From Rhodococcus sp. G-MC3 (lineage in GTDB: Bacteria; Actinomycetota; Actinomycetes; Mycobacteriales; Mycobacteriaceae), in assembly GCF_030063335.1 (NCBI RefSeq), contig NZ_JASISW010000009.1, positions 124,001 through 188,000 on the forward strand: 64,000 nt of DNA. Reading direction: 5' to 3'. The position numbers and the translations under genes were made by a program. How positions within the stretch are numbered: the first letter of the stretch is position 1; the number at the start of each line of letters is the position of its first letter. This document shows positions 1 through 64,000 of this stretch, in pieces. The notes under the pieces are model-generated. The model saw nothing but the letters and a program-made list of their open reading frames with translations, did not search any database and was not told the DNA's origin.

Positions 1-112
1 CATTGGATGTGGCCGCGACGAGTTTCGGCCCCGCCACCCAACCCATCCCGGTTTGAACCACCGGATGTTCGATGCCGACGAGTTCGGTCAGTCGTGTTGT
101 CAGTGCGGTCAC
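1..112 (-). CDS. ipdC: IpdC, flavin-dependent steroid ring-degradation enzyme (5' fragment)
   Basis: Only the first 37 codons are in the window; the gene runs off the left edge. The GTG start at 112 shares a GTGA overlap with the ipdB stop. The N-terminus contains IEHPVVQTGMGWVAG, the first strand and loop of the nitronate monooxygenase-like FMN barrel. In the known mycobacterial and rhodococcal clusters ipdC follows ipdAB and acts on the CoA-thioesterified C/D-ring intermediate before ring opening. Family and position agree, but the active site cannot be seen. Confidence 0.8.
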   Translation of the reverse strand, partial: MTALTTRLTELVGIEHPVVQTGMGWVAGPKLVAATSN

Positions 113-864
113 GGTGTCGGGACCTCCCGCTCGCGGCTCCCCCGTGGATCGATGTCCACACGAATCAGCTCCAACTCGTGCTCCGTCGGCGTTCGGGTCT
201 CGGAGACGTCGGTTGCGTCCAGATCGAATCCTGTTGCCTCGCACACTTCCTCGACACTCACTCCCGGATGTATCGAGACGAGTCGCATGGACCGGGATGG
301 ACCCGCGAAATCCAAGACTGCAAGATTGCTGACTATCCGATGAACATCGAGGAATCGGCCGGCCGGATTGCCGTAGACCTTGTCGTAGCCGACGCCCGAT
401 ACCATGTCGACGGCCTCGACGAACACTCGTGTGGAGTGCTTCGGCACCCAGTAGCTCGTTCGGTGGTTGATCGTGTTCCCAGGGCCGCCTCGAACCCCGA
501 ACATCTGGCGTGTCGGTTTCGCATGATCGCCGATGCACGAGATGTTCTGGTTGCCGAAACGATCCAACTGATTTGCGCCCATGATCACGTGGCGCCGGCC
601 CGACGCCACCACGTCGAACACCTTTCGGTAGGGAATCCAGCCCTCGATTGCACCCGATCCACCGAGGGCAGGCGTGTCAGCCAGTAAGTAAGCTTCGCCG
701 TCGGAGAGCAACAGGTCGGGCTCGGTCGTCAACCGTGCGAGCCTGGCGCCGATACTCGGCATCAGTCCCATCGGGCTTGCCATGATCTCTCCTGCACCGA
801 TGAACAGGTCGGCGCACGCTGCCGCACAAATCTCAGCGCGTGTTGCGGTCAGTGCGGTGGTCAT
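109..864 (-). CDS. ipdB: IpdB, beta subunit of the COCHEA-CoA ring-opening hydrolase
   Basis: The 251-aa protein has the fold of a class I CoA-transferase beta subunit: an N-terminal region with ADLFIGAGEIMASPMGL, then GGSGAIEGW and VIMGANQLDRFGNQNIS. In steroid degraders IpdAB is not a transferase but hydrolyses the last carbocyclic ring of the CoA intermediate (COCHEA-CoA) derived from HIP. The ATG at 864 overlaps the ipdA stop (ATGA), and its own stop overlaps the ipdC start, so the order echA20-ipdA-ipdB-ipdC is one translationally coupled unit. The assignment rests on both family and neighbourhood. Confidence 0.92.
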   Translation of the reverse strand: MTTALTATRAEICAAACADLFIGAGEIMASPMGLMPSIGARLARLTTEPDLLLSDGEAYLLADTPALGGSGAIEGWIPYRKVFDVVASGRRHVIMGANQLDRFGNQNISCIGDHAKPTRQMFGVRGGPGNTINHRTSYWVPKHSTRVFVEAVDMVSGVGYDKVYGNPAGRFLDVHRIVSNLAVLDFAGPSRSMRLVSIHPGVSVEEVCEATGFDLDATDVSETRTPTEHELELIRVDIDPRGSREREVPTP

Positions 865-1727
865 CTCGACGCCCCTCGGTCAACGATGTCGTTCAGATAG
901 TCGTCGTAGAAGATCTTCCAGTCGCTGTCGCTCGCGGCAGCCTCGACGTATGCCTTCTGAAAAGCTTCGTCTCTGCCGTAGTCCGGCACGCACGAAGTGA
1001 AGTGCGCGCCGCCGGGCACTTCGATGACGCCGTCAACCATCATGCGGTTGGTCAACATCGCCTGTGGCGGGGCCGCCGCGACGAGTTCGGCCGTCTCGAC
1101 GATCCGTTCGCATGTGAGATATCTCCGCTGCGCCGCAAGCAGATACAGGTCGTCGAAGTAGGGATCGGGTCCGAGGTAGACGCCGTTTCCGCTCGAATCC
1201 GCCAGGTTCAAATGCACGAATGCCGCATCGAGGGCGAGGGCTGGCATCGCAACGAGGTCCTCGTACTGCGTGGACCCCGGAATTGGATAGGGCGAGGTGA
1301 CGGTCCTGAGCTCCGGATAGTGGGTCATCACGTCCGATCCGAGCCCGGCGCGAATGGGAAGGAACGGCAGGCGTGCCGCGGCAGCTCTCAGTCCGGCGTT
1401 CAGCATTCCCTCGTCCACTTCGCGTACCTCGATGGATCCCGACGTTCGCGCGCGGGTGAACCAGGGATCGTACGGAATCGAATCCAAGGACACGAAGCCG
1501 TACACGACGCGCGCGACCTTGTCTGCAGAACAGAGCAATCCGACGTCCGGACCGCCGTAGGACACCACCGTCAGATCCTTCAGCGGGGACCGAAGGAGTG
1601 CGCGCACCGCGGCCATCGGTTTACGCCGTGATCCCCATCCCCCGATGCCGATGGTCATTCCATCGGACAGCTCGCTCACAACGTCGTCGAGGGTGGTCGT
1701 TTTGTCTCGCCGCGTCGGTGCGCTCAT
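861..1727 (-). CDS. ipdA: IpdA, alpha subunit of the COCHEA-CoA ring-opening hydrolase
   Basis: The 288-aa CoA-transferase alpha-type subunit starts MSAPTRRDKTTTLDDVVSEL and has the glycine-rich segment GMTIGIGGWGSRRKP, which forms part of the CoA site in this family. Later landmarks are SYGGPDVGLL and DAAFVHLNLADSSGNG. It pairs with IpdB to open the final ring of the steroid nucleus. It begins 3 bp after the echA20 stop and overlaps ipdB by 4 bp. Nothing looks broken and the length is normal for the family. Confidence 0.92.
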   Translation of the reverse strand: MSAPTRRDKTTTLDDVVSELSDGMTIGIGGWGSRRKPMAAVRALLRSPLKDLTVVSYGGPDVGLLCSADKVARVVYGFVSLDSIPYDPWFTRARTSGSIEVREVDEGMLNAGLRAAAARLPFLPIRAGLGSDVMTHYPELRTVTSPYPIPGSTQYEDLVAMPALALDAAFVHLNLADSSGNGVYLGPDPYFDDLYLLAAQRRYLTCERIVETAELVAAAPPQAMLTNRMMVDGVIEVPGGAHFTSCVPDYGRDEAFQKAYVEAAASDSDWKIFYDDYLNDIVDRGASR

Positions 1728-1730
1728 CGT

Positions 1731-2519
1731 CTATCGCCCTTCTTCGGTCGAGGTGCCCACATCGTTCGAGGCACGGAAATTGTTTTTCACCGACGCGCTG
1801 CGTGCTTCGTCTGCTGCGCCGGACAAGTTGAGCTCGAATGTGAATCCCTGCTCGAACCTGTAGCTACGATGCACGGGCTGGATGTCGATTCCGTTGATCG
1901 CTTCCTTTGCTGCTCTGATCACTCTGGTGTCCTTGGCTGCTATATCGCGAGCCACGCGAAGCGCTGCCTCGTCGAGTTCGCTCCGCGGGACCACCTCGTA
2001 GACGGACCCGAAGTGCTGCAATGTCTTTGCATCGATGTGGCGTGCCGTGTAGTACAGGGTGCGCATGAGATGCTGCGGAACGAGCCGAGCGAGGTGCGTG
2101 GCGGCTCCGAGAGCTCCCCGATCGACCTCCGGAACCCCGAACGTTGCATCAGTCGAGGCCACGACGACGTCGGCATTGCCGACGAGTCCGATTCCGCCGC
2201 CGAGACAGAACCCCTGCACCGCTGCGATGACGGGCACCTCGCAGTCGTAGACCGCCGAGAACGCTGCCGCGCATCCCTTATTGGCCCCGATGAGATGGTC
2301 GTAGCCCGAAAAGCTTTCGATTTCCTTGATATCGACACCTGCACAGAATCCGCGGTTCTCTGCGCGCAGAATCACGACGTGGGTTGCGGGGTCCTCCCCC
2401 GCCTCACGGATAGATTTCGCGAGGTCGAACCAGCCCTGAACCGGAAGCGCATTCACCGGCGGGCAGTCGATGGTGACCGCGACGATTCCGGGTTCTGGTC
2501 GAGAAGTTGTGACAGTCAA
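1731..2519 (-). CDS. echA20: EchA20, crotonase-fold ring D hydrolase
   Basis: The 262-aa crotonase carries both oxyanion-hole segments: RGFCAGVDIKEIE (near residue 60) and QGFCLGGGIGLVGNADVVVAS (near residue 107). EchA20 cleaves ring D of the CoA intermediate made by IpdC, just before IpdAB acts. The only start in frame near the promoter is TTG at 2519, preceded by a GAGG element about nine bases upstream. It heads the minus-strand ipd operon. The operator-like palindrome at 2546-2563 lies just upstream. Confidence 0.9.
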   Translation of the reverse strand: MTVTTSRPEPGIVAVTIDCPPVNALPVQGWFDLAKSIREAGEDPATHVVILRAENRGFCAGVDIKEIESFSGYDHLIGANKGCAAAFSAVYDCEVPVIAAVQGFCLGGGIGLVGNADVVVASTDATFGVPEVDRGALGAATHLARLVPQHLMRTLYYTARHIDAKTLQHFGSVYEVVPRSELDEAALRVARDIAAKDTRVIRAAKEAINGIDIQPVHRSYRFEQGFTFELNLSGAADEARSASVKNNFRASNDVGTSTEEGR

Positions 2520-2545
2520 ATCGAATCCTCACCGTTGCCGCCCAA

Positions 2546-2563
2546 AGCAAGCATGTGCTTGGT
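2546..2563. promoter_or_regulatory. Operator-like palindrome with KstR2 half-sites and a 6-bp spacer
   Basis: Reads AGCAAG-CATGTG-CTTGGT. The half-sites AnCAAG and CTTGnT are those of the published KstR2 operator (AnCAAGnnCTTGnT), but six bases separate them instead of two. The inner 14 bases are palindromic except for the central two. It sits in the divergent promoter between echA20 (start 2519) and the SDR gene at 2632, where a KstR2 site is expected. Whether KstR2 binds this spacing is inference. Confidence 0.5.
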
Positions 2564-2631
2564 AAGTTAGCACAGAAGACGTGGCGAACTCGGTGAGTTC
2601 GCCTGAACCCGCACACGAACCGGAGGTACAG

Positions 2632-3447
2632 GTGGGCAATGAGGAGCACCCGCGGGTCGCGCTCGTCACGGGTGGTGTTCGCGGGGTCGGGGCCGGAATC
2701 TCCCGCGCCTTTCTCGATGCGGGATACTTGGTAGTAGCCTGTGCGCGGCACGAACCGGTTTCACCAGTCGAGTTCGCGGGCAGGACAGCCGATTTCCTGC
2801 CGTGCGACGTCCGTCGCGAGGACCAGGTAAGCGCACTGATCGCCGAGATCGTGAAGCGCCACGGCCGGCTCGACGCCGTGGTCAACAACGCGGGCGGTGC
2901 TCCGTTCGCGATGGCGGCGGACGCGGGCGCGAACTTTCATCGCAAGATCGTCGAACTCAATCTGTTGGCTCCGCTGCTGGTCTCCCAAGCAGCGAACCTG
3001 GTTATGCAGCAACAGGAGAACGGCGGATCGATCACGATGATCAGCAGTGTCAGTGCATCGAGGCCATCCCCTGGCACTGCCGCCTACGGAGCAGCGAAGG
3101 CGGGACTGGACAGCCTGACGACCTCACTCGCCGTCGAGTGGGCGCCGAAAGTCCGCGTCAATGCTCTGAGAGTGGGAATGGTCGCAACCGAACTTAGCGG
3201 ACTTCACTACGGTGGCGTCGACTCGGTGCGGGCCGTGGAACGAACAGTGCCCCTCGGCCGTTTGGCGACTCCCGACGACGTCGGCGCGAGCGCCGTCTTT
3301 CTCTCGTCCGCAGCAGCGTCGTACGTCAGCGGATCGTTACTGGCAGTACACGGCGGAGGCGAGCGACCCGCATTTCTCGACGCCGTACACACTCCCCGCC
3401 CCGACAATGTCGATATCGATTCAGAGCATGCAAAGGACCACTTATGA
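2632..3447 (+). CDS. Short-chain dehydrogenase of the KstR2 regulon (Rv3549c-like)
   Basis: A classical SDR of 271 aa. The Rossmann motif is VTGGVRGVGAGIS, then NNAGG, a catalytic Ser in SSVSAS and the Tyr/Lys pair YGAAKAG. The GTG at 2632 is chosen because GGAGG lies five bases upstream; the frame is also open from a GTG at 2581. It is divergent from echA20, as the Rv3549c/Rv3548c pair is near echA20 in Mycobacterium tuberculosis. The substrate is unknown, presumably a hydroxyacyl-CoA of the HIP pathway. Its stop overlaps the next SDR (ATGA). Confidence 0.82.
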   Translation: MGNEEHPRVALVTGGVRGVGAGISRAFLDAGYLVVACARHEPVSPVEFAGRTADFLPCDVRREDQVSALIAEIVKRHGRLDAVVNNAGGAPFAMAADAGANFHRKIVELNLLAPLLVSQAANLVMQQQENGGSITMISSVSASRPSPGTAAYGAAKAGLDSLTTSLAVEWAPKVRVNALRVGMVATELSGLHYGGVDSVRAVERTVPLGRLATPDDVGASAVFLSSAAASYVSGSLLAVHGGGERPAFLDAVHTPRPDNVDIDSEHAKDHL

Positions 3448-4352
3448 CAGGACTGTGCGAAGGCCGGGTAGTTATCGTCACCGGAGCAGGACGAGGTATC
3501 GGACGCGCCCACGCGTTGGCGTTTGCCGCCGAGGGCGCCCGTGTCGTCGTCAACGACGTCGGCGTATCGATGGATGGCTCGAACGCGTCGACCGGACCGG
3601 CTCAGGACGTAGTAGAAGAAATTAGAGCCTCGGGCGGTGCCGCTGTAGCGAACAACGACGACGTTGCCGATTGGTTCGGTGCCAAGCGGTTGATCGACAC
3701 CGCGGTCGATAGCTTCGGTACGTTGGACGTACTGGTCAACAATGCAGGATTCCTCCGTGATCGAATGTTGGCCAACCTCGGTGAAGACGAATGGGATGCC
3801 GTCATACGCGTGCATCTCAAGGGTCATTTCGCCCCACTGCGACATGCCGCGGCCTACTGGCGTACAGAGTTCAAAGCAGGCCGAAAGGTAGATGCGCGCA
3901 TCGTCAACACAAGCTCCGGGGCAGGCCTGCAGGGAAGCGTCGGGCAAGGTAACTACGCGGCAGCCAAAGCGGGTATCGCCGGATTGACGTTGGTCGCGGC
4001 CAGCGAGTTTGCAGGCTACGGAGTGACGGTCAATGCCATCGCCCCTGCCGCGCGCACCCGCATGACCGCCGATGCGTTTGCCAGCGACATGGCCGCACCC
4101 GCAGAAGGTTTCGACGCGATGGCACCCGAAAACGTATCGCCGCTGGTCGTATGGCTCGGGAGTACCGACTCGTCGCGGGTCACCGGCCGTGTTTTCGAGG
4201 TGGAAGGCGGCATCATCGGTGTGGCCGAGGGGTGGCGTCACGGGCCGTCCGTGAACAACGGCGAACGCTGGGACCCGTCCATGGTCGGAACCGCAGTCGA
4301 CGATCTACTGATGAGAGCCGAAGCTCCGGTGTCCGTCTACGGCGCGCGGTAA
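3444..4352 (+). CDS. Short-chain dehydrogenase, multifunctional beta-oxidation type (Rv3548c-like)
   Basis: The 302-aa SDR has VTGAGRGIGRAHALAFAAEG at the N-terminus, NNAGFLRDRM, NTSSGAGLQGS and the catalytic pair YAAAKAG near residue 172. The RDRM motif and the long insert before the active site match the hydroxyacyl-CoA dehydrogenase type found in peroxisomal multifunctional enzymes, so a (3R)-hydroxyacyl-CoA substrate is likely. ATG 3444 overlaps the upstream SDR by 4 bp. It converges on ipdF, with only 22 bp between the two stops. Confidence 0.82.
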   Translation: MTGLCEGRVVIVTGAGRGIGRAHALAFAAEGARVVVNDVGVSMDGSNASTGPAQDVVEEIRASGGAAVANNDDVADWFGAKRLIDTAVDSFGTLDVLVNNAGFLRDRMLANLGEDEWDAVIRVHLKGHFAPLRHAAAYWRTEFKAGRKVDARIVNTSSGAGLQGSVGQGNYAAAKAGIAGLTLVAASEFAGYGVTVNAIAPAARTRMTADAFASDMAAPAEGFDAMAPENVSPLVVWLGSTDSSRVTGRVFEVEGGIIGVAEGWRHGPSVNNGERWDPSMVGTAVDDLLMRAEAPVSVYGAR

Positions 4353-4374
4353 CCCCTTCAAGCTCGCTGCCCTT

Positions 4375-5199
4375 TCAAGCTCGCTGGCTCGACACCGACA
4401 CGACCTCCCCGGTGAGGTAGGTCGAGTAGTCACTGGCGAGGAATGCGATCGTGGTCGCGATTTCCCACGGCTCGGCTGCGCGTCCGAAGGCCTCGTCGGA
4501 TGCCAGCCGAGCAAGTAGGTCCTCGGAGGTCACCTTCGCCAGAAAAGCATGATTGGCAATGCTCGGTGCCACGGCGTTGATACGCACGCCGTATTCGGCG
4601 GCCTCGACGGCGCTGCAGCGCGTCAGTGCCATCACCCCTGCCTTTGCTGCTGCGTAGTGCGCTTGGCCGCGCTGTGCGCGCCACCCGAGCACGCTGGCAT
4701 TGTTGACGATGACCCCGCCGTGCGGCACTCTACGAAAGTACTCGAGTGCTGCACGCGTGCAGCGAAACGTACTGTTCAGCGTCACATCCAGCACGCGAGA
4801 CCATTGTTCGTCGGTCATGTCGATCACCGGCGTCTCGCCTCCCAGCCCGGCATTGTTGACGAGGACGTCGAGACGACCGAATACAGCGACCGTCTCCGAG
4901 ATCAGCGCGTCGACATCGCTCGTGGAGGTCACATCGCAGGTGTGTGCCTCCACTCTTCCCAACCCCAGTGCGGCCAGTTCGCTACGGGTGGCCTCCAGCC
5001 GCCGGGCGTGGACGTCGGAGATCATGACATCGGCGCCCTCGAGAAGTGCACGGCGAGCGGTGGCACTGCCGATCCCCGTACCTGCGGCCGCCGTCACGAC
5101 GACGACCCGGCCGTCGAGCAAACCGTGTCCTGGAGTTTCCGCCGGGGGCACCGACAAACGTCCGCGGGTGGGCTCCTCATCCGAGTTCGTTGTAGTCAC
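4375..5199 (-). CDS. ipdF: IpdF-like SDR, hydroxy-HIP-CoA oxidoreductase
   Basis: The 274-aa SDR has VVVTAAAGTGIGSATARRAL (cofactor site), NNAGLGGETP, a catalytic Ser in NNASVLGW and the pair YAAAKAG. The GTG at 5199 overlaps the fadE30 stop (GTGA). In Mycobacterium tuberculosis the gene next to fadE30 is Rv3559c (ipdF), which oxidises the 5-hydroxy group of hydroxy-HIP-CoA; neighbour order and family agree here. About 25 polar residues precede the Rossmann fold. Two copies of TTCAAGCTCGCTG lie around its stop codon, at 4357-4386. Confidence 0.8.
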   Translation of the reverse strand: MTTTNSDEEPTRGRLSVPPAETPGHGLLDGRVVVVTAAAGTGIGSATARRALLEGADVMISDVHARRLEATRSELAALGLGRVEAHTCDVTSTSDVDALISETVAVFGRLDVLVNNAGLGGETPVIDMTDEQWSRVLDVTLNSTFRCTRAALEYFRRVPHGGVIVNNASVLGWRAQRGQAHYAAAKAGVMALTRCSAVEAAEYGVRINAVAPSIANHAFLAKVTSEDLLARLASDEAFGRAAEPWEIATTIAFLASDYSTYLTGEVVSVSSQRA

Positions 5200-6380
5200 A
5201 GTCGCGCCTCTCGCGGAAGTCCGAGAATTCGCTCGGAGATGATGTTTCGCTGTATTTCGTTGGACCCGCCGTAGATCGTGTCCGCGCGGGTGAAGAGGTA
5301 AAGGCGTTGCCACTCGTCGAGCTCGCCTCCCGGAGCGAGCAGAGACGGTGCGCCGACGACGTCCATCGCGAGCTCACCCAGCCCGCGGTGCCAGTTCGCC
5401 CACAGCAGTTTGGAGATCGAATCCTCACCCCCGGAACTCGAACCCCCGAGGGTCGTGAGGGCAAACGAGCGCATCACCCGCAGGCCGATCCAGGCTCTCG
5501 TCAGTCGCTCCCGCAGCACCGGATCGTCGATGCTCCCATTACGCCGGGCGACGTCGACGACCCCGGAGAGTTCTCTCGCGAAACCGACCTGCTGCCCGAG
5601 CGTCGACACGCCGCGTTCGAAGCCTAGCGTTCCCATCGCAACGGACCAGCCCTTGCCTGCCTCGCCGACCACCAGGTCGGCATCGGTCCGGGCGCCGTCG
5701 AAGAAGACCTCGTTGAACTCCGATGTTCCGGTCAGCTGAGTGATCGGACGGACTGTTATTCCGTCTTGTTTCATCGGGACGAGAAGGTACGACAGACCTG
5801 CATGTCGCTTGGATCCTCTTACGGTCCGTGCGATCACGAAGGCCCAATCGGCCAAGTGTGCAAGCGAAGTCCACACCTTCTGCCCGTTGATGACCCACTC
5901 GTCGCCGTCCAGTTCAGCGGACGTCGTGACCGCGGCGAGATCCGAGCCTGCCCCTGGTTCCGAATATCCTTGACACCACAACTCACCGACAGTGTTGATC
6001 CCCGGCAGGAACCGTGCGCGTTGTGCATCGGTGCCGAATGCAATCAGCGTCGGGCCCAGTAGTTCCTCGCCGATATGACTCACCCTGGCCGGCGCGTTGG
6101 CGCGTGCGTACTCCTCGTGGTAGATCACTTGGTGCTCGACGCTCAGTCCGCGACCTCCGAACTCGACGGGCCAGCCGAGGCATGTCCACCCCGACGCCGC
6201 GAGATGCCGGTCCCAGACGAGGCGTTCGGCGAAAGCCTCGTGTTCTCGCCCGGGTCCGCCGAGACCCTTCAGCTCGGCGAAGTCACCGGTGAGGTTATCG
6301 CTCAGCCACTCTCGAACCAATCGACGAAAGGATTCGTCACCGAGCCCTTCACTGCCGACTCTTCCCTCATCCGCGTCCAT
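5196..6380 (-). CDS. fadE30: FadE30-type acyl-CoA dehydrogenase for HIP-CoA
   Basis: The full-length 394-aa acyl-CoA dehydrogenase has the FAD/substrate stretch CQGYSEPGAGSDLA and the insert GQKVWTS. It ends in YGGSNEIQRNIISERILG. The usual EGT catalytic-glutamate position reads GGS, as in the steroid-specific, often heteromeric, FadE enzymes. FadE30 desaturates the propionyl side chain of HIP-CoA in the first beta-oxidation round. It is divergent from fadD3 with the operator at 6397-6410 between them, and heads the fadE30-ipdF pair. Confidence 0.87.
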   Translation of the reverse strand: MDADEGRVGSEGLGDESFRRLVREWLSDNLTGDFAELKGLGGPGREHEAFAERLVWDRHLAASGWTCLGWPVEFGGRGLSVEHQVIYHEEYARANAPARVSHIGEELLGPTLIAFGTDAQRARFLPGINTVGELWCQGYSEPGAGSDLAAVTTSAELDGDEWVINGQKVWTSLAHLADWAFVIARTVRGSKRHAGLSYLLVPMKQDGITVRPITQLTGTSEFNEVFFDGARTDADLVVGEAGKGWSVAMGTLGFERGVSTLGQQVGFARELSGVVDVARRNGSIDDPVLRERLTRAWIGLRVMRSFALTTLGGSSSGGEDSISKLLWANWHRGLGELAMDVVGAPSLLAPGGELDEWQRLYLFTRADTIYGGSNEIQRNIISERILGLPREARL

Positions 6381-6396
6381 TCGGGTACGTTAACAA

Positions 6397-6410
6397 ACCA
6401 AGCCCTTGCT
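6397..6410. promoter_or_regulatory. KstR2 operator between fadE30 and fadD3
   Basis: Reads ACCAAGCCCTTGCT, matching the published KstR2 consensus AnCAAGnnCTTGnT at every fixed position. It lies in the 46-bp divergent promoter, 16 bp from the fadE30 start and 16 bp from the fadD3 start, so one repressor dimer could shut both operons. It should be released by HIP-CoA, the product of FadD3, which is the known KstR2 effector. Confidence 0.85.
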
Positions 6411-6426
6411 CAGCTAGGAGTTGACA

Positions 6427-7971
6427 GTGACGGAATATGGGCAGACCACCCCGAGTGCGTTGGCGCACGCTGCTGCTGCTTTCGGTGACGACAATGCGAT
6501 CGTCGACGGTTCCAGAACAATTACGTTCGGCCAACTACGGGATGTCGTGCTCGAGGCTGCTCGCGCTTTCTGCACGCTCGGAGTGCAACCGGGCGATGCC
6601 GTCGCCATCTGGGCGCCCAATACCTATCAGTGGGTCATCAGCGCTTTGGCCGCCCACCACGCAGGCGGGGTATTGATTCCCATCAACACCCGGTACACGA
6701 CGGCGGAAGCGACCGAACTGCTTAAGCGGACCCGCGCGCGTTTGCTCGTGGTGCCGGAGGTGTTCCTTGGAGTAGACCGCTCGGCCGAACTCGATCTCGG
6801 TGCACTCCCCGGTCTGAACGTTGTCACCTTCCCAATGGACGCGCAATCGCGGGCCTCCGATTCGGCCGGTGTGTCGTGGGACCGGCTTCCCGAACTCGCG
6901 GTGAGCACCCCGGAATCGGTTGTCGCCGAACGGGCTTCTGCAGTCACCGCAGACACGATCGGTGACATCCTTTTCACCTCGGGCACCACGGGCCGAAGCA
7001 AAGGCGCGATGAGTGCACACCGGCAGTCGTTGTCCGTTGCACGTGCGTGGGCTGAGTGCACCGGATTGAGACGACAAGATCGCTACCTCGTCGTCAACCC
7101 GTTCTTCCACAGCTTCGGTTTCAAAGCAGGCATACTGGCTGCGCTGACGGTAGGAGCAACGATCTACCCCATGGCCGTCTACGATCCGGACACCGCGTTG
7201 GCCTTGATCGTCGAGCACCGCATCACGGTGCTGCCAGGAGCGCCGACGATTTTCTCCACCATCCTCGATCATCCCGGACGGCGCGATCTCGACCTGTCGT
7301 CGCTTCGTCTCGCCGTGACGGGAGCAGCGGTGGTACCCGTACGCCTGATCGAGCGAATGCGGGACGAATTGACCTTCGAGACAATCCTCACCGCATACGG
7401 CCTCACCGAAGCTGTTGTTGCGACGATGTGCAGGCCGGGAGACGATGACGACACGGTGGCGTCCACCTCGGGCGGCGCGGCCGCCGGTTTCGAGATCCGT
7501 ATTGGAGATAATGGCGAAATCCAGCTTCGCGGACCCAACGTGATGCTCGGATACCTCGACGATCCCGTCGCGACGGCAGCCGCCGTCGACCACAACGGTT
7601 GGCTCGGCACCGGAGACGTCGGAACACTCGATGACCGCGGATATCTGACGGTCACCGACCGGTTGAAGGACATGTACATCTCGGGCGGTTTCAACGTCTA
7701 CCCGGCGGAGGTGGAGCAGGTGCTGCTGGAGTTCGACGGTGTAGCCGATGTCGCGGTGGTGGGAAAACCGGATCACCGAATGGGTGAGGTCGGAGTGGCC
7801 GTCGTGGTGCCTGCCCCTGGAGCGAACGTCGCCGGCGACGACCTGATCGCCTACAGCCGCAGCCGCCTTGCTGGATTCAAGGTACCGACATCAGTGGAAC
7901 TACGACGAGAACTGCCTCGCAATGCGGGCGGAAAGGTATTGAAACGTGTTCTGCGCGAGGAGCTCCGATGA
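6427..7971 (+). CDS. fadD3: FadD3, HIP-CoA ligase
   Basis: The 514-aa ANL adenylating enzyme has the P-loop-like motif FTSGTTGRSKGAM (near residue 180), YGLTEA, and the hinge/A8 region GWLGTGDVGTLDDRGYL followed by GRL-like TDRLKDMYISGGFNVYP. The C-terminal catalytic lysine is in NAGGKVLKR. FadD3 thioesterifies the propanoate of HIP, the two-ring product of early steroid catabolism. GTG at 6427 is preferred because AGGAG ends six bases upstream; the in-frame TTG at 6421 abuts the ribosome site. It overlaps the next gene by 4 bp. Confidence 0.9.
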   Translation: MTEYGQTTPSALAHAAAAFGDDNAIVDGSRTITFGQLRDVVLEAARAFCTLGVQPGDAVAIWAPNTYQWVISALAAHHAGGVLIPINTRYTTAEATELLKRTRARLLVVPEVFLGVDRSAELDLGALPGLNVVTFPMDAQSRASDSAGVSWDRLPELAVSTPESVVAERASAVTADTIGDILFTSGTTGRSKGAMSAHRQSLSVARAWAECTGLRRQDRYLVVNPFFHSFGFKAGILAALTVGATIYPMAVYDPDTALALIVEHRITVLPGAPTIFSTILDHPGRRDLDLSSLRLAVTGAAVVPVRLIERMRDELTFETILTAYGLTEAVVATMCRPGDDDDTVASTSGGAAAGFEIRIGDNGEIQLRGPNVMLGYLDDPVATAAAVDHNGWLGTGDVGTLDDRGYLTVTDRLKDMYISGGFNVYPAEVEQVLLEFDGVADVAVVGKPDHRMGEVGVAVVVPAPGANVAGDDLIAYSRSRLAGFKVPTSVELRRELPRNAGGKVLKRVLREELR

Positions 7972-8840
7972 CCGACGATAGAGAAATCGACGTCGTTACC
8001 TACGACGTTCGCGGCGGCGTTGCCACGGTGACCATGAACCGACCAGATTTTCGCAACGCTCAGAATTCCGCGATGACGTACGCGCTCGACCGAGCGTTCA
8101 CCGACGCCGTCGAGGACGACGACGTGAAGGTCATTCTCCTTGCGGGTGCCGGCAAACATTTCTCGGCGGGCCACGACATCGGAACACCGGGTCGCGACGT
8201 CGACGAGCATTTCGAGAACAGAGCCGTTCTGTGGTGGGATCATGTTCGCAAGACCGGTGGAGATCAGCGATTCGCCAGGGAGATGGAGGTCTACCTGGGA
8301 ATGTGCCGACGTTGGCGTGAGATACCCAAACCGACCATCGCCGTCGTCCAAGGCGCGTGTATTGCGGGCGGCCTCATGTTGTCCTGGGTGTGCGACATGA
8401 TCGTGGCGAGTGACGACGCGTTCTTCTCCGATCCCGTTGTCCGGATGGGGATTCCCGGTGTCGAATACTTTGCGCATCCGTGGGTACTCGGGCCGCGCCG
8501 CGCCAAGGAAATTTTGTTCACCGGCCAACGTTTCACCGCTGCGCAGGCGCTCGATTGGGGAATGATCAATCGCGTTGTGCCACGATCGGACTTGAAAACC
8601 GAAGCAAGGGCGATGGCCGAGCAGATCGCCGAGATGCCAGGCTTCGGACTCGCGTTGACCAAGAAGGCAGTCAATCAATGCGAAGACGTGATGGGTCTAC
8701 GAACAGGAATGGACTCGGTGTTCGGGCTTCATCACTTCGCCCACTCTCACAATGCCGAGGTGTCTGCGGACTCCCTCGGCGGGATGAACGCCAGATCCAT
8801 GAAGAACTCGGCGGCTGCGCCGGTCCACCGGGCTGAGTGA
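7968..8840 (+). CDS. Enoyl-CoA hydratase/crotonase inside the KstR2 operon
   Basis: The 290-aa crotonase has oxyanion-hole segments GAGKHFSAGHDIG (near 64) and VQGACIAGGLMLSWVCDMIV (near 128). The middle is longer than usual, with an insert of about 30 residues (DEHFENRAVLWWDHVRK) between them. It is coupled to fadD3 by ATGA and followed 7 bp later by fadE31. The M. tuberculosis fadD3-fadE31 neighbourhood, as I know it, has no crotonase here. It could hydrate the enoyl-CoA made by FadE30; the substrate is inference. Confidence 0.82.
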   Translation: MTDDREIDVVTYDVRGGVATVTMNRPDFRNAQNSAMTYALDRAFTDAVEDDDVKVILLAGAGKHFSAGHDIGTPGRDVDEHFENRAVLWWDHVRKTGGDQRFAREMEVYLGMCRRWREIPKPTIAVVQGACIAGGLMLSWVCDMIVASDDAFFSDPVVRMGIPGVEYFAHPWVLGPRRAKEILFTGQRFTAAQALDWGMINRVVPRSDLKTEARAMAEQIAEMPGFGLALTKKAVNQCEDVMGLRTGMDSVFGLHHFAHSHNAEVSADSLGGMNARSMKNSAAAPVHRAE

Positions 8841-8847
8841 GGAGAAG

Positions 8848-9987
8848 ATGAATCTTGATCTCGGCGCGGATGTAGAGGCGTTCCGCGACGATGCGCGCGC
8901 GTTTCTCCGCGCGAACGTGCCAGCGACGGCGTTGCCTTCTCTCGATACTTCAGTCGGCTTCGAGGCGCATCGCCAGTGGGAAATGCTGCTCGCCGAGAAC
9001 CGCTACTCGGTGGTGTCGTGGCCCGACGAGTTCGGCGGACGCGGGGCGACGATGCTCGAATGGGTTGTGTTCGAGGAGGAGTACTACGCGGCGGGTGCCC
9101 CGGCTCGGGTGAGCCAGAACGGCATCTTTCTTCTGGCGCCGACACTGTTCGCGCACGGAACCGACGAACAACTTGCTCGTATCCTCCCCCGGATGGCCAG
9201 CGCCGAGGACATCTGGGCGCAGGCGTGGTCCGAACCGGAGGCCGGAAGCGATCTTGCCGGAATACGGTCCGCTGCCCGACGGGTCGACGGCGGCTGGATT
9301 CTCGACGGGCAGAAGACCTGGAGCTCGCGAGCAAGTTTTGCAGACTGGGCCTTCGGGTTGTTTCGTTCGGATTCCTCGGCCGAACGCCATCGAGGTCTCA
9401 CCTACTTCATGTTTTCGTTGAGCGCCGACGGTGTGACGGTGCGCCCGATCGCTCAGCTCGACGGCGAACCCGGGTTCGCAGAAATATTTCTCGATGAGGT
9501 CTTCGTCCCCGATTCCGACGTGATCGGCAGCGTCGGGGATGGTTGGCGGGTCGCGATGAGCACCTCGAGCAACGAACGAGGCATGTCTCTTCGCAGCCCT
9601 GGTCGATTTGTGACGGCGGCGGAAAAATTGGTATCACTGTTCAAAGAGTCCGCCGATCCGGCGGACACTGCACTGGCAGGTCGCGTCGTCGACGCCTGGA
9701 TCGCCGCTCAGGCCTATAGATTGCACACGTTCGGCACCGTCACCAGGCTCACCGAAGGCGGCGCTCTCGGTGCCGAATCCTCGGTAACCAAGGTGTTCTG
9801 GTCCGAACTCGACATCGCACTGCACGAGACGGCACTGGACATCTTGGGAAGCAGCGGTGAGCTGGCAGGTTCATGGACCGACAGTTATCTCTTCTCGCTG
9901 TCGGGACCGATCTATGCCGGCACCAACGAAATTCAACGCACGGTCATCGCCGAGCGGTTGCTGGGCCTACCGAAGGCGGACCGATGA
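8848..9987 (+). CDS. fadE31: FadE31-type acyl-CoA dehydrogenase
   Basis: A 379-aa acyl-CoA dehydrogenase preceded by GGAGAAG. It has QAWSEPEAGSDLAGI, then DGQKTWSS, and ends IYAGTNEIQRTVIAERLLG. Alanine replaces the usual glutamate of the EGT motif, as expected for one chain of a heteromeric steroid dehydrogenase. It is followed by two shorter, more divergent relatives, the arrangement of fadE31-fadE32-fadE33. The FadE number is assigned by order and family, not by alignment. Confidence 0.82.
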   Translation: MNLDLGADVEAFRDDARAFLRANVPATALPSLDTSVGFEAHRQWEMLLAENRYSVVSWPDEFGGRGATMLEWVVFEEEYYAAGAPARVSQNGIFLLAPTLFAHGTDEQLARILPRMASAEDIWAQAWSEPEAGSDLAGIRSAARRVDGGWILDGQKTWSSRASFADWAFGLFRSDSSAERHRGLTYFMFSLSADGVTVRPIAQLDGEPGFAEIFLDEVFVPDSDVIGSVGDGWRVAMSTSSNERGMSLRSPGRFVTAAEKLVSLFKESADPADTALAGRVVDAWIAAQAYRLHTFGTVTRLTEGGALGAESSVTKVFWSELDIALHETALDILGSSGELAGSWTDSYLFSLSGPIYAGTNEIQRTVIAERLLGLPKADR

Positions 9988-10994
9988 GATTCGCATTGGA
10001 CTCGTCCAGAGTCGATTTTGCGTCCAGCCTCGACTCGATGCTCCGCGATGCCGATGTACCAAAGGTCAGCCGAGCACTGGCTGCGGGCGACGTCGCCCCG
10101 ATCCGAACATTGTGGAAGTCGCTGTCGGACACCGGGATAACAGGTCTTCTCATCGGTGCAGAGTTCGATGGTTCCGATGCCGAACCTCTCGACATGGTGG
10201 TCGCGCTCGAGCGAATGGGGAAGTGGGCAGTGCCAGGCCCGGTCGTCGAATCTCTCGTCGCGGTGCCGTCGCTGCTTCGATGCGTCGACACGCACAATCC
10301 TGAGCGCCGCCGCACGTGGTTGCACGGACTGTGTTCGGGACAACTGATTGCCACGTTGGCGTTCGATCCTGCAATGCCTTTCGCCATCGACCCCGCCGTG
10401 GCGGACCTGGTTCTGAGCGTCTCGGCTGACGCAGTGTCCACGGCTTCGATCGTCTCCGTGCATGATTCGATCGATCCGACGCGCAAGGTCGGCGAGGTCG
10501 GCGTCGTTCACGACACAGCCGAGGACGCCACGGGGTTCACAGGCGATATTCGAGCGGCGCGAGCTGCAACCGAGCTTCTCGCTACACTGGGCATCGCGTC
10601 GCAGCTTCTCGGCGCGGGACAGGCAATGCTAGACAGCAGTGCCGAATACGTGACATCGCGTCGCCAGTTCGGGCGGGTGATCGGGTCGTTCCAGGCAGTG
10701 AAGCATCAGCTTGCCGATGTCATGATCGGACTCGAGCTCGCGCGTCCACTTCTGTACAACGCTGCGCTGTCGGTTGCTGCGGATTCCCCCACCTTGCAGC
10801 GCGATGTGTCTGCTGCCAAGATTGCGTGCGGCGACGCGGCGTATCGATCGAGCCGAGTTGCTTTGCAGGTACACGGCGCAATCGGCTACACGAGCGAATA
10901 TGATTTGTCGCTGTGGATCACCAAGGTTCGCGCACTCCAGTCCGCTTGGGGCACAGCGGCCGTTCATCGGCAACGTGTACTGGAGGCCCTGTGA
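9984..10994 (+). CDS. fadE32: FadE32-type acyl-CoA dehydrogenase subunit
   Basis: A 336-aa, shorter acyl-CoA dehydrogenase with a weakly conserved N-terminal half and a clear C-terminal four-helix domain: SRRQFGRVIGSFQAVKHQLAD (near 222) and QVHGAIGYTSEYDLSLW. The ATG at 9984 overlaps the fadE31 stop (ATGA); a longer upstream frame is only read-through. Chains of this type act as partner subunits with a larger FadE. It ends 16 bp before fadE33, within a short direct repeat (TGGAGGCCC, then GTGA). Confidence 0.8.
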   Translation: MRFALDSSRVDFASSLDSMLRDADVPKVSRALAAGDVAPIRTLWKSLSDTGITGLLIGAEFDGSDAEPLDMVVALERMGKWAVPGPVVESLVAVPSLLRCVDTHNPERRRTWLHGLCSGQLIATLAFDPAMPFAIDPAVADLVLSVSADAVSTASIVSVHDSIDPTRKVGEVGVVHDTAEDATGFTGDIRAARAATELLATLGIASQLLGAGQAMLDSSAEYVTSRRQFGRVIGSFQAVKHQLADVMIGLELARPLLYNAALSVAADSPTLQRDVSAAKIACGDAAYRSSRVALQVHGAIGYTSEYDLSLWITKVRALQSAWGTAAVHRQRVLEAL

Positions 10995-11010
10995 CCGCAT
11001 TGGAGGCCCG

Positions 11011-12153
11011 GTGAGTGTCCTCGACGGAGACCAGGAGATGCTCGCGGACTCGCTGCGCGCTCTGCTGAAGAAATATTCGCCGCCGGGGTCGGTCCGGTTG
11101 GCGATGGAGTCCCCAGACCGCTTCGATCGGCGGCTGTGGGCTGCCTTGTGCGAACAGATCGGTGCAGGAGGCATGTCCATTCCTGAGCAGCACGGCGGCG
11201 CTGGGGGCGGCTCTGTCGAGGCAATGATCGTTGCCGAGGAACTGGGCCGGGTGCTTACCCCCTCCCCTGCACTGGGCTCCTCCGGTATCGCTGCAGCGTT
11301 GATCCTCGAAAGCGACGACGTCGACGTCAGAAACAGGATTCTTCCCGCGATTGCATCAGGGCAATCGATAGTGTCCGTGTGCTCCGCGGCCCCCGACGGA
11401 GACTGGACCGGCGGTTCGGCATTGGTCGACGCCGTCTACAAGGACGGTTGGTCGCTCACCGGCCGCTCTCACTACGTCCTCGACGCTGCATCCGCCGACA
11501 CTTTTCTCGTGGCCGCATCCTCCGGCGAAGGCGTGCGGATATTCGAGGTATCGGCGCGATCACCCGCAGTCACGTGCTCGGACGGCGCAGCGATGGACCC
11601 GACGAGAGCCCTTTATACGGTGACATTCGACGACGCGTCGGGCGTACCGGTCCCCTTCGGCGATGCCGACACCGCACTGGACGACGCCGTGGACTGGGGA
11701 CGAATCCTACTGGCAGGCGAACAAGTAGGTGCGGCCGCGCAATGTCTGGAGTCGACGATCGAGTACTCGAAATCGCGAATCCAGTTCGGACGGCCGATCG
11801 GCAGTTTCCAGGCGTTGAAACACCGAATGGCAGACCTGCACGTGCTCGTCCGGACAGCCAGAGCGACAGCGTATTCGGCCGCTCGCGCGCACGATACCTC
11901 GACGCGCTGGCGTGACGAGGCGGCCATCGCGGCAGTGTATTGCTCCGAGGCATTCGCTGCGGTTGCTGCCGACTGCGTTCAACTACACGGCGGTATCGCG
12001 ATCACATGGGAACACGACATGCAGTTGTATTTCAAACGTGCGCACGCGAGTTCGCTGTTGTTCGGAAGCGCGAGCCGTCAGCTCGGACGACTCGAACATG
12101 CGGCAGGGTTGTTCGGCCCCGACCACCGCGCCCCCAACCAAGTGCTCGGGTAG
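11011..12153 (+). CDS. fadE33: FadE33-type acyl-CoA dehydrogenase subunit
   Basis: A 380-aa acyl-CoA dehydrogenase relative. Landmarks are SIPEQHGGAGGG (near 57), SRIQFGRPIGSFQALKHRMAD (near 256) and QLHGGIAITWEHDMQLYFKR at the C-terminus. It lacks an EGT-type glutamate, like its neighbours. GTG 11011 is used; GGAGG lies six bases upstream. It presumably forms a hetero-oligomer with FadE32. The kstR2 gene starts 6 bp after its stop, so the repressor is made from the same transcript. Confidence 0.8.
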   Translation: MSVLDGDQEMLADSLRALLKKYSPPGSVRLAMESPDRFDRRLWAALCEQIGAGGMSIPEQHGGAGGGSVEAMIVAEELGRVLTPSPALGSSGIAAALILESDDVDVRNRILPAIASGQSIVSVCSAAPDGDWTGGSALVDAVYKDGWSLTGRSHYVLDAASADTFLVAASSGEGVRIFEVSARSPAVTCSDGAAMDPTRALYTVTFDDASGVPVPFGDADTALDDAVDWGRILLAGEQVGAAAQCLESTIEYSKSRIQFGRPIGSFQALKHRMADLHVLVRTARATAYSAARAHDTSTRWRDEAAIAAVYCSEAFAAVAADCVQLHGGIAITWEHDMQLYFKRAHASSLLFGSASRQLGRLEHAAGLFGPDHRAPNQVLG

Positions 12154-12159
12154 TAGAAA

Positions 12160-12894
12160 GTGGATAATTCGGCAATGGCTGCATCACCGAAACGATCTCG
12201 AACGACGCCCTCGCCCGCCCGAAGCGGTGGCAGTCGAAGCGGCGCCCGATCGACCGAACAGAACGGCCAGGGGTCGGAGAGGCGCCAGGCACTGGTCGAA
12301 ATTGCAGCCGAGCTGTTCGCCGAGCGGGGTTTCAGATCTACGACGGTTCGCGAGATCGGCGACGCGGCCGGGGTGCTGTCCGGGAGCTTGTATCACCACT
12401 TCGACTCGAAAGAGACGATCATCGAGGAGATATTGTCCAGCTATCTGGACAACCTCATGGCGACCTACACAGACATCGTCGACCGGAAGCAAGTCCCGGT
12501 GGCCACGCTTCGAGATTTGATCACTGCAGCCTTCGTGTCACTCGGACCGCACCGCGCGGCGATCACCGTGATCCAGAACGAGCGTACTTACCTGTCGCAG
12601 TTCCCGCGGTTCGCGTATCTCACCACAGCGGAGGCCGACGTCCGGAGAATTTGGGTCAAAGTCATCGAGGACGGCATCTCGGAAGGGGCGTTCCGAGACG
12701 ACCTCGATCCGGTCATCGCGTATCGCTTTCTTCGTGACTCCGTGTGGGTGGCAGTTCGTTGGTTCGATCCCGCGGGCGCCTTGTCTGCCGAGCAGCTCGC
12801 GGATCAGTACCTGCGTCTGGTGATGGAGGGACTGCAGGCTCCCGGCAAGCCGAAGTCGACCCGTGGACCCAGAAAAACTGCTGCGCCGCGTTGA
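12160..12894 (+). CDS. kstR2: KstR2, TetR-family repressor of the HIP regulon
   Basis: The 244-aa TetR regulator has about 40 polar basic residues, then the HTH: ALVEIAAELFAERGFRSTTV, REIGDAAGVLSGSLYHHF and DSKETI. The C-terminal half (WVKVIEDGISEGAFR, FLRDSVWVAVRWFDPAG) matches the pattern I recall for KstR2, which senses HIP-CoA. GTG at 12160 or ATG at 12175 could be the start. It lies at the end of the operon it should control, whereas in M. tuberculosis it is located separately. Two operator-like sites were found, at 6397 and, less certainly, 2546. Confidence 0.85.
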   Translation: MDNSAMAASPKRSRTTPSPARSGGSRSGARSTEQNGQGSERRQALVEIAAELFAERGFRSTTVREIGDAAGVLSGSLYHHFDSKETIIEEILSSYLDNLMATYTDIVDRKQVPVATLRDLITAAFVSLGPHRAAITVIQNERTYLSQFPRFAYLTTAEADVRRIWVKVIEDGISEGAFRDDLDPVIAYRFLRDSVWVAVRWFDPAGALSAEQLADQYLRLVMEGLQAPGKPKSTRGPRKTAAPR

Positions 12895-12956
12895 CTCCTG
12901 TCGAATCAGGACGTGCATTTCTGCAACCACTGCGAGTTCATGCCAGCAAGCTCAGT

Positions 12957-13520
12957 TCAGCGAATCACATCGAAGATCTGCTTCTGGACACCGTTTCCAA
13001 ACGCCTCGTACTCCACCAGCCGGAGCGCGGTCGCGTCCTTGTCCGAGTCGCTGAACAGCCGCCTTCCTGCGCCGAGCAACAAAGGGAACGTCAGCAGGTG
13101 GTACCGGTCGACGAGACCGGCGTCGGCGAGACTTTTTCCAAGTGTGGCACTTCCGTGAACGGCAATCGGACCACCCTCGGTTTCCTTGAGAGCGGCGACA
13201 TCGTCGAGAGACCGTAGGACGGTGGCAGGCCAGCGAGCATCATCGGTTTCGAGAGACGTCGACACCACGTATCGCGGCATTGCGTTGTACCCGGCGAAAT
13301 CGTCCATCGTCGGCCACACCGATGCAAAGGCCTCGTAAGACGTCCGCCCGAGAAGCAGTGCAGCTGTTTCGTTCTGTTCGCGGCCCTTGATCTCGTACGC
13401 GGCGGCATCGAACTCCACATCTTTGAACGTCCAGCCGGCGTTGCGGTAGCCGGGCTCGCCACCTGGTCCTTCCATGACGCCGTCCATCGAGACAAAAGCG
13501 GTGACGATCAGAGTGCGCAC
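12957..13520 (-). CDS. Dihydrofolate reductase-fold protein (RibD C-terminal family)
   Basis: The 187-aa protein starts MRTLIVTAFVSMDGVMEGPGG, typical of YyaP/RibD C-terminal reductases. It continues with ALLLGRTSYEAF and VHGSATLGKSLADAGLVDRYHL, where the glycine-rich turn binds NADPH. GTG 13520 has AGGAGA seven bases upstream. The substrate is unknown; these proteins are common, often with no known partner. It stands alone, converging on kstR2. Confidence 0.8.
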   Translation of the reverse strand: MRTLIVTAFVSMDGVMEGPGGEPGYRNAGWTFKDVEFDAAAYEIKGREQNETAALLLGRTSYEAFASVWPTMDDFAGYNAMPRYVVSTSLETDDARWPATVLRSLDDVAALKETEGGPIAVHGSATLGKSLADAGLVDRYHLLTFPLLLGAGRRLFSDSDKDATALRLVEYEAFGNGVQKQIFDVIR

Positions 13521-13692
13521 GGCGGTTCTCCTAGCCGAAATGTGGTCATCGTTGCCGAGGATGTTACTGAATATCCCTCGAGGCGCAGATCACAGGCTAG
13601 TTTCGCTTCCCTACTGCCGGGTAACACCGCTTACGGTGCAGTCGCAGTATCCGACGCACTCATGGATGACCCACTCAACCGAAGGAGCGCAG

Positions 13693-14649
13693 ATGTCCAC
13701 ATCTACTCTGCTCGCACAGTTGCGGGCCGTACTACAGCTGACCAGCACGGAGATACAGGTTGCCGAGTCTCGCGTGATTCAAGCGCGTACGGAGGCAGTG
13801 CGCACCGAGCTGACGCAGAACGCGTCGAACGGTCGTGACCGAGCCGAGGCCATCGAGTCGACACTTCGCGACCTGGGTGGTCTCCCTGATGTCGTCGGAC
13901 CTCTCGTAGGACGGACGCTGGCGCTGTTCAAGACCCTCGCCGAGCAGGCCCAGCCGTTCGACGAGGCGTTGCTGGGAGATCTCGCACTCGAGCACCAACT
14001 GCTGAGCCGATCGAAGTACATCAAGGCCCTCGCCACCGAAGCGAGCGAACCTACCGCCGTAGCTCTGGCGGATCGGTTGATCACAGCCCATAGCGCGACA
14101 GTCGAGTGGCTGGAGACGGTTCTCGCCGAGGACGCACTCGGCGGGCCTGCTGCGCTGCGCCGCACTCCGTTGCAGGCTGCAGCGGGAAGTGCTGTCAAGA
14201 TCGTCAACGCCCCGGCGACGTGGTCGGCGCGAGGCCTGGATCGGGCTCTCGACGCTGCGCGGACCACACCGAACAGGTTGACTGAATTGCTCGGTCGCGG
14301 CGCACACGCGGGCGACGTCGCAGTCAAGACCCTCTCGGCGAGCCGCGACGCGGCTCTGGAAGCTGCCGAGGAGGTCACACGAGCGGAGGGGGCGGAGTCC
14401 GTCGCTGACGCTATTCACGCGGCACGCGAGGCCGGTGGGATCCTCGAACCCGAAGAACTTCCAGTCGACGATTACGACTCGCTGAACGTCTCCGAGTCGG
14501 TCGCGTCCATCAAAGACCTGACGGATCCCCGCGACGTCAGGGCCGTTCTGGCTTTCGAGGAAGCCAACAAGAACCGTCACGGGGTCGTCTCAGCCGCGCA
14601 GACACGGCTGGCAGCAATCGCGAAAGACGTCATCTCGTCAGGGAAGTAA
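13693..14649 (+). CDS. Helical ferritin-like domain protein, function unknown
   Basis: The 318-aa protein is almost entirely helical. Its first 150 residues resemble a ferritin-like four-helix bundle (RAVLQLTSTEIQVAESRVIQ, then ESTLRDLGGLPDVVGP and HQLLSRSKYIKALA). The second half is alanine- and acid-rich, ending in a short KNRHGVVSAAQTRL segment. ATG 13693 is preceded by GAAGGAG; an upstream in-frame start at 13474 would read through the promoter and is rejected. There is no signal peptide or clear metal site, and no partner nearby. Confidence 0.75.
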   Translation: MSTSTLLAQLRAVLQLTSTEIQVAESRVIQARTEAVRTELTQNASNGRDRAEAIESTLRDLGGLPDVVGPLVGRTLALFKTLAEQAQPFDEALLGDLALEHQLLSRSKYIKALATEASEPTAVALADRLITAHSATVEWLETVLAEDALGGPAALRRTPLQAAAGSAVKIVNAPATWSARGLDRALDAARTTPNRLTELLGRGAHAGDVAVKTLSASRDAALEAAEEVTRAEGAESVADAIHAAREAGGILEPEELPVDDYDSLNVSESVASIKDLTDPRDVRAVLAFEEANKNRHGVVSAAQTRLAAIAKDVISSGK

Positions 14650-14669
14650 GCAAACCAGCAGCCGCTCGG

Positions 14670-14685
14670 CCCGCCACAGTGCGGG
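14670..14685 (+). terminator. Possible weak terminator hairpin
   Basis: CCCGC and GCGGG form a 5-bp stem with a 6-base loop about 20 bp after the stop of the upstream gene. It has no T run. The signal is weak and could be chance. Confidence 0.3.
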
Positions 14686-14784
14686 TCGGGACCGGTGCTG
14701 TCCCAAGTTGAGATCAAGCACAACTAGGCGTGAATCACAGCGCTGCAATTGTTTTTGGATCGATTCGGAGGGTATTGCGGTGCG

Positions 14785-15987
14785 ATGACCAATGAATTCG
14801 CCACTTCGTTCGATGTGATCGTTGTCGGCGGCGGCAACGCCGGGGTGAGTACGGCGGCTCGCTTGATTCGCAGGGGCTACTCCGATGTAGCTGTAATCGA
14901 ACCTCAGCGGGTACACACCTACAGACCTTTGCTTTCGTATGTCGGCTCGGGTCAAGCCTCACTGCGCACCGCCGAACGCACACAGCGTTCGGTGACCCCC
15001 CGTCAGTGCCGCTGGATCGAAGAGTCAGCGACGTCGATCGATGTCGACGCGCGCATCGTCACCGCCTCCACTGGCCGCCGCTACCGATACCGCGACTTGG
15101 TACTCGGGACCGGCTTGGTTCCAGACCACGAGGCTTTGCATGGCATCGACGACGCCCTCGATTCGCCCGCTGTTGCCAGCAACTACGTCGATCGCGCAGA
15201 GAAGACATGGTCGCTCGTTCAGTCCATGCCCCACGGTGGTCACGCGATCTTCACCGTTCCGAGGTCTCCCGTCAGTTGCACCGGGACAACACTGAAGCCA
15301 TTGTTTCTCGCCGCCGCGCAATGGAAGCGCGACGGCAAACTCCCCGGCGTGAACATCACGTTGCTGGTGGATCGCCCACAGTTGATGGGAATACCGGATC
15401 TCGATTCGAGGTTGCTGACCCGCCTTCACGAACTGGGCGTTCGTGTTGTCGAACGAGCCGCCGTCACCTCGATACGCCCATCCGAGCGCAGACTCGTCGC
15501 GACTCACGACGACGGCACCACCGAAGAGTTCCACTATGCCTTTCTGCATCTCGTTCCGCCCTTTCGCGGCCAGAAATGGCTCGAGCGAACCGGTTTGACC
15601 GACGGCAGTTCGCACGGACTCGTGAACATCGACCCTCGAACCTTCCGGCACCGGGAGCACCCAGATCTCTGGGCCGTCGGCGACGGCGCCGCAGTGGAGA
15701 CCGATCCGTCGGGTGGCGCTTTGCGACAACAGGTTTCGATACTCGTCGACAACATTTCGGCTGCGAGAAAGGGTGACACGCTTACCGAGTACGACGGGTA
15801 TACGGTTGCGCCGATTCCACTCGATTCACACCGATTGATCGCAGCCGAGTTCGACAGGAGAGGGTCTCTCGTGTCGTCACTGCCATCGTTCCTCGATCCA
15901 CTGAAACCACGCCGCTCGGCATGGGCATTCGATCGTTACGTGTTGCCCCGGGTCTACTGGTATTCGATACTCCGCGGACGCCTCTGA
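14785..15987 (+). CDS. FAD-dependent pyridine nucleotide-disulfide oxidoreductase, SQR-like
   Basis: The 400-aa flavoprotein has the N-terminal FAD motif VIVVGGGNAGVSTAARL and the second FAD motif WAVGDGAAVETDPSGGALRQ near residue 305. It also has a cysteine in SPVSCTGTTLKPLF where sulfide:quinone oxidoreductases carry a redox cysteine. Only one such cysteine is obvious, so the enzyme may use another substrate. It is monocistronic. ATG 14785 is preferred over an upstream TTG at 14749. Confidence 0.75.
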   Translation: MTNEFATSFDVIVVGGGNAGVSTAARLIRRGYSDVAVIEPQRVHTYRPLLSYVGSGQASLRTAERTQRSVTPRQCRWIEESATSIDVDARIVTASTGRRYRYRDLVLGTGLVPDHEALHGIDDALDSPAVASNYVDRAEKTWSLVQSMPHGGHAIFTVPRSPVSCTGTTLKPLFLAAAQWKRDGKLPGVNITLLVDRPQLMGIPDLDSRLLTRLHELGVRVVERAAVTSIRPSERRLVATHDDGTTEEFHYAFLHLVPPFRGQKWLERTGLTDGSSHGLVNIDPRTFRHREHPDLWAVGDGAAVETDPSGGALRQQVSILVDNISAARKGDTLTEYDGYTVAPIPLDSHRLIAAEFDRRGSLVSSLPSFLDPLKPRRSAWAFDRYVLPRVYWYSILRGRL

Positions 15988-16044
15988 TCCCGACTCGCTC
16001 CAGGTTCTCGAACTCGTCGATACTTCCTCGAGTTCGCATTGGGC

Positions 16045-16788
16045 CTACCCCTCGGTCGAGACATACTCCCCTGCTGCGACGACGGGTTGCCTGAGGATTG
16101 TTCGAAGCTTGGACGGTTCGGTCCTACGGACGTCGTTCAAATAGATCTCATGATGCTGTCCGGTCATCCGCAGGCCCGACCTCGGAATGAATTCCTCGTG
16201 CATCTTCGCAAGGATTCCTGCCTCGTCGTCGTAGGGGCCGAGGTGAAGTGTTTGCACCGATTGCCCCTCGGAAAGGTCACTCAACCGAACGTCCTCGAGG
16301 CGTGACGGGATGGGCTTCTTCGCGGATGTGCATTTCTTTCCGATCGTGCCGACGGCCTCTTCGACCATCCCATGGTCGATCCAGTCGGGAACCATGATCA
16401 TCACGGTCCAGTGCCATCGAGACTTGTCGCGTTCGACCGTGAACGAATCCATGTCCTCGGCCCACCAGAGCGCTTCCAGCGGCATCACGACGTAATCCTT
16501 CTCCTGTTGCTGCTTGCTGGCGAACTTGAGCGTGTAGGCAATCGGAAACAGCGCTCCGAGCGCGTTCGTGTACGAGTCCGAGGTATTCGGATCGCCCGAC
16601 CCGTCCACCATCAGGTATTGAAGGTGTGGGACATCGACGATCTGGAATTCGCCGCTTCGCGCAGAGTATGCCGCGATGGTCTTCTTGAAATCCACTTTCG
16701 ACGCCCTTGGCTCCACGAACACAAATGTAGCGGGAGTCGTACCCACGAGATGCCACTCACGGGGATTGGCCGGGTGAATTTCGATCAC
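16045..16788 (-). CDS. GyrI-like small-molecule-binding domain protein
   Basis: Up to 247 aa. After about 30 residues it shows the GyrI-like pattern VDFKKTIAAYSARSGEFQIV, then LQYLMVDGSGDPNTSDSY, LEALWWAED and VQTLHLGPYDDEAGILAKMH. This stand-alone ligand-binding fold is related to the effector domains of MerR/AraC regulators, and many members hydrolyse or bind small lipophilic molecules. Relatives usually begin close to VDFKKT, so the GTG at 16695 is an alternative start giving about 216 aa. No partner gene is evident. Confidence 0.75.
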   Translation of the reverse strand: MIEIHPANPREWHLVGTTPATFVFVEPRASKVDFKKTIAAYSARSGEFQIVDVPHLQYLMVDGSGDPNTSDSYTNALGALFPIAYTLKFASKQQQEKDYVVMPLEALWWAEDMDSFTVERDKSRWHWTVMIMVPDWIDHGMVEEAVGTIGKKCTSAKKPIPSRLEDVRLSDLSEGQSVQTLHLGPYDDEAGILAKMHEEFIPRSGLRMTGQHHEIYLNDVRRTEPSKLRTILRQPVVAAGEYVSTEG

Positions 16789-16963
16789 GTGGAATCGGCA
16801 CGCAGAGGTGAGCGTCGACCCATGGCGTCGTAAGCGACTCAGCGTCGGTAGGAAAGGACACTTGCTTGACCGAGTGAGCTTGGTTCATCACCGGCACCTC
16901 ACGCATTGGGGGCTCGGCGACCAGGCCCTCCAACACCAATAGTGTGGGTATTCCCGGTCTTGA

Positions 16964-18157
16964 TCAGCGAGTGTTCGCTACGCCGAACGGACCGTCCCCA
17001 GCGAACACAATCGACGTGAAGTGTTCTGCAATTCGGCGATGTCCATTCTCATCCGGGTGCAACGCGTCGGGAAGCGGGAAGTCGGCGAAATCCGCTTGTC
17101 CGTAGAGATCCAGTCCGTCCAAGTAGTGCAGCGCAGCGTCGCGGACTTTTCGCTGTTCTACAATCTTCTTCAACTCGGCGCGAATCGACCGCAGCGTGAG
17201 CCTGCCTGCCTCCAACTCCGTAGCATCGCCAGTGGCAACGAATCGGACTGTGCCGCTGCGCAATGCATCGATATCGAAGGCACCAGGTCCTGGAGTGTCC
17301 TCGTGGATCGGGCAATAGAGCGGAGAGATGACAAGTAGTGGCGTCTCCGGATGGCCGTCGCGAACGGTATCGAGGAAGCCGTGGACAGCAGGACCAAATG
17401 CACGCAGCCGCATGACGTCGGTGTTGACCAGGTTGATTCCGATCTTCACGCTGATGAAGTCAGCCGGAGAGTTCCGAAGCACGCGGGCAATGCATGGGTC
17501 GAGGAGGGCACTTCCGCTGAAACCCAGATTCGTCAGCTCGACACCTGCAGTCCTTGATGCGAGCGCAGCCCACGTTGCGGATGGACTGCTGGCATTCGAC
17601 CCCTGGCTGATGGAACTGCCGTAGTGCAACCACGAGCGACGCGGTTCTGGTCGGCCCGGCGTGACCGGAGCGTCGGCACGGATGGCAACGACACACACCA
17701 TTTCGTTGTGCGGGAGCCAAAGTTCAACTGTTTTGTCGCGATCCGGCAGTCCATCGAAACGCAGGGTCGACGGCTGCCCTGCTGTGCGGGTCGTGGCACC
17801 GGTTGCGATGTCGATGGAGACGGTGTTGCTGCGATCGGCGCTTGTCTGTGAAACGGGCGCACCGTCCACAAGCAAGTCGAAGATGCCAACCGGTCGAGGC
17901 GGTGTCCCTGGATAGATCACCCTGGTTGGAAGAACGTCTACCTCGACTACTGTCGCCGTTGTTCGCAGAACCAATCGGACCCCCGACGGTTGTGTCGCCG
18001 CCATCGTAAGTCGGCTGTCGTCGACCTGGTCGAGCGCCCACTGAGGCAACCGCATCGGCTGCATGCCGTCTGCCGTCGACGTGATGTGCAGTGCGCCGGC
18101 AAAAAACTCGGTAGCCACCGGGAAGTCGGACAGCCCATTCCATTCGATCGTCATCAT
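16964..18157 (-). CDS. SGNH/GDSL hydrolase with an N-terminal beta domain
   Basis: The 397-aa protein has a jelly-roll-like N-terminal half of about 170 residues, then an SGNH domain: the nucleophile serine in HYGSSISQGS, glycine in NLGFSGSALL, the KIGIN block III, and DALHPDENGH for the Asp/His pair. The layout resembles CE2/CE3-like esterases acting on acylated sugars or lipids. No signal peptide is visible, so it is probably intracellular. It is divergent from the gene at 18347. Confidence 0.8.
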   Translation of the reverse strand: MMTIEWNGLSDFPVATEFFAGALHITSTADGMQPMRLPQWALDQVDDSRLTMAATQPSGVRLVLRTTATVVEVDVLPTRVIYPGTPPRPVGIFDLLVDGAPVSQTSADRSNTVSIDIATGATTRTAGQPSTLRFDGLPDRDKTVELWLPHNEMVCVVAIRADAPVTPGRPEPRRSWLHYGSSISQGSNASSPSATWAALASRTAGVELTNLGFSGSALLDPCIARVLRNSPADFISVKIGINLVNTDVMRLRAFGPAVHGFLDTVRDGHPETPLLVISPLYCPIHEDTPGPGAFDIDALRSGTVRFVATGDATELEAGRLTLRSIRAELKKIVEQRKVRDAALHYLDGLDLYGQADFADFPLPDALHPDENGHRRIAEHFTSIVFAGDGPFGVANTR

Positions 18158-18346
18158 CCCATCATTCGCTTACGCACATCGCGCGAGCAGGCCGACGACT
18201 GCCGCGATCCATACCAACACGCCCGGCGCGAACGGAGTCGGGTCTGAAGGCACCCTTTCGACTCCTTGATGAAAATTCCGGCGACGAAGTGGCAACAATC
18301 GACAAAGGCTAGGTGTGGTTGACTGTAGTCAACCGAAGGGGCCATT

Positions 18347-19489
18347 GTGCACCAGCTCACCCTCGGCGTTACGTCACGGTCCAGTAAACCGAACGAACGT
18401 CGACTCGCAATCCATCCGCTTCACATCGACAGAATTCCCGATGACTTGCGAAGTCGAATCTACTTCGAGAGCGGCTACGGCGAACCCTTCGGCATCTCCG
18501 ACGAATACATAGCGGGCCTCTCGGCCGGCGTGGTCAGTCGAACGCAACTCATCGACACCTGCGACGTCGTGCTCCTACCGAAGCCGCAGGCAGCTGACCT
18601 GGCAGGACTCCGAACCGGACAGATTCTGTGGGGGTGGCCGCACTGCGTACAGGACGAGAAGCTCACGCAGATCGCGATCGACCGTCGACTCACCCTCATC
18701 GCGTTCGAAGCCATGAATCATTGGACCGCCGAAGGTGCGTTCAATCTGCATGTGTTCCACAAGAACAACGAGTTGGCGGGCTACTCCTCCGTATTGCATG
18801 CGCTCCAGCTCGTCGGCTCGACAGGAGATTACGGCCGCCGTCTGCGAGCTGCGGTGATCGGTTTCGGCGCCACCGCGCGCGGTGCGGTGACGGCACTCAA
18901 CGCCCACGGGATACACGATGTGGACGTCCTCACCCAGCGTGGAGTCACCGCCGTCGGATCCCCCATTCACTCCGCTCGGATCGTCAATTTCGACCTGGAC
19001 GGCAAGAACCCACGCCACAGCCGCGCCCTCACCGACACCGGACGTGTTCCCCTGTCCGAATTTCTCGGTGACCACGACATCATCGTCAACTGCGTGCTGC
19101 AGGACACGAACGCTCCGCTGACTTTCCTGACGAACGAGGATCTCGATACGATCAATCCGGGAACTTTGATCGTCGATGTGTCGTGCGACGAGGGCATGGG
19201 GTTCGAATGGGCGCGGCCTACATCGTTCGTCGACCCGATGTTCACCGTCGGCGACAATGTTCGTTACTACGCCGTCGACCACAGCCCGTCCTATCTGTGG
19301 GATTCGGCAACCTGGGAGATCAGCGAATCACTTATGCCGTTCATAAGGGTAGTTCTCGACGGGCCTGAAGCGTGGTCCTCCGACGACGTCATCAAACGCG
19401 CTATCGAGGTGCAGGACGGTGTCGTGGCCAACCCGAATATATTGGCGTTTCAACACCGGCTTCCGGAGTACCCGCATCTGACGGCGTAA
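18347..19489 (+). CDS. Alanine dehydrogenase-family enzyme, N5-(carboxyethyl)ornithine synthase-like
   Basis: A 380-aa member of the alanine dehydrogenase/PNT superfamily. The N-terminal half has KPNERRLAIHPLHIDRIP; the NAD site is AAVIGFGATARGAVTALNAHG near residue 165; later come IIVNCVLQDTNAP and VDVSCDEGMGFEWARPT. It matches the subgroup annotated as N5-(carboxyethyl)ornithine synthase, which reductively joins pyruvate to an amino acid. The exact substrate is unproven. GTG 18347 starts just after a divergent 189-bp promoter region. Confidence 0.72.
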   Translation: MHQLTLGVTSRSSKPNERRLAIHPLHIDRIPDDLRSRIYFESGYGEPFGISDEYIAGLSAGVVSRTQLIDTCDVVLLPKPQAADLAGLRTGQILWGWPHCVQDEKLTQIAIDRRLTLIAFEAMNHWTAEGAFNLHVFHKNNELAGYSSVLHALQLVGSTGDYGRRLRAAVIGFGATARGAVTALNAHGIHDVDVLTQRGVTAVGSPIHSARIVNFDLDGKNPRHSRALTDTGRVPLSEFLGDHDIIVNCVLQDTNAPLTFLTNEDLDTINPGTLIVDVSCDEGMGFEWARPTSFVDPMFTVGDNVRYYAVDHSPSYLWDSATWEISESLMPFIRVVLDGPEAWSSDDVIKRAIEVQDGVVANPNILAFQHRLPEYPHLTA

Positions 19490-19575
19490 TTCACACCGTT
19501 GAATCCATTTGCTCGATGTCGAGCATCTCCGGCAACGCCAACATTTCGACCTGGGGAACGATCGCGAACTGGTCG

Positions 19576-19593
19576 ACCAAGGCAGGCCTTGCT
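19576..19593. terminator. Palindrome between convergent genes, possible bidirectional terminator
   Basis: Reads ACCAAGGCAGGCCTTGCT; CAAGGC and GCCTTG are perfect arms with a 2-base centre. It abuts the fahA stop codon and lies 87 bp after the stop of the converging gene. The half-sites also fit AnCAAG...CTTGnT with a 6-base spacer, like the site at 2546. At a convergent 3' end an operator makes little sense, so a stem or chance is more likely. Confidence 0.3.
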
Positions 19594-20766
19594 CTAGCAC
19601 TTCGGCGAGGTGATTCGACCTCTGACGTCGCCGAACCCGATGCGAGAACCGCCAGGGCCGGGGGCGGACGCCGATACGATCACCTCGTCACCGTCCTCGA
19701 GGAACGTCCGAGTTTCGTTCCCGACTGTGACGGGTTCTTCTCCGCCCCAGGTGAGTTCGATGAATGCTCCGCGCTGGTTCTTCTCGGGTCCGGAGATGGT
19801 GCCCGATCCGAACAGATCGCCGGTTCGCGACGTGGCACCGTTGACGGTCTCGTGAGCAAGCATCTGAGCCGGTGACCAGTACATTTCCCGGTACGGAGGC
19901 CGAGAGACCTCGTGGCCGTTCCATTCGATGATCAGATCGATGTCCAGCGCCCATGACCGTTTTTCCTGCAGGTAGGGCAACGGCGTCGGATCCTGCGTCG
20001 GTGTCCGAATGCGTGCGTTCTCCAGCGCAAGCATCGGCACCACCCACGGCGAGATCGAGGTTGCGAAGCTCTTACCCAGGTTGGGGCCGAGTGGAACGTA
20101 TTCCCAGGCCTGGATGTCACGGGCAGACCAGTCGTTGAGGATGACGGCGCCGAAGACGTGCTCCGCGAACCGATCGGTGGAGATCGGTTGTGCAGAAGGA
20201 ACTCCGACGACGAACCCCATCTCTGCCTCGATGTCGAGTCGAGTACTGGGGCCGAACGACGGGGCAATCTGATCGGGAGCTTTTCGTTGACCGCTCGGAC
20301 GCGGAATATCGGTTCCCGACACGACCACCGTGCCCGCACGACCGTGGTACCCGACGGGCAAATGCTTCCAGTTGGGCATCAGTGGGTCGGAGTCAGGGCG
20401 AAACAGACGTCCGAGATTGCTTGCATGGTGCTCGGAGGCATAGAAGTCGACGTAGTCGGCAACATCGAAGGGCATGTGCAGCGTGACTGTATCGACGGGG
20501 TGCACTGCCTGAGCCGATACCGTGTTCGTGGTGAGCAAATCCGTGAGCTGTCTGCGCACTGCAACCCAACGATCTGGCCCCTGAGCCATGAACGGGTTCA
20601 GGACCGACTGAGCGAAGATGCCGTCCTTCAACGCAACGGCGAGGTCGACGACCATCTCGCCGACGCGAACACCGACGCGCTTACCGGCATCTGCAGTACT
20701 GAAGATGCCGTAGGGAAGATTGTCGATTCCGAACTGGGAATCGGCCTGGATATCGATTCGGGTCAT
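19594..20766 (-). CDS. fahA: Fumarylacetoacetase
   Basis: The 390-aa protein has the FAH domains: N-terminal FGIDNLPYGIFS, then YVDFYASEHHASNLGRLFRP, LPVGYHGRAGTVVVSGT, the metal-binding E-x-E in DIEAEMGFVVG and NDWSARDIQAWEYVPLGPNLG. It hydrolyses fumarylacetoacetate to fumarate and acetoacetate, the last step of tyrosine/homogentisate breakdown. ATG 20766 is used; a longer upstream frame reads into the previous gene. It is last in the operon hmgA-X-fahA. Confidence 0.93.
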   Translation of the reverse strand: MTRIDIQADSQFGIDNLPYGIFSTADAGKRVGVRVGEMVVDLAVALKDGIFAQSVLNPFMAQGPDRWVAVRRQLTDLLTTNTVSAQAVHPVDTVTLHMPFDVADYVDFYASEHHASNLGRLFRPDSDPLMPNWKHLPVGYHGRAGTVVVSGTDIPRPSGQRKAPDQIAPSFGPSTRLDIEAEMGFVVGVPSAQPISTDRFAEHVFGAVILNDWSARDIQAWEYVPLGPNLGKSFATSISPWVVPMLALENARIRTPTQDPTPLPYLQEKRSWALDIDLIIEWNGHEVSRPPYREMYWSPAQMLAHETVNGATSRTGDLFGSGTISGPEKNQRGAFIELTWGGEEPVTVGNETRTFLEDGDEVIVSASAPGPGGSRIGFGDVRGRITSPKC

Positions 20767-20822
20767 ACGGTATTTCTCTTTCGTCTGGCGAGCGCGGGCA
20801 TCGTGAGTCTGTCCGCCCCTCC

Positions 20823-21632
20823 TCACATGGGGTCGATCAGTCCGAGCGCAATGAGGTCGTCGAGTGGTTCCCGAATGCTGCAGGTGCCGAAGGACAGGAA
20901 TGCTCGCGAGCCCTCGATTGCCGACACGGCCTTCGCCAGGTTCCCGGCCTCCCTGTTCGCGAGGATCGACACGAGATCAGCCACGCGGGCGCCACTGTGC
21001 GCGGCTTGCGCGGCGAGAAGCACATTGAGGTAACCGTGCTGTTCGAAACCGTTGTCGGAGCGAGTATTCCTGATCGCGTGGTGCAGTCCGGCCGTTGCTT
21101 TGAACTCGATTTCGCGACGAGTGGCCTCGTGAATTGCCTGGGCCAGTTCGTTTTCGTCGGGACACGCGTCCGCCGTGACTCCCCCGGTACGGAATTTCGC
21201 TTTGTATCCTCGCTCGTCCACCGCATCGAAGATCTCGGCGCGCCTGAGTCCCCTGGGAATTTCGATGCACACCTCTATCGACGGGTCTATCTTGCCGAGG
21301 ACGTCTATGCCAGCGCCCTCAGGGACCGGGACCTCGACCGCGACCACCGTCACGTTGTGGATCCGCACGGCGATTTCGAGTGCTTCGGCCACCGCGGCCG
21401 GCCCCTCCGGAACGGTCAAGGACAGGCGAATGGGGCTAGGAGGAGGGGTGAGCTCGCTCAGCCTGGTTGCCGGAAAAACAAAGGTGCCCACCAGGTCGGA
21501 GAAGGCAGATGTGACGTAGTCGATATGTTGCGGCACAGCAACATCGAGCGCGACATTGCCGGGAGGGAATAGGGCTGCATCGTCGCAGAGCCCACGGAAC
21601 AGCAGTGGGATACGCGCGTTTTCAGTCGTCAT
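20823..21632 (-). CDS. Conserved protein of unknown function in the homogentisate operon
   Basis: The 269-aa protein is not recognised. It starts ENARIPLLFRGLCDDAALFP and has alternating strands and helices: VTVVAVEVPVPEGAGIDVLG, IEVCIEIPRGLRR, YKAKFRTGG, EIEFKATAGLHHAIRN and a C-terminal SFGTCSI. The pattern of K-F-R-T-G-G and F-K-A-T-A-G at strand ends looks like a TIM barrel. ATG 21632 overlaps the hmgA stop (ATGA) and fahA follows 56 bp later. This is where a maleylacetoacetate isomerase would be expected, but it resembles neither the glutathione-type nor the mycothiol-type isomerase. Confidence 0.8.
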   Translation of the reverse strand: MTTENARIPLLFRGLCDDAALFPPGNVALDVAVPQHIDYVTSAFSDLVGTFVFPATRLSELTPPPSPIRLSLTVPEGPAAVAEALEIAVRIHNVTVVAVEVPVPEGAGIDVLGKIDPSIEVCIEIPRGLRRAEIFDAVDERGYKAKFRTGGVTADACPDENELAQAIHEATRREIEFKATAGLHHAIRNTRSDNGFEQHGYLNVLLAAQAAHSGARVADLVSILANREAGNLAKAVSAIEGSRAFLSFGTCSIREPLDDLIALGLIDPM

Positions 21633-22822
21633 CACGAAGGACCCCGTCCGGCCCAGGTCCACGCGTAACCGGCATCCTCGCACGCAAGTGCACCTTCGCC
21701 GAGTTCGAGCGGCCGGAACGTATCGACCATGACAGCCAATTCATCGAAGAATTCAGCACCGATGCTGCGCTCGTACGCGCCGGGCTGTGGCCCGTGTGCG
21801 TGCCCGCCGGGGTGGATGGAGATGGAACCCTGGCCGATTCCCGAACCTTTGCGGGCTTCGTAGTCGCCTCCGACATAAAACATGATCTCGTCGGAGTCGA
21901 CGTTGGAATGGTAGTACGGCACCGGGATCGACAGTGGGTGATAATCGACCTTCCGCGGAACGAAGTTGCAGATGACGAAGTTGTCGCCTTCGAAGGCCTG
22001 GTGTGCGGGCGGGGGTTGGTGCACACGTCCGGTGATGGGTTCGTAGTCGGAAATGTTGAACGTGTACGGATAAAGGCAACCGTCCCAACCGACGACATCG
22101 AAGGGATGGTTTGCATAGACGTACCGGGTTCCGACGACGCCCGCGGACCCACGATGCTTGACGAGCACGTCGATGTCGGTGCCGTCGGCGAGCAATGGTT
22201 CCGACGGACCGTGCAGATCGCGTTCACAGAACGGTGCGTTCTCGAGCAGTTGGCCGAATTTCGACAGGTATCGCTTGGGAGGCACGATATGACTGTTCGC
22301 TTCCATCGCATATGCTCGAAGTTCGCCTTTGGGGATCCATCTGTGTGTGGTGGAGCGTGGAATCAACACATAATCGCCCTGCACTGCGTCGAGCGCGCCG
22401 AATACGGTCTCCACCGTCGCGGCACCGGATTCGATGTACACCATCTCGTCACCGATCGAATTTCGGTACAGCGGTGACTCTCTCGCGGCGACGACGTAGG
22501 AGATCCGGATATCGCCGTTTCCGAGGATCAATCGTCTACCGGTGACCACGTCGGTGTCGGCTACCACCGCTTCGGGGAACAGTTCGTGAAGCTTCAGATG
22601 CCGCGGCTTGAGCGGGTGGTTGGGTGTCGTGCGGTGGTCGGGAAGATCCCATACCGCGGCGTCGACGATGGCCGACGGGATGTAGCGGTGATACAGAAGC
22701 GACGAGTCGGACGAAAAGCCTTCCTCGCCCATCAACTCCTCCATGTACAACTCACCGCTCGGGCCGCGGTGTTGAGTATGACGTTTCGGCGGAATGTTGC
22801 CGACGTGCCGGTAGTAGGCCAT
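21632..22822 (-). CDS. hmgA: Homogentisate 1,2-dioxygenase
   Basis: The 396-aa cupin-type ring-cleavage dioxygenase has metal-ligand segments at PYYHSNVDSDEIMFYVGGDY and SISIHPGGHAHGPQPG (His, Glu, His). It also has VIPPKRYLSKFGQ-like NSHIVPPKRYLSKFGQ and WDGCLYPYTFNISDYEPITG. It opens the ring of homogentisate from tyrosine and phenylalanine to maleylacetoacetate. It is first in the operon; an AT-rich promoter with an inverted repeat lies just upstream at 22823-22880, next to the MarR gene. Confidence 0.93.
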   Translation of the reverse strand: MAYYRHVGNIPPKRHTQHRGPSGELYMEELMGEEGFSSDSSLLYHRYIPSAIVDAAVWDLPDHRTTPNHPLKPRHLKLHELFPEAVVADTDVVTGRRLILGNGDIRISYVVAARESPLYRNSIGDEMVYIESGAATVETVFGALDAVQGDYVLIPRSTTHRWIPKGELRAYAMEANSHIVPPKRYLSKFGQLLENAPFCERDLHGPSEPLLADGTDIDVLVKHRGSAGVVGTRYVYANHPFDVVGWDGCLYPYTFNISDYEPITGRVHQPPPAHQAFEGDNFVICNFVPRKVDYHPLSIPVPYYHSNVDSDEIMFYVGGDYEARKGSGIGQGSISIHPGGHAHGPQPGAYERSIGAEFFDELAVMVDTFRPLELGEGALACEDAGYAWTWAGRGPS

Positions 22823-22843
22823 TGGACGCTCCTGTTCGGCCGT

Positions 22844-22862
22844 AGCTATTTAATACATAGCT
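22844..22862. promoter_or_regulatory. Inverted repeat in the hmgA promoter, MarR operator candidate
   Basis: AGCTAT and ATAGCT are perfect 6-bp arms with a 7-base spacer, 22 bp upstream of the hmgA start in an unusually AT-rich stretch of this GC-rich DNA. A second imperfect repeat (CTTA...TAAG, 22861-22878) follows. The neighbouring MarR protein encoded at 22917 is the natural candidate to bind. Confidence 0.5.
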
Positions 22863-22916
22863 TAACTACAATTATAAGCCGAGCGCAATACCGACGTGAG
22901 CTCGCGGTACACCGCG

Positions 22917-23459
22917 CTAATTTCGGCCGCGGACGTCGAACTGGCTGCGATCGGTGATGAGTTTGTTCAACAGCAAGATGAGAATTCGCTGTTCAGGTTC
23001 GGTGAGAACACTGGCCCAGGCATGTTCACGGTCGTTTTGCTGGCGGAAGACCGCGACAATTTTTGTGTGTCCGACGTCGGTGAGCGCGAGTCGAACCGAG
23101 CGCCCGTCCGTTTCGTCAGGGGTGCGCGCCAGCACCCCGTCCGAAATGAGAGTCTTCGACAAGTTCGACACCGCGGCACGGCTCATGCCGGTCAATTCGG
23201 CTGCTCGCTTGGGTTCGATAGGCCCGGCCAGCCAGGTGACGAAAAGAAGTCGAAACGACGACCATGACCAACCGTGCGGTCGATGTACCGAAGCCTCGAA
23301 GTCGTACGTGACGATGTTCGACGCCCGGTTGAGCGTCAGCAGTAGCTCGGTTGCGAGTTGATGCTCGAAGCCGTACTCCGAGCGCAGCTTCTCGTTCGCT
23401 CGGTCGATGAACGACCAGAATGTCAGCCCCGAAGGTTCCACGTCCGCCTTGTCGTTCAC
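22917..23459 (-). CDS. MarR-family regulator, probably of homogentisate genes
   Basis: The 180-aa winged-helix regulator has LLFVTWLAGPIEPKRAAELT, GMSRAAVSNLSKTLISDGVL (recognition helix) and the wing LARTPDETDGRSVRLALTDVG-like segment. GTG 23459 gives a normal MarR length; the frame stays open to 23534 without a better start. It lies directly upstream of hmgA in the same direction with about 95 bp between, so it may control hmgA, itself, or both. The ligand is unknown. Confidence 0.82.
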   Translation of the reverse strand: MNDKADVEPSGLTFWSFIDRANEKLRSEYGFEHQLATELLLTLNRASNIVTYDFEASVHRPHGWSWSSFRLLFVTWLAGPIEPKRAAELTGMSRAAVSNLSKTLISDGVLARTPDETDGRSVRLALTDVGHTKIVAVFRQQNDREHAWASVLTEPEQRILILLLNKLITDRSQFDVRGRN

Positions 23460-23572
23460 GCCTGAACTGTATCCGCAATCAACGCGATAGTTCAGAGATG
23501 TATTGATTTCCACGTCTCTGGGCACTTCATGCAAGGGATGAGACCAGCCCTATGGGCCGGCATCGACGTCCC

Positions 23573-24316
23573 TCAGTTCGAACCAAGGGATCTCGACACG
23601 GCACGCGCCGCGGTTCTCAGAGCCGGTATCAGGGGAGCAATATCGGTTTTCACGGACACCGCGATGGACATCGCCGCGACGACGGATCCCTCGACCGTCG
23701 TCAAGGGCGCTGCCGCGGCGACGGTGACGTCGTCGAGAAACCGATGGCACACTACGAACCCACTGCGGCGGATGTCGGCGAGCAGCGTGCGCAGTTCGTG
23801 CTCCGTCGTCACGGTGTTGACCGCAACTCGATTCAAACCGGCGGAGAGAACGTCGTCGAGGAGGTCTGGTCCGGAATGCGCAAGCAATACCAAACCGCCG
23901 CTCGACGCATGGATCGGCAATCGTCCTCCCGCCCGGCCTTTGAGTCGGACGGCTCCCCGGCCCGAGATCCTTTCGATGTACAACGCTTCGAGACCTTCGC
24001 GAACCACAAGTTGAACGTTTTCGTGTGTCGCTTCGTACAAGTCCTCCATGATCGGCAAGGCCAGTTCACGAAGTCCGTGCGACCGCGGCGCGAGAGATCC
24101 GATCTCCCACAACCGCACTCCCACTTGGTAGCGGCCGTCGTCCCGTTTCTCCAAGGCGCCGAGACGGACGAGTTCCGCACATATCCGATGCGCCGTCGGA
24201 AGAGGAAGGCTCGTGCGGCGGCTGATGCCTGACAAGGTCAACGCCGGCTGAGCGGCGTCGAAGGCCGCCAGAACTGACGATGCCCTCGAGAGCATGCTTC
24301 GCCGACCAGTGTCCAT
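23573..24316 (-). CDS. IclR-family regulator, probably of pobA
   Basis: The 247-aa protein has the IclR winged helix (LSGISRRTSLPLPTAHRICA, LVRLGALEKRDDGRYQVG) and the effector domain with LRELALPIMEDLYEATHENV, YIERISGRGAVRLK and HASSGGLVLLAHSG. IclR proteins such as PobR and PcaR control aromatic acid catabolism. It is 37 bp downstream of pobA on the same strand, so co-transcription and feedback are likely. Control of the homogentisate genes is the alternative. Confidence 0.85.
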   Translation of the reverse strand: MDTGRRSMLSRASSVLAAFDAAQPALTLSGISRRTSLPLPTAHRICAELVRLGALEKRDDGRYQVGVRLWEIGSLAPRSHGLRELALPIMEDLYEATHENVQLVVREGLEALYIERISGRGAVRLKGRAGGRLPIHASSGGLVLLAHSGPDLLDDVLSAGLNRVAVNTVTTEHELRTLLADIRRSGFVVCHRFLDDVTVAAAAPLTTVEGSVVAAMSIAVSVKTDIAPLIPALRTAARAVSRSLGSN

Positions 24317-24353
24317 TCGGACACGATATCCCCATCCCGATCATGTCCAACAC

Positions 24354-25544
24354 TCAGCCGAAAGCCACCCCGACGTAGTTCTCGGCGATCAATGTCCGTC
24401 CGGCTGTTGACCTGGTCACAGTATCGAGCTCGGCGATTTGGCGCTGCACGTCGAACGTGGTCGCATCGGGCATCGTGTGCAACATGGACGTCATCCAGTA
24501 CGAGAAGTGCTGCGCTCGCCAGACTCTCGGCAGAACCGTCGACGAGTAGGCCGCGAGTTGGCTGTCGTCCTTCGACTCGAAGTAGGCGGCCATCGACTTG
24601 GCGAGGACGTACACATCCGCAATTGCGAGGTTCATTCCCTTTGCGCCCGTCGGTGGAACGGTGTGCGCGGCGTCGCCTGCGAGAAAGAGTCGACCCTGCT
24701 GCATCGGCTCGCACACGAAGCTGCGGAATCGAAGAATCGATTTCGAGAAGATCTTTCCCTCCTTCACCTCCGCGCCGTCACCGTCCACTCGCGCATGCAA
24801 CTCGTCCCAGATTCGGTCGTCGGACCAGTTGTCCACGCCGTCCTCGGGATCGACCTGCAGATAATGACGCTGCACGTCGGCCGTGCGTGTACTGCAGAGC
24901 GCAAACCCTCGCCGATGGTGGGCGTAGATCAGTTCCTCGGACGTCTGTGGAGCTTCGGCGAGGATGCCGAACCAAGCAAAGGGGTACTGCCGGAAGTGGT
25001 CGGTGCGCACGGTGTTCTCCGGAATGAGAAACCTTGTTCCAGTCCGTGAGCCATCGCAACCTGCGACCAGTTCGCATGCAATGACCTCCTCAACGCCGTC
25101 CTTACCAACGAAAGAAATCGTGGGGTTGTCGGAGAGGTGATCGTGGACGGCAACATCCGAGACCTCGAACCGAACGTCGCCGTCGTCGCACAAACGGCGC
25201 GCAATGAGGTCCGTCAGGACCTCGTGCTGGGGGTAGACCGTGACGGACCTGCCGGTCAACCCTTCGAAGTCGATGCGACGGCCCTGACCGGCGAAGCGGA
25301 ACTCGACGCCCGAATGTGTGAGGCCCTCGGCCTTGACGCGATCGCCGACCCCTGTATCCACCATCAGGTCGACTGTGTTCTGCTCGAGCACACCCGCCCT
25401 GATCGTGCCTTCGACGTCTTCCCTCGACCGCGACTCGAGCACGATCGATTCGATTCCGCGTAGGTGTAGGAGATGCGAGAGCATCAATCCCGCCGGCCCC
25501 GCTCCGATGATCCCGACTCGTGTGCGAACAGTTGGTGTGGTCAC
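24354..25544 (-). CDS. pobA: 4-hydroxybenzoate 3-monooxygenase
   Basis: The 396-aa flavoprotein hydroxylase has the FAD motif VGIIGAGPAGLMLSHLLHLRG, the ligand region RAGVLEQNTVDLM, the GCDGSRTGTR motif and the second FAD motif GDAAHTVPPTGAKGMNLAIAD. It makes protocatechuate from 4-hydroxybenzoate with NAD(P)H and oxygen in the cytoplasm. GTG 25544 is chosen because GAGGAGATA precedes it; an upstream start at 25637 would add 31 atypical residues. Confidence 0.93.
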   Translation of the reverse strand: MTTPTVRTRVGIIGAGPAGLMLSHLLHLRGIESIVLESRSREDVEGTIRAGVLEQNTVDLMVDTGVGDRVKAEGLTHSGVEFRFAGQGRRIDFEGLTGRSVTVYPQHEVLTDLIARRLCDDGDVRFEVSDVAVHDHLSDNPTISFVGKDGVEEVIACELVAGCDGSRTGTRFLIPENTVRTDHFRQYPFAWFGILAEAPQTSEELIYAHHRRGFALCSTRTADVQRHYLQVDPEDGVDNWSDDRIWDELHARVDGDGAEVKEGKIFSKSILRFRSFVCEPMQQGRLFLAGDAAHTVPPTGAKGMNLAIADVYVLAKSMAAYFESKDDSQLAAYSSTVLPRVWRAQHFSYWMTSMLHTMPDATTFDVQRQIAELDTVTRSTAGRTLIAENYVGVAFG

Positions 25545-25742
25545 GACTATCTCCTCGAACGATCCGCCGCGGGCTACGCGGCTGTGGTCCCCCTCACTGT
25601 GCGGGACGACATTCGATGAGACCAGCGGCACTTTCATTCAGTGGAAATGTTATCCGCGATACGAAGGCCGCTGCATCCTGCACGCGGTCGCGACGCCACC
25701 GATTGGTAGGTCGGCGGTGTGTTCTCGATGAATATGCAGAGC

Positions 25743-25779
25743 GAGTACACGGCGGGCGAGTACACGGCGGGCAAGTACA
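25743..25779 (+). repeat. 15-bp tandem repeat in an intergenic stretch
   Basis: GAGTACACGGCGGGC occurs twice in exact tandem (25743-25757, 25758-25772), followed by a partial third copy AAGTACA. It lies in the 285 bp between pobA and the DUF1801 gene, where no gene is supported. An overlapping plus-strand frame would read it as EYTAG repeats, but it runs through the gene on the other strand. Confidence 0.75.
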
Positions 25780-25829
25780 AGACCGACCGTGAGGATGCCA
25801 TTAGATCAATGTACGGATCAGCTACTGCG

Positions 25830-26171
25830 TCAGCTCTGGTTGTAGTCGACAGCTCTGCGGATCAGTGCTGCGAATGCGCCGGCATCGAGCGTGTCGCCCT
25901 CTCGGATATCTACTGCCCGTCGCGTGCCGGCGTCGAGACTGGCATTGAACACCCCGTCCGGGTCGTCCAGCGAGGCTCCCTTTGCAAACGTCACCTTGAC
26001 CTTGTCCTTGTAGGTCTCCACGGTGCAAATGAGCCCGTCGAGGGCGAAAGTCGGTACGCCGTCGGGGTTCGACGCTTTTCGCCATTTGGCTTCCTCGGTC
26101 ACCCCCGGTGCCGCGGTTTCGATCAGAGCACGGACCGCGCCTACGGTCTCGATTCGCCAGTCTCCACTCAT
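25830..26171 (-). CDS. DUF1801 domain protein
   Basis: The 113-aa protein has the DUF1801/YdhG pattern EEAKWRKASNPDGVPTFALD and VKVTFAKGASLDDPDGVFNA, ending AAFAALIRRAVDYNQ-like. The family has an iron-chaperone-like fold and no firm function. ATG 26171 is used; upstream sequence is non-coding. It is a lone gene. Confidence 0.72.
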   Translation of the reverse strand: MSGDWRIETVGAVRALIETAAPGVTEEAKWRKASNPDGVPTFALDGLICTVETYKDKVKVTFAKGASLDDPDGVFNASLDAGTRRAVDIREGDTLDAGAFAALIRRAVDYNQS

Positions 26172-26380
26172 GGCGTCAACTTTAGAGCGATTTGACCATC
26201 GAGGGCTATTCGCTGCGAAGTGAGAACATCGATCGCTTTGGTACGTGACCTCGCTGTTCGGTGAGGGCTGGCTCGCGCACGCCGGGCCGTGCTCGCTCAT
26301 CGTGATGGCCAGCATCCGTCGTGGTCAGACAGATCGATCGCGTCGGTGCATCCGGGTATCCAGTTACACACGTGGGAGTG

Positions 26381-27817
26381 TCAGACCTTTGGATAGGTCG
26401 GATACTCGATGCCGGAAAGAAATTGCACAGTCCTCACGACCTGGCACGAATAGCCGAACTCGTTGTCATACCAGACGTAGACGATTGCGCTGTCACCCTC
26501 GACAATTGTCGCGTTTGCGTCGACGATGCTCGCAGCACGAGAGCCGATGAAATCGCTCGATACCGCATCGGTTGCCGCCGTGAAGTCGAGGTTCCGACTC
26601 AACGGCCCAGTCAGCGATGCACGCCGAAGATGTTCTACCACTTCTTCTTTCGAGGTCTCACAACGAAGCTGAAGGTTCAGAATCGCCACCGACACATCCG
26701 GCGTTGGCACACGAATCGAGTTTCCTGTGATCTTGGCCTTCAAAGACGGTAGAGCTTTGGCCACTGCTGATGCCGCTCCGGTCTCGGTGAGAACGAGATT
26801 GAAGGGCGCCGAGCGTCCACGCCGGTCCGCACTGTGAAAGTTGTCCAACAGATTCTGGTCGTTCGTGAACGAGTGCACGGTCTCGACGTGACCCCGAACG
26901 ATCCCGAACTCTTCGTCCATAGCCTGAAGCGGCGGAACAATGGCGTTGGTGGTGCACGATGCACACGAGAAGATTCGCTCGTGCATATCCTGCGTTCGAT
27001 GGTTGACTCCGTGCACGATGTTCGGCACATCTCCCTTCCCGGGAGCGGTGAGTACGACCTTCGCGATACCGGGCCGCAGGTGCTGCGAGAGTCCGTCGCG
27101 GTCGCGCCATTTACCCGTGTTGTCGACAAGGATCGCATTGTCGATGCCGTGTTCGGTGTAGTCGATACTTGCCGGGTCGTCGCTGTAGATGAACTCGATG
27201 ACGTTTCCGTTGGCGATCAGTGAGTTGCTCTGCTCGTCGACTTTGATCGTGCCGTTGAATTGCCCGTGCACCGAATCTCTGCGCAGCAACGAGGCGCGCT
27301 TGGCCAGGTCGCCTTCGCCGCCTTTACGGACCACCACGGCGCGCAAGTTCAATCCCCCGCCCGAGCCTGCTTTCTCGATGAGCAAGCGAGCCACCAGGCG
27401 ACCGATACGCCCGAAGCCGTACAGCACCACATCTCGTGGTCCGGCAGCCTCGCTCTTGCGAGCACCGGTGACATCGACAAGCGTCTCGGCCACGAATGCG
27501 GGGATCGAAAGCTCCTGTTCGCGAGCGCGATAGGACATTACAAGAAGGCCGAGGTCGATCTTGGAAGCACCGAGATCAAGACCGGACAACGCGACGAGAA
27601 AGGGGAAAGTCTCTTCGACGGTCAGTTCGTCTCCGCCTAACTGACGAGCAAAACGGTGCGTGCGGAGGATGCTTATTACCGATTTGTTCACCAATGAGCG
27701 GCTGTGCAGCAAAATCGTCACACCGGTAGTGCGATGCAGGGTACCGATGATCGGAATCATCGCTTCCGCGATCGCTTCCTGGGAATTCCAACGGGTGAGT
27801 TCCTCTGAGGTCAACAC
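26381..27817 (-). CDS. gapB: Glyceraldehyde-3-phosphate dehydrogenase, long GapB type
   Basis: The 478-aa protein is about 140 residues longer than classical GAPDH. The extra N-terminal region (SEELTRWNSQEAIAEAMIP and following) precedes the Rossmann motif VLYGFGRIGRLVARLL. The catalytic cysteine is in FSCASCTTNAIVPPL and the C-terminus is VWYDNEFGYSCQVV, all intact. Long GAPDHs of this kind (GapB in Corynebacterium glutamicum) work mainly in gluconeogenesis, which suits a bacterium living on steroids and acids. GTG 27817 follows AAGGAAG. Confidence 0.82.
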   Translation of the reverse strand: MLTSEELTRWNSQEAIAEAMIPIIGTLHRTTGVTILLHSRSLVNKSVISILRTHRFARQLGGDELTVEETFPFLVALSGLDLGASKIDLGLLVMSYRAREQELSIPAFVAETLVDVTGARKSEAAGPRDVVLYGFGRIGRLVARLLIEKAGSGGGLNLRAVVVRKGGEGDLAKRASLLRRDSVHGQFNGTIKVDEQSNSLIANGNVIEFIYSDDPASIDYTEHGIDNAILVDNTGKWRDRDGLSQHLRPGIAKVVLTAPGKGDVPNIVHGVNHRTQDMHERIFSCASCTTNAIVPPLQAMDEEFGIVRGHVETVHSFTNDQNLLDNFHSADRRGRSAPFNLVLTETGAASAVAKALPSLKAKITGNSIRVPTPDVSVAILNLQLRCETSKEEVVEHLRRASLTGPLSRNLDFTAATDAVSSDFIGSRAASIVDANATIVEGDSAIVYVWYDNEFGYSCQVVRTVQFLSGIEYPTYPKV

Positions 27818-28357
27818 ACACTTCCTTCTGGTGATTTCGAACGCAAACGTATGGCGGCAGCCGAGATCGACAGCGGCGCCTGTCGCGCCATCCTCGATTG
27901 GACTGCACTGAATAGTAAGGGGCAGCTGCGCCCTCTCACCGCCGCCCTCCTGCGCGTGAGGTCGGAGCGAGGGCCCCGTTCTACTCACCGATCGTCGCGT
28001 AGCGCGGTGAGGCAGAATCGCGCCCCGGCAACCCAGTCCTGTCCAACGTCAGCGACCATCGCGGTGGAACCATCGTCGGTTGCGAACTTTTGCCCCGTGG
28101 CGGGGCAGGTACGTCTCGTTCACGGCGTCCGCGCAGCACCGTGGCCGCAAATGACCGTGCAGGCATACCACCGGTCGATGTGGATGACTGTCGACCGCGA
28201 TCACTGCGTCGGATCGGAGCCAACGGCAGCAGCGCGGGCCGAACACACTTCGGCGTGAACGGTCGCGCCGTGTCGCGAAGGGGCATCGCCGTGAGCGCGA
28301 GCAAGCGGGCCAACGAAGACCCGAAACTCACTCACCGACGCCGGCCCTGATGGACGA
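27818..28357. other. 540-bp stretch without a supported gene
   Basis: No intact gene is convincing. On the minus strand, about 28126-27986 reads (after one assumed frame change near 28113) CPATGQKFATDDGSTAMVAD and DWVAGARFCLTALRDDR, which looks like protein. This may be a small broken gene. Otherwise it holds the promoter of gapB. Confidence 0.4.
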
Positions 28358-29437
28358 TCACGACGGTTTACCTCGCGAAACGAACCCTCGCCGCAGGAAC
28401 GAACGCACCCGGTCACCCGCAGATCGCTCGCGGAGCGCCGGACTTGTCGTCGCACCGCCTTCTCGCATGCCGCGTACGGTCTCACGAAGTACATCCGGGC
28501 CGTCCATGACCGGTTTCCACAGCAACTCACGCTCCGCGCGGGTTGTATCGAGCATCGGGGTGGTGAAGGCAAGCGCTACCCACCCGTGGTGAATCGGCAA
28601 CACGTGGGTAGTGAACCCAGCGTGCACGGCGCTGGTCAAGAGCCGCGCAGGCACCGGAATGATGCGCGCACCGAGTTCGTGCGCAACATCTTGTGCGACA
28701 ACAGGAGTCGGTGCCCCCACATTGAACGGTCCCGAAGATCGACGTTCGAGTACGCGGACCACTGCGACGGCAATGTCGTCGGCGTGCACTGCAGGCACTG
28801 CAAACGCGCGGTCGATCGGCAGAACCGGAACATGATCGACGACGAATGACGGAATCAGATCGGGTAGTGCGTATCGCAACAGCGCACTACCGAACTCGTA
28901 CTGCCCGATCAAACCCGGTCGCAGTCTCGCGACGACGACACCCGGATTCAACTTCTCGAACTCGTCCAGGACATCTTCCGCTGCAGCCTTGTCCATACTG
29001 TAGGTCGACGCAGACACGCCCGTTCGAGGCCATGATTCGTCGACCTTTCGGCCATACGCGCCCGGGGCGTACACACCGCTCGAAGACATGTGTACGAGAT
29101 GCGCGACTCCGGCCCTCGCGCACGCACGCGCTACTCGCCCGGTCCCCCCGACATTGACCTCGCGTAAATAACGCCGATCGCGCATCGGCTGAAAGGCTAT
29201 CGCCAAGTGCACTACTACGTCGACCCCCGAAAAAGTCTCGACGAGGACGTGTTCGGATTCAGGGCGTGCAAGATCCACCTGCACCCACTCCGCGCTGCGA
29301 TACGGTTCTGCGTGCCCGTCGGACTGTGGCGTTCGTCGAGACAAACCGACCACGGTGTCGTCAGGACGGATCGTGGCCAGAGCGCGAAGCACCGCGGTGC
29401 CGACGTTCCCGCTAGCTCCGGTTACCGCTATCCGCAT
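28358..29437 (-). CDS. NAD-dependent epimerase/dehydratase (extended SDR)
   Basis: The 359-aa extended SDR has the cofactor motif VTGASGNVGTAVLRALA, VDVVVHLA, the active-site serine in VHMSSSGVYAP, and a Tyr-x3-Lys pair in STYSMDKAAAE. Substrates range from nucleotide sugars to sterols and lipids. The last 40 residues are basic and Arg/Ser rich. It is monocistronic, and the C-terminal third (HHGWVALAFTTPMLDTTRA) is like a family common in actinobacteria. Substrate unknown. Confidence 0.8.
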   Translation of the reverse strand: MRIAVTGASGNVGTAVLRALATIRPDDTVVGLSRRTPQSDGHAEPYRSAEWVQVDLARPESEHVLVETFSGVDVVVHLAIAFQPMRDRRYLREVNVGGTGRVARACARAGVAHLVHMSSSGVYAPGAYGRKVDESWPRTGVSASTYSMDKAAAEDVLDEFEKLNPGVVVARLRPGLIGQYEFGSALLRYALPDLIPSFVVDHVPVLPIDRAFAVPAVHADDIAVAVVRVLERRSSGPFNVGAPTPVVAQDVAHELGARIIPVPARLLTSAVHAGFTTHVLPIHHGWVALAFTTPMLDTTRAERELLWKPVMDGPDVLRETVRGMREGGATTSPALRERSAGDRVRSFLRRGFVSRGKPS

Positions 29438-29895
29438 GTCATTCCCGGTCCCTGTTCGAAGTGGAGTAGTACATCAGTTGTGCGGTGTGCGTGCAGTGTC
29501 GAAGTCGCCGTGGGAGATGGCCCGCTCCCGCCGAGAGTTGGTAGCCAGAGTCGGCGCCCAGTCGATCATCGTCCCTTCGTTGGTCAAGAAACAACGATCC
29601 CCGCGGCATCGCCGATTCAAACCCGATGTTTCGACGATCATTTCCGTGGCGTCAGCGATGTCCAGCCTGTACGTGTCGGATCGTGCTCCCAATCCGTCAG
29701 GACGTACTCCCGGCGGTGTCTCCGATTTCGCCCGAGGGGCGTAGCGCCTTTTCGTTCTCCTGCCCCCTCCGCGGTGCGACCGTGACTGTTGACTCACCCT
29801 CATCGCGGCGGTTGGGAAGGTCTCGAACGAGCACAAGAGCAACTGTATGAACTGCGTCAACTGATCGTTCACGCCGATCTGCTTCTCGGGACGCG
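29438..29895. other. 458-bp stretch with one doubtful small gene
   Basis: On the minus strand an open frame from 29872 to 29474 ends in the protein-like stretches SDTYRLDIADATEMIVETSG and MIDWAPTLATNSRRER, with mostly G or C in third positions. The start is unclear and no family is recognised. Nothing else is supported here. Confidence 0.3.
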
Positions 29896-30148
29896 GTGGA
29901 CGAACTGCGCAGCAGCGGCCACGAGGTTCACGCGACCCGATTGCACGCTGAGGTGCTGCGGCGAAATAACATTGCTGGGCGTTGGTCCTTTCAAGTAATC
30001 GAGGATTTCAACGACGACTACTGGGTCAGCGTTTCGAGACGAGGAGAACAAGGTGCGCCATGCGCTGCAGAACGGCAAGCTGCATCTCTTCGAGATGAAT
30101 GAGCGCAGGCGCACCCACCGTCGCCCCGGCCACGAAGCGCGGCAATGA
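29896..30148 (+). pseudogene. Small frame-disrupted gene upstream of the ZIP transporter
   Basis: From GTG 29896 one frame reads DELRSSGHEVHATRLHAEVL and RWSFQVIEDFNDDYWVSV. After about 30030 the sensible continuation moves by one base to RDEENKVRHALQNGKLHLFE and MNERRRTHRRPGHEARQ, stopping at 30148. That stop overlaps the ATG of the transporter gene (ATGA), which suggests the second frame was once translated. Removing one base near 30029-30031 would join the two into a protein of about 83 residues. Family unknown. A sequencing error or programmed frameshift is the alternative. Confidence 0.45.
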
Positions 30149-30837
30149 CTGCGTTCGGAGCCGCACTATATGGGCTCGGCACCGCGTTGCCCTTGGTAGT
30201 CGGCGCGGCAATCGGTTTGCGATGGTCGCTACCCAAACCGTTGCTTGCCGCCATGATGGCCTTCGGTGCAGGCACCATGATCGCGGCAGTGTCCTCGGAG
30301 TTGTTCGCACCGGCATTCGAACAGGCAGCCATCCTGATCGCTGGTGCGGCGTTGTTCGCCGGAGCCGGTGTATACGTCGTGGCAAATCACCTGATCGAGA
30401 ACAAGCTGGGTCCAGCGGCGATCGGATGGGCACTGATGCTGGGAACGGTGCTTGACGGTGTCCCTGAAAACACAGCACTTGGGGTGTCTTTGACCAGCGG
30501 AGGAGGTCTGGTGTTGTTGGTGGCCGTTGCGGTCGGCAACGTCCCCGAAGCAGTCGGAGGCGCGGCTCTGATGCGCGATCAGCACAACTTCAGCCACGCG
30601 CGGGCCCTCGGACTGTGGACCCTGACAGCGGTGATACTTATCGGAGTGACCGTCGCCGGTTACGCCATGTCCGACGCAATTCCTGACACCGGCATCTCGG
30701 CTGTGCAAGCCTTCGCCGGCGGTGCCACGCTTGCGGTGCTCGCAGATTCGCTGATGCCCGAGGCCTACCGCGACGGTGGATGGTGGGTCGGCATGGCCAC
30801 GGCTGCAGGCTTTCTCGTCGCCTTCGCACTTGGCTGA
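30145..30837 (+). CDS. ZIP-family-like metal transporter
   Basis: The 230-aa membrane protein has about seven hydrophobic segments (ALYGLGTALPLVVGAAIGL, LLAAMMAFGAGTMIAAVSSE, and so on). It has two paired motifs, LDGVPENTALGVSL and VGNVPEAVGGAALM, at the position of the ZIP metal-binding helices IV and V. Here Asp/Asn stand in place of the usual His, so metal choice may differ. It starts at ATG 30145 over the stop of the broken gene upstream. It converges on the gene at 30949. Confidence 0.72.
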   Translation: MTAFGAALYGLGTALPLVVGAAIGLRWSLPKPLLAAMMAFGAGTMIAAVSSELFAPAFEQAAILIAGAALFAGAGVYVVANHLIENKLGPAAIGWALMLGTVLDGVPENTALGVSLTSGGGLVLLVAVAVGNVPEAVGGAALMRDQHNFSHARALGLWTLTAVILIGVTVAGYAMSDAIPDTGISAVQAFAGGATLAVLADSLMPEAYRDGGWWVGMATAAGFLVAFALG

Positions 30838-30948
30838 CGCCATTTTTGAAGGGTGTTGACGATCAGGCAGCAGACGAGACCACGCCGTGCTAATCCACTT
30901 CAGAGATAGCGTAGCCACTTCACGCGCAGACGAACAGTGAAGCCCGCG

Positions 30949-31512
30949 TCAAGAGGCTATTCGGCGGGCGAGGGTGGACCCGAGGCCCGACAAAATTTGC
31001 GTCGCCCGTTGCTGCTCTCCTTGCTGAGCGCCCATGACCACGATGGCACCCGTCAAAATCGGCAGAGCCCACTGCAAGTAGGCGAGCTGTTTCTGAGCTG
31101 CGGCCGCATCGCTGGAAGTGGATGGGCCCGGCTCGGTTGCTCCCGAGACGGGTTCGCCATCGGCCTGGGCGACCTTGGCTCCGAGCACCCCGCTGTAGGC
31201 CGTCGCCGCAAGCGCTGCGCCAGTGACCGCAATCTTGGCAAGGGTGTTGGACCGGACGCCGGCCTGGTGCTGAGCCCGGTCTTTGTTGGCGTAGAGAATC
31301 GCGCCGCCCCCGATGAGATGCGCGCCGATCGCGGCAGCGTTGACCGGGGTCCATTTGGCCCATCCGACGGCTGCAACTCGCGCGCGGTCCGTGGGATCGC
31401 GCACAGCGGCCGCCGCGCCGTTCACTCCGACGGCCCCCATCAACGAGCCTCCGAACCATGCTGCGGCACCGAGATCGTGCAGGCTGCGTACGACGGTATT
31501 GCGTGTGGACAT
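30949..31512 (-). CDS. Small membrane protein of unknown function
   Basis: The 187-aa protein begins STRNTVVRSLHDLGAAAWFG and has four hydrophobic segments: SLMGAVGVNGAA, VNAAAIGAHLIGGGAILYA, IAVTGAALAATAYSGVLGA and LQWALPILTGAIVVMGA. It matches a type frequent in Actinobacteria near stress genes, without a known role. ATG 31512 is used. It faces away from the membrane/stress gene group starting at 31775. Confidence 0.7.
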   Translation of the reverse strand: MSTRNTVVRSLHDLGAAAWFGGSLMGAVGVNGAAAAVRDPTDRARVAAVGWAKWTPVNAAAIGAHLIGGGAILYANKDRAQHQAGVRSNTLAKIAVTGAALAATAYSGVLGAKVAQADGEPVSGATEPGPSTSSDAAAAQKQLAYLQWALPILTGAIVVMGAQQGEQQRATQILSGLGSTLARRIAS

Positions 31513-31774
31513 GAGTATCTCCGTAATGCTGGACGGCACATCAGATTTGATGCGACCTGATCCGTCATACCCGAGTCTGGGAAAGCCAAGCATCGACAAC
31601 ATTTTCCTCCGACGGGATATCCGGCAATCAATCCGGTTTGACTTCCCTCAGGGAGGATATACACCTCTTCAGCTACCGCCCTCAAGCTACGGGGGACTGT
31701 GCCTCACCGGCATCGGTAGCGACTGCCGCGGTGTCACCTCCCCCGCTACCTCACCAGAACAGTTGGGAATTGCC

Positions 31775-32615
31775 ATGACTCATTCGACTTCGTTTCCGCC
31801 CGACCACTCTCCTGATCCTCTCTATTCCGAAGCACCTCCCGGGCGGGGATACCCGGGCCAGCCGACATACTCCGGAAGCGACGATTCGACGACGGACTAG
31901 CAAAGCAGCAGGCTGGCGAGGTCGCCGGCGACGCTGCGGACGCAGGAAGGCACGTGGCAGGCGTCGCGCAGGATCAGGCCGGACAGGTCGCAGGCGAGGT
32001 GAAGAATCAGGCCAAGGACCTGCTGCACCAGACGAAGAGCGAGCTCACCGACCAAGCCTCAACTCAGCAGAAACGTGTCGCGTCCGGTCTGCGAGCACTC
32101 GGCGAGGAACTCGGTTCGATGGCCCAATCCTCCGAAAGTCGGGGCATGGCAACCGATCTCGTCCGTCAAGCCGCTGAACGGACCGGATCGATCGCGGCCT
32201 GGCTCGACGACCGCGAACCGGGCCATGTTCTCGATGAAGTCACCAGCTTCGCACGACGCCGACCAGGCGCATTCCTGGCTCTTGCCGCGGGTGCCGGGCT
32301 GCTCGCCGGGCGGTTGGGACGCGGGTTGATGACAGACCCTTCCCCCCAGGCCGAAGGCAGGTCCCCCAGGCCGAAGGCCGGTCGAAGCCGGAGAGCGGAA
32401 CGCAACTGCCCTCTGCACCGCAGACTCCGTCACAGGCGAGACGCATCTTCCCTGCCACCGAGCAGTTCGACGAGTACTCCAACGATGTCGACGGAGGCAA
32501 CGTCGCGCCCCCGCCGACTACCCCGGCCCAGCGCCCGTTTCCCGACCCTGCCTACACAACCCAGCCCGGTTACGGCGCCCGGTCCGGATCTCCCGCGACG
32601 GGTATCCAGCCGTGA
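31775..32615 (+). pseudogene. CsbD/YtxH-like stress membrane protein gene with two frame lesions
   Basis: ATG 31775 reads HSTSFPPDHSPDPLYSEAPP and stops at TAG 31898. One base is missing there: the next frame continues AKQQAGEVAGDAADAGRHV and a helical region to a membrane segment AFLALAAGAGLLAGRLGRGL. At 32343-32382 a 20-bp unit is duplicated in tandem and shifts the frame again. With one copy removed the frame continues SKPESGTQLPSAPQTPSQAR to a stop at 32613-32615, overlapping the next GTG (GTGA). The repaired protein would be about 273 aa. Function unknown, probably envelope stress. Confidence 0.72.
32343..32382 (+). repeat. 20-bp tandem duplication disrupting a reading frame
   Basis: CCCCCAGGCCGAAGGCAGGT (32343-32362) is followed directly by CCCCCAGGCCGAAGGCCGGT (32363-32382), one mismatch. 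Twenty is not a multiple of three, so the second copy puts the rest of the gene out of frame. Removing one copy restores a single frame to a stop that overlaps the next gene. It could be a slippage site. Confidence 0.88.
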
Positions 32616-33199
32616 CCACACCGAACGGTCACCAGACCGACTCGCGTTCCGAGCCTCCTTCGATCGGCGAATTGCTCTCGGCGGTAGGCGAGGACCTGTC
32701 GATACTCATGCAACAGGAGTTGGCGCTGGCGAAGGCCGAGGCCAAACAAACCGCCACTCGCGCCAGCAAAGGTGCAGCAATGCTGGCCGGAGCCGCGCTG
32801 GCCGGTTTCTTCGTCCTGCTTTTCCTGTCGACCGCACTGTGGTGGGGTCTTGGGAACGCAATCGGACGCGGTTGGTCCGCACTCGTCGTCACCCTCGTCT
32901 GGGCAGTTATCGCCGGTGCGCTTACCGTCGTCGGCCGCACGGCATTGACCAAGGCAAAAGGCCTCCCTCGCACCGCCGAAACCGTCAAAGACATACCCGA
33001 TGCTCTTACCCCGCATACTTCCACCATCAGGAGCGACGATGACCACCAGCTCAGATCCCGATCAGATTCGCGCCGATATCGAGCGCACCAGACGCAACCT
33101 CAGTTCGGACGTCGATACCCTTGCTTACGAAGCAAATCCGACAACCATGGCCAAAAGAAAAGTCGGCCGCCTGACGAGTTCCGCATCCGGTGTGCGTGA
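32612..33199 (+). CDS. Phage-holin-family membrane protein (DUF1469/Act_hol type)
   Basis: Up to 195 aa. SIGELLSAVGEDLSILMQQE and LALAKAEAKQTATRASKGAA are typical, followed by two membrane segments (AMLAGAALAGFFVLLFLSTA and WSALVVTLVWAVIAGALTVV). GTG 32612 overlaps the stop of the gene upstream. The frame stays open for about 160 bases into the next gene. Relatives usually end near VKDIPDALTPHTS, so the last 50-odd residues may be an artefact of another frame lesion near 33010-33040. Despite the name these are not lysis proteins; they accompany DUF3618 genes. Confidence 0.75.
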   Translation: MTTPNGHQTDSRSEPPSIGELLSAVGEDLSILMQQELALAKAEAKQTATRASKGAAMLAGAALAGFFVLLFLSTALWWGLGNAIGRGWSALVVTLVWAVIAGALTVVGRTALTKAKGLPRTAETVKDIPDALTPHTSTIRSDDDHQLRSRSDSRRYRAHQTQPQFGRRYPCLRSKSDNHGQKKSRPPDEFRIRCA

Positions 33200-33620
33200 C
33201 CGAGTGATGGGCTCCGCGCAGGATGCCTCCGACGCCTCCCAGGGTGCGTTGTCGTCTGCTTCGGACGCAGCAGCGTCGGTGCCGTCTGCAGCCAGGTCCA
33301 AGACCCAGGGCAATCCCCTGGCGGCCGGATTGGTCGCATTTGGCGCGGGACTTCTCGTTGCCGCCCTCATTCCTGCGTCGGAGAAAGAGCAGGAAGTTGC
33401 ACAAACCGTAAAAGACAAGGCCGAACCGTTGGTATCTGAGGCAACGAGCACCGCCAAAGACGTCGCGCAGAATTTGACGGGCCCCGCTCAGGACGCGGCG
33501 CAGTCGGTCAAAGACACTGCCGTCGACGCAGCGCAGACCGTCAAAGACGAAGGCACGGACGCAGCAAGCAACGTACGAGGTCAGGCCGAGCACGCTCGGG
33601 ACAACATCAGAGACGCGTAA
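33039..33620 (+). CDS. DUF3618 domain protein
   Basis: The 193-aa protein starts TTSSDPDQIRADIERTRRNL, the DUF3618 signature, with SSDVDTLAYEANPTTMAKRK. It has a single membrane segment AAGLVAFGAGLLVAALIP. The C-terminal 80 residues are repeats of VKDTAVDAAQTVKDEGTDAA type, as in LEA/YtxH stress proteins. AGGAG precedes ATG 33039. With the holin-family gene and the broken gene upstream it forms a typical actinobacterial envelope stress group. Confidence 0.82.
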   Translation: MTTSSDPDQIRADIERTRRNLSSDVDTLAYEANPTTMAKRKVGRLTSSASGVRDRVMGSAQDASDASQGALSSASDAAASVPSAARSKTQGNPLAAGLVAFGAGLLVAALIPASEKEQEVAQTVKDKAEPLVSEATSTAKDVAQNLTGPAQDAAQSVKDTAVDAAQTVKDEGTDAASNVRGQAEHARDNIRDA

Positions 33621-33740
33621 CCATGACGGGTCCGCGAACTCGACGGTGATTTTCGCGGACCCCGGCGTGAGCCGGTCGGGGCGAGTGATGGATGCTCGAT
33701 CCGTCACTCGATCGGTTTCCGTACGCGGTAGACCGCTCCG

Positions 33741-33905
33741 TCACAGGCCTCGTCGACGAAATTCGTTGACGATGATCATCAGGAACTTCTCACTCGCCGC
33801 AATATCCTCTACTGCGCGTGCTTCCCGAAGTCTCGCCCGCGCGTCGAGCAGCGCCGCATCGAGTTCCTGAACGCTCATGCCTCTGGCCGATACGGTTGAC
33901 GTCAT
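33741..33905 (-). CDS. Small helical protein of unknown function (54 aa)
   Basis: Reads SVQELDAALLDARARLREAR, AVEDIAASEKFLMIIVNEFR and ends RRRGL. It is strongly helical, maybe a coiled-coil pair. The ATG at 33905 overlaps the stop of the 61-aa gene upstream (ATGA), the coupling seen for real operons in this window. An internal ATG after nine residues is another possible start. No family recognised. Confidence 0.6.
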   Translation of the reverse strand: MTSTVSARGMSVQELDAALLDARARLREARAVEDIAASEKFLMIIVNEFRRRGL

Positions 33906-34090
33906 CAGTGGCCACCTATCCGAGAAAGAGACGCACGCGTAGATTTCGATGTCGACTCAGGAGCGGCAGCGCGAATGCGTGGACCAGTGGTTTCACTGCG
34001 CGTCGCACCAAAAACTGTCTTGTCCCACCAGCTTTGCAGTGGGCTCGGATCACGCCAGATCACGTTCACTGTCTCATCGTCATGATTCAC
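33905..34090 (-). CDS. Small protein of unknown function (61 aa)
   Basis: GTG 34090 has GGAGG seven bases upstream. The protein reads NHDDETVNVIWRDPSPLQSW, then WDKTVFGATRSETTGPRIRA and a Ser/Arg-rich tail. Its stop overlaps the ATG of the 54-aa gene, so the two are probably translated together. The IWRDP motif is distinctive, but I do not know the family. Confidence 0.55.
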   Translation of the reverse strand: MNHDDETVNVIWRDPSPLQSWWDKTVFGATRSETTGPRIRAAAPESTSKSTRASLSRIGGH

Positions 34091-34486
34091 CGAGCAGCCT
34101 CCGACTGGGTGCGTCGGTGAGCTGCGGTTCGTCGATCGCCGGCCGCGCCGTAGCGCGCACGGCTCCCGATCGATCCGTCGCCTCACCGCTGAACCTGCGG
34201 TCGATGTTACCTCTCCCGAGGCCACTAGTTAAGACTGTCCGAGGTTTGTTTACGGCTGTCCTGCAGTCCTATTCGCGGTTATGAGGCGCAGTCTTGTTTA
34301 TCGCTGCGTCGGTCGGGTGCGCACCGCAAACAGACACGCCCGGATAGCCGAGATCCGTTCGACAGGTTCCGCCCCTCTGCATCGCCGACCGGCACGGCAG
34401 CGAGTTTGAATTCACAACCCTGGGGAATCTTGAATCACTGGGTTCACCTGCAATCCAGTTCAGACACGAACTTTGGAGATGACATC
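34091..34486. other. 396-bp stretch without a gene
   Basis: No frame looks coding. It must hold the promoter of the small gene pair (minus strand) and of the membrane protein gene at 34487, whose ribosome site TTTGGAGA is at 34472-34479. Nothing else was seen. Confidence 0.5.
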
Positions 34487-34954
34487 ATGAGCCGACGTAC
34501 CGACAGGGCAGACGATGCCGGACGCCGCGATGAACCCCGCAATTCGGGTGAGTGGCGCGCCGGGGACAACGACGGCACGGCCCAGGTCGAGCAGCGGGTG
34601 TTGACCAAGCCTGCCCGCACCAGCGCGGCAGCCGCATTCGCACTTGCCCTGGGAACTGCAGCGCTGATCTGCGCACTGACGGTGATTTTGTCGCCGATAG
34701 GGCTTGTTCTCGGCATCATCGCGTTGATTCTCGGATTCATCGGCTTGCGCCAAGCTCGTCGGGTTGGCATCACCGGTAAGGGTGTGGCCATTGCAGGAGT
34801 CGTGCTGGGTGCGCTCACAATCATCATCTCGATTGCACTGGCTGCAGGCACAGTGACGCTGTTGAACAACGACTCCGCAGTGGATCGAATCGAGCAGCAA
34901 CTCGACAAGATGCGCGATAAATTGCCTGACAACGTCGAGGTCCCGCAGCCTTGA
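34487..34954 (+). CDS. DUF4190-like membrane protein
   Basis: The 155-aa protein has a 45-residue charged, disordered N-terminus, then two membrane helices (AAFALALGTAALICALTVIL and SPIGLVLGIIALILGFIGLR). The small motif ARRVGITGKGVAIAGVVLG leads to a third helix. The C-terminal IEQQLDKMRDKLPDNVEVP is outside the membrane. This layout is the DUF4190 type common in Actinobacteria, function unknown. It stands alone, followed by the 18-bp repeats. Confidence 0.75.
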   Translation: MSRRTDRADDAGRRDEPRNSGEWRAGDNDGTAQVEQRVLTKPARTSAAAAFALALGTAALICALTVILSPIGLVLGIIALILGFIGLRQARRVGITGKGVAIAGVVLGALTIIISIALAAGTVTLLNNDSAVDRIEQQLDKMRDKLPDNVEVPQP

Positions 34955-34981
34955 CGCCGGGCCGCAGCAGAGATCACTCGA

Positions 34982-35035
34982 AGTATGCCACTGCCACGGA
35001 GTATGCCACTGCCACGAAGTATGCCGTTGCCACAG
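34982..35035 (+). repeat. Three tandem 18-bp repeats
   Basis: AGTATGCCACTGCCACGG, AGTATGCCACTGCCACGA and AGTATGCCGTTGCCACAG follow one another at 34982, 35000 and 35018. They lie between the convergent membrane-protein gene and citE. No stem or coding role is apparent. Confidence 0.85.
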
Positions 35036-35051
35036 TGGCCCTCCTATCACG

Positions 35052-35873
35052 CTATCGGCGGCTGCTCGTTCCGGCGCGCGAGACAATGCGTTGTGCCTGC
35101 TTGATTACCGGCGCGTCCACCATCTGACCATCGAACGCAAAGACACCGCGGTTCGACTTCTCCGCGTCGAGAACCGCTTCGGCCCATCGGATTTCGTCGT
35201 CCGTCGGCGCGTAGGTTTCCCGGACTACCGGTACGTGAGTCGGGTGAATGACCACCTTGCCATCGAAACCGACGGCAACGGCGTCATCCGCTTCTTTCCG
35301 CAGTCCTTCGAGATCGGCGATGTCGAGGTACACGGAGTCCAGTGCCCACAGTCCCCGCGCCTTCGCCGCGAGGAGTGTCTGTGAACGAACGTGGCCGGCG
35401 ACCCCCCGGTATGCGCCGTCCTCGAATCTACTGGCATTACCGCCCAGCGCAGCCACCAAATCTTCGGCACCCCACACAGCCCCGATCGCGTTATCGGCTC
35501 GTAGGGAATCGAACACCATCATCGCACCGAGCGGAGACTCCACCAGAGCGATGACCTCACGAGGCGCTAGCGACTCGATCTGCTCTGCGCTCTCGCATTT
35601 GGGCAGCATTACGAGGTCGTAGTTCGTGAGTTTCAGGGCCTCGAGGTCAGCCGACAGGTCGGCGCTTCCATAAGCGTTTACCCGCACCACCGTCCGCGCA
35701 GGATCGAGTGGGGTGACTACCAAGGCCTCTCGCGCAGCAGCTTTGTCCGACGCTCCGACGCCGTCTTCCAAATCGAGGATCACGACGTCTGCTCGTGCTG
35801 CTGCTTTCTCGAACCGGTCGGGGCGGTCTGCGGGGCAGAACAACCACGCCGGTCCCGGCGGTACCCAGCTCAT
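35052..35873 (-). CDS. CitE-like HpcH/HpaI lyase, probable citramalyl-CoA lyase
   Basis: The 273-aa TIM-barrel lyase has DVVILDLEDGVGASDKAAAR, the arginine in VVRVNAYGS, the metal-ligand glutamate in IALVESPLGAMM and GAVWGAEDLVAALGGN. It corresponds in order to Rv2498c beside Rv2499c and fadE19; that enzyme splits beta-hydroxyacyl-CoAs such as (S)-citramalyl-CoA and helps degrade itaconate. It is last in the accD1-accA1-fadE-maoC-citE operon, and its ATG overlaps the maoC stop (ATGA). Confidence 0.85.
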   Translation of the reverse strand: MSWVPPGPAWLFCPADRPDRFEKAAARADVVILDLEDGVGASDKAAAREALVVTPLDPARTVVRVNAYGSADLSADLEALKLTNYDLVMLPKCESAEQIESLAPREVIALVESPLGAMMVFDSLRADNAIGAVWGAEDLVAALGGNASRFEDGAYRGVAGHVRSQTLLAAKARGLWALDSVYLDIADLEGLRKEADDAVAVGFDGKVVIHPTHVPVVRETYAPTDDEIRWAEAVLDAEKSNRGVFAFDGQMVDAPVIKQAQRIVSRAGTSSRR

Positions 35874-36355
35874 GAATCGTCCCCGGTGGGCCGCAGCTGC
35901 ACGAGAGTTGTGCGGATTGCCTTCACGACGACGTCGCCGTGCTGGTTCTTGCCGGTGTGCTCGAAGGTGACGATTCCTTCACCCGGACGGCTTTTCGATG
36001 TGCGCTTGTCAGTAATGACAGTTTCTGCGTAGAGGGTGTCGCCGTGCACCAGCGGCTTCGGAAACGTGACCTCGGAGAATCCCAGGTTCGCCACGATGGT
36101 TCCCTGTGTCAGCTGCGCAACCGACAATCCCACCACGGTGGAGACGGTGAACATCGAATTGACGAGGCGTTCACCGAATGCTGTCGTTTCGCTGTAAGCG
36201 GCGTCGAGGTGCAGCGCTTGCGTGTTCATCGTCTGCGTGGTGAACAGCGTGTTGTCTGCTTCGGTGATGGTGCGACCGGGACGGTGCTCGTACACAACGC
36301 CAGGTTCCATTTCCTCGAACCACAGGCCACGTTGGCGAATGCGCTTGTCCGTCAT
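35870..36355 (-). CDS. MaoC-like hydratase, probable itaconyl/mesaconyl-CoA hydratase
   Basis: The 161-aa hotdog protein starts with RQRGLWFEEMEPGVVYEHRP and GRTITEADNTLFTTQTMNTQ. The second block holds the hydratase dyad region (Asp in EADNTLF, His in ALHLDAAYS). In the equivalent M. tuberculosis operon Rv2499c sits between fadE19 and citE. It probably hydrates an unsaturated C5-dicarboxyl-CoA to citramalyl-CoA for the lyase next door. It overlaps both neighbours by 4 bp. Confidence 0.85.
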   Translation of the reverse strand: MTDKRIRQRGLWFEEMEPGVVYEHRPGRTITEADNTLFTTQTMNTQALHLDAAYSETTAFGERLVNSMFTVSTVVGLSVAQLTQGTIVANLGFSEVTFPKPLVHGDTLYAETVITDKRTSKSRPGEGIVTFEHTGKNQHGDVVVKAIRTTLVQLRPTGDDS

Positions 36356-37518
36356 AGCCCCAGGCTCCTTGCGATCAGCATGAGTTGCACTTCGGTGGTG
36401 CCTTCACCGATCTCGAGAATTTTGCTGTCGCGATAGTGTCGCGCGACGACGTATTCGTTCATGAACCCGTAACCGCCGTGAATCTGTGTGGCATCACGTG
36501 CATTGTCCATAGCTGCTTCGGAGGCAACGAGTTTGGCAATCGATGCGGCCTTCTTGAACGATTTGCCCGCCAGCATCAGCGAGGCAGCGTCATAGTACGC
36601 AGTACGCGCCGTATGTGCGCGTGCTTCCATCCTTGCAATCTTGAAAGAAATTGCCTGATTGTTGGCTATCGGCTGCCCGAAAGCTTCCCGTTCCTTCGCA
36701 TACTTGATGCTCTCGTCGACGCAACCTTGTGCAGCACCGACCGAGACTGCTGCAATGGCGATACGTCCTTCATCGAGAATATGCAGGAAGTTTGCGTATC
36801 CGCGTCCCTCCTGACCCAACATGTTCTCTTGCGGCACACGGACATCGGTGAAGCTCAGAGGATGCGTATCCGACGCATTCCATCCGACCTTGTTGTACGA
36901 GGGCCCAGCCACGAAGCCCGGTGTGTCAGTTGGAACCAGAATGGACGAAATCTGTTTGCGTCCCGATTCCTCGTCCACGCCGGTCACTGCGGTGACCGTC
37001 ACCAGTTTCGTGATGTCGGTTCCCGAATTCGTGATGAACTGCTTGCTGCCGTTGATGATCCAGTCGCCACCGTCACGCCGCGCGGTGGTCTTGGTACCGC
37101 CCGCATCGCTGCCTGCACCGGGTTCGGTCAGACCGAACGCAGCCAATGCCTTCCCACTGGTCAGCTTTGGCAGCCACTCCTGCTTCTGCGCGTCGTTTCC
37201 GAATCGGTATACCGGCATAGCTCCGAGTGAGACCCCCGCCTCCAGGGTCATCGCTACACTCTGGTCGACTTTGCCCAATTCCTCGAGTGCAAGACAGAGT
37301 GCAAAGTAATCGCCACCCATACCCCCGACCTCTTCCGGGAACGGCAGCCCGAACAGTCCCATGTCCGCCATGCCCGCGACCACCTCGTACGGGAAAGAAT
37401 GCTCCTCGTCATGCTTCGCGGAGACCGGGGCAACGACCGTGCGGGCAAAGTCTGCGACGGATCTGGCTAGCTGCTGATATTCGTCGGGCAAATTGTGTGA
37501 TGACAGGTAGTCGGTCAC
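36352..37518 (-). CDS. FadE19-like acyl-CoA dehydrogenase, probable isovaleryl-CoA dehydrogenase
   Basis: The 388-aa flavoenzyme is full length: [20 protein letters not shown] (FAD/substrate loop), [30 protein letters not shown] and the C-terminal [19 protein letters not shown] with its glutamate intact. Its position between accA1 and maoC matches fadE19. It should dehydrogenate branched short-chain acyl-CoA from leucine. The 4-bp overlaps on both sides show tight operon coupling. Confidence 0.87.
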
Positions 37519-39536
37519 GGCTGGTCCTCACCTTCGAATGTTGGAACGATTCGGGCTAGAAGTTGATCTACACGGACCTGGTCTCCCACCGACACCGCGA
37601 GTTCGACGGTGCCGTCCACTGGGGTGGTCAGTGCGTGTTCCATCTTCATGGCCTCGACCACGACGATGGCAGTACCTGCGGCGACGACATCGCCCGCCGC
37701 TGCGTTGACCGCGATCACGGAACCCGGCATCGGGCTGTTGATCTCCGCGATTCCCGAATGGGCGTCGACTTCTCGCACGCTGGGCTCAGCCACCGCACGG
37801 ACCGACCACGTTCCGTGTTCGCTCGACACCCATGTCGCACCGCCATCTGAGGCGAATCGGAGGGCTTCCCGTCTGCCATCGACAACGACGGTCACGGTGT
37901 CCCCGTCGATCTGTGCACTCAGAGTGGACGGCGAACCCTCGCCGATCTCGACCGTGGCCGAGTTCGGCGAACCAGTGATGGCGACATGCTCCGACCGCTC
38001 ACCTGCAGTCAAGCGAACCGTGTATGGGGCGGTGGCCCCGACGCGCCAGCCGGTCGGCGTCGACCAGATGTCGTCGTGAGCGCTCGCCCAAGAGGACAGC
38101 CACAGCACCGCGGCGGCGGCAATCAATGCCTGGTCCGAAACCGGCGCAGCGGTGAAGTCCTCCAGCCTCCGGTCGAGCAATCCGGTATCCAGCTTGCCTG
38201 CTCGTACGTCTTCGTCGGCAAGCAGGAACCGTGCAAATTCGATGTTGGTGACGACGCCGAGCACCGCGGTCCCGGACAGCGCGCGATCCAGCGTGCGCAG
38301 AGCAGTGGCGCGATCGGGACCATGTGCGATGACCTTGGATAACATCGGGTCGTAGTTGCTACCGACATCGGTGCCGACGGCGAGGCCCGAATCGACACGG
38401 ATTCCGGGTCCTGACGGCTCACGTAGTCCGACGACCGAACCACCGGTCGGCAGGAAACCTCGGCTCGGATCCTCGGCGTAGACCCGCGCTTCGATGGCGT
38501 GACCGGTCATTGTCACGTCATCCTGAGTGATGGCCAGTTGCTCACCTGCGGCCACCCGAACTTGCCACTCGACGAGGTCGAATCCGGTCACGAGCTCGGT
38601 GACCGGGTGTTCCACCTGCAGTCGGGTGTTCATCTCCATGAAGAAGAACTCGTCCGGGCTGTCGGCGGAGACGATGAATTCGACCGTCCCGGCACCGGCG
38701 TAGTTCACGCTGCGCGCAGTGTTGCACGCCGCCTCACCGATGCGCGCCCGGGTTGCCTCGTCGAGGAGGGGCGATGGAGCCTCCTCGATGACCTTCTGGT
38801 GGCGGCGCTGCAAGCTGCACTCTCGCTCGCCGAGGTGGATGACGTTGCCGTGCTCGTCGGCCAGGATCTGGACCTCGATGTGTCTGGGACGCAGCACGAA
38901 TCGTTCCAAGAACAAGGTGTCGTCACCGAACGAAGACGCCGCTTCACGGCGCGCGCTGGCGAGAGCGGCAGGCAGATCTTCGGTGCGCTCGACCAGACGC
39001 ATACCCTTGCCTCCGCCACCTGCTGATGGCTTCACCAGAACCGGGAAACCTACTTCTTCAGCCCCTGCAACAAGGTCGGCATCGGTGAGCCCTGGCCTGG
39101 AGATGCCGGGGACGACAGGGACTCCGAACCTCGACACCGCGTCCTTGGCTGTGATCTTGTCACCCATTACCTCGATAGCCGACGCAGGCGGACCGAGGAA
39201 TGCAATATCGGCCGACGCGCACGCGGCAGCGAATTCCGAATTTTCGGAAAGGAATCCGTAACCGGGATGGATCGCTTGCGCTCCGGTCGACTTGGCAGCT
39301 TCGATCACCTTCGAAATCGAAAGGTAACTTTCGCTGGCGCTCGCGGGACCCAAGCGGACGGCGGTGTCAGCTTCGGCAACATGTCTGGCGTTCACGTCGG
39401 CGTCGCTGTACACAGCCACCGATCGGATACCCATGCGGCGCAAAGTTCGCGCGACACGGACGGCGATTTCACCGCGGTTCGCGATCAGGACGGTATCGAT
39501 CTGTTTGGTCACGCTGTCCATTTTCTCGGTACTCAC
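37515..39536 (-). CDS. accA1: AccA1, biotin carboxylase/carrier subunit of methylcrotonyl-type carboxylase
   Basis: The 673-aa protein has an ATP-grasp biotin carboxylase ([20 protein letters not shown] at the start; [32 protein letters not shown]), a linker domain, and a C-terminal carrier domain with the biotinyl lysine in [14 protein letters not shown] 39536 overlaps the accD1 stop (GTGA); an upstream frame to 39647 lies within accD1. With AccD1 it carboxylates 3-methylcrotonyl-CoA in leucine breakdown. Confidence 0.92.
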
Positions 39537-41110
39537 ATTCTGAAAACGCCATAGGAAACCGGCGCGAGCGGCGCGTTGGCGCACGCTCCCAACGCCAGTC
39601 CGAGAACTTGCCTTGTATCCGCCGGGTCGATGATGCCGTCGTCCCACAAGCGAGCGGTCGAGTAATAGGGGCTGCCCTGGGTTTCGTACTGCTCACGGAT
39701 CGGAGCTTTGAACGACTCCTGTTCTTCGTCCGACCACGGTTTTCCTGCCGCGTCCTGCTGCTCACTACGCACGGTGGCGAGCACGGACGCTGCTTGTTCT
39801 CCTCCCATCACCGAGATACGAGCATTGGGCCACATGAACAGGAATCGCGGTGAGTAAGCACGACCACACATCGAATAGTTGCCTGCACCGTAGGAACCGC
39901 CGATGACAACAGTCAATTTCGGGACCCTGGCACATGCCACCGCAGTGACCATCTTCGCGCCGTGTTTGGCGATGCCGCCGGCCTCGTAGTCACGGCCGAC
40001 CATGAAACCGGAAAGATTCTGCAGAAACACAAGCGGAATGCTCCGCTTGTCGCACAGTTCGATGAAATGCGCGCCCTTCATTGCAGATTCGGAAAAGAGC
40101 ACACCATTGTTGGCAATAATTCCCACGGGATGTCCATGGATATGTGCAAAGCCCGTAACGAGGGTCTTGCCGTACTCGGCCTTGAATTCATCGAATTCGC
40201 CCGCGTCGACCACCCTGGTTATCACCTCGCGCACGTCGTAGGGGGTTCGCGGATCGGTGGGAACGAGATCGTAGATTTCTGACTGGTCTGCGATCGGGTC
40301 CCTGGTGGGCAGGACATCCCAGGGTCTCGGTGTCCGCGGCCCCAGCGACCCGACGATCTTGCGAACGCGCTGCAAAGCATCCCTGTCGTCCTCCGCGAGA
40401 TGATCGGTCACACCGGACACCTTCGAGTGGAGATCTCCGCCACCGAGTTCCTCGGCAGTGACGATCTCACCCGTAGCCGCCTTCACCAACGGCGGACCAC
40501 CGAGGAAAATTGTGCCCTGATTCTTGACGATGATGGCCTCGTCGCTCATCGCAGGAACATAAGCGCCGCCTGCGGTGCACGAGCCCATCACAGCAGCGAT
40601 CTGCGCAATTCCTTTGGCGCTCAACGTCGCCTGATTGTAGAAGATGCGCCCGAAGTGGTCGCGGTCCGGAAAAACCTCATCCTGTCGCGGTAGGAACGCC
40701 CCACCGGAGTCGACGAGATAGATGCACGGCAACGTGTTCTGGAGTGCGATCTCCTGTGCTCGCAGATGCTTCTTGACGGTCATCGGGTAGTAGGTTCCAC
40801 CTTTGACCGTTGCATCGTTCGCAACGATGACGCATTCGCGTCCCGAGACGCGGCCGATTCCGGCAATGACGCCTGCGCCAGGGCACTCGTCGTCGTACAA
40901 GCCGTTGGCGGCGAGCGGCGCGATCTCGAGGAACGGACTGCCCTGGTCCAGCAGTTCGTTCACGCGATCGCGAGGCAGCAACTTACCTCTGGCGACATGA
41001 CGCTCCCGCGATTTTTCACTGCCACCCAAAGCAGCCAAAGCGAGTCGCTCGGCAAGCTGGCTGGTCAGAAGCTCGTGCTCTGCCCTGTTCGCAGCGGTAT
41101 CGATCGCCAT
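39533..41110 (-). CDS. accD1: AccD1, carboxyltransferase subunit of methylcrotonyl-type carboxylase
   Basis: The 525-aa crotonase-superfamily carboxyltransferase has [40 protein letters not shown] (first oxyanion region) and [20 protein letters not shown] (second). The [11 protein letters not shown] stretch is typical of methylcrotonyl-CoA carboxylase beta chains. ATG 41110 is used. It is first in its operon, divergent from the TetR gene with operator-like repeats between. Confidence 0.92.
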
Positions 41111-41147
41111 GTTGTGCGCCCTCGGTCTCGTAGTTCGAAAACCAGAA

Positions 41148-41169
41148 TCAGTTAACAAGAAGTAACTGA
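41148..41169. promoter_or_regulatory. TetR operator candidate between accD1 and the BkaR-like gene
   Basis: TCAGTTA and TAACTGA are perfect 7-bp arms around 8 bases (22 bp in all), in an AT-rich 119-bp divergent promoter. A second palindrome TAGTAAACTA lies at 41175-41184. One dimer site here could control both the carboxylase operon and the regulator. Confidence 0.6.
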
Positions 41170-41229
41170 AACTATAGTAAACTACGATTAACCGAGTTGT
41201 CCAACGTCGATTCCAAAAATGGGGGGGTC

Positions 41230-41838
41230 ATGGCCGCACAAGAACCTGAAGCAAGGCCGCTGACCTTGCGGGATCAACGCAAGGCGGAACGACGCCATCA
41301 ACTTCTCACCGCGGCGGCCTCACTGTTTGCAGAACGAGGTTTTGCATCGGTGCGATTGGAAGACCTGGGTGCTGCAGTGGGGATCAGTGGTCCTGCTGTC
41401 TACCGACACTTCCCCAACAAGGAGGCCGTGTTGGTCGAACTGCTTGTGGGGATCTCGCAGTTTCTCCTCGACGGAGGCAAAAAAGTTGTCACACAACACA
41501 CTGCGAGCGACGTTGCCCTGGACCAGTTGATCGAGTTTCACCTCGACTTCGCGTTCGACTCCCCCGCCTACATCCGAATACAGGACCGAGATCTGGAAAC
41601 ACTCCCTGACACAGCGCGGCGGAAGGTTCGACGGATGCAGCGTGAATACGTCGAACTGTGGGTGACCACCCTGTGCGCCACCGATGCATCCCTGGGCGAG
41701 AACGACGCGAGAACCACGGCACATGCGGTATTCGGACTCATCAACTCCACCCCGTACAGCGCGGGCAAGACTCCTTCCAGAAGTACCCGTTCGATATTGC
41801 GCACCATGACGATCGGCGCCCTCGGGTTGCCCGCATGA
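41230..41838 (+). CDS. TetR-family regulator, BkaR-like, of the leucine operon
   Basis: The 202-aa TetR protein has HQLLTAAASLFAERGFASVR, LEDLGAAVGISGPAVYRHF and PNKEAVLVELLV as HTH, then a ligand domain. It is divergent from accD1. In mycobacteria the regulator at this locus (Rv2506, BkaR) represses the branched-chain keto acid genes, so this assignment follows from position and family. ATG 41230 follows a run of G residues that includes a ribosome site. Confidence 0.83.
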   Translation: MAAQEPEARPLTLRDQRKAERRHQLLTAAASLFAERGFASVRLEDLGAAVGISGPAVYRHFPNKEAVLVELLVGISQFLLDGGKKVVTQHTASDVALDQLIEFHLDFAFDSPAYIRIQDRDLETLPDTARRKVRRMQREYVELWVTTLCATDASLGENDARTTAHAVFGLINSTPYSAGKTPSRSTRSILRTMTIGALGLPA

Positions 41839-42372
41839 AGCAGGAACATCGAGGGCTCGCTGCATGCCGAGACTGCACTTGTCCAACCATTTTCCGCGAC
41901 AGCACGGTGTAGTACCGAGCGGTGAACAAGACCACCAGGCCTCATCCCAGATCGCGCTTCGAGCAATATATAGCACGCGTATCCTGAAGTGCTGCAATCG
42001 ATTCCTGACAGTCCAATCTGGACCCTCACTGTATTCGAAGGAGGCTCGTCACCAGATGTCTCTCCATTGACTTCGTGAGAACACTGCGCGGCGCAGAGGT
42101 GCTACGCCGAGCATCGCCGCCGCTACCGATGGCCACCGTCGTTGTTCAGGTGCGGCACGTACAACGCAATTGGGGGCTCGGCTGACCGCACAGCTATTCA
42201 TCGCTCTCCAGTCGATTCGAGAAACGCGATGGCAATCGTGACGTCCGATCCGTCGATCGGCTTCGCCCCGCTGCCGTGAAGGTGCGGCACAGCGATCGTA
42301 CGGTTGCAGTGTCGCTCTTGATTCCGACCGATGGTGTACAGGACGGTACCTCGACATGACTGGAGGCTGGAA
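41839..42372. other. 534-bp stretch before the lipid cassette
   Basis: No gene of normal size is supported. It holds a mini-frame with a strong ribosome site (GAAGGAGG at 42037-42044, ATG 42056, stop 42068: Met-Ser-Leu-His). This could be a leader peptide or a remnant. The promoter of the desaturase cassette must be within it, but I cannot place it. Confidence 0.45.
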
Positions 42373-43341
42373 TTGACCGAACTATCAGACGATCGGCCAA
42401 TCATTTCACGGCGCAAGACAATCAGTAATTCCTATCTTCACCGGCTTCAGCGTCGTCACTTCATACTCTTCGATATCCTCCCGATCGTCGGGACTCTGGC
42501 CGCTGTCGGGTTCCTCACCGTCCAGCCTTTCGGTGTCACCGAACTCGGGCTCTTCTTCTCCATGTGGCTGGTCACCGGACTCGGTATCACCGCCGGCTAC
42601 CACCGGTTGTTCACCCATCGCAGCTACAAGGCCGCTCCGTGGGTGTGCGCGGTACTCGCCATCGCCGGGTCCATGGCCGGCCAAGGCCCAGTCGTTTCCT
42701 GGGTTGCGCTGCATCGCCGGCACCACGAGTGCAGTGACCGCGAAGGTGATCCGCACTCGCCGAACTTGGAGGGTTCAGGTGTCCGCGGACGGATTCGCGG
42801 TCTCGCCCATTCGCACTTTCTCTGGATGCGAAGGCATGACTACCCGAACGTTGTTCACTACGCACCCGATCTGCTGAGAAACGCTCTTGTCATGAGGATC
42901 TCACGCCGCTACCACGTGTGGGTGATACTGGGATTGGTGCTTCCAGCGGCCATCGGCGGCCTTGTTGGTTGGAGTTGGCAAGGAGCCGTGAGCGGGCTTC
43001 TGTGGGGTGGTTTCGTCCGAATGTTCGTCCTCGAACATATCGTCTGGGCGATCAATTCCTTCTTGCACATGTTTGGAACGCGTCCCTACGAGTCGCGCGA
43101 ACACAGCCGCAACGCCGGAATTTTGGCCCTTGTGACGTTCGGCGAGTCATGGCATAACAACCACCATGCGTTCCCGGATTCCGCATCGTTCGGAATCGAT
43201 TGGTATCGCTTCGACCCTGGGTACTGGTTGATCAAATTCTTGTCCATTGTCGGCGCGGTTCACGATGTGGGAATTCCGACCACCGAGCGCCGGCACTCCA
43301 AGCGTGTACGCCACCACACAGTCTCAGGAGCAAGGTCATGA
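42373..43341 (+). CDS. Membrane fatty acid desaturase (stearoyl-CoA desaturase/DesA3 family)
   Basis: About 322 aa. Three histidine boxes of a di-iron membrane desaturase are intact: HRLFTH (box 1), HRRHH (box 2) and HNNHH (box 3, in ESWHNNHHAFP). Four hydrophobic segments flank them. The start is uncertain: TTG 42373 after GGAGGCTGGAA is preferred, GTG 42331 is possible. It is coupled by ATGA to an acyl carrier protein, so the substrate is probably ACP-bound acyl, as for the JamB-type enzymes of alkyne cassettes. A delta-9 acyl-CoA desaturase is the alternative. Confidence 0.88.
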   Translation: MTELSDDRPIISRRKTISNSYLHRLQRRHFILFDILPIVGTLAAVGFLTVQPFGVTELGLFFSMWLVTGLGITAGYHRLFTHRSYKAAPWVCAVLAIAGSMAGQGPVVSWVALHRRHHECSDREGDPHSPNLEGSGVRGRIRGLAHSHFLWMRRHDYPNVVHYAPDLLRNALVMRISRRYHVWVILGLVLPAAIGGLVGWSWQGAVSGLLWGGFVRMFVLEHIVWAINSFLHMFGTRPYESREHSRNAGILALVTFGESWHNNHHAFPDSASFGIDWYRFDPGYWLIKFLSIVGAVHDVGIPTTERRHSKRVRHHTVSGARS

Positions 43342-43589
43342 CCGACATACTCACGCAGCACTCCATCGCGCAATGGTGCCAAGATTACGTCGCCGGCCTG
43401 CTGGAAGTGCCCGCGGGCACGATCGCGCTCGACGCTACGTTCGACCGTCTGGGCATCGACTCGGCCCACGCCGTCGCACTGCTCATAGAGATCGAGTCTC
43501 GTTACGGCGTAGATCTCCCGCCCGAGGCATTGTTCGAGAATCCGACCCTGGATGCGGTCGCCCAGTACTTGTACGAGCATTCGAGCTGA
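43338..43589 (+). CDS. Stand-alone acyl carrier protein
   Basis: The 83-aa protein has the ACP helix II motif with the phosphopantetheine serine: FDRLGIDSAHAVALLIEIE. The rest (YGVDLPPEALFENPTLDAVA) is like polyketide/NRPS-type discrete carriers, not the housekeeping AcpP. ATG 43338 overlaps the desaturase stop; the methyltransferase begins one base after its own stop. It is the presumed scaffold on which the fatty chain is activated, desaturated and modified. Confidence 0.9.
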   Translation: MTDILTQHSIAQWCQDYVAGLLEVPAGTIALDATFDRLGIDSAHAVALLIEIESRYGVDLPPEALFENPTLDAVAQYLYEHSS

Positions 43590-43590
43590 C

Positions 43591-44445
43591 ATGCAGACCG
43601 CGGAAGCCATCAGGTATCACTACGATGTCGGCAACGACTTCTACCGGCTCTGGCTCGACGGGTCATTGTCTTATTCGTGCGCTTTCCAAGAGCCCGGTGA
43701 CTCGCTCGAGCAGGCCCAAGACCGCAAACTGCGATGGCATCTCGACGCCGTCGATGCAGACGAGGCGCGCAGTCTCTTGGACATCGGATGCGGATGGGGC
43801 GGACTGCTCGAGCGCGCATCACTTGGCCGCGGTGTCGATCGTTGCGTCGGTCTCACGCTGAGTGACGAACAGGCGCAACATGTTCGGAGCCGCGCAATTC
43901 CCGGAGTCGAGGTGTTTACCAAGAACTGGAGGGACTACCAGCCACCGGAGCACGTCGACGCCATCGTCTCGATAGGCGCATTCGAGCACTTCGCCCGGCC
44001 CACCGATTCACCTACCGACAAGATTGCGATCTATCGCGAGTTTTTCACACGCTGCGCCGGATGGCTCACCGACGGTGGAGTCCTGTCGCTGCAGACCATC
44101 GCGTACGCCAACATGTCACCGTCGGACGCGAACGGCTTCATCGCCAACGACATATTTCCAGACGCCGATCTGCCGACTCTCGCCGAGATCGCGACGGCCA
44201 CCGACGAAATCTTCGAGATCGTCACATTACGCAACGACCGGGCCGACTACGCCTGGACCTGCGAGGAATGGGCAGCCAGACTTCGCGCTCAGCGGCCGCA
44301 GGCGGTCGACCTGGTCGGCGATGATGTCGTGCAACGATACGAGCGGTATCTGAAGATGTCGGCACTCGGATTCAGAATGGGCAAGATCGGACTGCTGCGA
44401 ATCGTGTTGCGTCCATACGTCGGCCATTTCGGAGGTCGACGATGA
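43591..44445 (+). CDS. SAM-dependent methyltransferase, cyclopropane-fatty-acid-synthase family
   Basis: The 284-aa enzyme has the CFA-synthase/mycolate-cyclopropanase pattern: AIRYHYDVGNDFYRLWLDGS, LSYSCAF, the SAM site LLDIGCGWGGLLERA, and IVSIGAFEHFARP for the bicarbonate/active-site helix. It also has YREFFTRCAGWLTDGGVLSL. It could cyclopropanate, methylate or methylenate a double bond made by the desaturase. The ACP beside it suggests an ACP-bound chain rather than phospholipid. Its stop overlaps the P450 start. Confidence 0.87.
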   Translation: MQTAEAIRYHYDVGNDFYRLWLDGSLSYSCAFQEPGDSLEQAQDRKLRWHLDAVDADEARSLLDIGCGWGGLLERASLGRGVDRCVGLTLSDEQAQHVRSRAIPGVEVFTKNWRDYQPPEHVDAIVSIGAFEHFARPTDSPTDKIAIYREFFTRCAGWLTDGGVLSLQTIAYANMSPSDANGFIANDIFPDADLPTLAEIATATDEIFEIVTLRNDRADYAWTCEEWAARLRAQRPQAVDLVGDDVVQRYERYLKMSALGFRMGKIGLLRIVLRPYVGHFGGRR

Positions 44446-45683
44446 CACTCACCGGCCGAGCAGACACCGCCCCGGCCCATGTCCGATTCAACCCATTCGC
44501 CTCGGCCTTTCGAAGGAATCCATACCCCGACTACGAGCGGCTGCGCACACTCTCTCCGGTGCACAGAACGCTCGGGATGTGGGTGCTCACCCGGCACTCC
44601 GACGTTCGACACGTATTGCGCGACAGCATGTTCAGCGCGGCGTTGATCCCCGAGCTGGTCTCGGCGCACACGGCTCGGTACGGACGGGAAGACCCCGTTG
44701 CCGTCCGTCGAACAGGCACCACATCACTGGTTTTCACTGACGATCCCGAACACGCAAGGTTGCGTGGCTTGGCGAATCAGATCTTCTCGACCCGCGCCAT
44801 TTCCTCGTTGCACGAGCACGTACGCGTCACCGCGGAGACTCTGCTTCGGAATGCAGTGCACACCTGTGCATCCGTCGACGTGATCGCGGACTACGCAGCG
44901 CACCTTCCCATCACGGTGATCTGTGAATGGATGAACCTACCCGCCTCGATGCGGCCGGATATCGGTCGCTGGACGCACGACATACGCTTCCTACTCGAGC
45001 CGACATTGATGACGGCGGCCGACCTCGACCGCGTCCACGCCGTCGTCGACGCGTTCACGGTGGCCTTGCAGCACGTGATCGACGCGCGCCGAGACCACCC
45101 CGGCACAGATTTGATCAGCCGAATGCTCACTGCAACCACTGCTTCCGACGAGTTGAGTGTCGACGAGATCGTCGTGCTGTGCATCATGTGTTTCGTCGCG
45201 GGCAACGAGACGACGACCGCGCTCATCGGAAATACATCGCTGGCGCTGCTGTCGCGTCCCGACCTGGTGACAGCACTACGCACCGGTACGCTGCCCGTAC
45301 GCGCCCTGATCGACGAATCAGTACGCTACGAGAGTCCGCTGCAAATGACCAAGCGCGTCGCGACAGCCGACACCGAGATCGACGGACACGTCGTGCACGC
45401 AGGAGATCAACTGCTCCTCTGCCTTGGTGCCGCAAATCGTGACCCCGACGTGTTCGACCGGCCCGACGATTTCGATCCCGCCCGCACGGGCGCGAAGCAC
45501 GTCGGCTTCGGACATGGGATGCATCGATGCCTCGGTGCGCTTCTCGCGCACATGCAGGCCGAGATCGCCGTCGAGACGCTCTTCACGCAGTACGATCCGC
45601 GAAGGATCGACGCGGCCGCACTGCAGTGGCAGACCCGGAGCTCCATCGTGCGCGGACTTGCCCACTTGCCGGTGACGCTGTGA
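44442..45683 (+). CDS. Cytochrome P450
   Basis: The 413-aa soluble bacterial P450 has the I-helix oxygen site FVAGNETTTALIG, the E-x-x-R of IDESVRYESP and the haem loop FGHGMHRCLGALLAHMQ with its cysteine ligand. It needs a ferredoxin and reductase; the reductase-ferredoxin fusion at 48030-48971 is the closest candidate. It is coupled by ATGA to the methyltransferase and by GTGA to the thioesterase, so it likely oxidises the cassette's acyl chain. Confidence 0.92.
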   Translation: MTLTGRADTAPAHVRFNPFASAFRRNPYPDYERLRTLSPVHRTLGMWVLTRHSDVRHVLRDSMFSAALIPELVSAHTARYGREDPVAVRRTGTTSLVFTDDPEHARLRGLANQIFSTRAISSLHEHVRVTAETLLRNAVHTCASVDVIADYAAHLPITVICEWMNLPASMRPDIGRWTHDIRFLLEPTLMTAADLDRVHAVVDAFTVALQHVIDARRDHPGTDLISRMLTATTASDELSVDEIVVLCIMCFVAGNETTTALIGNTSLALLSRPDLVTALRTGTLPVRALIDESVRYESPLQMTKRVATADTEIDGHVVHAGDQLLLCLGAANRDPDVFDRPDDFDPARTGAKHVGFGHGMHRCLGALLAHMQAEIAVETLFTQYDPRRIDAAALQWQTRSSIVRGLAHLPVTL

Positions 45684-46417
45684 GTTCACGGCAGTGGTTC
45701 GCTCCTGCGGCCGTCATCGATGGCGTAACGACGACGACAGCAGTGCCCCTCCTGCTCGTCCCCCATGCCGGAGCAGGAGCGTCGTCGTTTGCACGGTGGA
45801 CGTTCCCGGCGTGGCTCACAGCGCATTCCGTCCAACTCCCAGGACGAGAAGGCGCCGCAGCAGAACCACTACTGCGCGAGATCCACTCGATCGTGGCCGA
45901 GCTCGCGGCGCAGGTCGAACGTTCACTGGACAATCCCGTTGCCCTGTACGGCCACAGCATGGGAGCCCTTGTCGCATTCGAGTTGGCTCGGGCACTGACC
46001 GACACCGGCAGTCCGCCGCGCCATCTGTTCGTCTCGGGCCGGCGCGCACCGCATCTGCCGGCGAGCAGGCGGACTGTCCACCGACTGCCGGAAACTCAGT
46101 TCGTCGACGCCCTGGAGGAAATGGGCGGAACACCGCGCGCCACGCAGCGCAGCGCGTCGTTGCTGCGCTACACCGTCAAGGTCAGTCGGGCGGATCTCGA
46201 GGTGTGCGAGACATATTCGTATCGGACCCACGGCGGGCTCCCATGTCCGATCACGGGCTTCCACGCTCAGAACGATCCCGTTGTCGACCCCGACGAGATC
46301 ACCGCCTGGAGTCGCCATACGAATGCTGCCTTCGCTACCCACTCGTTCACGGGAGGGCACTTCTTCCACCAGAATCATCGCAACGCGATCGCTGCGATCA
46401 TCGGTGCGGCTCTGTGA
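45680..46417 (+). CDS. Type II thioesterase (alpha/beta hydrolase)
   Basis: The 245-aa thioesterase has the start LLLVPHAGAGASSFARWTFP, the nucleophile serine in YGHSMGALVAFELAR, and a C-terminal HSFTGGHFFHQNH with the catalytic histidine. Such enzymes accompany PKS/NRPS systems and free acyl chains from carrier proteins. GTG 45680 overlaps the P450 stop. Here it probably releases the finished chain or clears misloaded ACP. Confidence 0.9.
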   Translation: MSSRQWFAPAAVIDGVTTTTAVPLLLVPHAGAGASSFARWTFPAWLTAHSVQLPGREGAAAEPLLREIHSIVAELAAQVERSLDNPVALYGHSMGALVAFELARALTDTGSPPRHLFVSGRRAPHLPASRRTVHRLPETQFVDALEEMGGTPRATQRSASLLRYTVKVSRADLEVCETYSYRTHGGLPCPITGFHAQNDPVVDPDEITAWSRHTNAAFATHSFTGGHFFHQNHRNAIAAIIGAAL

Positions 46418-48033
46418 CCGCCCTGCTGACCGACATCTTGCAGTCGAGAGCGCACGACACCCCAGGCGCCCGGGCGTACGTGTTTCTCGACGCGGCCGGT
46501 GACGAAGACGAGATCCTCACCTACGAACGACTGCACACGCGCGCAGTAGACGTTGCAAGTGCACTGCGCACCCAGTGCGGGCCAGGAGACCGAGCTCTGT
46601 TGCTGTTCGGACCCGGTCTCGACTTCATCGTCGCGTATTTCGGCTGTCTGTATGCGGGCGTGATCGCCGTTCCGGTGAACCCGCCTCGGCCGGGTAGACC
46701 GCACGATGGCATCCACAACGTCGTACTGGACTGCGCGCCGTCGGTCGTCTTGTCCGACGCGCCCACGCGATCCGCTACCGAAGATGAATTGGTCGCGGTG
46801 ACAGGCGGGCTCGTGTGGATGACAGTCGACGAGACGTCGGAAGGCGACCACGTGGAATTCGCCCCACCGGGGCAGGAATCGATTGCGTTCCTGCAATACA
46901 CGTCCGGATCCACGTCACGTCCGAAAGGAGTTTGCGTCACCCACCGCAATCTCGTCGCCAACCAGCGCATGATTGCGGCCGCGTTCGGGCACGATCGATA
47001 CTCCACGTTCGTCGGGTGGGCGCCGCTCTTCCACGATCAGGGCCTGATCGGTAACGTTCTCCAACCGCTGTACCTCGGCACCACCAGCATCTTGATGTCG
47101 CCGTGGACGTTCATCCGCAGGCCACTGCTGTGGCCTCTCACAGTGTCGAAGTATCGGGCTCACACGAGCGGAGGACCCAACTTCGCGTTCGACGCATGTG
47201 TGACACACGCCGAACGGACCCCGATACCGGCCGACCTCGACCTCGTCTCGTGGCAGGTGGCCTTCAACGGCGCAGAACCGATCCGCGCAGCCACGATCGA
47301 GCGCTTCGTCTCTACGTTCTCGCCCTTCGGTTTTCGCCCGTCGGCGATGTACCCGTGCTACGGGTTGGCCGAAGCGACGTTGTTCGTGGCAGGGAGCGTA
47401 AAGGGCCGCGGCCCCCGAACCATGCATGTCGACGCCGACGAACTCACTCGCGGACGGTTGACCCCCGCGACCGGCACCCGATCGCACACGGTCGTCGGGT
47501 CGGGCGTGCCCGCCACCGATGGATTCGTTCGAATAGCGGATCCGAACTCAGCCGACTCGCTCGCGAACAGCATGATCGGCGAGATACGTGTTTCCGGTCC
47601 TCACGTGAGCCCCGGTTACTGGGGCCGTAGCGAGATCGTCAAAGAACTGCGTACCGGCGATCTCGGCGCGGTCGTCGAGGGTGAACTGTTCGTGGTCGGC
47701 CGCATCAAAGACGTCATCATCGTCCGGGGGAAGAACTACTACCCGCACGACATCGAGAACACCGTGCAAATCCACCTCAAGGCGCCGAAGTCCCTGACCT
47801 GCGCGGCATTCGCGATTGCCGACTCCCACGGAATCGACACGTTGGTGATCGTTGCGGAGACGCCTGCAGATCATGACGTGAATCCGTCCGCGGTGCGGGA
47901 GGCGGTGACTCGCGAGCACGGTCTCACGGTGGGTGAGCTGGTGACAACGGACAAGCGACTGCAGAAGACCAGCAGCGGCAAGTTGATGCGAGCCAACGCC
48001 AAGGCCCGCTACCTGCGGGGCGAGTTCGTCTAG
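46414..48033 (+). CDS. Fatty acyl-AMP ligase (FAAL)
   Basis: The 539-aa ANL enzyme is of the FAAL branch: FLQYTSGSTSRPKGV, VGWAPLFHDQGLIGNVLQPL, SPWTFIRRPLLWPLTVSKYR, SGGPNFAFDACV, CYGLAEATL and the C-terminal lysine region KTSSGKLMRANAKARY. FAALs make acyl-adenylates from free fatty acids and load them on carrier proteins, here presumably the ACP at 43338. GTG 46414 overlaps the thioesterase stop; the frame is open far upstream, but that part is antisense to sense of the previous gene. It ends the cassette. Confidence 0.92.
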   Translation: MTALLTDILQSRAHDTPGARAYVFLDAAGDEDEILTYERLHTRAVDVASALRTQCGPGDRALLLFGPGLDFIVAYFGCLYAGVIAVPVNPPRPGRPHDGIHNVVLDCAPSVVLSDAPTRSATEDELVAVTGGLVWMTVDETSEGDHVEFAPPGQESIAFLQYTSGSTSRPKGVCVTHRNLVANQRMIAAAFGHDRYSTFVGWAPLFHDQGLIGNVLQPLYLGTTSILMSPWTFIRRPLLWPLTVSKYRAHTSGGPNFAFDACVTHAERTPIPADLDLVSWQVAFNGAEPIRAATIERFVSTFSPFGFRPSAMYPCYGLAEATLFVAGSVKGRGPRTMHVDADELTRGRLTPATGTRSHTVVGSGVPATDGFVRIADPNSADSLANSMIGEIRVSGPHVSPGYWGRSEIVKELRTGDLGAVVEGELFVVGRIKDVIIVRGKNYYPHDIENTVQIHLKAPKSLTCAAFAIADSHGIDTLVIVAETPADHDVNPSAVREAVTREHGLTVGELVTTDKRLQKTSSGKLMRANAKARYLRGEFV

Positions 48034-48971
48034 AGATCCAGCTCGAGGACCGGTGACACAGCGGCCCTCGAGACGCACACCATCATCGATTCGCTCCGCT
48101 CACGTTCGTCGTCGCTCAGAACGGAGTCGCGGTGAATCGGGCTCCCGCTCAGCACCTTCGTCTCGCAACTCGAGCAGGTCCCTTCTCGGCAGGAGGTAAC
48201 TACCGAGACGCCTGCGCGTTCGAGTGCGTCCACCAGCGCCTGGTCCGGGCCGACTCGGATGGTCTCGCCCGTGCTGACGATACGTACATCGAATGCTGAG
48301 TCCGGCTCCTCGACGACGATGGGACGCGGTGCGAACCGTTCCACGTGCAGGGCACCCATACCGTGTTGTTCTGCCGCCGCGAGCAACGGCTCCGGTCCGC
48401 AGCAGTAGACGCCGGTCTCGGCACCGGCGGTCCGAGCGATGTCGGCGAGCGGCAGCAGCCCTGCTTCGTCCTGCGGGAGTATCGCAACTTTGTCTCCGTG
48501 AGCGGCGAGTTCGTCGACGAACGCCATGGAGGCGCGGGTGCGCCCCCCGTAGTACAGCTGCCACGGCGCACCGGCGCACTCGGCGGCGGCGATCATCGGG
48601 AGTATCGGGGTGATGCCGATCCCACCCGCTACGAACACGTACGCCGAAGCGTCGACGAGAGGAAAATTGTTGCGCGGCAACGAGACTTGAACGGTGCATC
48701 CGATCTGTGCACGGTCGTGGAGGTAGGCCGACCCACCGCGCCCGTTCGGCTCGCGCAGCACCCCGACGCGCCACCGAGTCCTCTCCGTTGTCGAGCCACA
48801 CAGGGAGTACTGCCGGACGTCATCACCGCTGACAGCGATGTCCACGTGCGCGCCTGCATTCCACCCGGGCAGGTCACCGTCGTCGGGTAACGCGAGTTCG
48901 AGTGCGATCACGTCCGCAGCGACATCCGAACGTCCGACGACGACCACTGTGAACATACCGGCTTCCAACAC
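48030..48971 (-). CDS. Reductase-ferredoxin fusion (phthalate dioxygenase reductase type)
   Basis: The 313-aa protein has a flavin domain (RQYSLCG for flavin; VAGGIGITPILPM for NAD(P)H; CCGPEPLL), then a C-terminal plant-type [2Fe-2S] domain with cysteines in CREGTCSSCETKV and the last in MVCVSRA. It moves electrons from NAD(P)H to an oxygenase. It converges on the FAAL gene with a 4-bp overlap of the stops, so it is the natural partner of the P450. GTG 48971 follows GAAGGAG; ATG 48956 is an alternative. Confidence 0.88.
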   Translation of the reverse strand: MLEAGMFTVVVVGRSDVAADVIALELALPDDGDLPGWNAGAHVDIAVSGDDVRQYSLCGSTTERTRWRVGVLREPNGRGGSAYLHDRAQIGCTVQVSLPRNNFPLVDASAYVFVAGGIGITPILPMIAAAECAGAPWQLYYGGRTRASMAFVDELAAHGDKVAILPQDEAGLLPLADIARTAGAETGVYCCGPEPLLAAAEQHGMGALHVERFAPRPIVVEEPDSAFDVRIVSTGETIRVGPDQALVDALERAGVSVVTSCREGTCSSCETKVLSGSPIHRDSVLSDDERERSESMMVCVSRAAVSPVLELDL

Positions 48972-49119
48972 TCTTGCTCCTTCGGTCGTGGACGTCTCGC
49001 ACACCCCAGGCTGGGCGAACACCGTGACCCTCGCACGCCGTGGGCCCCATCGATGTCGTGCGATCGGCGTCGCCTATCGCGGCCCCACTCGCACGACCCG
49101 CCGCCCGACACTTGACGCT

Positions 49120-50325
49120 ATGACAACCGTCGAACGAGACATCGATCGCATCCAAAGATTCGATACCCCCGAGACAGTCGACCTGCTGGTCGCCAGGACC
49201 GCGGCCTTCGTGCAGGAACACGTTCTGCCCGTCGAGCGAGAGGTCATCGTCGAGGGCCGCATAGTCGACGACGAGATGCGTCTCGAATTACAGCGTAAGG
49301 CGAAAGACGCCGGTGTCTTCGGACCCCTGTCGGATACCGAGTACGGCGGCCTGCAGCTGTCCACGCGTGCGCAGGCCCGCGTCCTCGAAGCGTCGGGCGG
49401 GAGCCTATTGGGGCCGTTGTCAGTCAATGCGTCGGCGCCCGACGACGGCAATATCCACTTGTTGAAGCACGCCGGCACACCAGATCAGCACGCACGCTAT
49501 TTGGCCCCTCTGGCGTCCGGAGACGTCCGCTCGTCTATCGCGATGACCGAACCCGCCCCCGGGACCGGCTCTGATCCGTCCATGTTGCGGACCACGGCGC
49601 GCCGCTCCGACTCGGGCTGGGTGATCGACGGTGCCAAACACTTCACCACGGGAGCCGACGGGGCGACCTTCACCATCGTCATGGCAGTCACCCCGAACGG
49701 TCCCACGATGTTCATGGTCGACCAGAACAACCCGGGTCTGCACGTCGGACGGCGCATGCCGACGCTCGACCACAGCATTCCGGGTGGGCACTGCGAGATG
49801 CAGTTCACCGAATGCGAGGTCCCCGCCGACGCCGTGCTCGGCGAAGAGGGGAAAGGCATGCTCTACGCCGGGGTCCGGCTCGCACCGTCCCGCTTGGTCT
49901 TTTGCATGAACTGGCTCGGCCTGGCCGTGCGTGCCCACCAAATGGCCGCCCGCCACATCGTCGGTCGCTCATCGTTCGGCATCCCCATCGCCGACCACGG
50001 AATGGCACAGGCCCATGTCGCCGACAGCGAGATCGACATAGAAGCGTCACGCGGTCTAATCCGCCGAGCTGCGGAGATCATCGACACCGAGGGTGCCGAT
50101 TCCTCCAGCGCCCGCCACAGCGCCTCCATCGCAAAGACTTTCGTCTCGGAGGCAGTGTGGCGAATTCTCGATCGGTCGGTCCAGCTCCACGGGGGCCTCG
50201 GTGTCTGCGAGGACCACCTCGTCGCCCGGTTCCTCGTCGAGGCACGCGCGTTCCGCATCTACGAGGGCCCGTCGGAGGTCCTGCGGTGGTCCATAGCCCG
50301 CCGAGTGCTGCGTCCCTTCCGCTGA
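49120..50325 (+). CDS. Acyl-CoA dehydrogenase in the lipid cluster
   Basis: The 401-aa acyl-CoA dehydrogenase has AMTEPAPGTGSDPSMLRTTA, DGAKHFTTGADG, and ends AFRIYEGPSEVLRWSIARRV with the glutamate in place. Active-site loops are normal; the middle (SSFGIPIADHGMAQAHVADS) differs from housekeeping FadE proteins. ATG 49120 is used; a long upstream frame runs into the divergent reductase gene. It may introduce a double bond in the pathway or belong to degradation of its product. Confidence 0.85.
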   Translation: MTTVERDIDRIQRFDTPETVDLLVARTAAFVQEHVLPVEREVIVEGRIVDDEMRLELQRKAKDAGVFGPLSDTEYGGLQLSTRAQARVLEASGGSLLGPLSVNASAPDDGNIHLLKHAGTPDQHARYLAPLASGDVRSSIAMTEPAPGTGSDPSMLRTTARRSDSGWVIDGAKHFTTGADGATFTIVMAVTPNGPTMFMVDQNNPGLHVGRRMPTLDHSIPGGHCEMQFTECEVPADAVLGEEGKGMLYAGVRLAPSRLVFCMNWLGLAVRAHQMAARHIVGRSSFGIPIADHGMAQAHVADSEIDIEASRGLIRRAAEIIDTEGADSSSARHSASIAKTFVSEAVWRILDRSVQLHGGLGVCEDHLVARFLVEARAFRIYEGPSEVLRWSIARRVLRPFR

Positions 50326-50360
50326 CCCACGTCTTCACACACAACAGAACGGAGCTCATC

Positions 50361-50909
50361 GTGTCCACTTCGACTTCCACGTCCGCCACAGGCCATCGGG
50401 TCGGACTTTTCGCTGCAGCGTTCGGTGACATCGACGGCGGTGCACCCGATTACGAGCACCTTCGATCGGTGTCCAACTCCCTCGTGCCGTTCGGAAAACA
50501 CGTAGGGACCATTGTCACCGAGATCGGTCCCGATCGAGCCGTCGTCGAGATTCCGCGCGAACCTCACGTGGTCAACCACATGAACACCGTCCACGCGGGC
50601 GCGCTGTTCACCGCAGCAGATATCGCTGGAGCTGCAGCGTTCGTCGGTGCCGCCGCAACGAGGCTGTACGTCGTCGAGAGTCTCGTCGTGCGCTCGGCGA
50701 GCTCGACGTATCGCAAGCCCGCCTCGGGAAATATCCGTGCGATCGCAACCGTTGACGAGCGGGAGATGCGAGCCATTCTCGCCGCCGAGTCCGACGCACG
50801 CTTCGAGCTCACCGGCAAAGCGCTGATGGTGAACGACGACGACGTCACCGTCGCCAAGTTCACCTTCGACTACGTGTGCGACGTCGTCGTCTCCGACGGG
50901 CAGGTCTAA
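50361..50909 (+). CDS. Hotdog-fold thioesterase-like protein (DUF4442/YiiD C-terminal type)
   Basis: The 182-aa protein has the hotdog motif VVNHMNTVHAGALFTAADIA and VESLVVRSASSTYRKPASGN. That matches DUF4442/PaaI-like thioesterases acting on acyl-CoA or acyl-ACP. GTG 50361 follows ACGGAGC. It lies 35 bp after the dehydrogenase and 3 bp before the hydrolase, in one operon. Substrate unknown. Confidence 0.78.
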   Translation: MSTSTSTSATGHRVGLFAAAFGDIDGGAPDYEHLRSVSNSLVPFGKHVGTIVTEIGPDRAVVEIPREPHVVNHMNTVHAGALFTAADIAGAAAFVGAAATRLYVVESLVVRSASSTYRKPASGNIRAIATVDEREMRAILAAESDARFELTGKALMVNDDDVTVAKFTFDYVCDVVVSDGQV

Positions 50910-50912
50910 CCG

Positions 50913-51854
50913 ATGTCCACAACCTCGGGAACACCGAGCGGCCCCCAGGCTGCCGAGAAGGAGACGCCAGCCCGGCGCCCCTCCGAATACTCATTGCTCG
51001 AATCTCTGCCCGTCGAGGTCGCGGGCGGAATCACGTTCACGGTTCGATCGGTGCCGGCGGCAGACCCGTCGGCTCCGGTGGTTCTCATCCTCCCGGCCAT
51101 GGTCATGAAGGCCAAGCACTACATGCACCTCGCCAAAGCCCTGAATGCACAGGGAGTGTCGGTCGCCCTGTGCGATCTTCGCGGACAAGGCGAAAGCACA
51201 CCCGCACTGCTGGATCAGCCGAACTTCGGCTACCGCGAGATGATCGAGATCGATCTCCCCGCCGTGACCGCCGCAGTGCGAGAGCGTTTCCCCGACAGTG
51301 AGCTTCACCTGTTCGGTCACAGCCTCGGGGGTCAGCTCTCGTTGCTCTACGCGGCGGCAAACCCGGGCGCGGTCGAGAGTGTCACGGTGATCGGCACCGG
51401 GACGGTCTACTGGCGCGCCTTCGGTATCCGACGGTGGTTTGAGGCGCTGCGCGACATCCAGTGGATCGGCTTGGTCGCACGGGTCAAAGGACACTGGCCG
51501 GGCGGTGTCCTGATTCCGGGGGCCATGGCCGGGCGCGTCATGGTCGATTGGTCGCGGCACTCCCTGACCAGTCACTACCGACCCACCGGAACGTCCCGTG
51601 ATTACGACCGCTTGCTTGCGGAGATGACGACTCGGGTCCTGGCCATCTCGCTCGCCGACGACCATCTGGGTCCCAAATCGAATGTCGACTTCCTGGAATC
51701 GAAGATGAAGGCGGCCGCGGTGTCCCGCTGGCACATCGACGGTGATTCCCCGGTCACCCACCGCGATCACTTCGAGTGGGTCAAGGATTCACCGGTGATC
51801 GCTCGGGTCGCGACCGACTGGATTCGGACGGGTGTCGCGACCCCCGCTTCCTGA
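50913..51854 (+). CDS. Alpha/beta hydrolase
   Basis: The 313-aa hydrolase has the oxyanion and cap region LILPAMVMKAKHYMHLAKAL, CDLRGQGES, the nucleophile elbow LFGHSLGGQLSLLYAA, the acid ADDHLGP and the histidine in THRDHFEWVK. It resembles predicted serine aminopeptidase/esterase-like hydrolases. It is last of the three-gene unit after the lipid cassette, with 4 bp to the convergent exporter gene. Role unknown; ester release or detoxification is possible. Confidence 0.82.
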   Translation: MSTTSGTPSGPQAAEKETPARRPSEYSLLESLPVEVAGGITFTVRSVPAADPSAPVVLILPAMVMKAKHYMHLAKALNAQGVSVALCDLRGQGESTPALLDQPNFGYREMIEIDLPAVTAAVRERFPDSELHLFGHSLGGQLSLLYAAANPGAVESVTVIGTGTVYWRAFGIRRWFEALRDIQWIGLVARVKGHWPGGVLIPGAMAGRVMVDWSRHSLTSHYRPTGTSRDYDRLLAEMTTRVLAISLADDHLGPKSNVDFLESKMKAAAVSRWHIDGDSPVTHRDHFEWVKDSPVIARVATDWIRTGVATPAS

Positions 51855-51858
51855 TCTC

Positions 51859-53265
51859 TCATTCGCGTGGTCCTGACGGCCGCAGCACGACGGCCGTCAG
51901 GACCGCACCCGCCAGGGCTCCCACCGCAGCGATGACGAATGTCGTCGACATCGACGTGACCTCGTCCCCCACGCGCGGCGACGCGATGGCCGCAGCAGCA
52001 ACGCCGAACACGGCGCCGAACTGCCGGAACGTATTCATTGCGCCTGATGCGGCACCCACCGACTCCGCCGGAACCGCGTTCATCATCGCGGCAATCGCGA
52101 CGACACCGCCGGAGAGCGGTATGCCGATCCCGAGCAAGGCGAGTGCGACTCCGTAGACGGCGAACGGTGCGCCCGCCGGGATCGACAACAGACCCAGCAT
52201 CCCGGCGCAGATCGAGCCGAGCCCGAGCAACATCGTCGGACGGGTACCGAGCCGACCGACGATATACGAGGCACTCAGCGATCCGATTCCCATTGCGCCG
52301 AAGAGCGGGAGGAATTGCAGGCCCGTCGCGATCGGACTGAGGCCTTGCTCCCCCTGCAGGTACAGAGTGAGGATGAACAGCACGCCGTAGAGGCCGAACA
52401 ATCCGAGGAAATTGACTGCACATGCAGCGAAGACTTCGGGGATGCGGAGCAGTCCCGGCGGCAACATCGGCAGCTCGGTGCGGCGCTCCCACAAGACGAA
52501 CGCCGCCGCAGAGAGAGCCGCAACCCCGAAGGTCACCAGCACGAACGGATCCGCCCAGCCGCGATGCGGGCCTTCGACCACCGCGAGTGTGGCGCCGACA
52601 CCTGCCGCGACGAAGAAGGCCTGGCCGAGGACGTCGACACCACCGCTACGCGATTTTTCCCTGGGACGCAGAGAAATCCGCAGTGCACCCCACGCGAGCA
52701 CCGCGATGGGAACATTGATCCAGAACAACGACTGCCATCCCGCCGACGACACCAGCACCCCACCGACCAGCGGTCCGAGTGCAAGGGCAACCCCCGCGGT
52801 GCCACCCCACAGGCCGATAGCCTTCGCCCGGGCCGTCGGGTCGGGAAAGTGTGTGGTCAACGCCGCGACGGACAAGGGAACGATGACCGCCGCGCACACG
52901 CCCTGCAAGGCGCGACCCGTGATCAGCACGCTCATGGTCGGCGCGAGGGCGCAGACGATCGATGCGAGCCCGAACGCACCGGTGCCACCGAGCAACATGC
53001 GCCGGGTACCGAATCGGTCGCCGAGCAGCCCGCCCGACAACAGCAGGCACGCGAATGCCAATGTGTACGCGTCCAGAATCCATTGCGCCGCAGTGTCTCC
53101 GCCATCCAGGCGGTCTGCGATGGACGGAATCGCTACCGGAGCGATGCTGGTGTCGAGGTAGACGATGAACGTCACCGCGCAGATGCCCCACAGGAGGGTG
53201 CGCCGACGAAGTTCAGGCTGGCTCGCGGATGTATCGGTTCGGGAGATATCACTATCCGAAGTCAC
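51859..53265 (-). CDS. MFS exporter, 14-TM DHA2 (EmrB/QacA) family
   Basis: The 468-aa multi-spanning transporter has the start TLLWGICAVTFIVYLDTSIA, motif GGLLGDRFGTRRMLLGG between TM2 and TM3, and about fourteen hydrophobic segments. DHA2 members export lipophilic drugs and small products. It sits beside the lipid cluster and converges on its last gene with 4 bp between stops. It may export the product, but it is transcribed separately, so this is inference. Confidence 0.88.
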   Translation of the reverse strand: MTSDSDISRTDTSASQPELRRRTLLWGICAVTFIVYLDTSIAPVAIPSIADRLDGGDTAAQWILDAYTLAFACLLLSGGLLGDRFGTRRMLLGGTGAFGLASIVCALAPTMSVLITGRALQGVCAAVIVPLSVAALTTHFPDPTARAKAIGLWGGTAGVALALGPLVGGVLVSSAGWQSLFWINVPIAVLAWGALRISLRPREKSRSGGVDVLGQAFFVAAGVGATLAVVEGPHRGWADPFVLVTFGVAALSAAAFVLWERRTELPMLPPGLLRIPEVFAACAVNFLGLFGLYGVLFILTLYLQGEQGLSPIATGLQFLPLFGAMGIGSLSASYIVGRLGTRPTMLLGLGSICAGMLGLLSIPAGAPFAVYGVALALLGIGIPLSGGVVAIAAMMNAVPAESVGAASGAMNTFRQFGAVFGVAAAAIASPRVGDEVTSMSTTFVIAAVGALAGAVLTAVVLRPSGPRE

Positions 53266-53544
53266 TCGAACATCGTATGCTCGAAATCCGAAATACTCTG
53301 ATGCACCGTCTCTTTCGATGGGAAGCGATAGTCAACGCCTATTCTGGTTGGCCAGGACCGCAGGAATCCTGAATATCTCATGGTTCGCGTGACGTCGATC
53401 GCACGCGTCCAAAATCCTATCGGCCCAGGTCCGCGCACCGACATCGCTCTCGGCGCACCACTACGGCAACCGGTGTTCACCCTGGGTACACAGTGGCGTG
53501 TTGGCATGTTCCTACTGATCACGGGCACGACAAGGAGATACACG

Positions 53545-54690
53545 TTGAGTCGAATTCAACTCGAATCGGTGTCGAAGAAATTCGGTGCCACCCATGCGAT
53601 TTTTGACGTGAGTCTCGACATTGCGGACGGCGAATTCATGGTCCTTCTGGGACCGAGTGGTTGTGGCAAGTCGACCCTCCTCCGTATGGTGGCCGGGCTG
53701 ACCCAGCCGACGTCGGGCCAGATTCTGCTCGACGACAAAGACATCACCTCGGCAGCTCCACGTCAGAGAGATCTTGCAATGGTCTTTCAAAGCTACGCTC
53801 TGTACCCGCATCTGACCGTCGCCAAGAATATCGGATTTCCCCTGCGCGCCCGCAAGGTCTCGCGACGATCCATCGCCGACAGCGTTGCGAACGTGGCATC
53901 GATCCTCGATCTGACCCAGCTGCTGGGACGGAGGCCGGGTGAATTGTCCGGTGGACAGCGGCAGCGTGTTGCACTGGCGAGAGCCATGGTCCGCGATCCC
54001 GGCGCATTCCTGATGGACGAGCCCCTGTCCAATTTGGATGCAAAACTGCGGAGCGCGACGCGAACCGAGCTCATCGAACTGCACAACCGGATCGGCACCA
54101 CGTTTTTGTACGTCACTCACGACCAGGTCGAGGCCATGACGATGGCCTCTCGAATTGCGTTGATGAACAACGGGCGCGTGGAGCAGGTTGGCACTCCGAC
54201 CGAGCTATACGACACTCCGCTATCGACCTTCGTGGCCGGCTTTCTCGGTGCGCCTCCCATGAATCTCATCGAGGCCGACGTGTTGAGCCGGGGCGGTCAA
54301 CTGTACGCCGAAGCAACCGAATTCTCGATGCCGCTTGGTATTTCATCCACCGACGTCGCCAGCCGCGCCGTGACCGTCGGCGTACGGCCGGAGCGTATTG
54401 TTCTGCGCCGGGGCGGCACTGGAAACCCGGCAACGGTCACCACAGTGGAGAACCTCGGGAGCGAGGAACTGGTTCACGTGCTCGTTGGTCAGAACTCCCT
54501 GTGCGCGAAAGTTTCTCGACCATCCGACGTACGACCCGGTGACAGGGTCCACCTCGGCCTCGAAACGTCGGACATCCACCTGTTCGACCGTGATACCGGG
54601 CGCCGGCTGATCTGGCAGAACGAGCACGCGGTCGCCGACATCGGCACCACCGCTCGCGAGACGACGAGCATCCCGGTCTTCACGTCCTAG
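53545..54690 (+). CDS. ugpC: ABC transporter ATPase (UgpC/MsmX type)
   Basis: The 381-aa ATPase has Walker A GPSGCGKSTL, Q-loop MVFQSYALYPHLTV, signature LSGGQRQRVALARAMVRDP, Walker B FLMDEPLSNLDAKLR, H-loop YVTHDQVEAMT, then a C-terminal TOBE/OB domain. The start is TTG 53545 with AAGGAG seven to eight bases upstream; the open frame further up has no good start. It energises the sugar/glycerophosphate-type importer encoded downstream. Confidence 0.9.
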   Translation: MSRIQLESVSKKFGATHAIFDVSLDIADGEFMVLLGPSGCGKSTLLRMVAGLTQPTSGQILLDDKDITSAAPRQRDLAMVFQSYALYPHLTVAKNIGFPLRARKVSRRSIADSVANVASILDLTQLLGRRPGELSGGQRQRVALARAMVRDPGAFLMDEPLSNLDAKLRSATRTELIELHNRIGTTFLYVTHDQVEAMTMASRIALMNNGRVEQVGTPTELYDTPLSTFVAGFLGAPPMNLIEADVLSRGGQLYAEATEFSMPLGISSTDVASRAVTVGVRPERIVLRRGGTGNPATVTTVENLGSEELVHVLVGQNSLCAKVSRPSDVRPGDRVHLGLETSDIHLFDRDTGRRLIWQNEHAVADIGTTARETTSIPVFTS

Positions 54691-54734
54691 ACCACAATTT
54701 CTCCTTTCCCGACCGAACCTAACCAGGAGCTTCA

Positions 54735-56111
54735 GTGAACAGGACCCTTCTCGGCGTGGGCGCACTCGTAACAAGTGCGCTCGTGCTGACCGCGTGCGGC
54801 GGTCTCGGCAGCACGACGACGACGGAGGCGGCAACCGCCTCCGCATCGGTGCCCGAACTGACCGATGACCAGCAGGTCTCGATCGTCTTCGAGAGTTACA
54901 ACTACGGCCTCGCTGGTGCGTGGACCGACACGTTCAACACCCTGATCGGCGAATTCGAGAAGCAACACCCGAACATCACCGTCACGGCGCAGAAGCCGCA
55001 GGGAAACAGCCCGAACCCCGCAACGGACACCGTCTCGAGCATTCAGAACCAAACGGTCGCGGGGGCACCCCCGGACGTTGCACAGCTCGGGTTCAGTGAC
55101 CTGGACTTCACCATTCACCAACTGGGAGCCCAGTCGCTCGACAACCTCTTCGGCAAGGACGAAGTACAGAAGAACTTCGACGGAACCAAGCACGCCTACG
55201 CACCCACCGCACGCACCCTGGCCGACTGGGACGGGACCACATACGGCGTCCCGTTCGTGTTCTCCACACCCGTCTTCTATTACAATGCAACACTGTTCGA
55301 GCAGGCCGGCCTCAACCCCGCCGATCCGCCTTCGACCTGGGACGAGGTTGCCGACGCGGCGAAGACCATTGCCGACCGAACCGGCAAGGGCGGGGTGTAC
55401 CTCGACTGCCTTACCAAGTCGGCCAAAGACTGGTGCTTCCAGAGCTTGGTTCGGTCGAACGGTGGACGCGTCATCTCAGAGGATCGGACGTCGCTCGAGT
55501 TCGCCGACGAGGCGGCCGTCGAAGCCACGACGATGGCTCAGAGTCTGGTTGCCGACGGAGCGACGCCAGTGCTGAGCCAGCAGCAGGGATACGAGGCTTT
55601 CGCTCGTGGCGATATGGGAATGATTCTCGAGACCAGCGCAATACAGGGGACGTTCACCAAGGGCGCCAAGGACAAATGGGATCTGCGTGCGACCACGATG
55701 CCGTCCTTCGGCGACGAGCCTGTCGTTCCCACCAACTCGGGGGCGTCGTTGTTCACGTTCGCATCCGACCCCGCGAAGCAGCGGGCGTCGTGGGAACTCA
55801 TGAAGTTCCTGACCAGCGAGCAGTCCTACACCGCGATATCGCAGGGCATCGGCTACCTACCGTTGCGTACCGGGCTTGTCGACGATCCCGAGGGGCTTCA
55901 AAATTGGGCGGCGACGAGCCCCCTGATCGGTCCGAACCTCCAGCAGCTGGAGTCGATGGAGCCGTGGGTATCCATGCCCGGCAACAACTATCTGCAGATT
56001 CGTGACGGAATGATGGACGCCGTCGAGTCGATCGTCTATCAGGGTGCGGATCCGGGTCCAACGCTGAACGCCGCCCTCGATCAGGGCACCGCGCTTCTCC
56101 CCGCTCGGTGA
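54735..56111 (+). CDS. ugpB: Extracellular solute-binding lipoprotein (UgpB type, family 1)
   Basis: The 458-aa lipoprotein has a signal peptide with lipobox LTAC at Cys 22 (VTSALVLTACGG). The mature part is a family-1 binding protein: FNTLIGEFEKQHPNITVTAQ, DTVSSIQNQTVAGAPPDVAQ, YGVPFVFSTPVFYYNATLFE. It binds the substrate outside and delivers it to the two permeases. The operon resembles Ugp systems for glycerol-3-phosphate and glycerophosphodiesters. Substrate identity is inferred from the phosphodiesterase next to it. Confidence 0.87.
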   Translation: MNRTLLGVGALVTSALVLTACGGLGSTTTTEAATASASVPELTDDQQVSIVFESYNYGLAGAWTDTFNTLIGEFEKQHPNITVTAQKPQGNSPNPATDTVSSIQNQTVAGAPPDVAQLGFSDLDFTIHQLGAQSLDNLFGKDEVQKNFDGTKHAYAPTARTLADWDGTTYGVPFVFSTPVFYYNATLFEQAGLNPADPPSTWDEVADAAKTIADRTGKGGVYLDCLTKSAKDWCFQSLVRSNGGRVISEDRTSLEFADEAAVEATTMAQSLVADGATPVLSQQQGYEAFARGDMGMILETSAIQGTFTKGAKDKWDLRATTMPSFGDEPVVPTNSGASLFTFASDPAKQRASWELMKFLTSEQSYTAISQGIGYLPLRTGLVDDPEGLQNWAATSPLIGPNLQQLESMEPWVSMPGNNYLQIRDGMMDAVESIVYQGADPGPTLNAALDQGTALLPAR

Positions 56112-56151
56112 ACTGTCGACCCGGCCGATACCGCTCGAGAAAGGACACAAG

Positions 56152-57024
56152 ATGACTGGACCTGATTTCACCGTCGTTCAGTTGACGGACACCCATATTC
56201 GCCGAGAGGGTGAGAAAGTGCACGGTGTGGTCGACACGCTCGACAACCTGCACACGGTCCTCGACCGACTGGTGAACTCCGGGCAGCGCATCGACGCCCT
56301 GGTTCTCTCGGGAGATCTCACCGACAACGGTGACCCGGAGGCATACCGCCGATTGCGTAATGCGGTCGTTCCCGCCGCTGACGCATTGGGCGCCGTGGTG
56401 ATCTACGCGATGGGCAATCACGACAATCGAGAAGCGTTCGTTCACGAGTTGTTCGCGTCACCACGCGCAGATGCGGCCCCGGTCGACACCGACCAGCCCA
56501 TCGACGCCGTCTTCGACCTCGGTGGCGTCCGGATCGTCGTATTGGACAGCACTACGGCGGGGAGACACGACGGCCGGCTCGAGCCGAGCCAGTTGTCCTG
56601 GCTTACCGGCGTTCTCGACGAGCCGGCCCCCGGCGGCACGATCCTGGTGCTGCATCACCCACCGATCCCATCACCGGTCACGTCGGTGAATTCTCTTCGG
56701 CTACAGCACTCGGAGCATCTCGAGGCCGTTCTTGTCGGCTCCGACGTAGGCATGATCCTGTGTGGTCACGCTCATCACACAGGATCGGGGTCGATCGCTG
56801 GGATTCCGGTGTGGGTGGGTCCCGCGATGTCGTACCGTGTCGACCCGATACCGCCCGTAGGCCGACATCGTGGTGTCGTCGGGTTCGGCTTCACCCGCAT
56901 CGACGTGTTCGGGTCCTCCTTCGTCGCCACGGCGGTGGAAGCCACGCCGACGGCCACGGTATACGACGAGTCGATGCAGGACGTTCTCGACAAGCTCGCG
57001 GCGCTCTCACTCCGGGCGGGGTGA
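56152..57024 (+). CDS. GpdQ/CpdA-like metallophosphodiesterase
   Basis: The 290-aa metallophosphoesterase has all the metal motifs: DTHI (QLTDTHIRREGEKVHG), GDLTDNGDPEAY, GNHDNREAFV, HHPP and GHAHHTGSG. The R-x-G-E-K-x-x-G after the first motif and overall order fit GpdQ, which cleaves glycerophosphodiesters; CpdA (cAMP phosphodiesterase) is the close alternative. There is no signal peptide, so it acts inside. It lies between binding protein and permeases, 3 bp before ugpA, suggesting that the imported molecule is its substrate. Confidence 0.85.
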   Translation: MTGPDFTVVQLTDTHIRREGEKVHGVVDTLDNLHTVLDRLVNSGQRIDALVLSGDLTDNGDPEAYRRLRNAVVPAADALGAVVIYAMGNHDNREAFVHELFASPRADAAPVDTDQPIDAVFDLGGVRIVVLDSTTAGRHDGRLEPSQLSWLTGVLDEPAPGGTILVLHHPPIPSPVTSVNSLRLQHSEHLEAVLVGSDVGMILCGHAHHTGSGSIAGIPVWVGPAMSYRVDPIPPVGRHRGVVGFGFTRIDVFGSSFVATAVEATPTATVYDESMQDVLDKLAALSLRAG

Positions 57025-57027
57025 GAG

Positions 57028-57984
57028 GTGTTCGTCAGCGTTCTCGACCCCCCCGTGCCGGCCGAAGCGGCGACCTCCGAACACTCTCGGCCCGTCCGGA
57101 ATTCATCGTTCGCGCGCGTCCTGCGCGTCGCCCAGCCCTATCTCTACCTGACGCCGGCCATCGCCCTGCTCGTCGTCTGGACTTATCGTCCTCTCGTCCA
57201 GGCTGCTCAGTTGTCGACGTATTCGTGGAATCTATTGCCGACGACACCGATGCAGGCGGTCGGCGCGGACAACTACCGTCGTCTGCTCGAGTTGCCGGCC
57301 GTCGGTGACTCCATTTGGCGCACGGTCGTTCTGATCCTCGCCCTTCTTCCCTTTTCGATCGTTCTGCCCGTGGTGATCGCGTTTGCGACGCGGGGCGTGC
57401 ACGGTCGCGCGCGCGTGGTTTATCAGAGCATCATCTTCGCTCCGTTCCTGATCGCACCGGTAGCGGGTGCGGCAGTGTGGCAGTGGCTGCTCGATCCGAG
57501 CGCCGGGGTCGTCAACCGGATTCTCGGTTCGGACCGCAACTGGATCCAGGACACCGGCACCGCTCAGTGGGTGATCATCATCATCACGGGGTGGCACTTT
57601 CTCGGGTTCGCGGTGCTGGTGGTGTCCGCAGGCATGGCGGGCGTAAACAGCGACTACTCCGAGGCCGCGCAGATGGACGGGGCGTCGCGGTGGCAAATCG
57701 ATCGATGGATCACACTTCCGTTGCTCTCCCCCACCCTGGTGTTTCTCATGCTCATGACCGTCCTGCTCAGTGCGCAATGGACCTTCCCGCTGATCGACAC
57801 ACTGACTCAGGGCGGGCCATCGCAATCGACTACCAACATCTATTACCTGTTGTGGGACTATGGTTTCCACAGCTTCGACGCCGGACTCAGCGCCGCCGCG
57901 GGCATAGTACTGTTCGTGGGTTTCGGTGCGGTCGCAGGTGTCCTCGTCTGGCTCTCCGAACGGATTACGTTTCATGACAATTGA
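57028..57984 (+). CDS. ugpA: ABC transporter permease, first (UgpA type)
   Basis: The 318-aa permease has six membrane segments (YLYLTPAIALLVVWTYRPLV at the start; VLVVSAGMAGVNSDYSEAAQ) and the EAA loop YSEAAQMDGASRWQIDRWIT that docks on the ATPase. It follows the phosphodiesterase by 3 bp and overlaps the second permease by 11 bp. Intact, normal length. Confidence 0.9.
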   Translation: MFVSVLDPPVPAEAATSEHSRPVRNSSFARVLRVAQPYLYLTPAIALLVVWTYRPLVQAAQLSTYSWNLLPTTPMQAVGADNYRRLLELPAVGDSIWRTVVLILALLPFSIVLPVVIAFATRGVHGRARVVYQSIIFAPFLIAPVAGAAVWQWLLDPSAGVVNRILGSDRNWIQDTGTAQWVIIIITGWHFLGFAVLVVSAGMAGVNSDYSEAAQMDGASRWQIDRWITLPLLSPTLVFLMLMTVLLSAQWTFPLIDTLTQGGPSQSTTNIYYLLWDYGFHSFDAGLSAAAGIVLFVGFGAVAGVLVWLSERITFHDN

Positions 57985-58831
57985 AATGCGGGATTCCGAT
58001 GCCCCCGACACCGTCGAGGGTGGCGGCGATCTTCTGCGGCGGATACGCGGGCACACAGTCCTGATCGTCATAGCGGTGGTGTGTGCGTTCCCGATCTATT
58101 GGCTGTTCGCGACATCGTTGCGTCGGCCCGGCGATGTCGGGTCCCTCTCACCGTTTCCGTGGCCGCTGTCGATCGAGAACTACACGGACGCCGCATCGAA
58201 AGTCGACATCTTCGGGCTTCTGATGAACACGTTCGGTGTCGCGTTCGTGTCCGCCGCCGCACAACTGTTGATCGCATTGCTCGCGTCGTACGCGTTTGCC
58301 ATGTACACGTTCCGTTTTCAGAAACTCCTCTACCTAGCGTTCGTCGGGACGTGGTTGGTGCCGTTCCAGGTCACTATGCTGCCCAATTACGTCCTCTTGT
58401 ATCAAATGGGCCTGATCAACACTCTTGCCGGTGTCGTGGTGCCGACGCTGTGTTCGGCTCTCGGGGTGTTGATGCTGCGTCAACACATGACCAGTTTCCC
58501 GAAGGAACTGGTGGCGGCCGCGCGAATGGATGGCCGATCGTCCTGGTCGATCCTGTGGACGGTCGTGGTACCCAATCTGCGCCCGGCTCTAGCGGCGTTG
58601 TCCATCCTCCTGTTCATCAACTCATGGAACGAATACTTCTGGCCTGCAGTGGTTCTGCAGCGTAACAACGCAGTCCTTCAGCTCGGATTGCTCAGCTTCA
58701 TGGGAACCGAGGGCAACGATTGGGGCCCGATGATGGCGGTGGCCGGAATGGCGTGCCTACCTGTGTTCATTCTCTACATCGTGCTGCAACGGCACATCGT
58801 CAACGCATTCGTCCGCTCCGGCCTCAAGTAA
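57974..58831 (+). CDS. ugpE: ABC transporter permease, second (UgpE type)
   Basis: The 285-aa permease has six membrane segments (TVLIVIAVVCAFPIYWLFAT at the start) and the EAA loop ELVAAARMDGRSSWSILWTV. The ATG at 57974 lies inside the end of ugpA; an internal ATG at 57986 is also possible. It is the last gene of the importer operon, followed within 10 bp by a strong hairpin. Confidence 0.9.
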   Translation: MTIEMRDSDAPDTVEGGGDLLRRIRGHTVLIVIAVVCAFPIYWLFATSLRRPGDVGSLSPFPWPLSIENYTDAASKVDIFGLLMNTFGVAFVSAAAQLLIALLASYAFAMYTFRFQKLLYLAFVGTWLVPFQVTMLPNYVLLYQMGLINTLAGVVVPTLCSALGVLMLRQHMTSFPKELVAAARMDGRSSWSILWTVVVPNLRPALAALSILLFINSWNEYFWPAVVLQRNNAVLQLGLLSFMGTEGNDWGPMMAVAGMACLPVFILYIVLQRHIVNAFVRSGLK

Positions 58832-58839
58832 GCATCCGA

Positions 58840-58875
58840 CCAGGGGCACCCCGAGTCGGTCCGGGGTGACCCTGG
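58840..58875 (+). terminator. Strong hairpin between convergent operons
   Basis: CCAGGGGCACCCCG pairs with CGGGGTGACCCTGG (13 of 14 bases) around an 8-base loop. It starts 8 bp after the ugpE stop and lies 31 bp from the stop of the converging GNAT gene, so it can serve both strands. There is no clear T run, as is common in actinobacteria. Confidence 0.8.
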
Positions 58876-58905
58876 TTGGGAACGCGTATCAAGCTTGGCG
58901 AGCTT

Positions 58906-59526
58906 CTACGGTGCAGCAAAGAGCGGAAACAGCTTCGGCCCACCGTCGGGAAGTACGATCTCCGATCCGACCCGGGACAATCCAAGTCGCTCCCACAGTC
59001 TGAGGCTGCGCTCGCTCGACGCCTCTGCATAGACACCCACACCGTCGGCGATCCGCAGTTCGCGCAACGTGCCGGTCAGAGCAGCCCGCACACCGGTCCC
59101 CCGCGAACGTTCGCGCACGCCGGCGAACATCACGTGGCAGTGTGGCGGAAGATCCGTCGGGTGATGTTCGTCGAGCAGTTCCATCAATACGCGGACGCGG
59201 CTACCCGTCGGCCCGGTGGCGGACTCGAGCCGGTCCAGCAGACCTGCGCTCTCGTCCTCGGTCGGCACCGCATCGGTGGGTCTCGACCACACGATGACAG
59301 CATCGTAATCGGTTGAGGTAGCGGCCATTCCGCCGCGGTCCAGTATGTCCGTGGTGACGATCGAGAAGAATGCGTCCAGGTACCGACTCCGTTCGGGTGT
59401 GTCGACGGGAATTGCCCACTCGATGATCGGGTCCTGCCCGAACGACGCCGTCAGCGTTGCAACGACCGCGTCGAGGTCTGGTGCACTGGTCACGTTCGGT
59501 TCGGGTGTAACGCGGGTGGTGGTCAT
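58906..59526 (-). CDS. GNAT-family N-acetyltransferase
   Basis: The 206-aa acetyltransferase has the acetyl-CoA site HVMFAGVRERSRGTGVRAAL (R-x-x-G-x-G) and the C-terminal fold AEASSERSLRLWERLGLSRV. The N-terminus VVATLTASFGQDPIIEWAIP matches acyltransferases often found in secondary metabolism. ATG 59526 follows GGAGG and overlaps the decarboxylase stop (ATGA). It is last in the PUFA-like operon; it may acylate the amine made by the upstream decarboxylase. Confidence 0.83.
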   Translation of the reverse strand: MTTTRVTPEPNVTSAPDLDAVVATLTASFGQDPIIEWAIPVDTPERSRYLDAFFSIVTTDILDRGGMAATSTDYDAVIVWSRPTDAVPTEDESAGLLDRLESATGPTGSRVRVLMELLDEHHPTDLPPHCHVMFAGVRERSRGTGVRAALTGTLRELRIADGVGVYAEASSERSLRLWERLGLSRVGSEIVLPDGGPKLFPLFAAP

Positions 59527-60965
59527 ACGAATTCCTCCAGAGGGACGGAAGCGGAGTGATGCAGTGAAGTAGCCTCTCGATGCGCACCGATCAGCGCAGC
59601 GATGCACCGGTCGATGTCGGCGCGATCGGTCTGCCAATTGCACACCGACAGTCGCAGTGTGGGCTGCCCGAACCACGTTGTTGGGCTGGCCCAGCCTGTT
59701 CCGCACCGCTGCACGATGTCGACGACGCGGCTGAGGTGGCCCGCTGTGTCACCGTCCGGAGCATCGAATCGAACCAGCACCTGGTTGAGCACGACATCGT
59801 TGACGACGGTGATCCCAGCCTCGCCGTCCAGGTTCGACGCCAGATCTCGTGCGAGCCGACAGCAACGGTCGATGAGTTCGGCTACACCGTCCCGGCCCAG
59901 GTGGCGGAGGGTAGCCCACAGTACGAGACTGCGCGCGCGGCGTGACATGTCCGGTGAATAGTCGACGGGATCTCGGTCCCCGTCGGTGGCGACGGTCAAG
60001 TATTCGGCGCTGGTCCGTAGCGCCGCGCGATGGGCGTCGGGATGCGCACACAGTGCGATACCGCAGTCGTAGGGAACGTTCAGCCATTTGTGCGCATCCG
60101 TCGCCCACGAGTCAGCGGCGGCGAGTCCCGATACGTGACGGCTCACGGTGGGTCCTGCGGCGGCCCACATACCGAAGGCCGCGTCGACGTGTACCCACCC
60201 CCCGCGCTCGTGCGTCAGCCGGCAGATGTCGACCAGTGGGTCGACGGAACCGGAGTCGACGTTGCCGACCTGAGCGCACACGATGAGCGGGCCCGACGTT
60301 GTATCGAGACGATCCATGAACGCGGGCAGCGACATTCGGCCCTGGTCGTCCACGTCGACCGGGTAAACCTGTCCGGCCATGCCGAGCAGGCGGATCGCAC
60401 GTGACACCGTGACGTGACATCCCTTGCTGACCAGAATGCGGGGCGCGGGTGCGCCGATCAGGCCGTCGTCATCGACGTTCCAGCCTGCGGCGGCGAGCAC
60501 CGCGTGACGGGCCGCGGCCAGCCCGGTCAGGTTCGCCGTCGCACAGCCGGTGGTCACTCCCACCGACACGCCCGACGGCAGCCCGAACAGATCGATCAAC
60601 CATCGCGTGACCGTCTCCTCGACGACCGAGGCAACGGGGCTCGTCGCGTACAGCGCCCCGCACTGATCCCACACCGACGTCAGCCACTCGGTTGCGACCG
60701 CAACGGGGTACGCACCGCCCATGACGAAGCCGAGAAAGGTAGGCGCTCCGGAGTGCAGCAGCCCCGGTTCGCCGCGGGCGACGAGCTCGGAAACCACATC
60801 GTGTGGGTCTTCGCCGCGCCTCGGGAGGGGTCGAACGAAGTCCGCGCGCAAACGATCTCGGTCCGCCTCGACCCGAGTACTGTCGGAACGGCCGTCCCGG
60901 ACGTACCTCTCGCTGTAGCGCGCGACGGTCGTGAGCAGGCTCGCCGTCCTGTCCGCCTCCGTCAT
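59523..60965 (-). CDS. PLP-dependent group II amino acid decarboxylase
   Basis: The 480-aa enzyme has the PLP lysine in SWATDAHKWLNVPYDCGIAL, the cofactor Asp in WVHVDAAFGMWA, the phosphate region TTGCATANLTGLAAARHA and HVTVSRAIRLLG. It is like aromatic-L-amino-acid, glutamate or DABA decarboxylases. The ATG at 60965 overlaps the pfaD stop. A decarboxylase in a PUFA-synthase-like operon suggests that an amine is joined to a fatty chain. Confidence 0.87.
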   Translation of the reverse strand: MTEADRTASLLTTVARYSERYVRDGRSDSTRVEADRDRLRADFVRPLPRRGEDPHDVVSELVARGEPGLLHSGAPTFLGFVMGGAYPVAVATEWLTSVWDQCGALYATSPVASVVEETVTRWLIDLFGLPSGVSVGVTTGCATANLTGLAAARHAVLAAAGWNVDDDGLIGAPAPRILVSKGCHVTVSRAIRLLGMAGQVYPVDVDDQGRMSLPAFMDRLDTTSGPLIVCAQVGNVDSGSVDPLVDICRLTHERGGWVHVDAAFGMWAAAGPTVSRHVSGLAAADSWATDAHKWLNVPYDCGIALCAHPDAHRAALRTSAEYLTVATDGDRDPVDYSPDMSRRARSLVLWATLRHLGRDGVAELIDRCCRLARDLASNLDGEAGITVVNDVVLNQVLVRFDAPDGDTAGHLSRVVDIVQRCGTGWASPTTWFGQPTLRLSVCNWQTDRADIDRCIAALIGAHREATSLHHSASVPLEEFV

Positions 60966-62512
60966 CGTTGCGGCTCCGGCACATAGTGAGCGGCGCGGGC
61001 GGGCAAGCGAACCCCTGCGCTGCGCAGCGCCGCGATACGGGTTGCGTAGGCACCGCCGACCATCATGTGGTGGGCGATATCCGCGACCCGGCGGTTCGTC
61101 GGCGCAGCAAGGTGTGTGCCGGCAACCCAGCTGTTGAACGCGCCCATCGCCGGTCCGCACCAAATTTGATAGTCGGCCGTGCGATCGGATTCGCCGCGGA
61201 TACTCCAGCCCGACGACAATCCGAGGTACCACCGGAAGATCAGGGCCATCTTGCGCTTCGGGTCCCGTTCGGCGCCGGAGAGCTGGCCCGGGTCACGTTC
61301 GGTGAAGTAGTCGACACATCCCGCCCATACGTCGTCGAGTGATCTCGCGAAGATCGACTTCTCCAGGTCGGCCCGGCGTGCGGCTGGAATGGCCTCGATG
61401 CCGTCGTACTCGCGGTAGGTCTCGTACAGCCGGTGCGCGCGCGCCGCGAACATCGTTCCGCGCCGCAGAACCTGCACCTGCACACCCAGTTCGAACATGT
61501 CCGACGACGGAGCCATCGTGCAGTCCGCGACCCCGGACGACGCCAGAAGCGCCTTCGTCGTGTCCGACTGGTCGGCTTCCACCGACGCCTGATTGATCGA
61601 GCCGGTCACCACGTACGCGGCGCCCATCGCGAACGCCGCCGCCACAGCCTGTGGCGTGCCGATTCCACCCGCTGCGCCGATCCGAACCTCCGACGGTCCC
61701 AGTTCTTCGCGGGCAAGCCTGTCCCGCAGCATGATCAGGTCCGGCAGCAGAACCGTCAGAGGACGCCGGTCCGTGTGACCGCCCGAATCTGCCTCGGCGG
61801 TGATGTCGTCGGCCATCGGGATGCGTTCGGCCCACTGCGCCTGGTCGGCGGTGATCTCACCGGCGTCGAGCAAGGCCCGCAGCATCGGCGCGGGCGCGGG
61901 CCGAAGAAAATGCTCGGCTACTTCGGCTCTGGACACCTTCGCGATCACCCGATGCCGCGGCTCGACGCGTCCATCGCGCCCGAGCGTCAGCCCGCTCGCT
62001 CGGTAACGCACCAGTTGCAGGGTCAGACCCATGAAGGCCGACGCTTCGATGGTTGTCACCGCATGCCTGAGACACGCGTCGACGATGGCCTTCTCGAGCG
62101 CGGGTTCGGTGGGACTGTGGATGAGATTGCACGCGAAAGGAGTGTTGCCGAGCGCCTGCCGAATAGTGGTCAGCGCCGCCTCGATGCGGGTGGGAACCAC
62201 TCCCGCGGCGCCGTAGGACGCGAGGTACCCCGCTCGTGCGAGCGCGATCACCATGTCCGGTGACGCGATCCCGTTGGCCATCGCTCCAGCGGCGTACGAG
62301 TAACGCACGCCGTGGAACCGCCGGAACGCACTGTCTCCCAACGACCGTGCGCCGAGAGGGCGGACGGCGCTGAGCACCCGCGCGTTCGCGGACACCGTCG
62401 GGTCCGAGGTTGCTCCGACTCCGTCCGCGTCGGCGACGATCCAGCACGGCGAGTCGAGGTCGAGCAGGACCGAACGCACGTCGCTCACGGCGCGTGCCAG
62501 CACGGCGGTCAT
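60962..62512 (-). CDS. pfaD: PfaD-type enoyl reductase of polyunsaturated fatty acid/polyketide synthases
   Basis: The 516-aa FMN-barrel enzyme is of the PfaD family: the N-terminal region FHGVRYSYAAGAMANGIASP, then VRIGAAGGIGTPQAVAAAF and YVVTGSINQASVEADQS for FMN phosphate binding, and a C-terminal helical part with RKMALIFRWYLGLSSGWSIR. It reduces enoyl chains for PUFA and trans-AT polyketide synthases. ATG 62512 overlaps the stop of the PfaC-like gene. Whole and of usual length. Confidence 0.9.
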   Translation of the reverse strand: MTAVLARAVSDVRSVLLDLDSPCWIVADADGVGATSDPTVSANARVLSAVRPLGARSLGDSAFRRFHGVRYSYAAGAMANGIASPDMVIALARAGYLASYGAAGVVPTRIEAALTTIRQALGNTPFACNLIHSPTEPALEKAIVDACLRHAVTTIEASAFMGLTLQLVRYRASGLTLGRDGRVEPRHRVIAKVSRAEVAEHFLRPAPAPMLRALLDAGEITADQAQWAERIPMADDITAEADSGGHTDRRPLTVLLPDLIMLRDRLAREELGPSEVRIGAAGGIGTPQAVAAAFAMGAAYVVTGSINQASVEADQSDTTKALLASSGVADCTMAPSSDMFELGVQVQVLRRGTMFAARAHRLYETYREYDGIEAIPAARRADLEKSIFARSLDDVWAGCVDYFTERDPGQLSGAERDPKRKMALIFRWYLGLSSGWSIRGESDRTADYQIWCGPAMGAFNSWVAGTHLAAPTNRRVADIAHHMMVGGAYATRIAALRSAGVRLPARAAHYVPEPQR

Positions 62513-64000
62513 CGGAGTGCTCCGTCACTGGTCGGAATGTCACCGAGCTCGACAGCAAGGTCGTTGAGTTCGTAGATGCGCAGTCCTGGCTTCCACAGGG
62601 AAGCTTCGACGGTCACGATCACCGAATCGTTTCTGCGTTCTACTGCCTTGATGTGTACCTCGAGTTCGCATTGCCGATCGGTGGGCAGGAACTGGCCGCG
62701 GTATTTCCATGTGAAGTCGATGTCGGCCGGGATCGAGAACTGCGGATCGGCCATGCCCGAACCGAACCCGGCGTCGAGCATCCACTCCTGCACGGCCTGG
62801 ATCGCCGTCTCCACACCGAGCGATCCGGGGATGACCGGGTCGAGGTGGAAATGTCGAGCGAAGAACCAGTCGTCCGGATCTATCCGACGCACCGCATGCA
62901 GGTATCCGTTGCCGTGATCACCGCCACCGTCGACGACGTCGATCTGATCGAGCAGTGCCAACGTACCTCGCGAACACAAGCGCGCTCCCGATGTGCTCCG
63001 GCGCCCAGCGATGTCGATCGTGCGAACAGTGCTCGGCAGATTCGCCTCTCGCCAGGTCGGCTTCGTGCGCCCAGCGTCGAGGCCGGTCTGGTTGCCCAGC
63101 GCCTCGTCGCTGAAGTAGCCGAACATCGTCTCGCCTCGGTAGAACTCCTCCCCGTCGACCGAGAGGGTGTACTCGAACGTCTGGAGAGACGAACCGGGCA
63201 GCATGGTCGTCGACAGCAACCTGGACGACTGCGCAACGGTTTTGTCGCGCAGGTCAACCTGACGAAGCACGGTCGCCGTGCCGCCGAGGTTACGCAGGCT
63301 GAGGGTCTGATCGGGGGCGGTGAGCGTGGGGCCGACGTACAGACCCATCAGCAGCGCCGCTTGCAGAGACGTCTCCATGTACACGAAGTGCGGAGCCGAG
63401 TAATTGGCGCTGTCCGCGTAGTACCACGAATCGGCGGGAGAGTCGTATTCGCTGTCGTATGACGCCGAGCGGTCGAGAACCCCACGGGTGCCGTCGAATC
63501 GGCTGATACGGTCGACCAGAAGCAGACCGCCGGTCGGCAGCCGCGTCGACCGGTGCCCGGTGAAGTGCGCGAATTCGGGGCCGAGTGCGATCCCCTGGTC
63601 TCCGCGTGCGAGATGCGCCATATGGAACTCGTTGAGTAGAACTCGTTCTCCACCGTGGCCGATCCGGCCGGTCCAGTGATCGAGGGTGCCGCCGGTTCCG
63701 GGTCCGATCGCGGAACCGGACTTCTCCGTAACAGTCACCGTGACACTGATGCTCCGGCCGTCCCCCGCGATCACTTCGGCGGTGAGGTGCGGTCGGGGGA
63801 CGAGATCGATCTGCGTGACGACAATTTCGAGCTCGGTCGAACCGGTCTCGAGCCGTGACGGCGGCGCAGCGGTCAGTGTTGCGTCGACCAGACACAGATG
63901 CAGCCCGGCGTAGACGGCAAATGTCTCGACTGCTTGCACGGCCGCCGTCGTGGCATCACCGTCGAATCGGGCGCGCAGGCGACCGCGGCTCAACGCACCG
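62509..64000 (-). CDS. PfaC-like PUFA synthase subunit, C-terminal dehydratase part (truncated at the right edge)
   Basis: Only the last 497 codons are in the window; the frame is open to the edge. Two FabA-like hotdog dehydratase halves are visible: one around GGLLLVDRISRFDGTRG with VYMETSLQAALLMGLYVG, and a second with the active His in ARHFHLDPVIPGSLGVETAI. This double FabA-type tail is the hallmark of PfaC and HglC proteins, which carry ketosynthase domains before it. Those would lie beyond 64000. It is coupled to pfaD by a 4-bp overlap. Confidence 0.88.
   Translation of the reverse strand, partial: GALSRGRLRARFDGDATTAAVQAVETFAVYAGLHLCLVDATLTAAPPSRLETGSTELEIVVTQIDLVPRPHLTAEVIAGDGRSISVTVTVTEKSGSAIGPGTGGTLDHWTGRIGHGGERVLLNEFHMAHLARGDQGIALGPEFAHFTGHRSTRLPTGGLLLVDRISRFDGTRGVLDRSASYDSEYDSPADSWYYADSANYSAPHFVYMETSLQAALLMGLYVGPTLTAPDQTLSLRNLGGTATVLRQVDLRDKTVAQSSRLLSTTMLPGSSLQTFEYTLSVDGEEFYRGETMFGYFSDEALGNQTGLDAGRTKPTWREANLPSTVRTIDIAGRRSTSGARLCSRGTLALLDQIDVVDGGGDHGNGYLHAVRRIDPDDWFFARHFHLDPVIPGSLGVETAIQAVQEWMLDAGFGSGMADPQFSIPADIDFTWKYRGQFLPTDRQCELEVHIKAVERRNDSVIVTVEASLWKPGLRIYELNDLAVELGDIPTSDGALR

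Follow-up and report, generated by a model that had tools for sequence, protein, structure and literature searches.

A six-gene cassette of Rhodococcus sp. G-MC3 that may tailor a fatty acid on a dedicated acyl carrier protein

Gene content and surroundings of the cassette

The window (the whole 64,000-nucleotide stretch analysed) contains six plus-strand genes in the order DES-ACP-CMT-P450-TE-FAAL, all with open frames and with the named domains present by Pfam (Table 1). Read 5′ to 3′, DES and ACP overlap by 4 bp, ACP and CMT are separated by a 1-bp gap, and three further 4-bp overlaps follow. The tight joining described in the initial annotation was borne out by the open reading frames and domains, as was its statement that ketosynthase, NRPS and acyltransferase genes are absent from the six; its range for the cassette (42373..48971) was too long, the FAAL stop lying at 48033 and the remainder belonging to a convergent reductase gene. 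No ferredoxin, transporter or regulator gene was found within the operon. An alternative DES start is an ATG at 42331; the start given in Table 1 is backed by two copies from the same genus (G010 and G018), which have ATG at the aligned codon.

Table 1 Genes of the cassette and the adjoining reductase gene
Gene	Product	Position	Strand	Length and start	Domain
DES	membrane di-iron fatty-acid desaturase (SCD-like)	42373-43341	+	322 aa, TTG start	PF00487 (E 4e-24)
ACP	discrete acyl carrier protein	43338-43589	+	83 aa	PF00550 (E 4e-17)
CMT	CMAS/CFA-type SAM-dependent methyltransferase, Gln variant	43591-44445	+	284 aa	PF02353 (E 2e-63)
P450	cytochrome P450	44442-45683	+	413 aa	PF00067
TE	type II alpha/beta thioesterase	45680-46417	+	245 aa, GTG start	PF00975 (E 1.5e-40)
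FAAL	fatty acyl-AMP ligase	46414-48033	+	539 aa, GTG start	PF00501
Reductase	FAD/2Fe-2S reductase, neighbour outside the cassette	48030-49022	-		PF00111, PF00175, PF00970

The reductase gene converges on FAAL with a 4-bp overlap. At the locus of a near relative (L023) the cassette has been lost except for a damaged FAAL end and the reductase is retained, so it was assigned to the neighbouring chromosomal genes and rejected as a cassette member. A 50% homologue of the reductase lies 7 kb from an Actinomycetospora cassette. Among the ten neighbours examined (36352-56111) there are no assembly-line genes. The cassette genes have a GC content of 58.6-64.9%, resembling that of the window (62.2%), and recent foreign origin by composition was rejected. 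A scan for sigma-70-like promoters between 41800 and 49200 returned no sites, where shuffled sequences average only 1.2, and Rfam gave no matches.

Features of the encoded proteins

The list of NCBIfam matches to the cassette ligase is led by FAAL models, and its best solved relatives are 7r7e, 3kxw, FadD23 and FadD32, the first two of which we take to be FAALs. The ligase therefore appears related to FAALs rather than to CoA ligases, with all 25 models shown (of 95) falling below their curated cut-offs (383.9 bits against 775 for NF004509) and the long-chain CoA-ligase model NF005850 (290 bits) ranking among them. Features by which FAALs reject CoA have been described (PMC8460268). The phosphopantetheine site of the ACP (G-x-D-S) is conserved in the alignment.

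DES has the three His boxes. SCD1 structures make up its solved relatives at E <= 0.001, with 2 distinct sequences matched in the sequence search and 4 chains in the fold search. The predicted SCD fold was confirmed in a structure model with a mean pLDDT of 75.3, in which a 10-residue insertion following DPHSP is not placeable (pLDDT of about 62 in the insertion block, partly below 50). This insertion is common to other FAAL/ACP-linked desaturases: 26 of the compared rows carry it, and 6 rows, plus two SCD1 sequences, are without it, the ordinary desaturases of L095-L124 having no match to the window DES and so lying outside the comparison. There are two exceptions, a Nonomuraea desaturase with the insertion and no FAAL match in 9 kb, and a second Polaromonas desaturase that is ACP-linked and has no insertion. 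Phylogenetically, the desaturases of the cassettes group in a distinct clade (support 97/99) beside the polyyne desaturases, on long branches and in a tree that contains no JamB sequence. Two polyyne desaturases of Streptomyces ADI95-16 match DES at 44% and 40% identity, compared with 34-37% for five ordinary ones, and carry the 10-residue insertion; the third gave no match and was dropped from the comparison.

The P450 has the heme-binding motif FGHGMHRCLG, and its second-best solved relative is P450BioI (CYP107H1; entry 3ejb), presumably solved there in complex with acyl carrier protein. P450BioI is a C-C cleaving enzyme of the biotin pathway. The thioesterase carries the nucleophile motif GHSMGA.

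CMT scores 214.4 bits against PF02353 (cut-off 27) and keeps three of the four active-site residues probed (C30, E132 and Y253); the fourth, His in CMAS/CFA synthases, is replaced by Q168. Gln occupies this position in 29/29 CMTs of the subfamily and in 0/32 ordinary CMAS/CFA enzymes (His in 32/32), the ordinary rows coming from 30 loci of a much longer match list and the misaligned L066 being dropped from the counts. The replaced His is presumably an active-site residue of the CMAS/CFA bicarbonate site. A bicarbonate base in CMAS/CFA chemistry has been described (PMC10491745). The Gln clade also takes in a single long-branched row with His (L132). The CMT active site varies within the Gln group, Ser taking the place of Cys30 in both Sphingobium rows and in Thalassospira.

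A FAAL lies within about 5 kb of 27 of the 29 Gln-type CMTs. That of G018 is adjoined by a desaturase and an ACP on a contig ending before the FAAL position, and that of G672 has as neighbours an ACP, a ketosynthase and a desaturase of the soluble type (PF03405), a family that we take to act on acyl-ACP. The 30 ordinary CMAS/CFA loci (2.5-3.8 kb each) contain no match to the FAAL, ACP, desaturase, P450 or TE of the window. Because the mycolic CMAS enzymes, which have His, also act on carrier-bound chains, the Gln is read as a mark of the subfamily and not as proof of an ACP substrate. Together with the 10-residue insertion of DES, it makes up the two marks that appear, by sequence, to set the cassette apart. 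Relatives of CMT adjoin FAAL, PKS or ACP genes, and two Sphingobium plasmids carry such a relative together with a LuxI autoinducer synthase; three further LuxI matches are weaker. A phage collection gave three CFA matches at 32%.

Distribution and relation to described pathways

Nineteen other loci have the complete core order DES-ACP-CMT-P450-FAAL, so the arrangement is not a chance one. These loci (14 of 42 FAAL-query loci, three plasmids, G010 and G248) are spread over Frankia kin, Nocardia and Rhodococcus on the one hand and reach Pseudomonas and Thalassospira on the other. The cassette is recurrent and mobile and not special to Rhodococcus sp. G-MC3. Counts from the order and phylum samples are lower bounds, scoring having been confined to the top 8 or 6 candidates in each genome, and the plasmids come from the best 40 of 64 records (12 examined), the best 30 of 42 in a second search (5 examined) and one more from a separate search. 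Within the genus, CMT is sporadic (3/37 genomes at E <= 1e-60), and the genes compared in G010 and G018 are 82-90% identical to those of the window. Pairwise distances for the five genes are correlated at rho 0.86-0.95, with 0/999 permutations as high for each of the 10 gene pairs (19 rows, being the window and 18 loci, with G248 left out); the cassette genes diverge in step. In Mycobacterium simulans the set is present without CMT, so the one-carbon step is not universal.

The gene-order comparison across genera proposed in the initial annotation thus recovered the order in both Rhodococcus and Nocardia. The type II thioesterase that it had named is present in the cassette (PF00975) but proved replaceable: all 19 complete loci carry a thioesterase of the alpha/beta type, the hotdog type or both, the alpha/beta enzyme is found at 11 (one degenerate), and the 8 loci without it all have a hotdog thioesterase instead.

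Among described systems, jamABC of the jamaicamide type likewise places a FAAL, a membrane desaturase and a discrete ACP side by side, with tailoring on the ACP (PMC8406139, PMC11837247). By comparison the cassette adds a CMAS-type enzyme, a P450 and a thioesterase, has no PKS or NRPS gene among the neighbours examined, and has a desaturase in its own clade in the tree with polyyne desaturases. The polyyne clusters for caryoynencin, cepacin, collimonin, ergoyne and protegencin join the same trio to a thioesterase, as in the cassette; in ten described actinobacterial polyyne clusters a P450 replaces both thioesterase and rubredoxin, and two from Mycobacteriaceae have no rubredoxin (PMC8406139). 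The polyyne cluster of Streptomyces ADI95-16 carries a P450 and, over 18.8 kb, no CMAS enzyme. Set against the seven-gene polyyne criteria (PMC8406139), the cassette shows the adjacency of FAAL, desaturase and ACP and has the thioesterase (PF00975, 45680-46417); a polyyne set comprises three desaturases and, as a rule, a rubredoxin, whereas the cassette has one desaturase, no rubredoxin and one CMAS enzyme. The seven genes of Table 1 take up the whole interval 42373-49022, with no further desaturase and no rubredoxin, and the genome's remaining PF00487 matches are on other contigs. Membership of the polyyne family was rejected on these grounds; the cassette shares the logic of jamABC and polyyne clusters but falls outside the polyyne criteria. 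A further likeness, judged by described chemistry, is to the furan pathway UfaM-UfaD-UfaO, in which one chain likewise undergoes CFA-type methylation, desaturation and oxygenation, although on phospholipid (PMC7380195), unlike the ACP-borne route proposed here.

Proposed pathway and alternatives

The reading that we favour, at a probability of about 0.69, is that the operon tailors a ready-made fatty acid on its dedicated ACP and releases a free, oxygenated and methylated or cyclopropanated acid. In the route that we infer, reaction by reaction and in this order, with the ACP as carrier throughout and a free acid as product, a free fatty acid would be adenylated by FAAL and passed to the ACP, and the SCD-like desaturase would introduce a double bond. 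The Gln-type CMAS would then add a one-carbon group from SAM at this double bond to give a methyl branch, an exomethylene or a cyclopropane, desaturation being placed earlier because CMAS chemistry needs an alkene. The P450, with redox partners encoded elsewhere, would hydroxylate or epoxidise the chain, and the thioesterase would release the free acid (or a lactone). This succession of activation, loading, desaturation, one-carbon addition, oxidation and release, put forward in the initial annotation, fits the gene content, the co-divergence and the thioesterase at 19/19 loci. The accompanying claim that no described pathway has this exact gene set stands in so far as no described product or cluster was found among the listed matches of the literature searched, but it left the close jamABC and polyyne logic unnamed.

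DES might instead be a JamB-like desaturase/acetylenase yielding an acetylenic fatty acid, with the cassette a jamABC relative that has extra tailoring. The common trio of FAAL, desaturase and ACP points that way, as do the closer identity and shared insertion of the two Streptomyces ADI95-16 polyyne desaturases. However, the available text of PMC8406139 mentions Actinobacteria in the polyyne clade only, a CMAS enzyme requires an alkene, and the cassette desaturases form a separate clade beside those of the polyyne type. An acetylenic product is accordingly judged unlikely. It is likewise improbable that the tailored acyl-ACP serves as starter unit for a PKS, NRPS or acyltransferase encoded elsewhere in the genome, with the thioesterase editing only. 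Type II thioesterases are known editors, CMT and FAAL lie beside PKS genes in Polaromonas and at L126, the G672 CMT adjoins an ACP and a ketosynthase, and a 3-kb gene annotated as AMP-binding lies about 3.4 kb downstream of the Thalassospira cassette; against this, the ten neighbours hold no assembly-line gene and every complete locus keeps a thioesterase, at 8 of them of the hotdog type only.

Modification of membrane lipid, with a methylated, oxygenated chain ending in phospholipid as in furan fatty acids, is very improbable: the methylase, desaturase and oxygenase match the chemistries of UfaM, UfaD and UfaO, but the use of phospholipid chains in that pathway (PMC7380195) would leave the dedicated FAAL, ACP and thioesterase without a role. 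We give equally little credence to an intact but silent copy of a horizontally moved element passing towards decay, for which the sporadic occurrence in the genus, the remnant at L023 and the empty promoter scan speak; the six open frames with intact motifs, the conservation in G010 and G018 and the window-like base composition speak against it.

A broader and rather doubtful suggestion is that FAAL, ACP and Gln-type CMAS form a mobile module that tailors acyl chains for use in diffusible signals. In the cassette the product would be a fatty-acid signal freed by thioesterase; on the two Sphingobium plasmids, through coupling to LuxI, it would be an acyl-homoserine lactone with a methylated or cyclopropanated chain supplied by a dedicated ACP instead of by fatty-acid synthesis. 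If the favoured reading of tailoring on a dedicated ACP is true, the cassette would be a compact route by which a free-standing ACP, with no machinery for elongation, carries chains on the way to fatty acids that are oxygenated, methyl-branched or cyclopropane-bearing. At 5.7 kb its six genes are small enough for transfer to a laboratory host. Frankia and other actinobacteria would share this route with two groups of Pseudomonadota, and it would extend the ACP-tailoring logic of alkynes and polyynes to one-carbon chemistry.

Gene content and boundaries of the cassette

The cassette encodes an SCD-like desaturase (DES), an ACP, a CMAS/CFA-type SAM methyltransferase (CMT), a P450, an alpha/beta thioesterase (TE) and a fatty acyl-AMP ligase (FAAL). 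As proposed in the initial annotation, the six plus-strand genes are tightly joined, the junctions being, in order, a 4-bp overlap, a 1-bp gap and overlaps of 4, 4 and 4 bp. The cassette end was placed there at 48971, which falls inside a convergent reductase gene; the FAAL gene already ends at 48033. The DES start codon is TTG, with an alternative ATG at 42331, and the aligned start codon is ATG in two same-genus copies. The genome is 5.6 Mb in 102 contigs, and among named records two from Rhodococcus match its DNA most closely. Just upstream of the cassette, 36352-41838 encodes an acyl-CoA dehydrogenase, a methylcrotonyl-CoA-type biotin carboxylase, a carboxyl transferase and a TetR gene, and resembles a leucine-breakdown operon.

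Genes of the cassette and the adjoining reductase
Feature	Position	Strand	Pfam result
DES, fatty-acid desaturase	42373-43341	+	expected domain above cut-off
ACP	43338-43589	+	expected domain above cut-off
CMT	43591-44445	+	expected domain above cut-off
P450	44442-45683	+	expected domain above cut-off
TE	45680-46417	+	expected domain above cut-off
FAAL	46414-48033	+	expected domain above cut-off
FAD/2Fe-2S reductase, convergent, outside cassette	48030-49022		

All three His boxes of DES and the phosphopantetheine serine motif of the ACP are present, and the P450 heme motif (FGHGMHRCLG) and the TE motif (GHSMGA) are intact. At E <= 0.001, the only structures matched by the DES sequence and by its AlphaFold model (TM 0.66-0.69 for the model) are those of SCD1. 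The FAAL is 539 aa long, compared with 522-672 aa in 19 other measured copies (15 of 19 at 547-590 aa), and its shortfall lies mainly in the loop ahead of the second domain. FAAL models top its NCBIfam list, with the CoA-ligase model NF005850 ranking among them (best 25 of 95 models, all under cut-off). Among solved structures, 7r7e and 3kxw are the best relatives of this FAAL; we take both to be FAALs although the entries bear other names. FadD23 and FadD32 follow.

Recurrence, co-divergence and loss

When one genome per species was scanned with the FAAL as query, 42 loci came up, 14 of them carrying the full core (DES-ACP-CMT-P450-FAAL) in the same order and strand. The gene-order comparison across genera suggested in the initial annotation thus located the core in R. 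jostii (L006) and Nocardia (L007, L008); the other complete copies are in Frankia kin (L001-L003, L009, L011, L020), Streptomyces (L004), Actinomycetospora (L012) and Pseudomonas (L013-L015). Mycobacterium simulans (L005) has the core without CMT, L010 is broken off by a contig end, and the core is missing from 26 loci, among them L021, whose contig ends in FAAL, and L023, a close Rhodococcus relative. Five further complete copies, on Pseudonocardia alni, Thalassospira marina and R. opacus plasmids and in sampled genomes G010 and G248, bring the total beyond the window to 19; in G018 the contig stops inside the P450.

CMT matches at E <= 1e-60 were found in 3 of 37 genomes of the genus. Since only part of the candidates in each genome were scored, the wider CMT counts are lower bounds: at least 5 of 298 genomes sampled from the order (two cassettes, in this genome and G248, and three CMT-FAAL pairs) and at least 3 of 396 sampled from the phylum, where this genome's match is the only one of the three that belongs to a cassette. 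DES relatives at E <= 1e-20 made up 6,909 of 8,000 scored candidates in a large protein set, the best 120 reaching down to 68% identity.

Pairwise distances of the five core genes were correlated for all ten gene pairs (rho 0.86-0.95; n=19, the window and 18 complete copies, with G248 left out), and 0 of 999 permutations were as high for any pair; host relatedness contributes to this correlation. In the DES tree, Actinobacteria, Pseudomonas and Thalassospira fall in a single clade (support 97/99), whose nearest outsiders belong mostly to other FAAL/ACP clusters, with several long branches. By these measures the cassette moves as one unit.

At L023, the sole cassette remnant in 18.5 kb is a damaged 3′ FAAL piece (8809-9521, frame broken). 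From this remnant onward, 8.5 kb including the reductase is 92% identical to the window, and the fetched DNA upstream of it has no match to the window. As the cassette is gone and the reductase kept, the reductase was rejected as a member; the cassette itself is dispensable. The Actinomycetospora locus has a 50% homologue of the reductase (L012:17498-18490) at 7 kb from its cassette, which is attributable to chance or a weak association.

Desaturase insertion and methyltransferase subfamily

DES carries ten additional residues after DPHSP in 26 rows, the motif reading DLHSP in Thalassospira. These rows are 21 from cassettes, two from polyyne clusters and those of Polaromonas, Tistrella and Nonomuraea; six other rows and two SCD1 sequences lack the insertion. 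The tie between insertion and ACP is strong though not clean, because the Nonomuraea desaturase (L052:8911-9954) has the insertion but no FAAL match within 9 kb, and Polaromonas has a second desaturase that is linked to an ACP and lacks it.

The window CMT keeps Cys30, Glu132 and Tyr253 and has Gln168 where ordinary CMAS/CFA enzymes have a His, which presumably binds the bicarbonate base. Gln occurs in 29 CMT rows (22 from the window and cassette or FAAL-linked loci, L055-L059 and two Sphingobium) and His in 32 others (29 ordinary CMAS/CFA and three further), the misaligned ordinary row L066 being excluded. In the tree the Gln rows group as a clade (SH-aLRT 99), within which a single His row, L132, sits on a long branch. 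Cys30 is replaced by Ser in the Thalassospira and both Sphingobium rows, which speaks against a uniform active site. CFA-type enzymes use bicarbonate as base (PMC10491745, in part); Gln168 could still bind it, or tilt products to methyl or exomethylene over the ring.

A FAAL lies within about 5 kb of 27 of 29 Gln-type CMTs, the exceptions being G018, where the contig ends before the expected FAAL place, and L059 (genome G672), with no FAAL in 16.5 kb. Thirty ordinary CMAS/CFA loci (2.5-3.8 kb each) had no match to the window's FAAL, ACP, desaturase, P450 or TE. The gene order is FAAL, IS element, desaturase, ACP, CMT, second desaturase and PKS genes in Polaromonas, and desaturase, ACP, CMT, FAAL, acyl-CoA dehydrogenase and a hydratase-like gene in Tistrella. 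In three genomes of the window's family (L126-L128) the CMT is followed by FAAL, with a second FAAL in L128; in L126, the one examined for it, a type I PKS (KS, AT, DH, ER, KR domains) lies about 3 kb away. In G672 (L125:7762-11342) the order is ACP (PF00550), ketosynthase (PF00109), PF03405 desaturase and CMT, so that the desaturase lies directly upstream of the CMT. If PF03405 is, as we assume, the soluble acyl-ACP desaturase family, Gln-type CMTs are paired on ACP with two unrelated desaturase kinds.

Sphingobium plasmids pSRL2 (L130:6878-10758) and pTomMM15a (L131:6872-10633) carry a LuxI-family synthase (PF00765 above cut-off in both), ACP, CMT and FAAL in one run, with a P450 nearby; in Sphingobium B90A there is also a protein with a weak LuxR-type match, under cut-off. 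The synthase had five matches in the plasmid set, the two Sphingobium ones and three at 27-32%. This variant possibly makes an acyl-homoserine lactone whose chain is methylated or bears a cyclopropane ring. Common to these settings is that a carrier-bound chain receives one-carbon tailoring and that the enzyme for its off-loading is exchanged.

Release step and comparison with known systems

An alpha/beta TE is present in 11 of 19 complete copies, and the other eight have no such TE between P450 and FAAL but a hotdog thioesterase gene 3′ of FAAL. The R. opacus plasmid has both, its TE (L050:12165-12890) reading GHSRAA instead of GHSMGA, which looks like decay after replacement by the hotdog. 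In the window's 64 kb no relative of the cassette hotdog was found at E <= 0.01, leaving TE as the thioesterase of this cassette; an unrelated DUF4442 thioesterase-like gene lies past the reductase. A thioesterase at every complete copy (19/19) favours hydrolytic release over transfer, but a type II TE could act as an editor as well.

We infer each reaction; the observations are of gene content, of conservation and of the genes for off-loading. The best reading is a tailoring line tethered to the ACP, whose end product would be a free, oxygenated, one-carbon-modified fatty acid. Given known CMAS chemistry, desaturation would precede one-carbon addition; at which point the P450 would act is a guess.

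FAAL, desaturase and ACP are shared with jamABC (PMC8406139 and PMC11837247, in part), and these plus a thioesterase with polyyne clusters (PMC8406139, in part), of which the Streptomyces ADI95-16 plasmid cluster also has a P450. Identity as a polyyne cassette was rejected, as two defining features (two further desaturases, rubredoxin) are missing. The furan-fatty-acid pathway uses the same three chemistries, but on phospholipid (PMC7380195, in part). The literature search covered the gene set and its nearest kin, furan fatty acids, the CFA mechanism and the Sphingobium variant. The initial view that no described pathway has this gene set agrees with the matches listed, although with subscription journals thinly covered a description elsewhere is possible; the main text of a Rhodococcus cluster survey (PMC5550956) mentions neither desaturase nor cyclopropane. 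The cassette is real, conserved and mobile, and undescribed within the literature searched; it extends the FAAL-ACP tailoring logic and is not a separate category of system.
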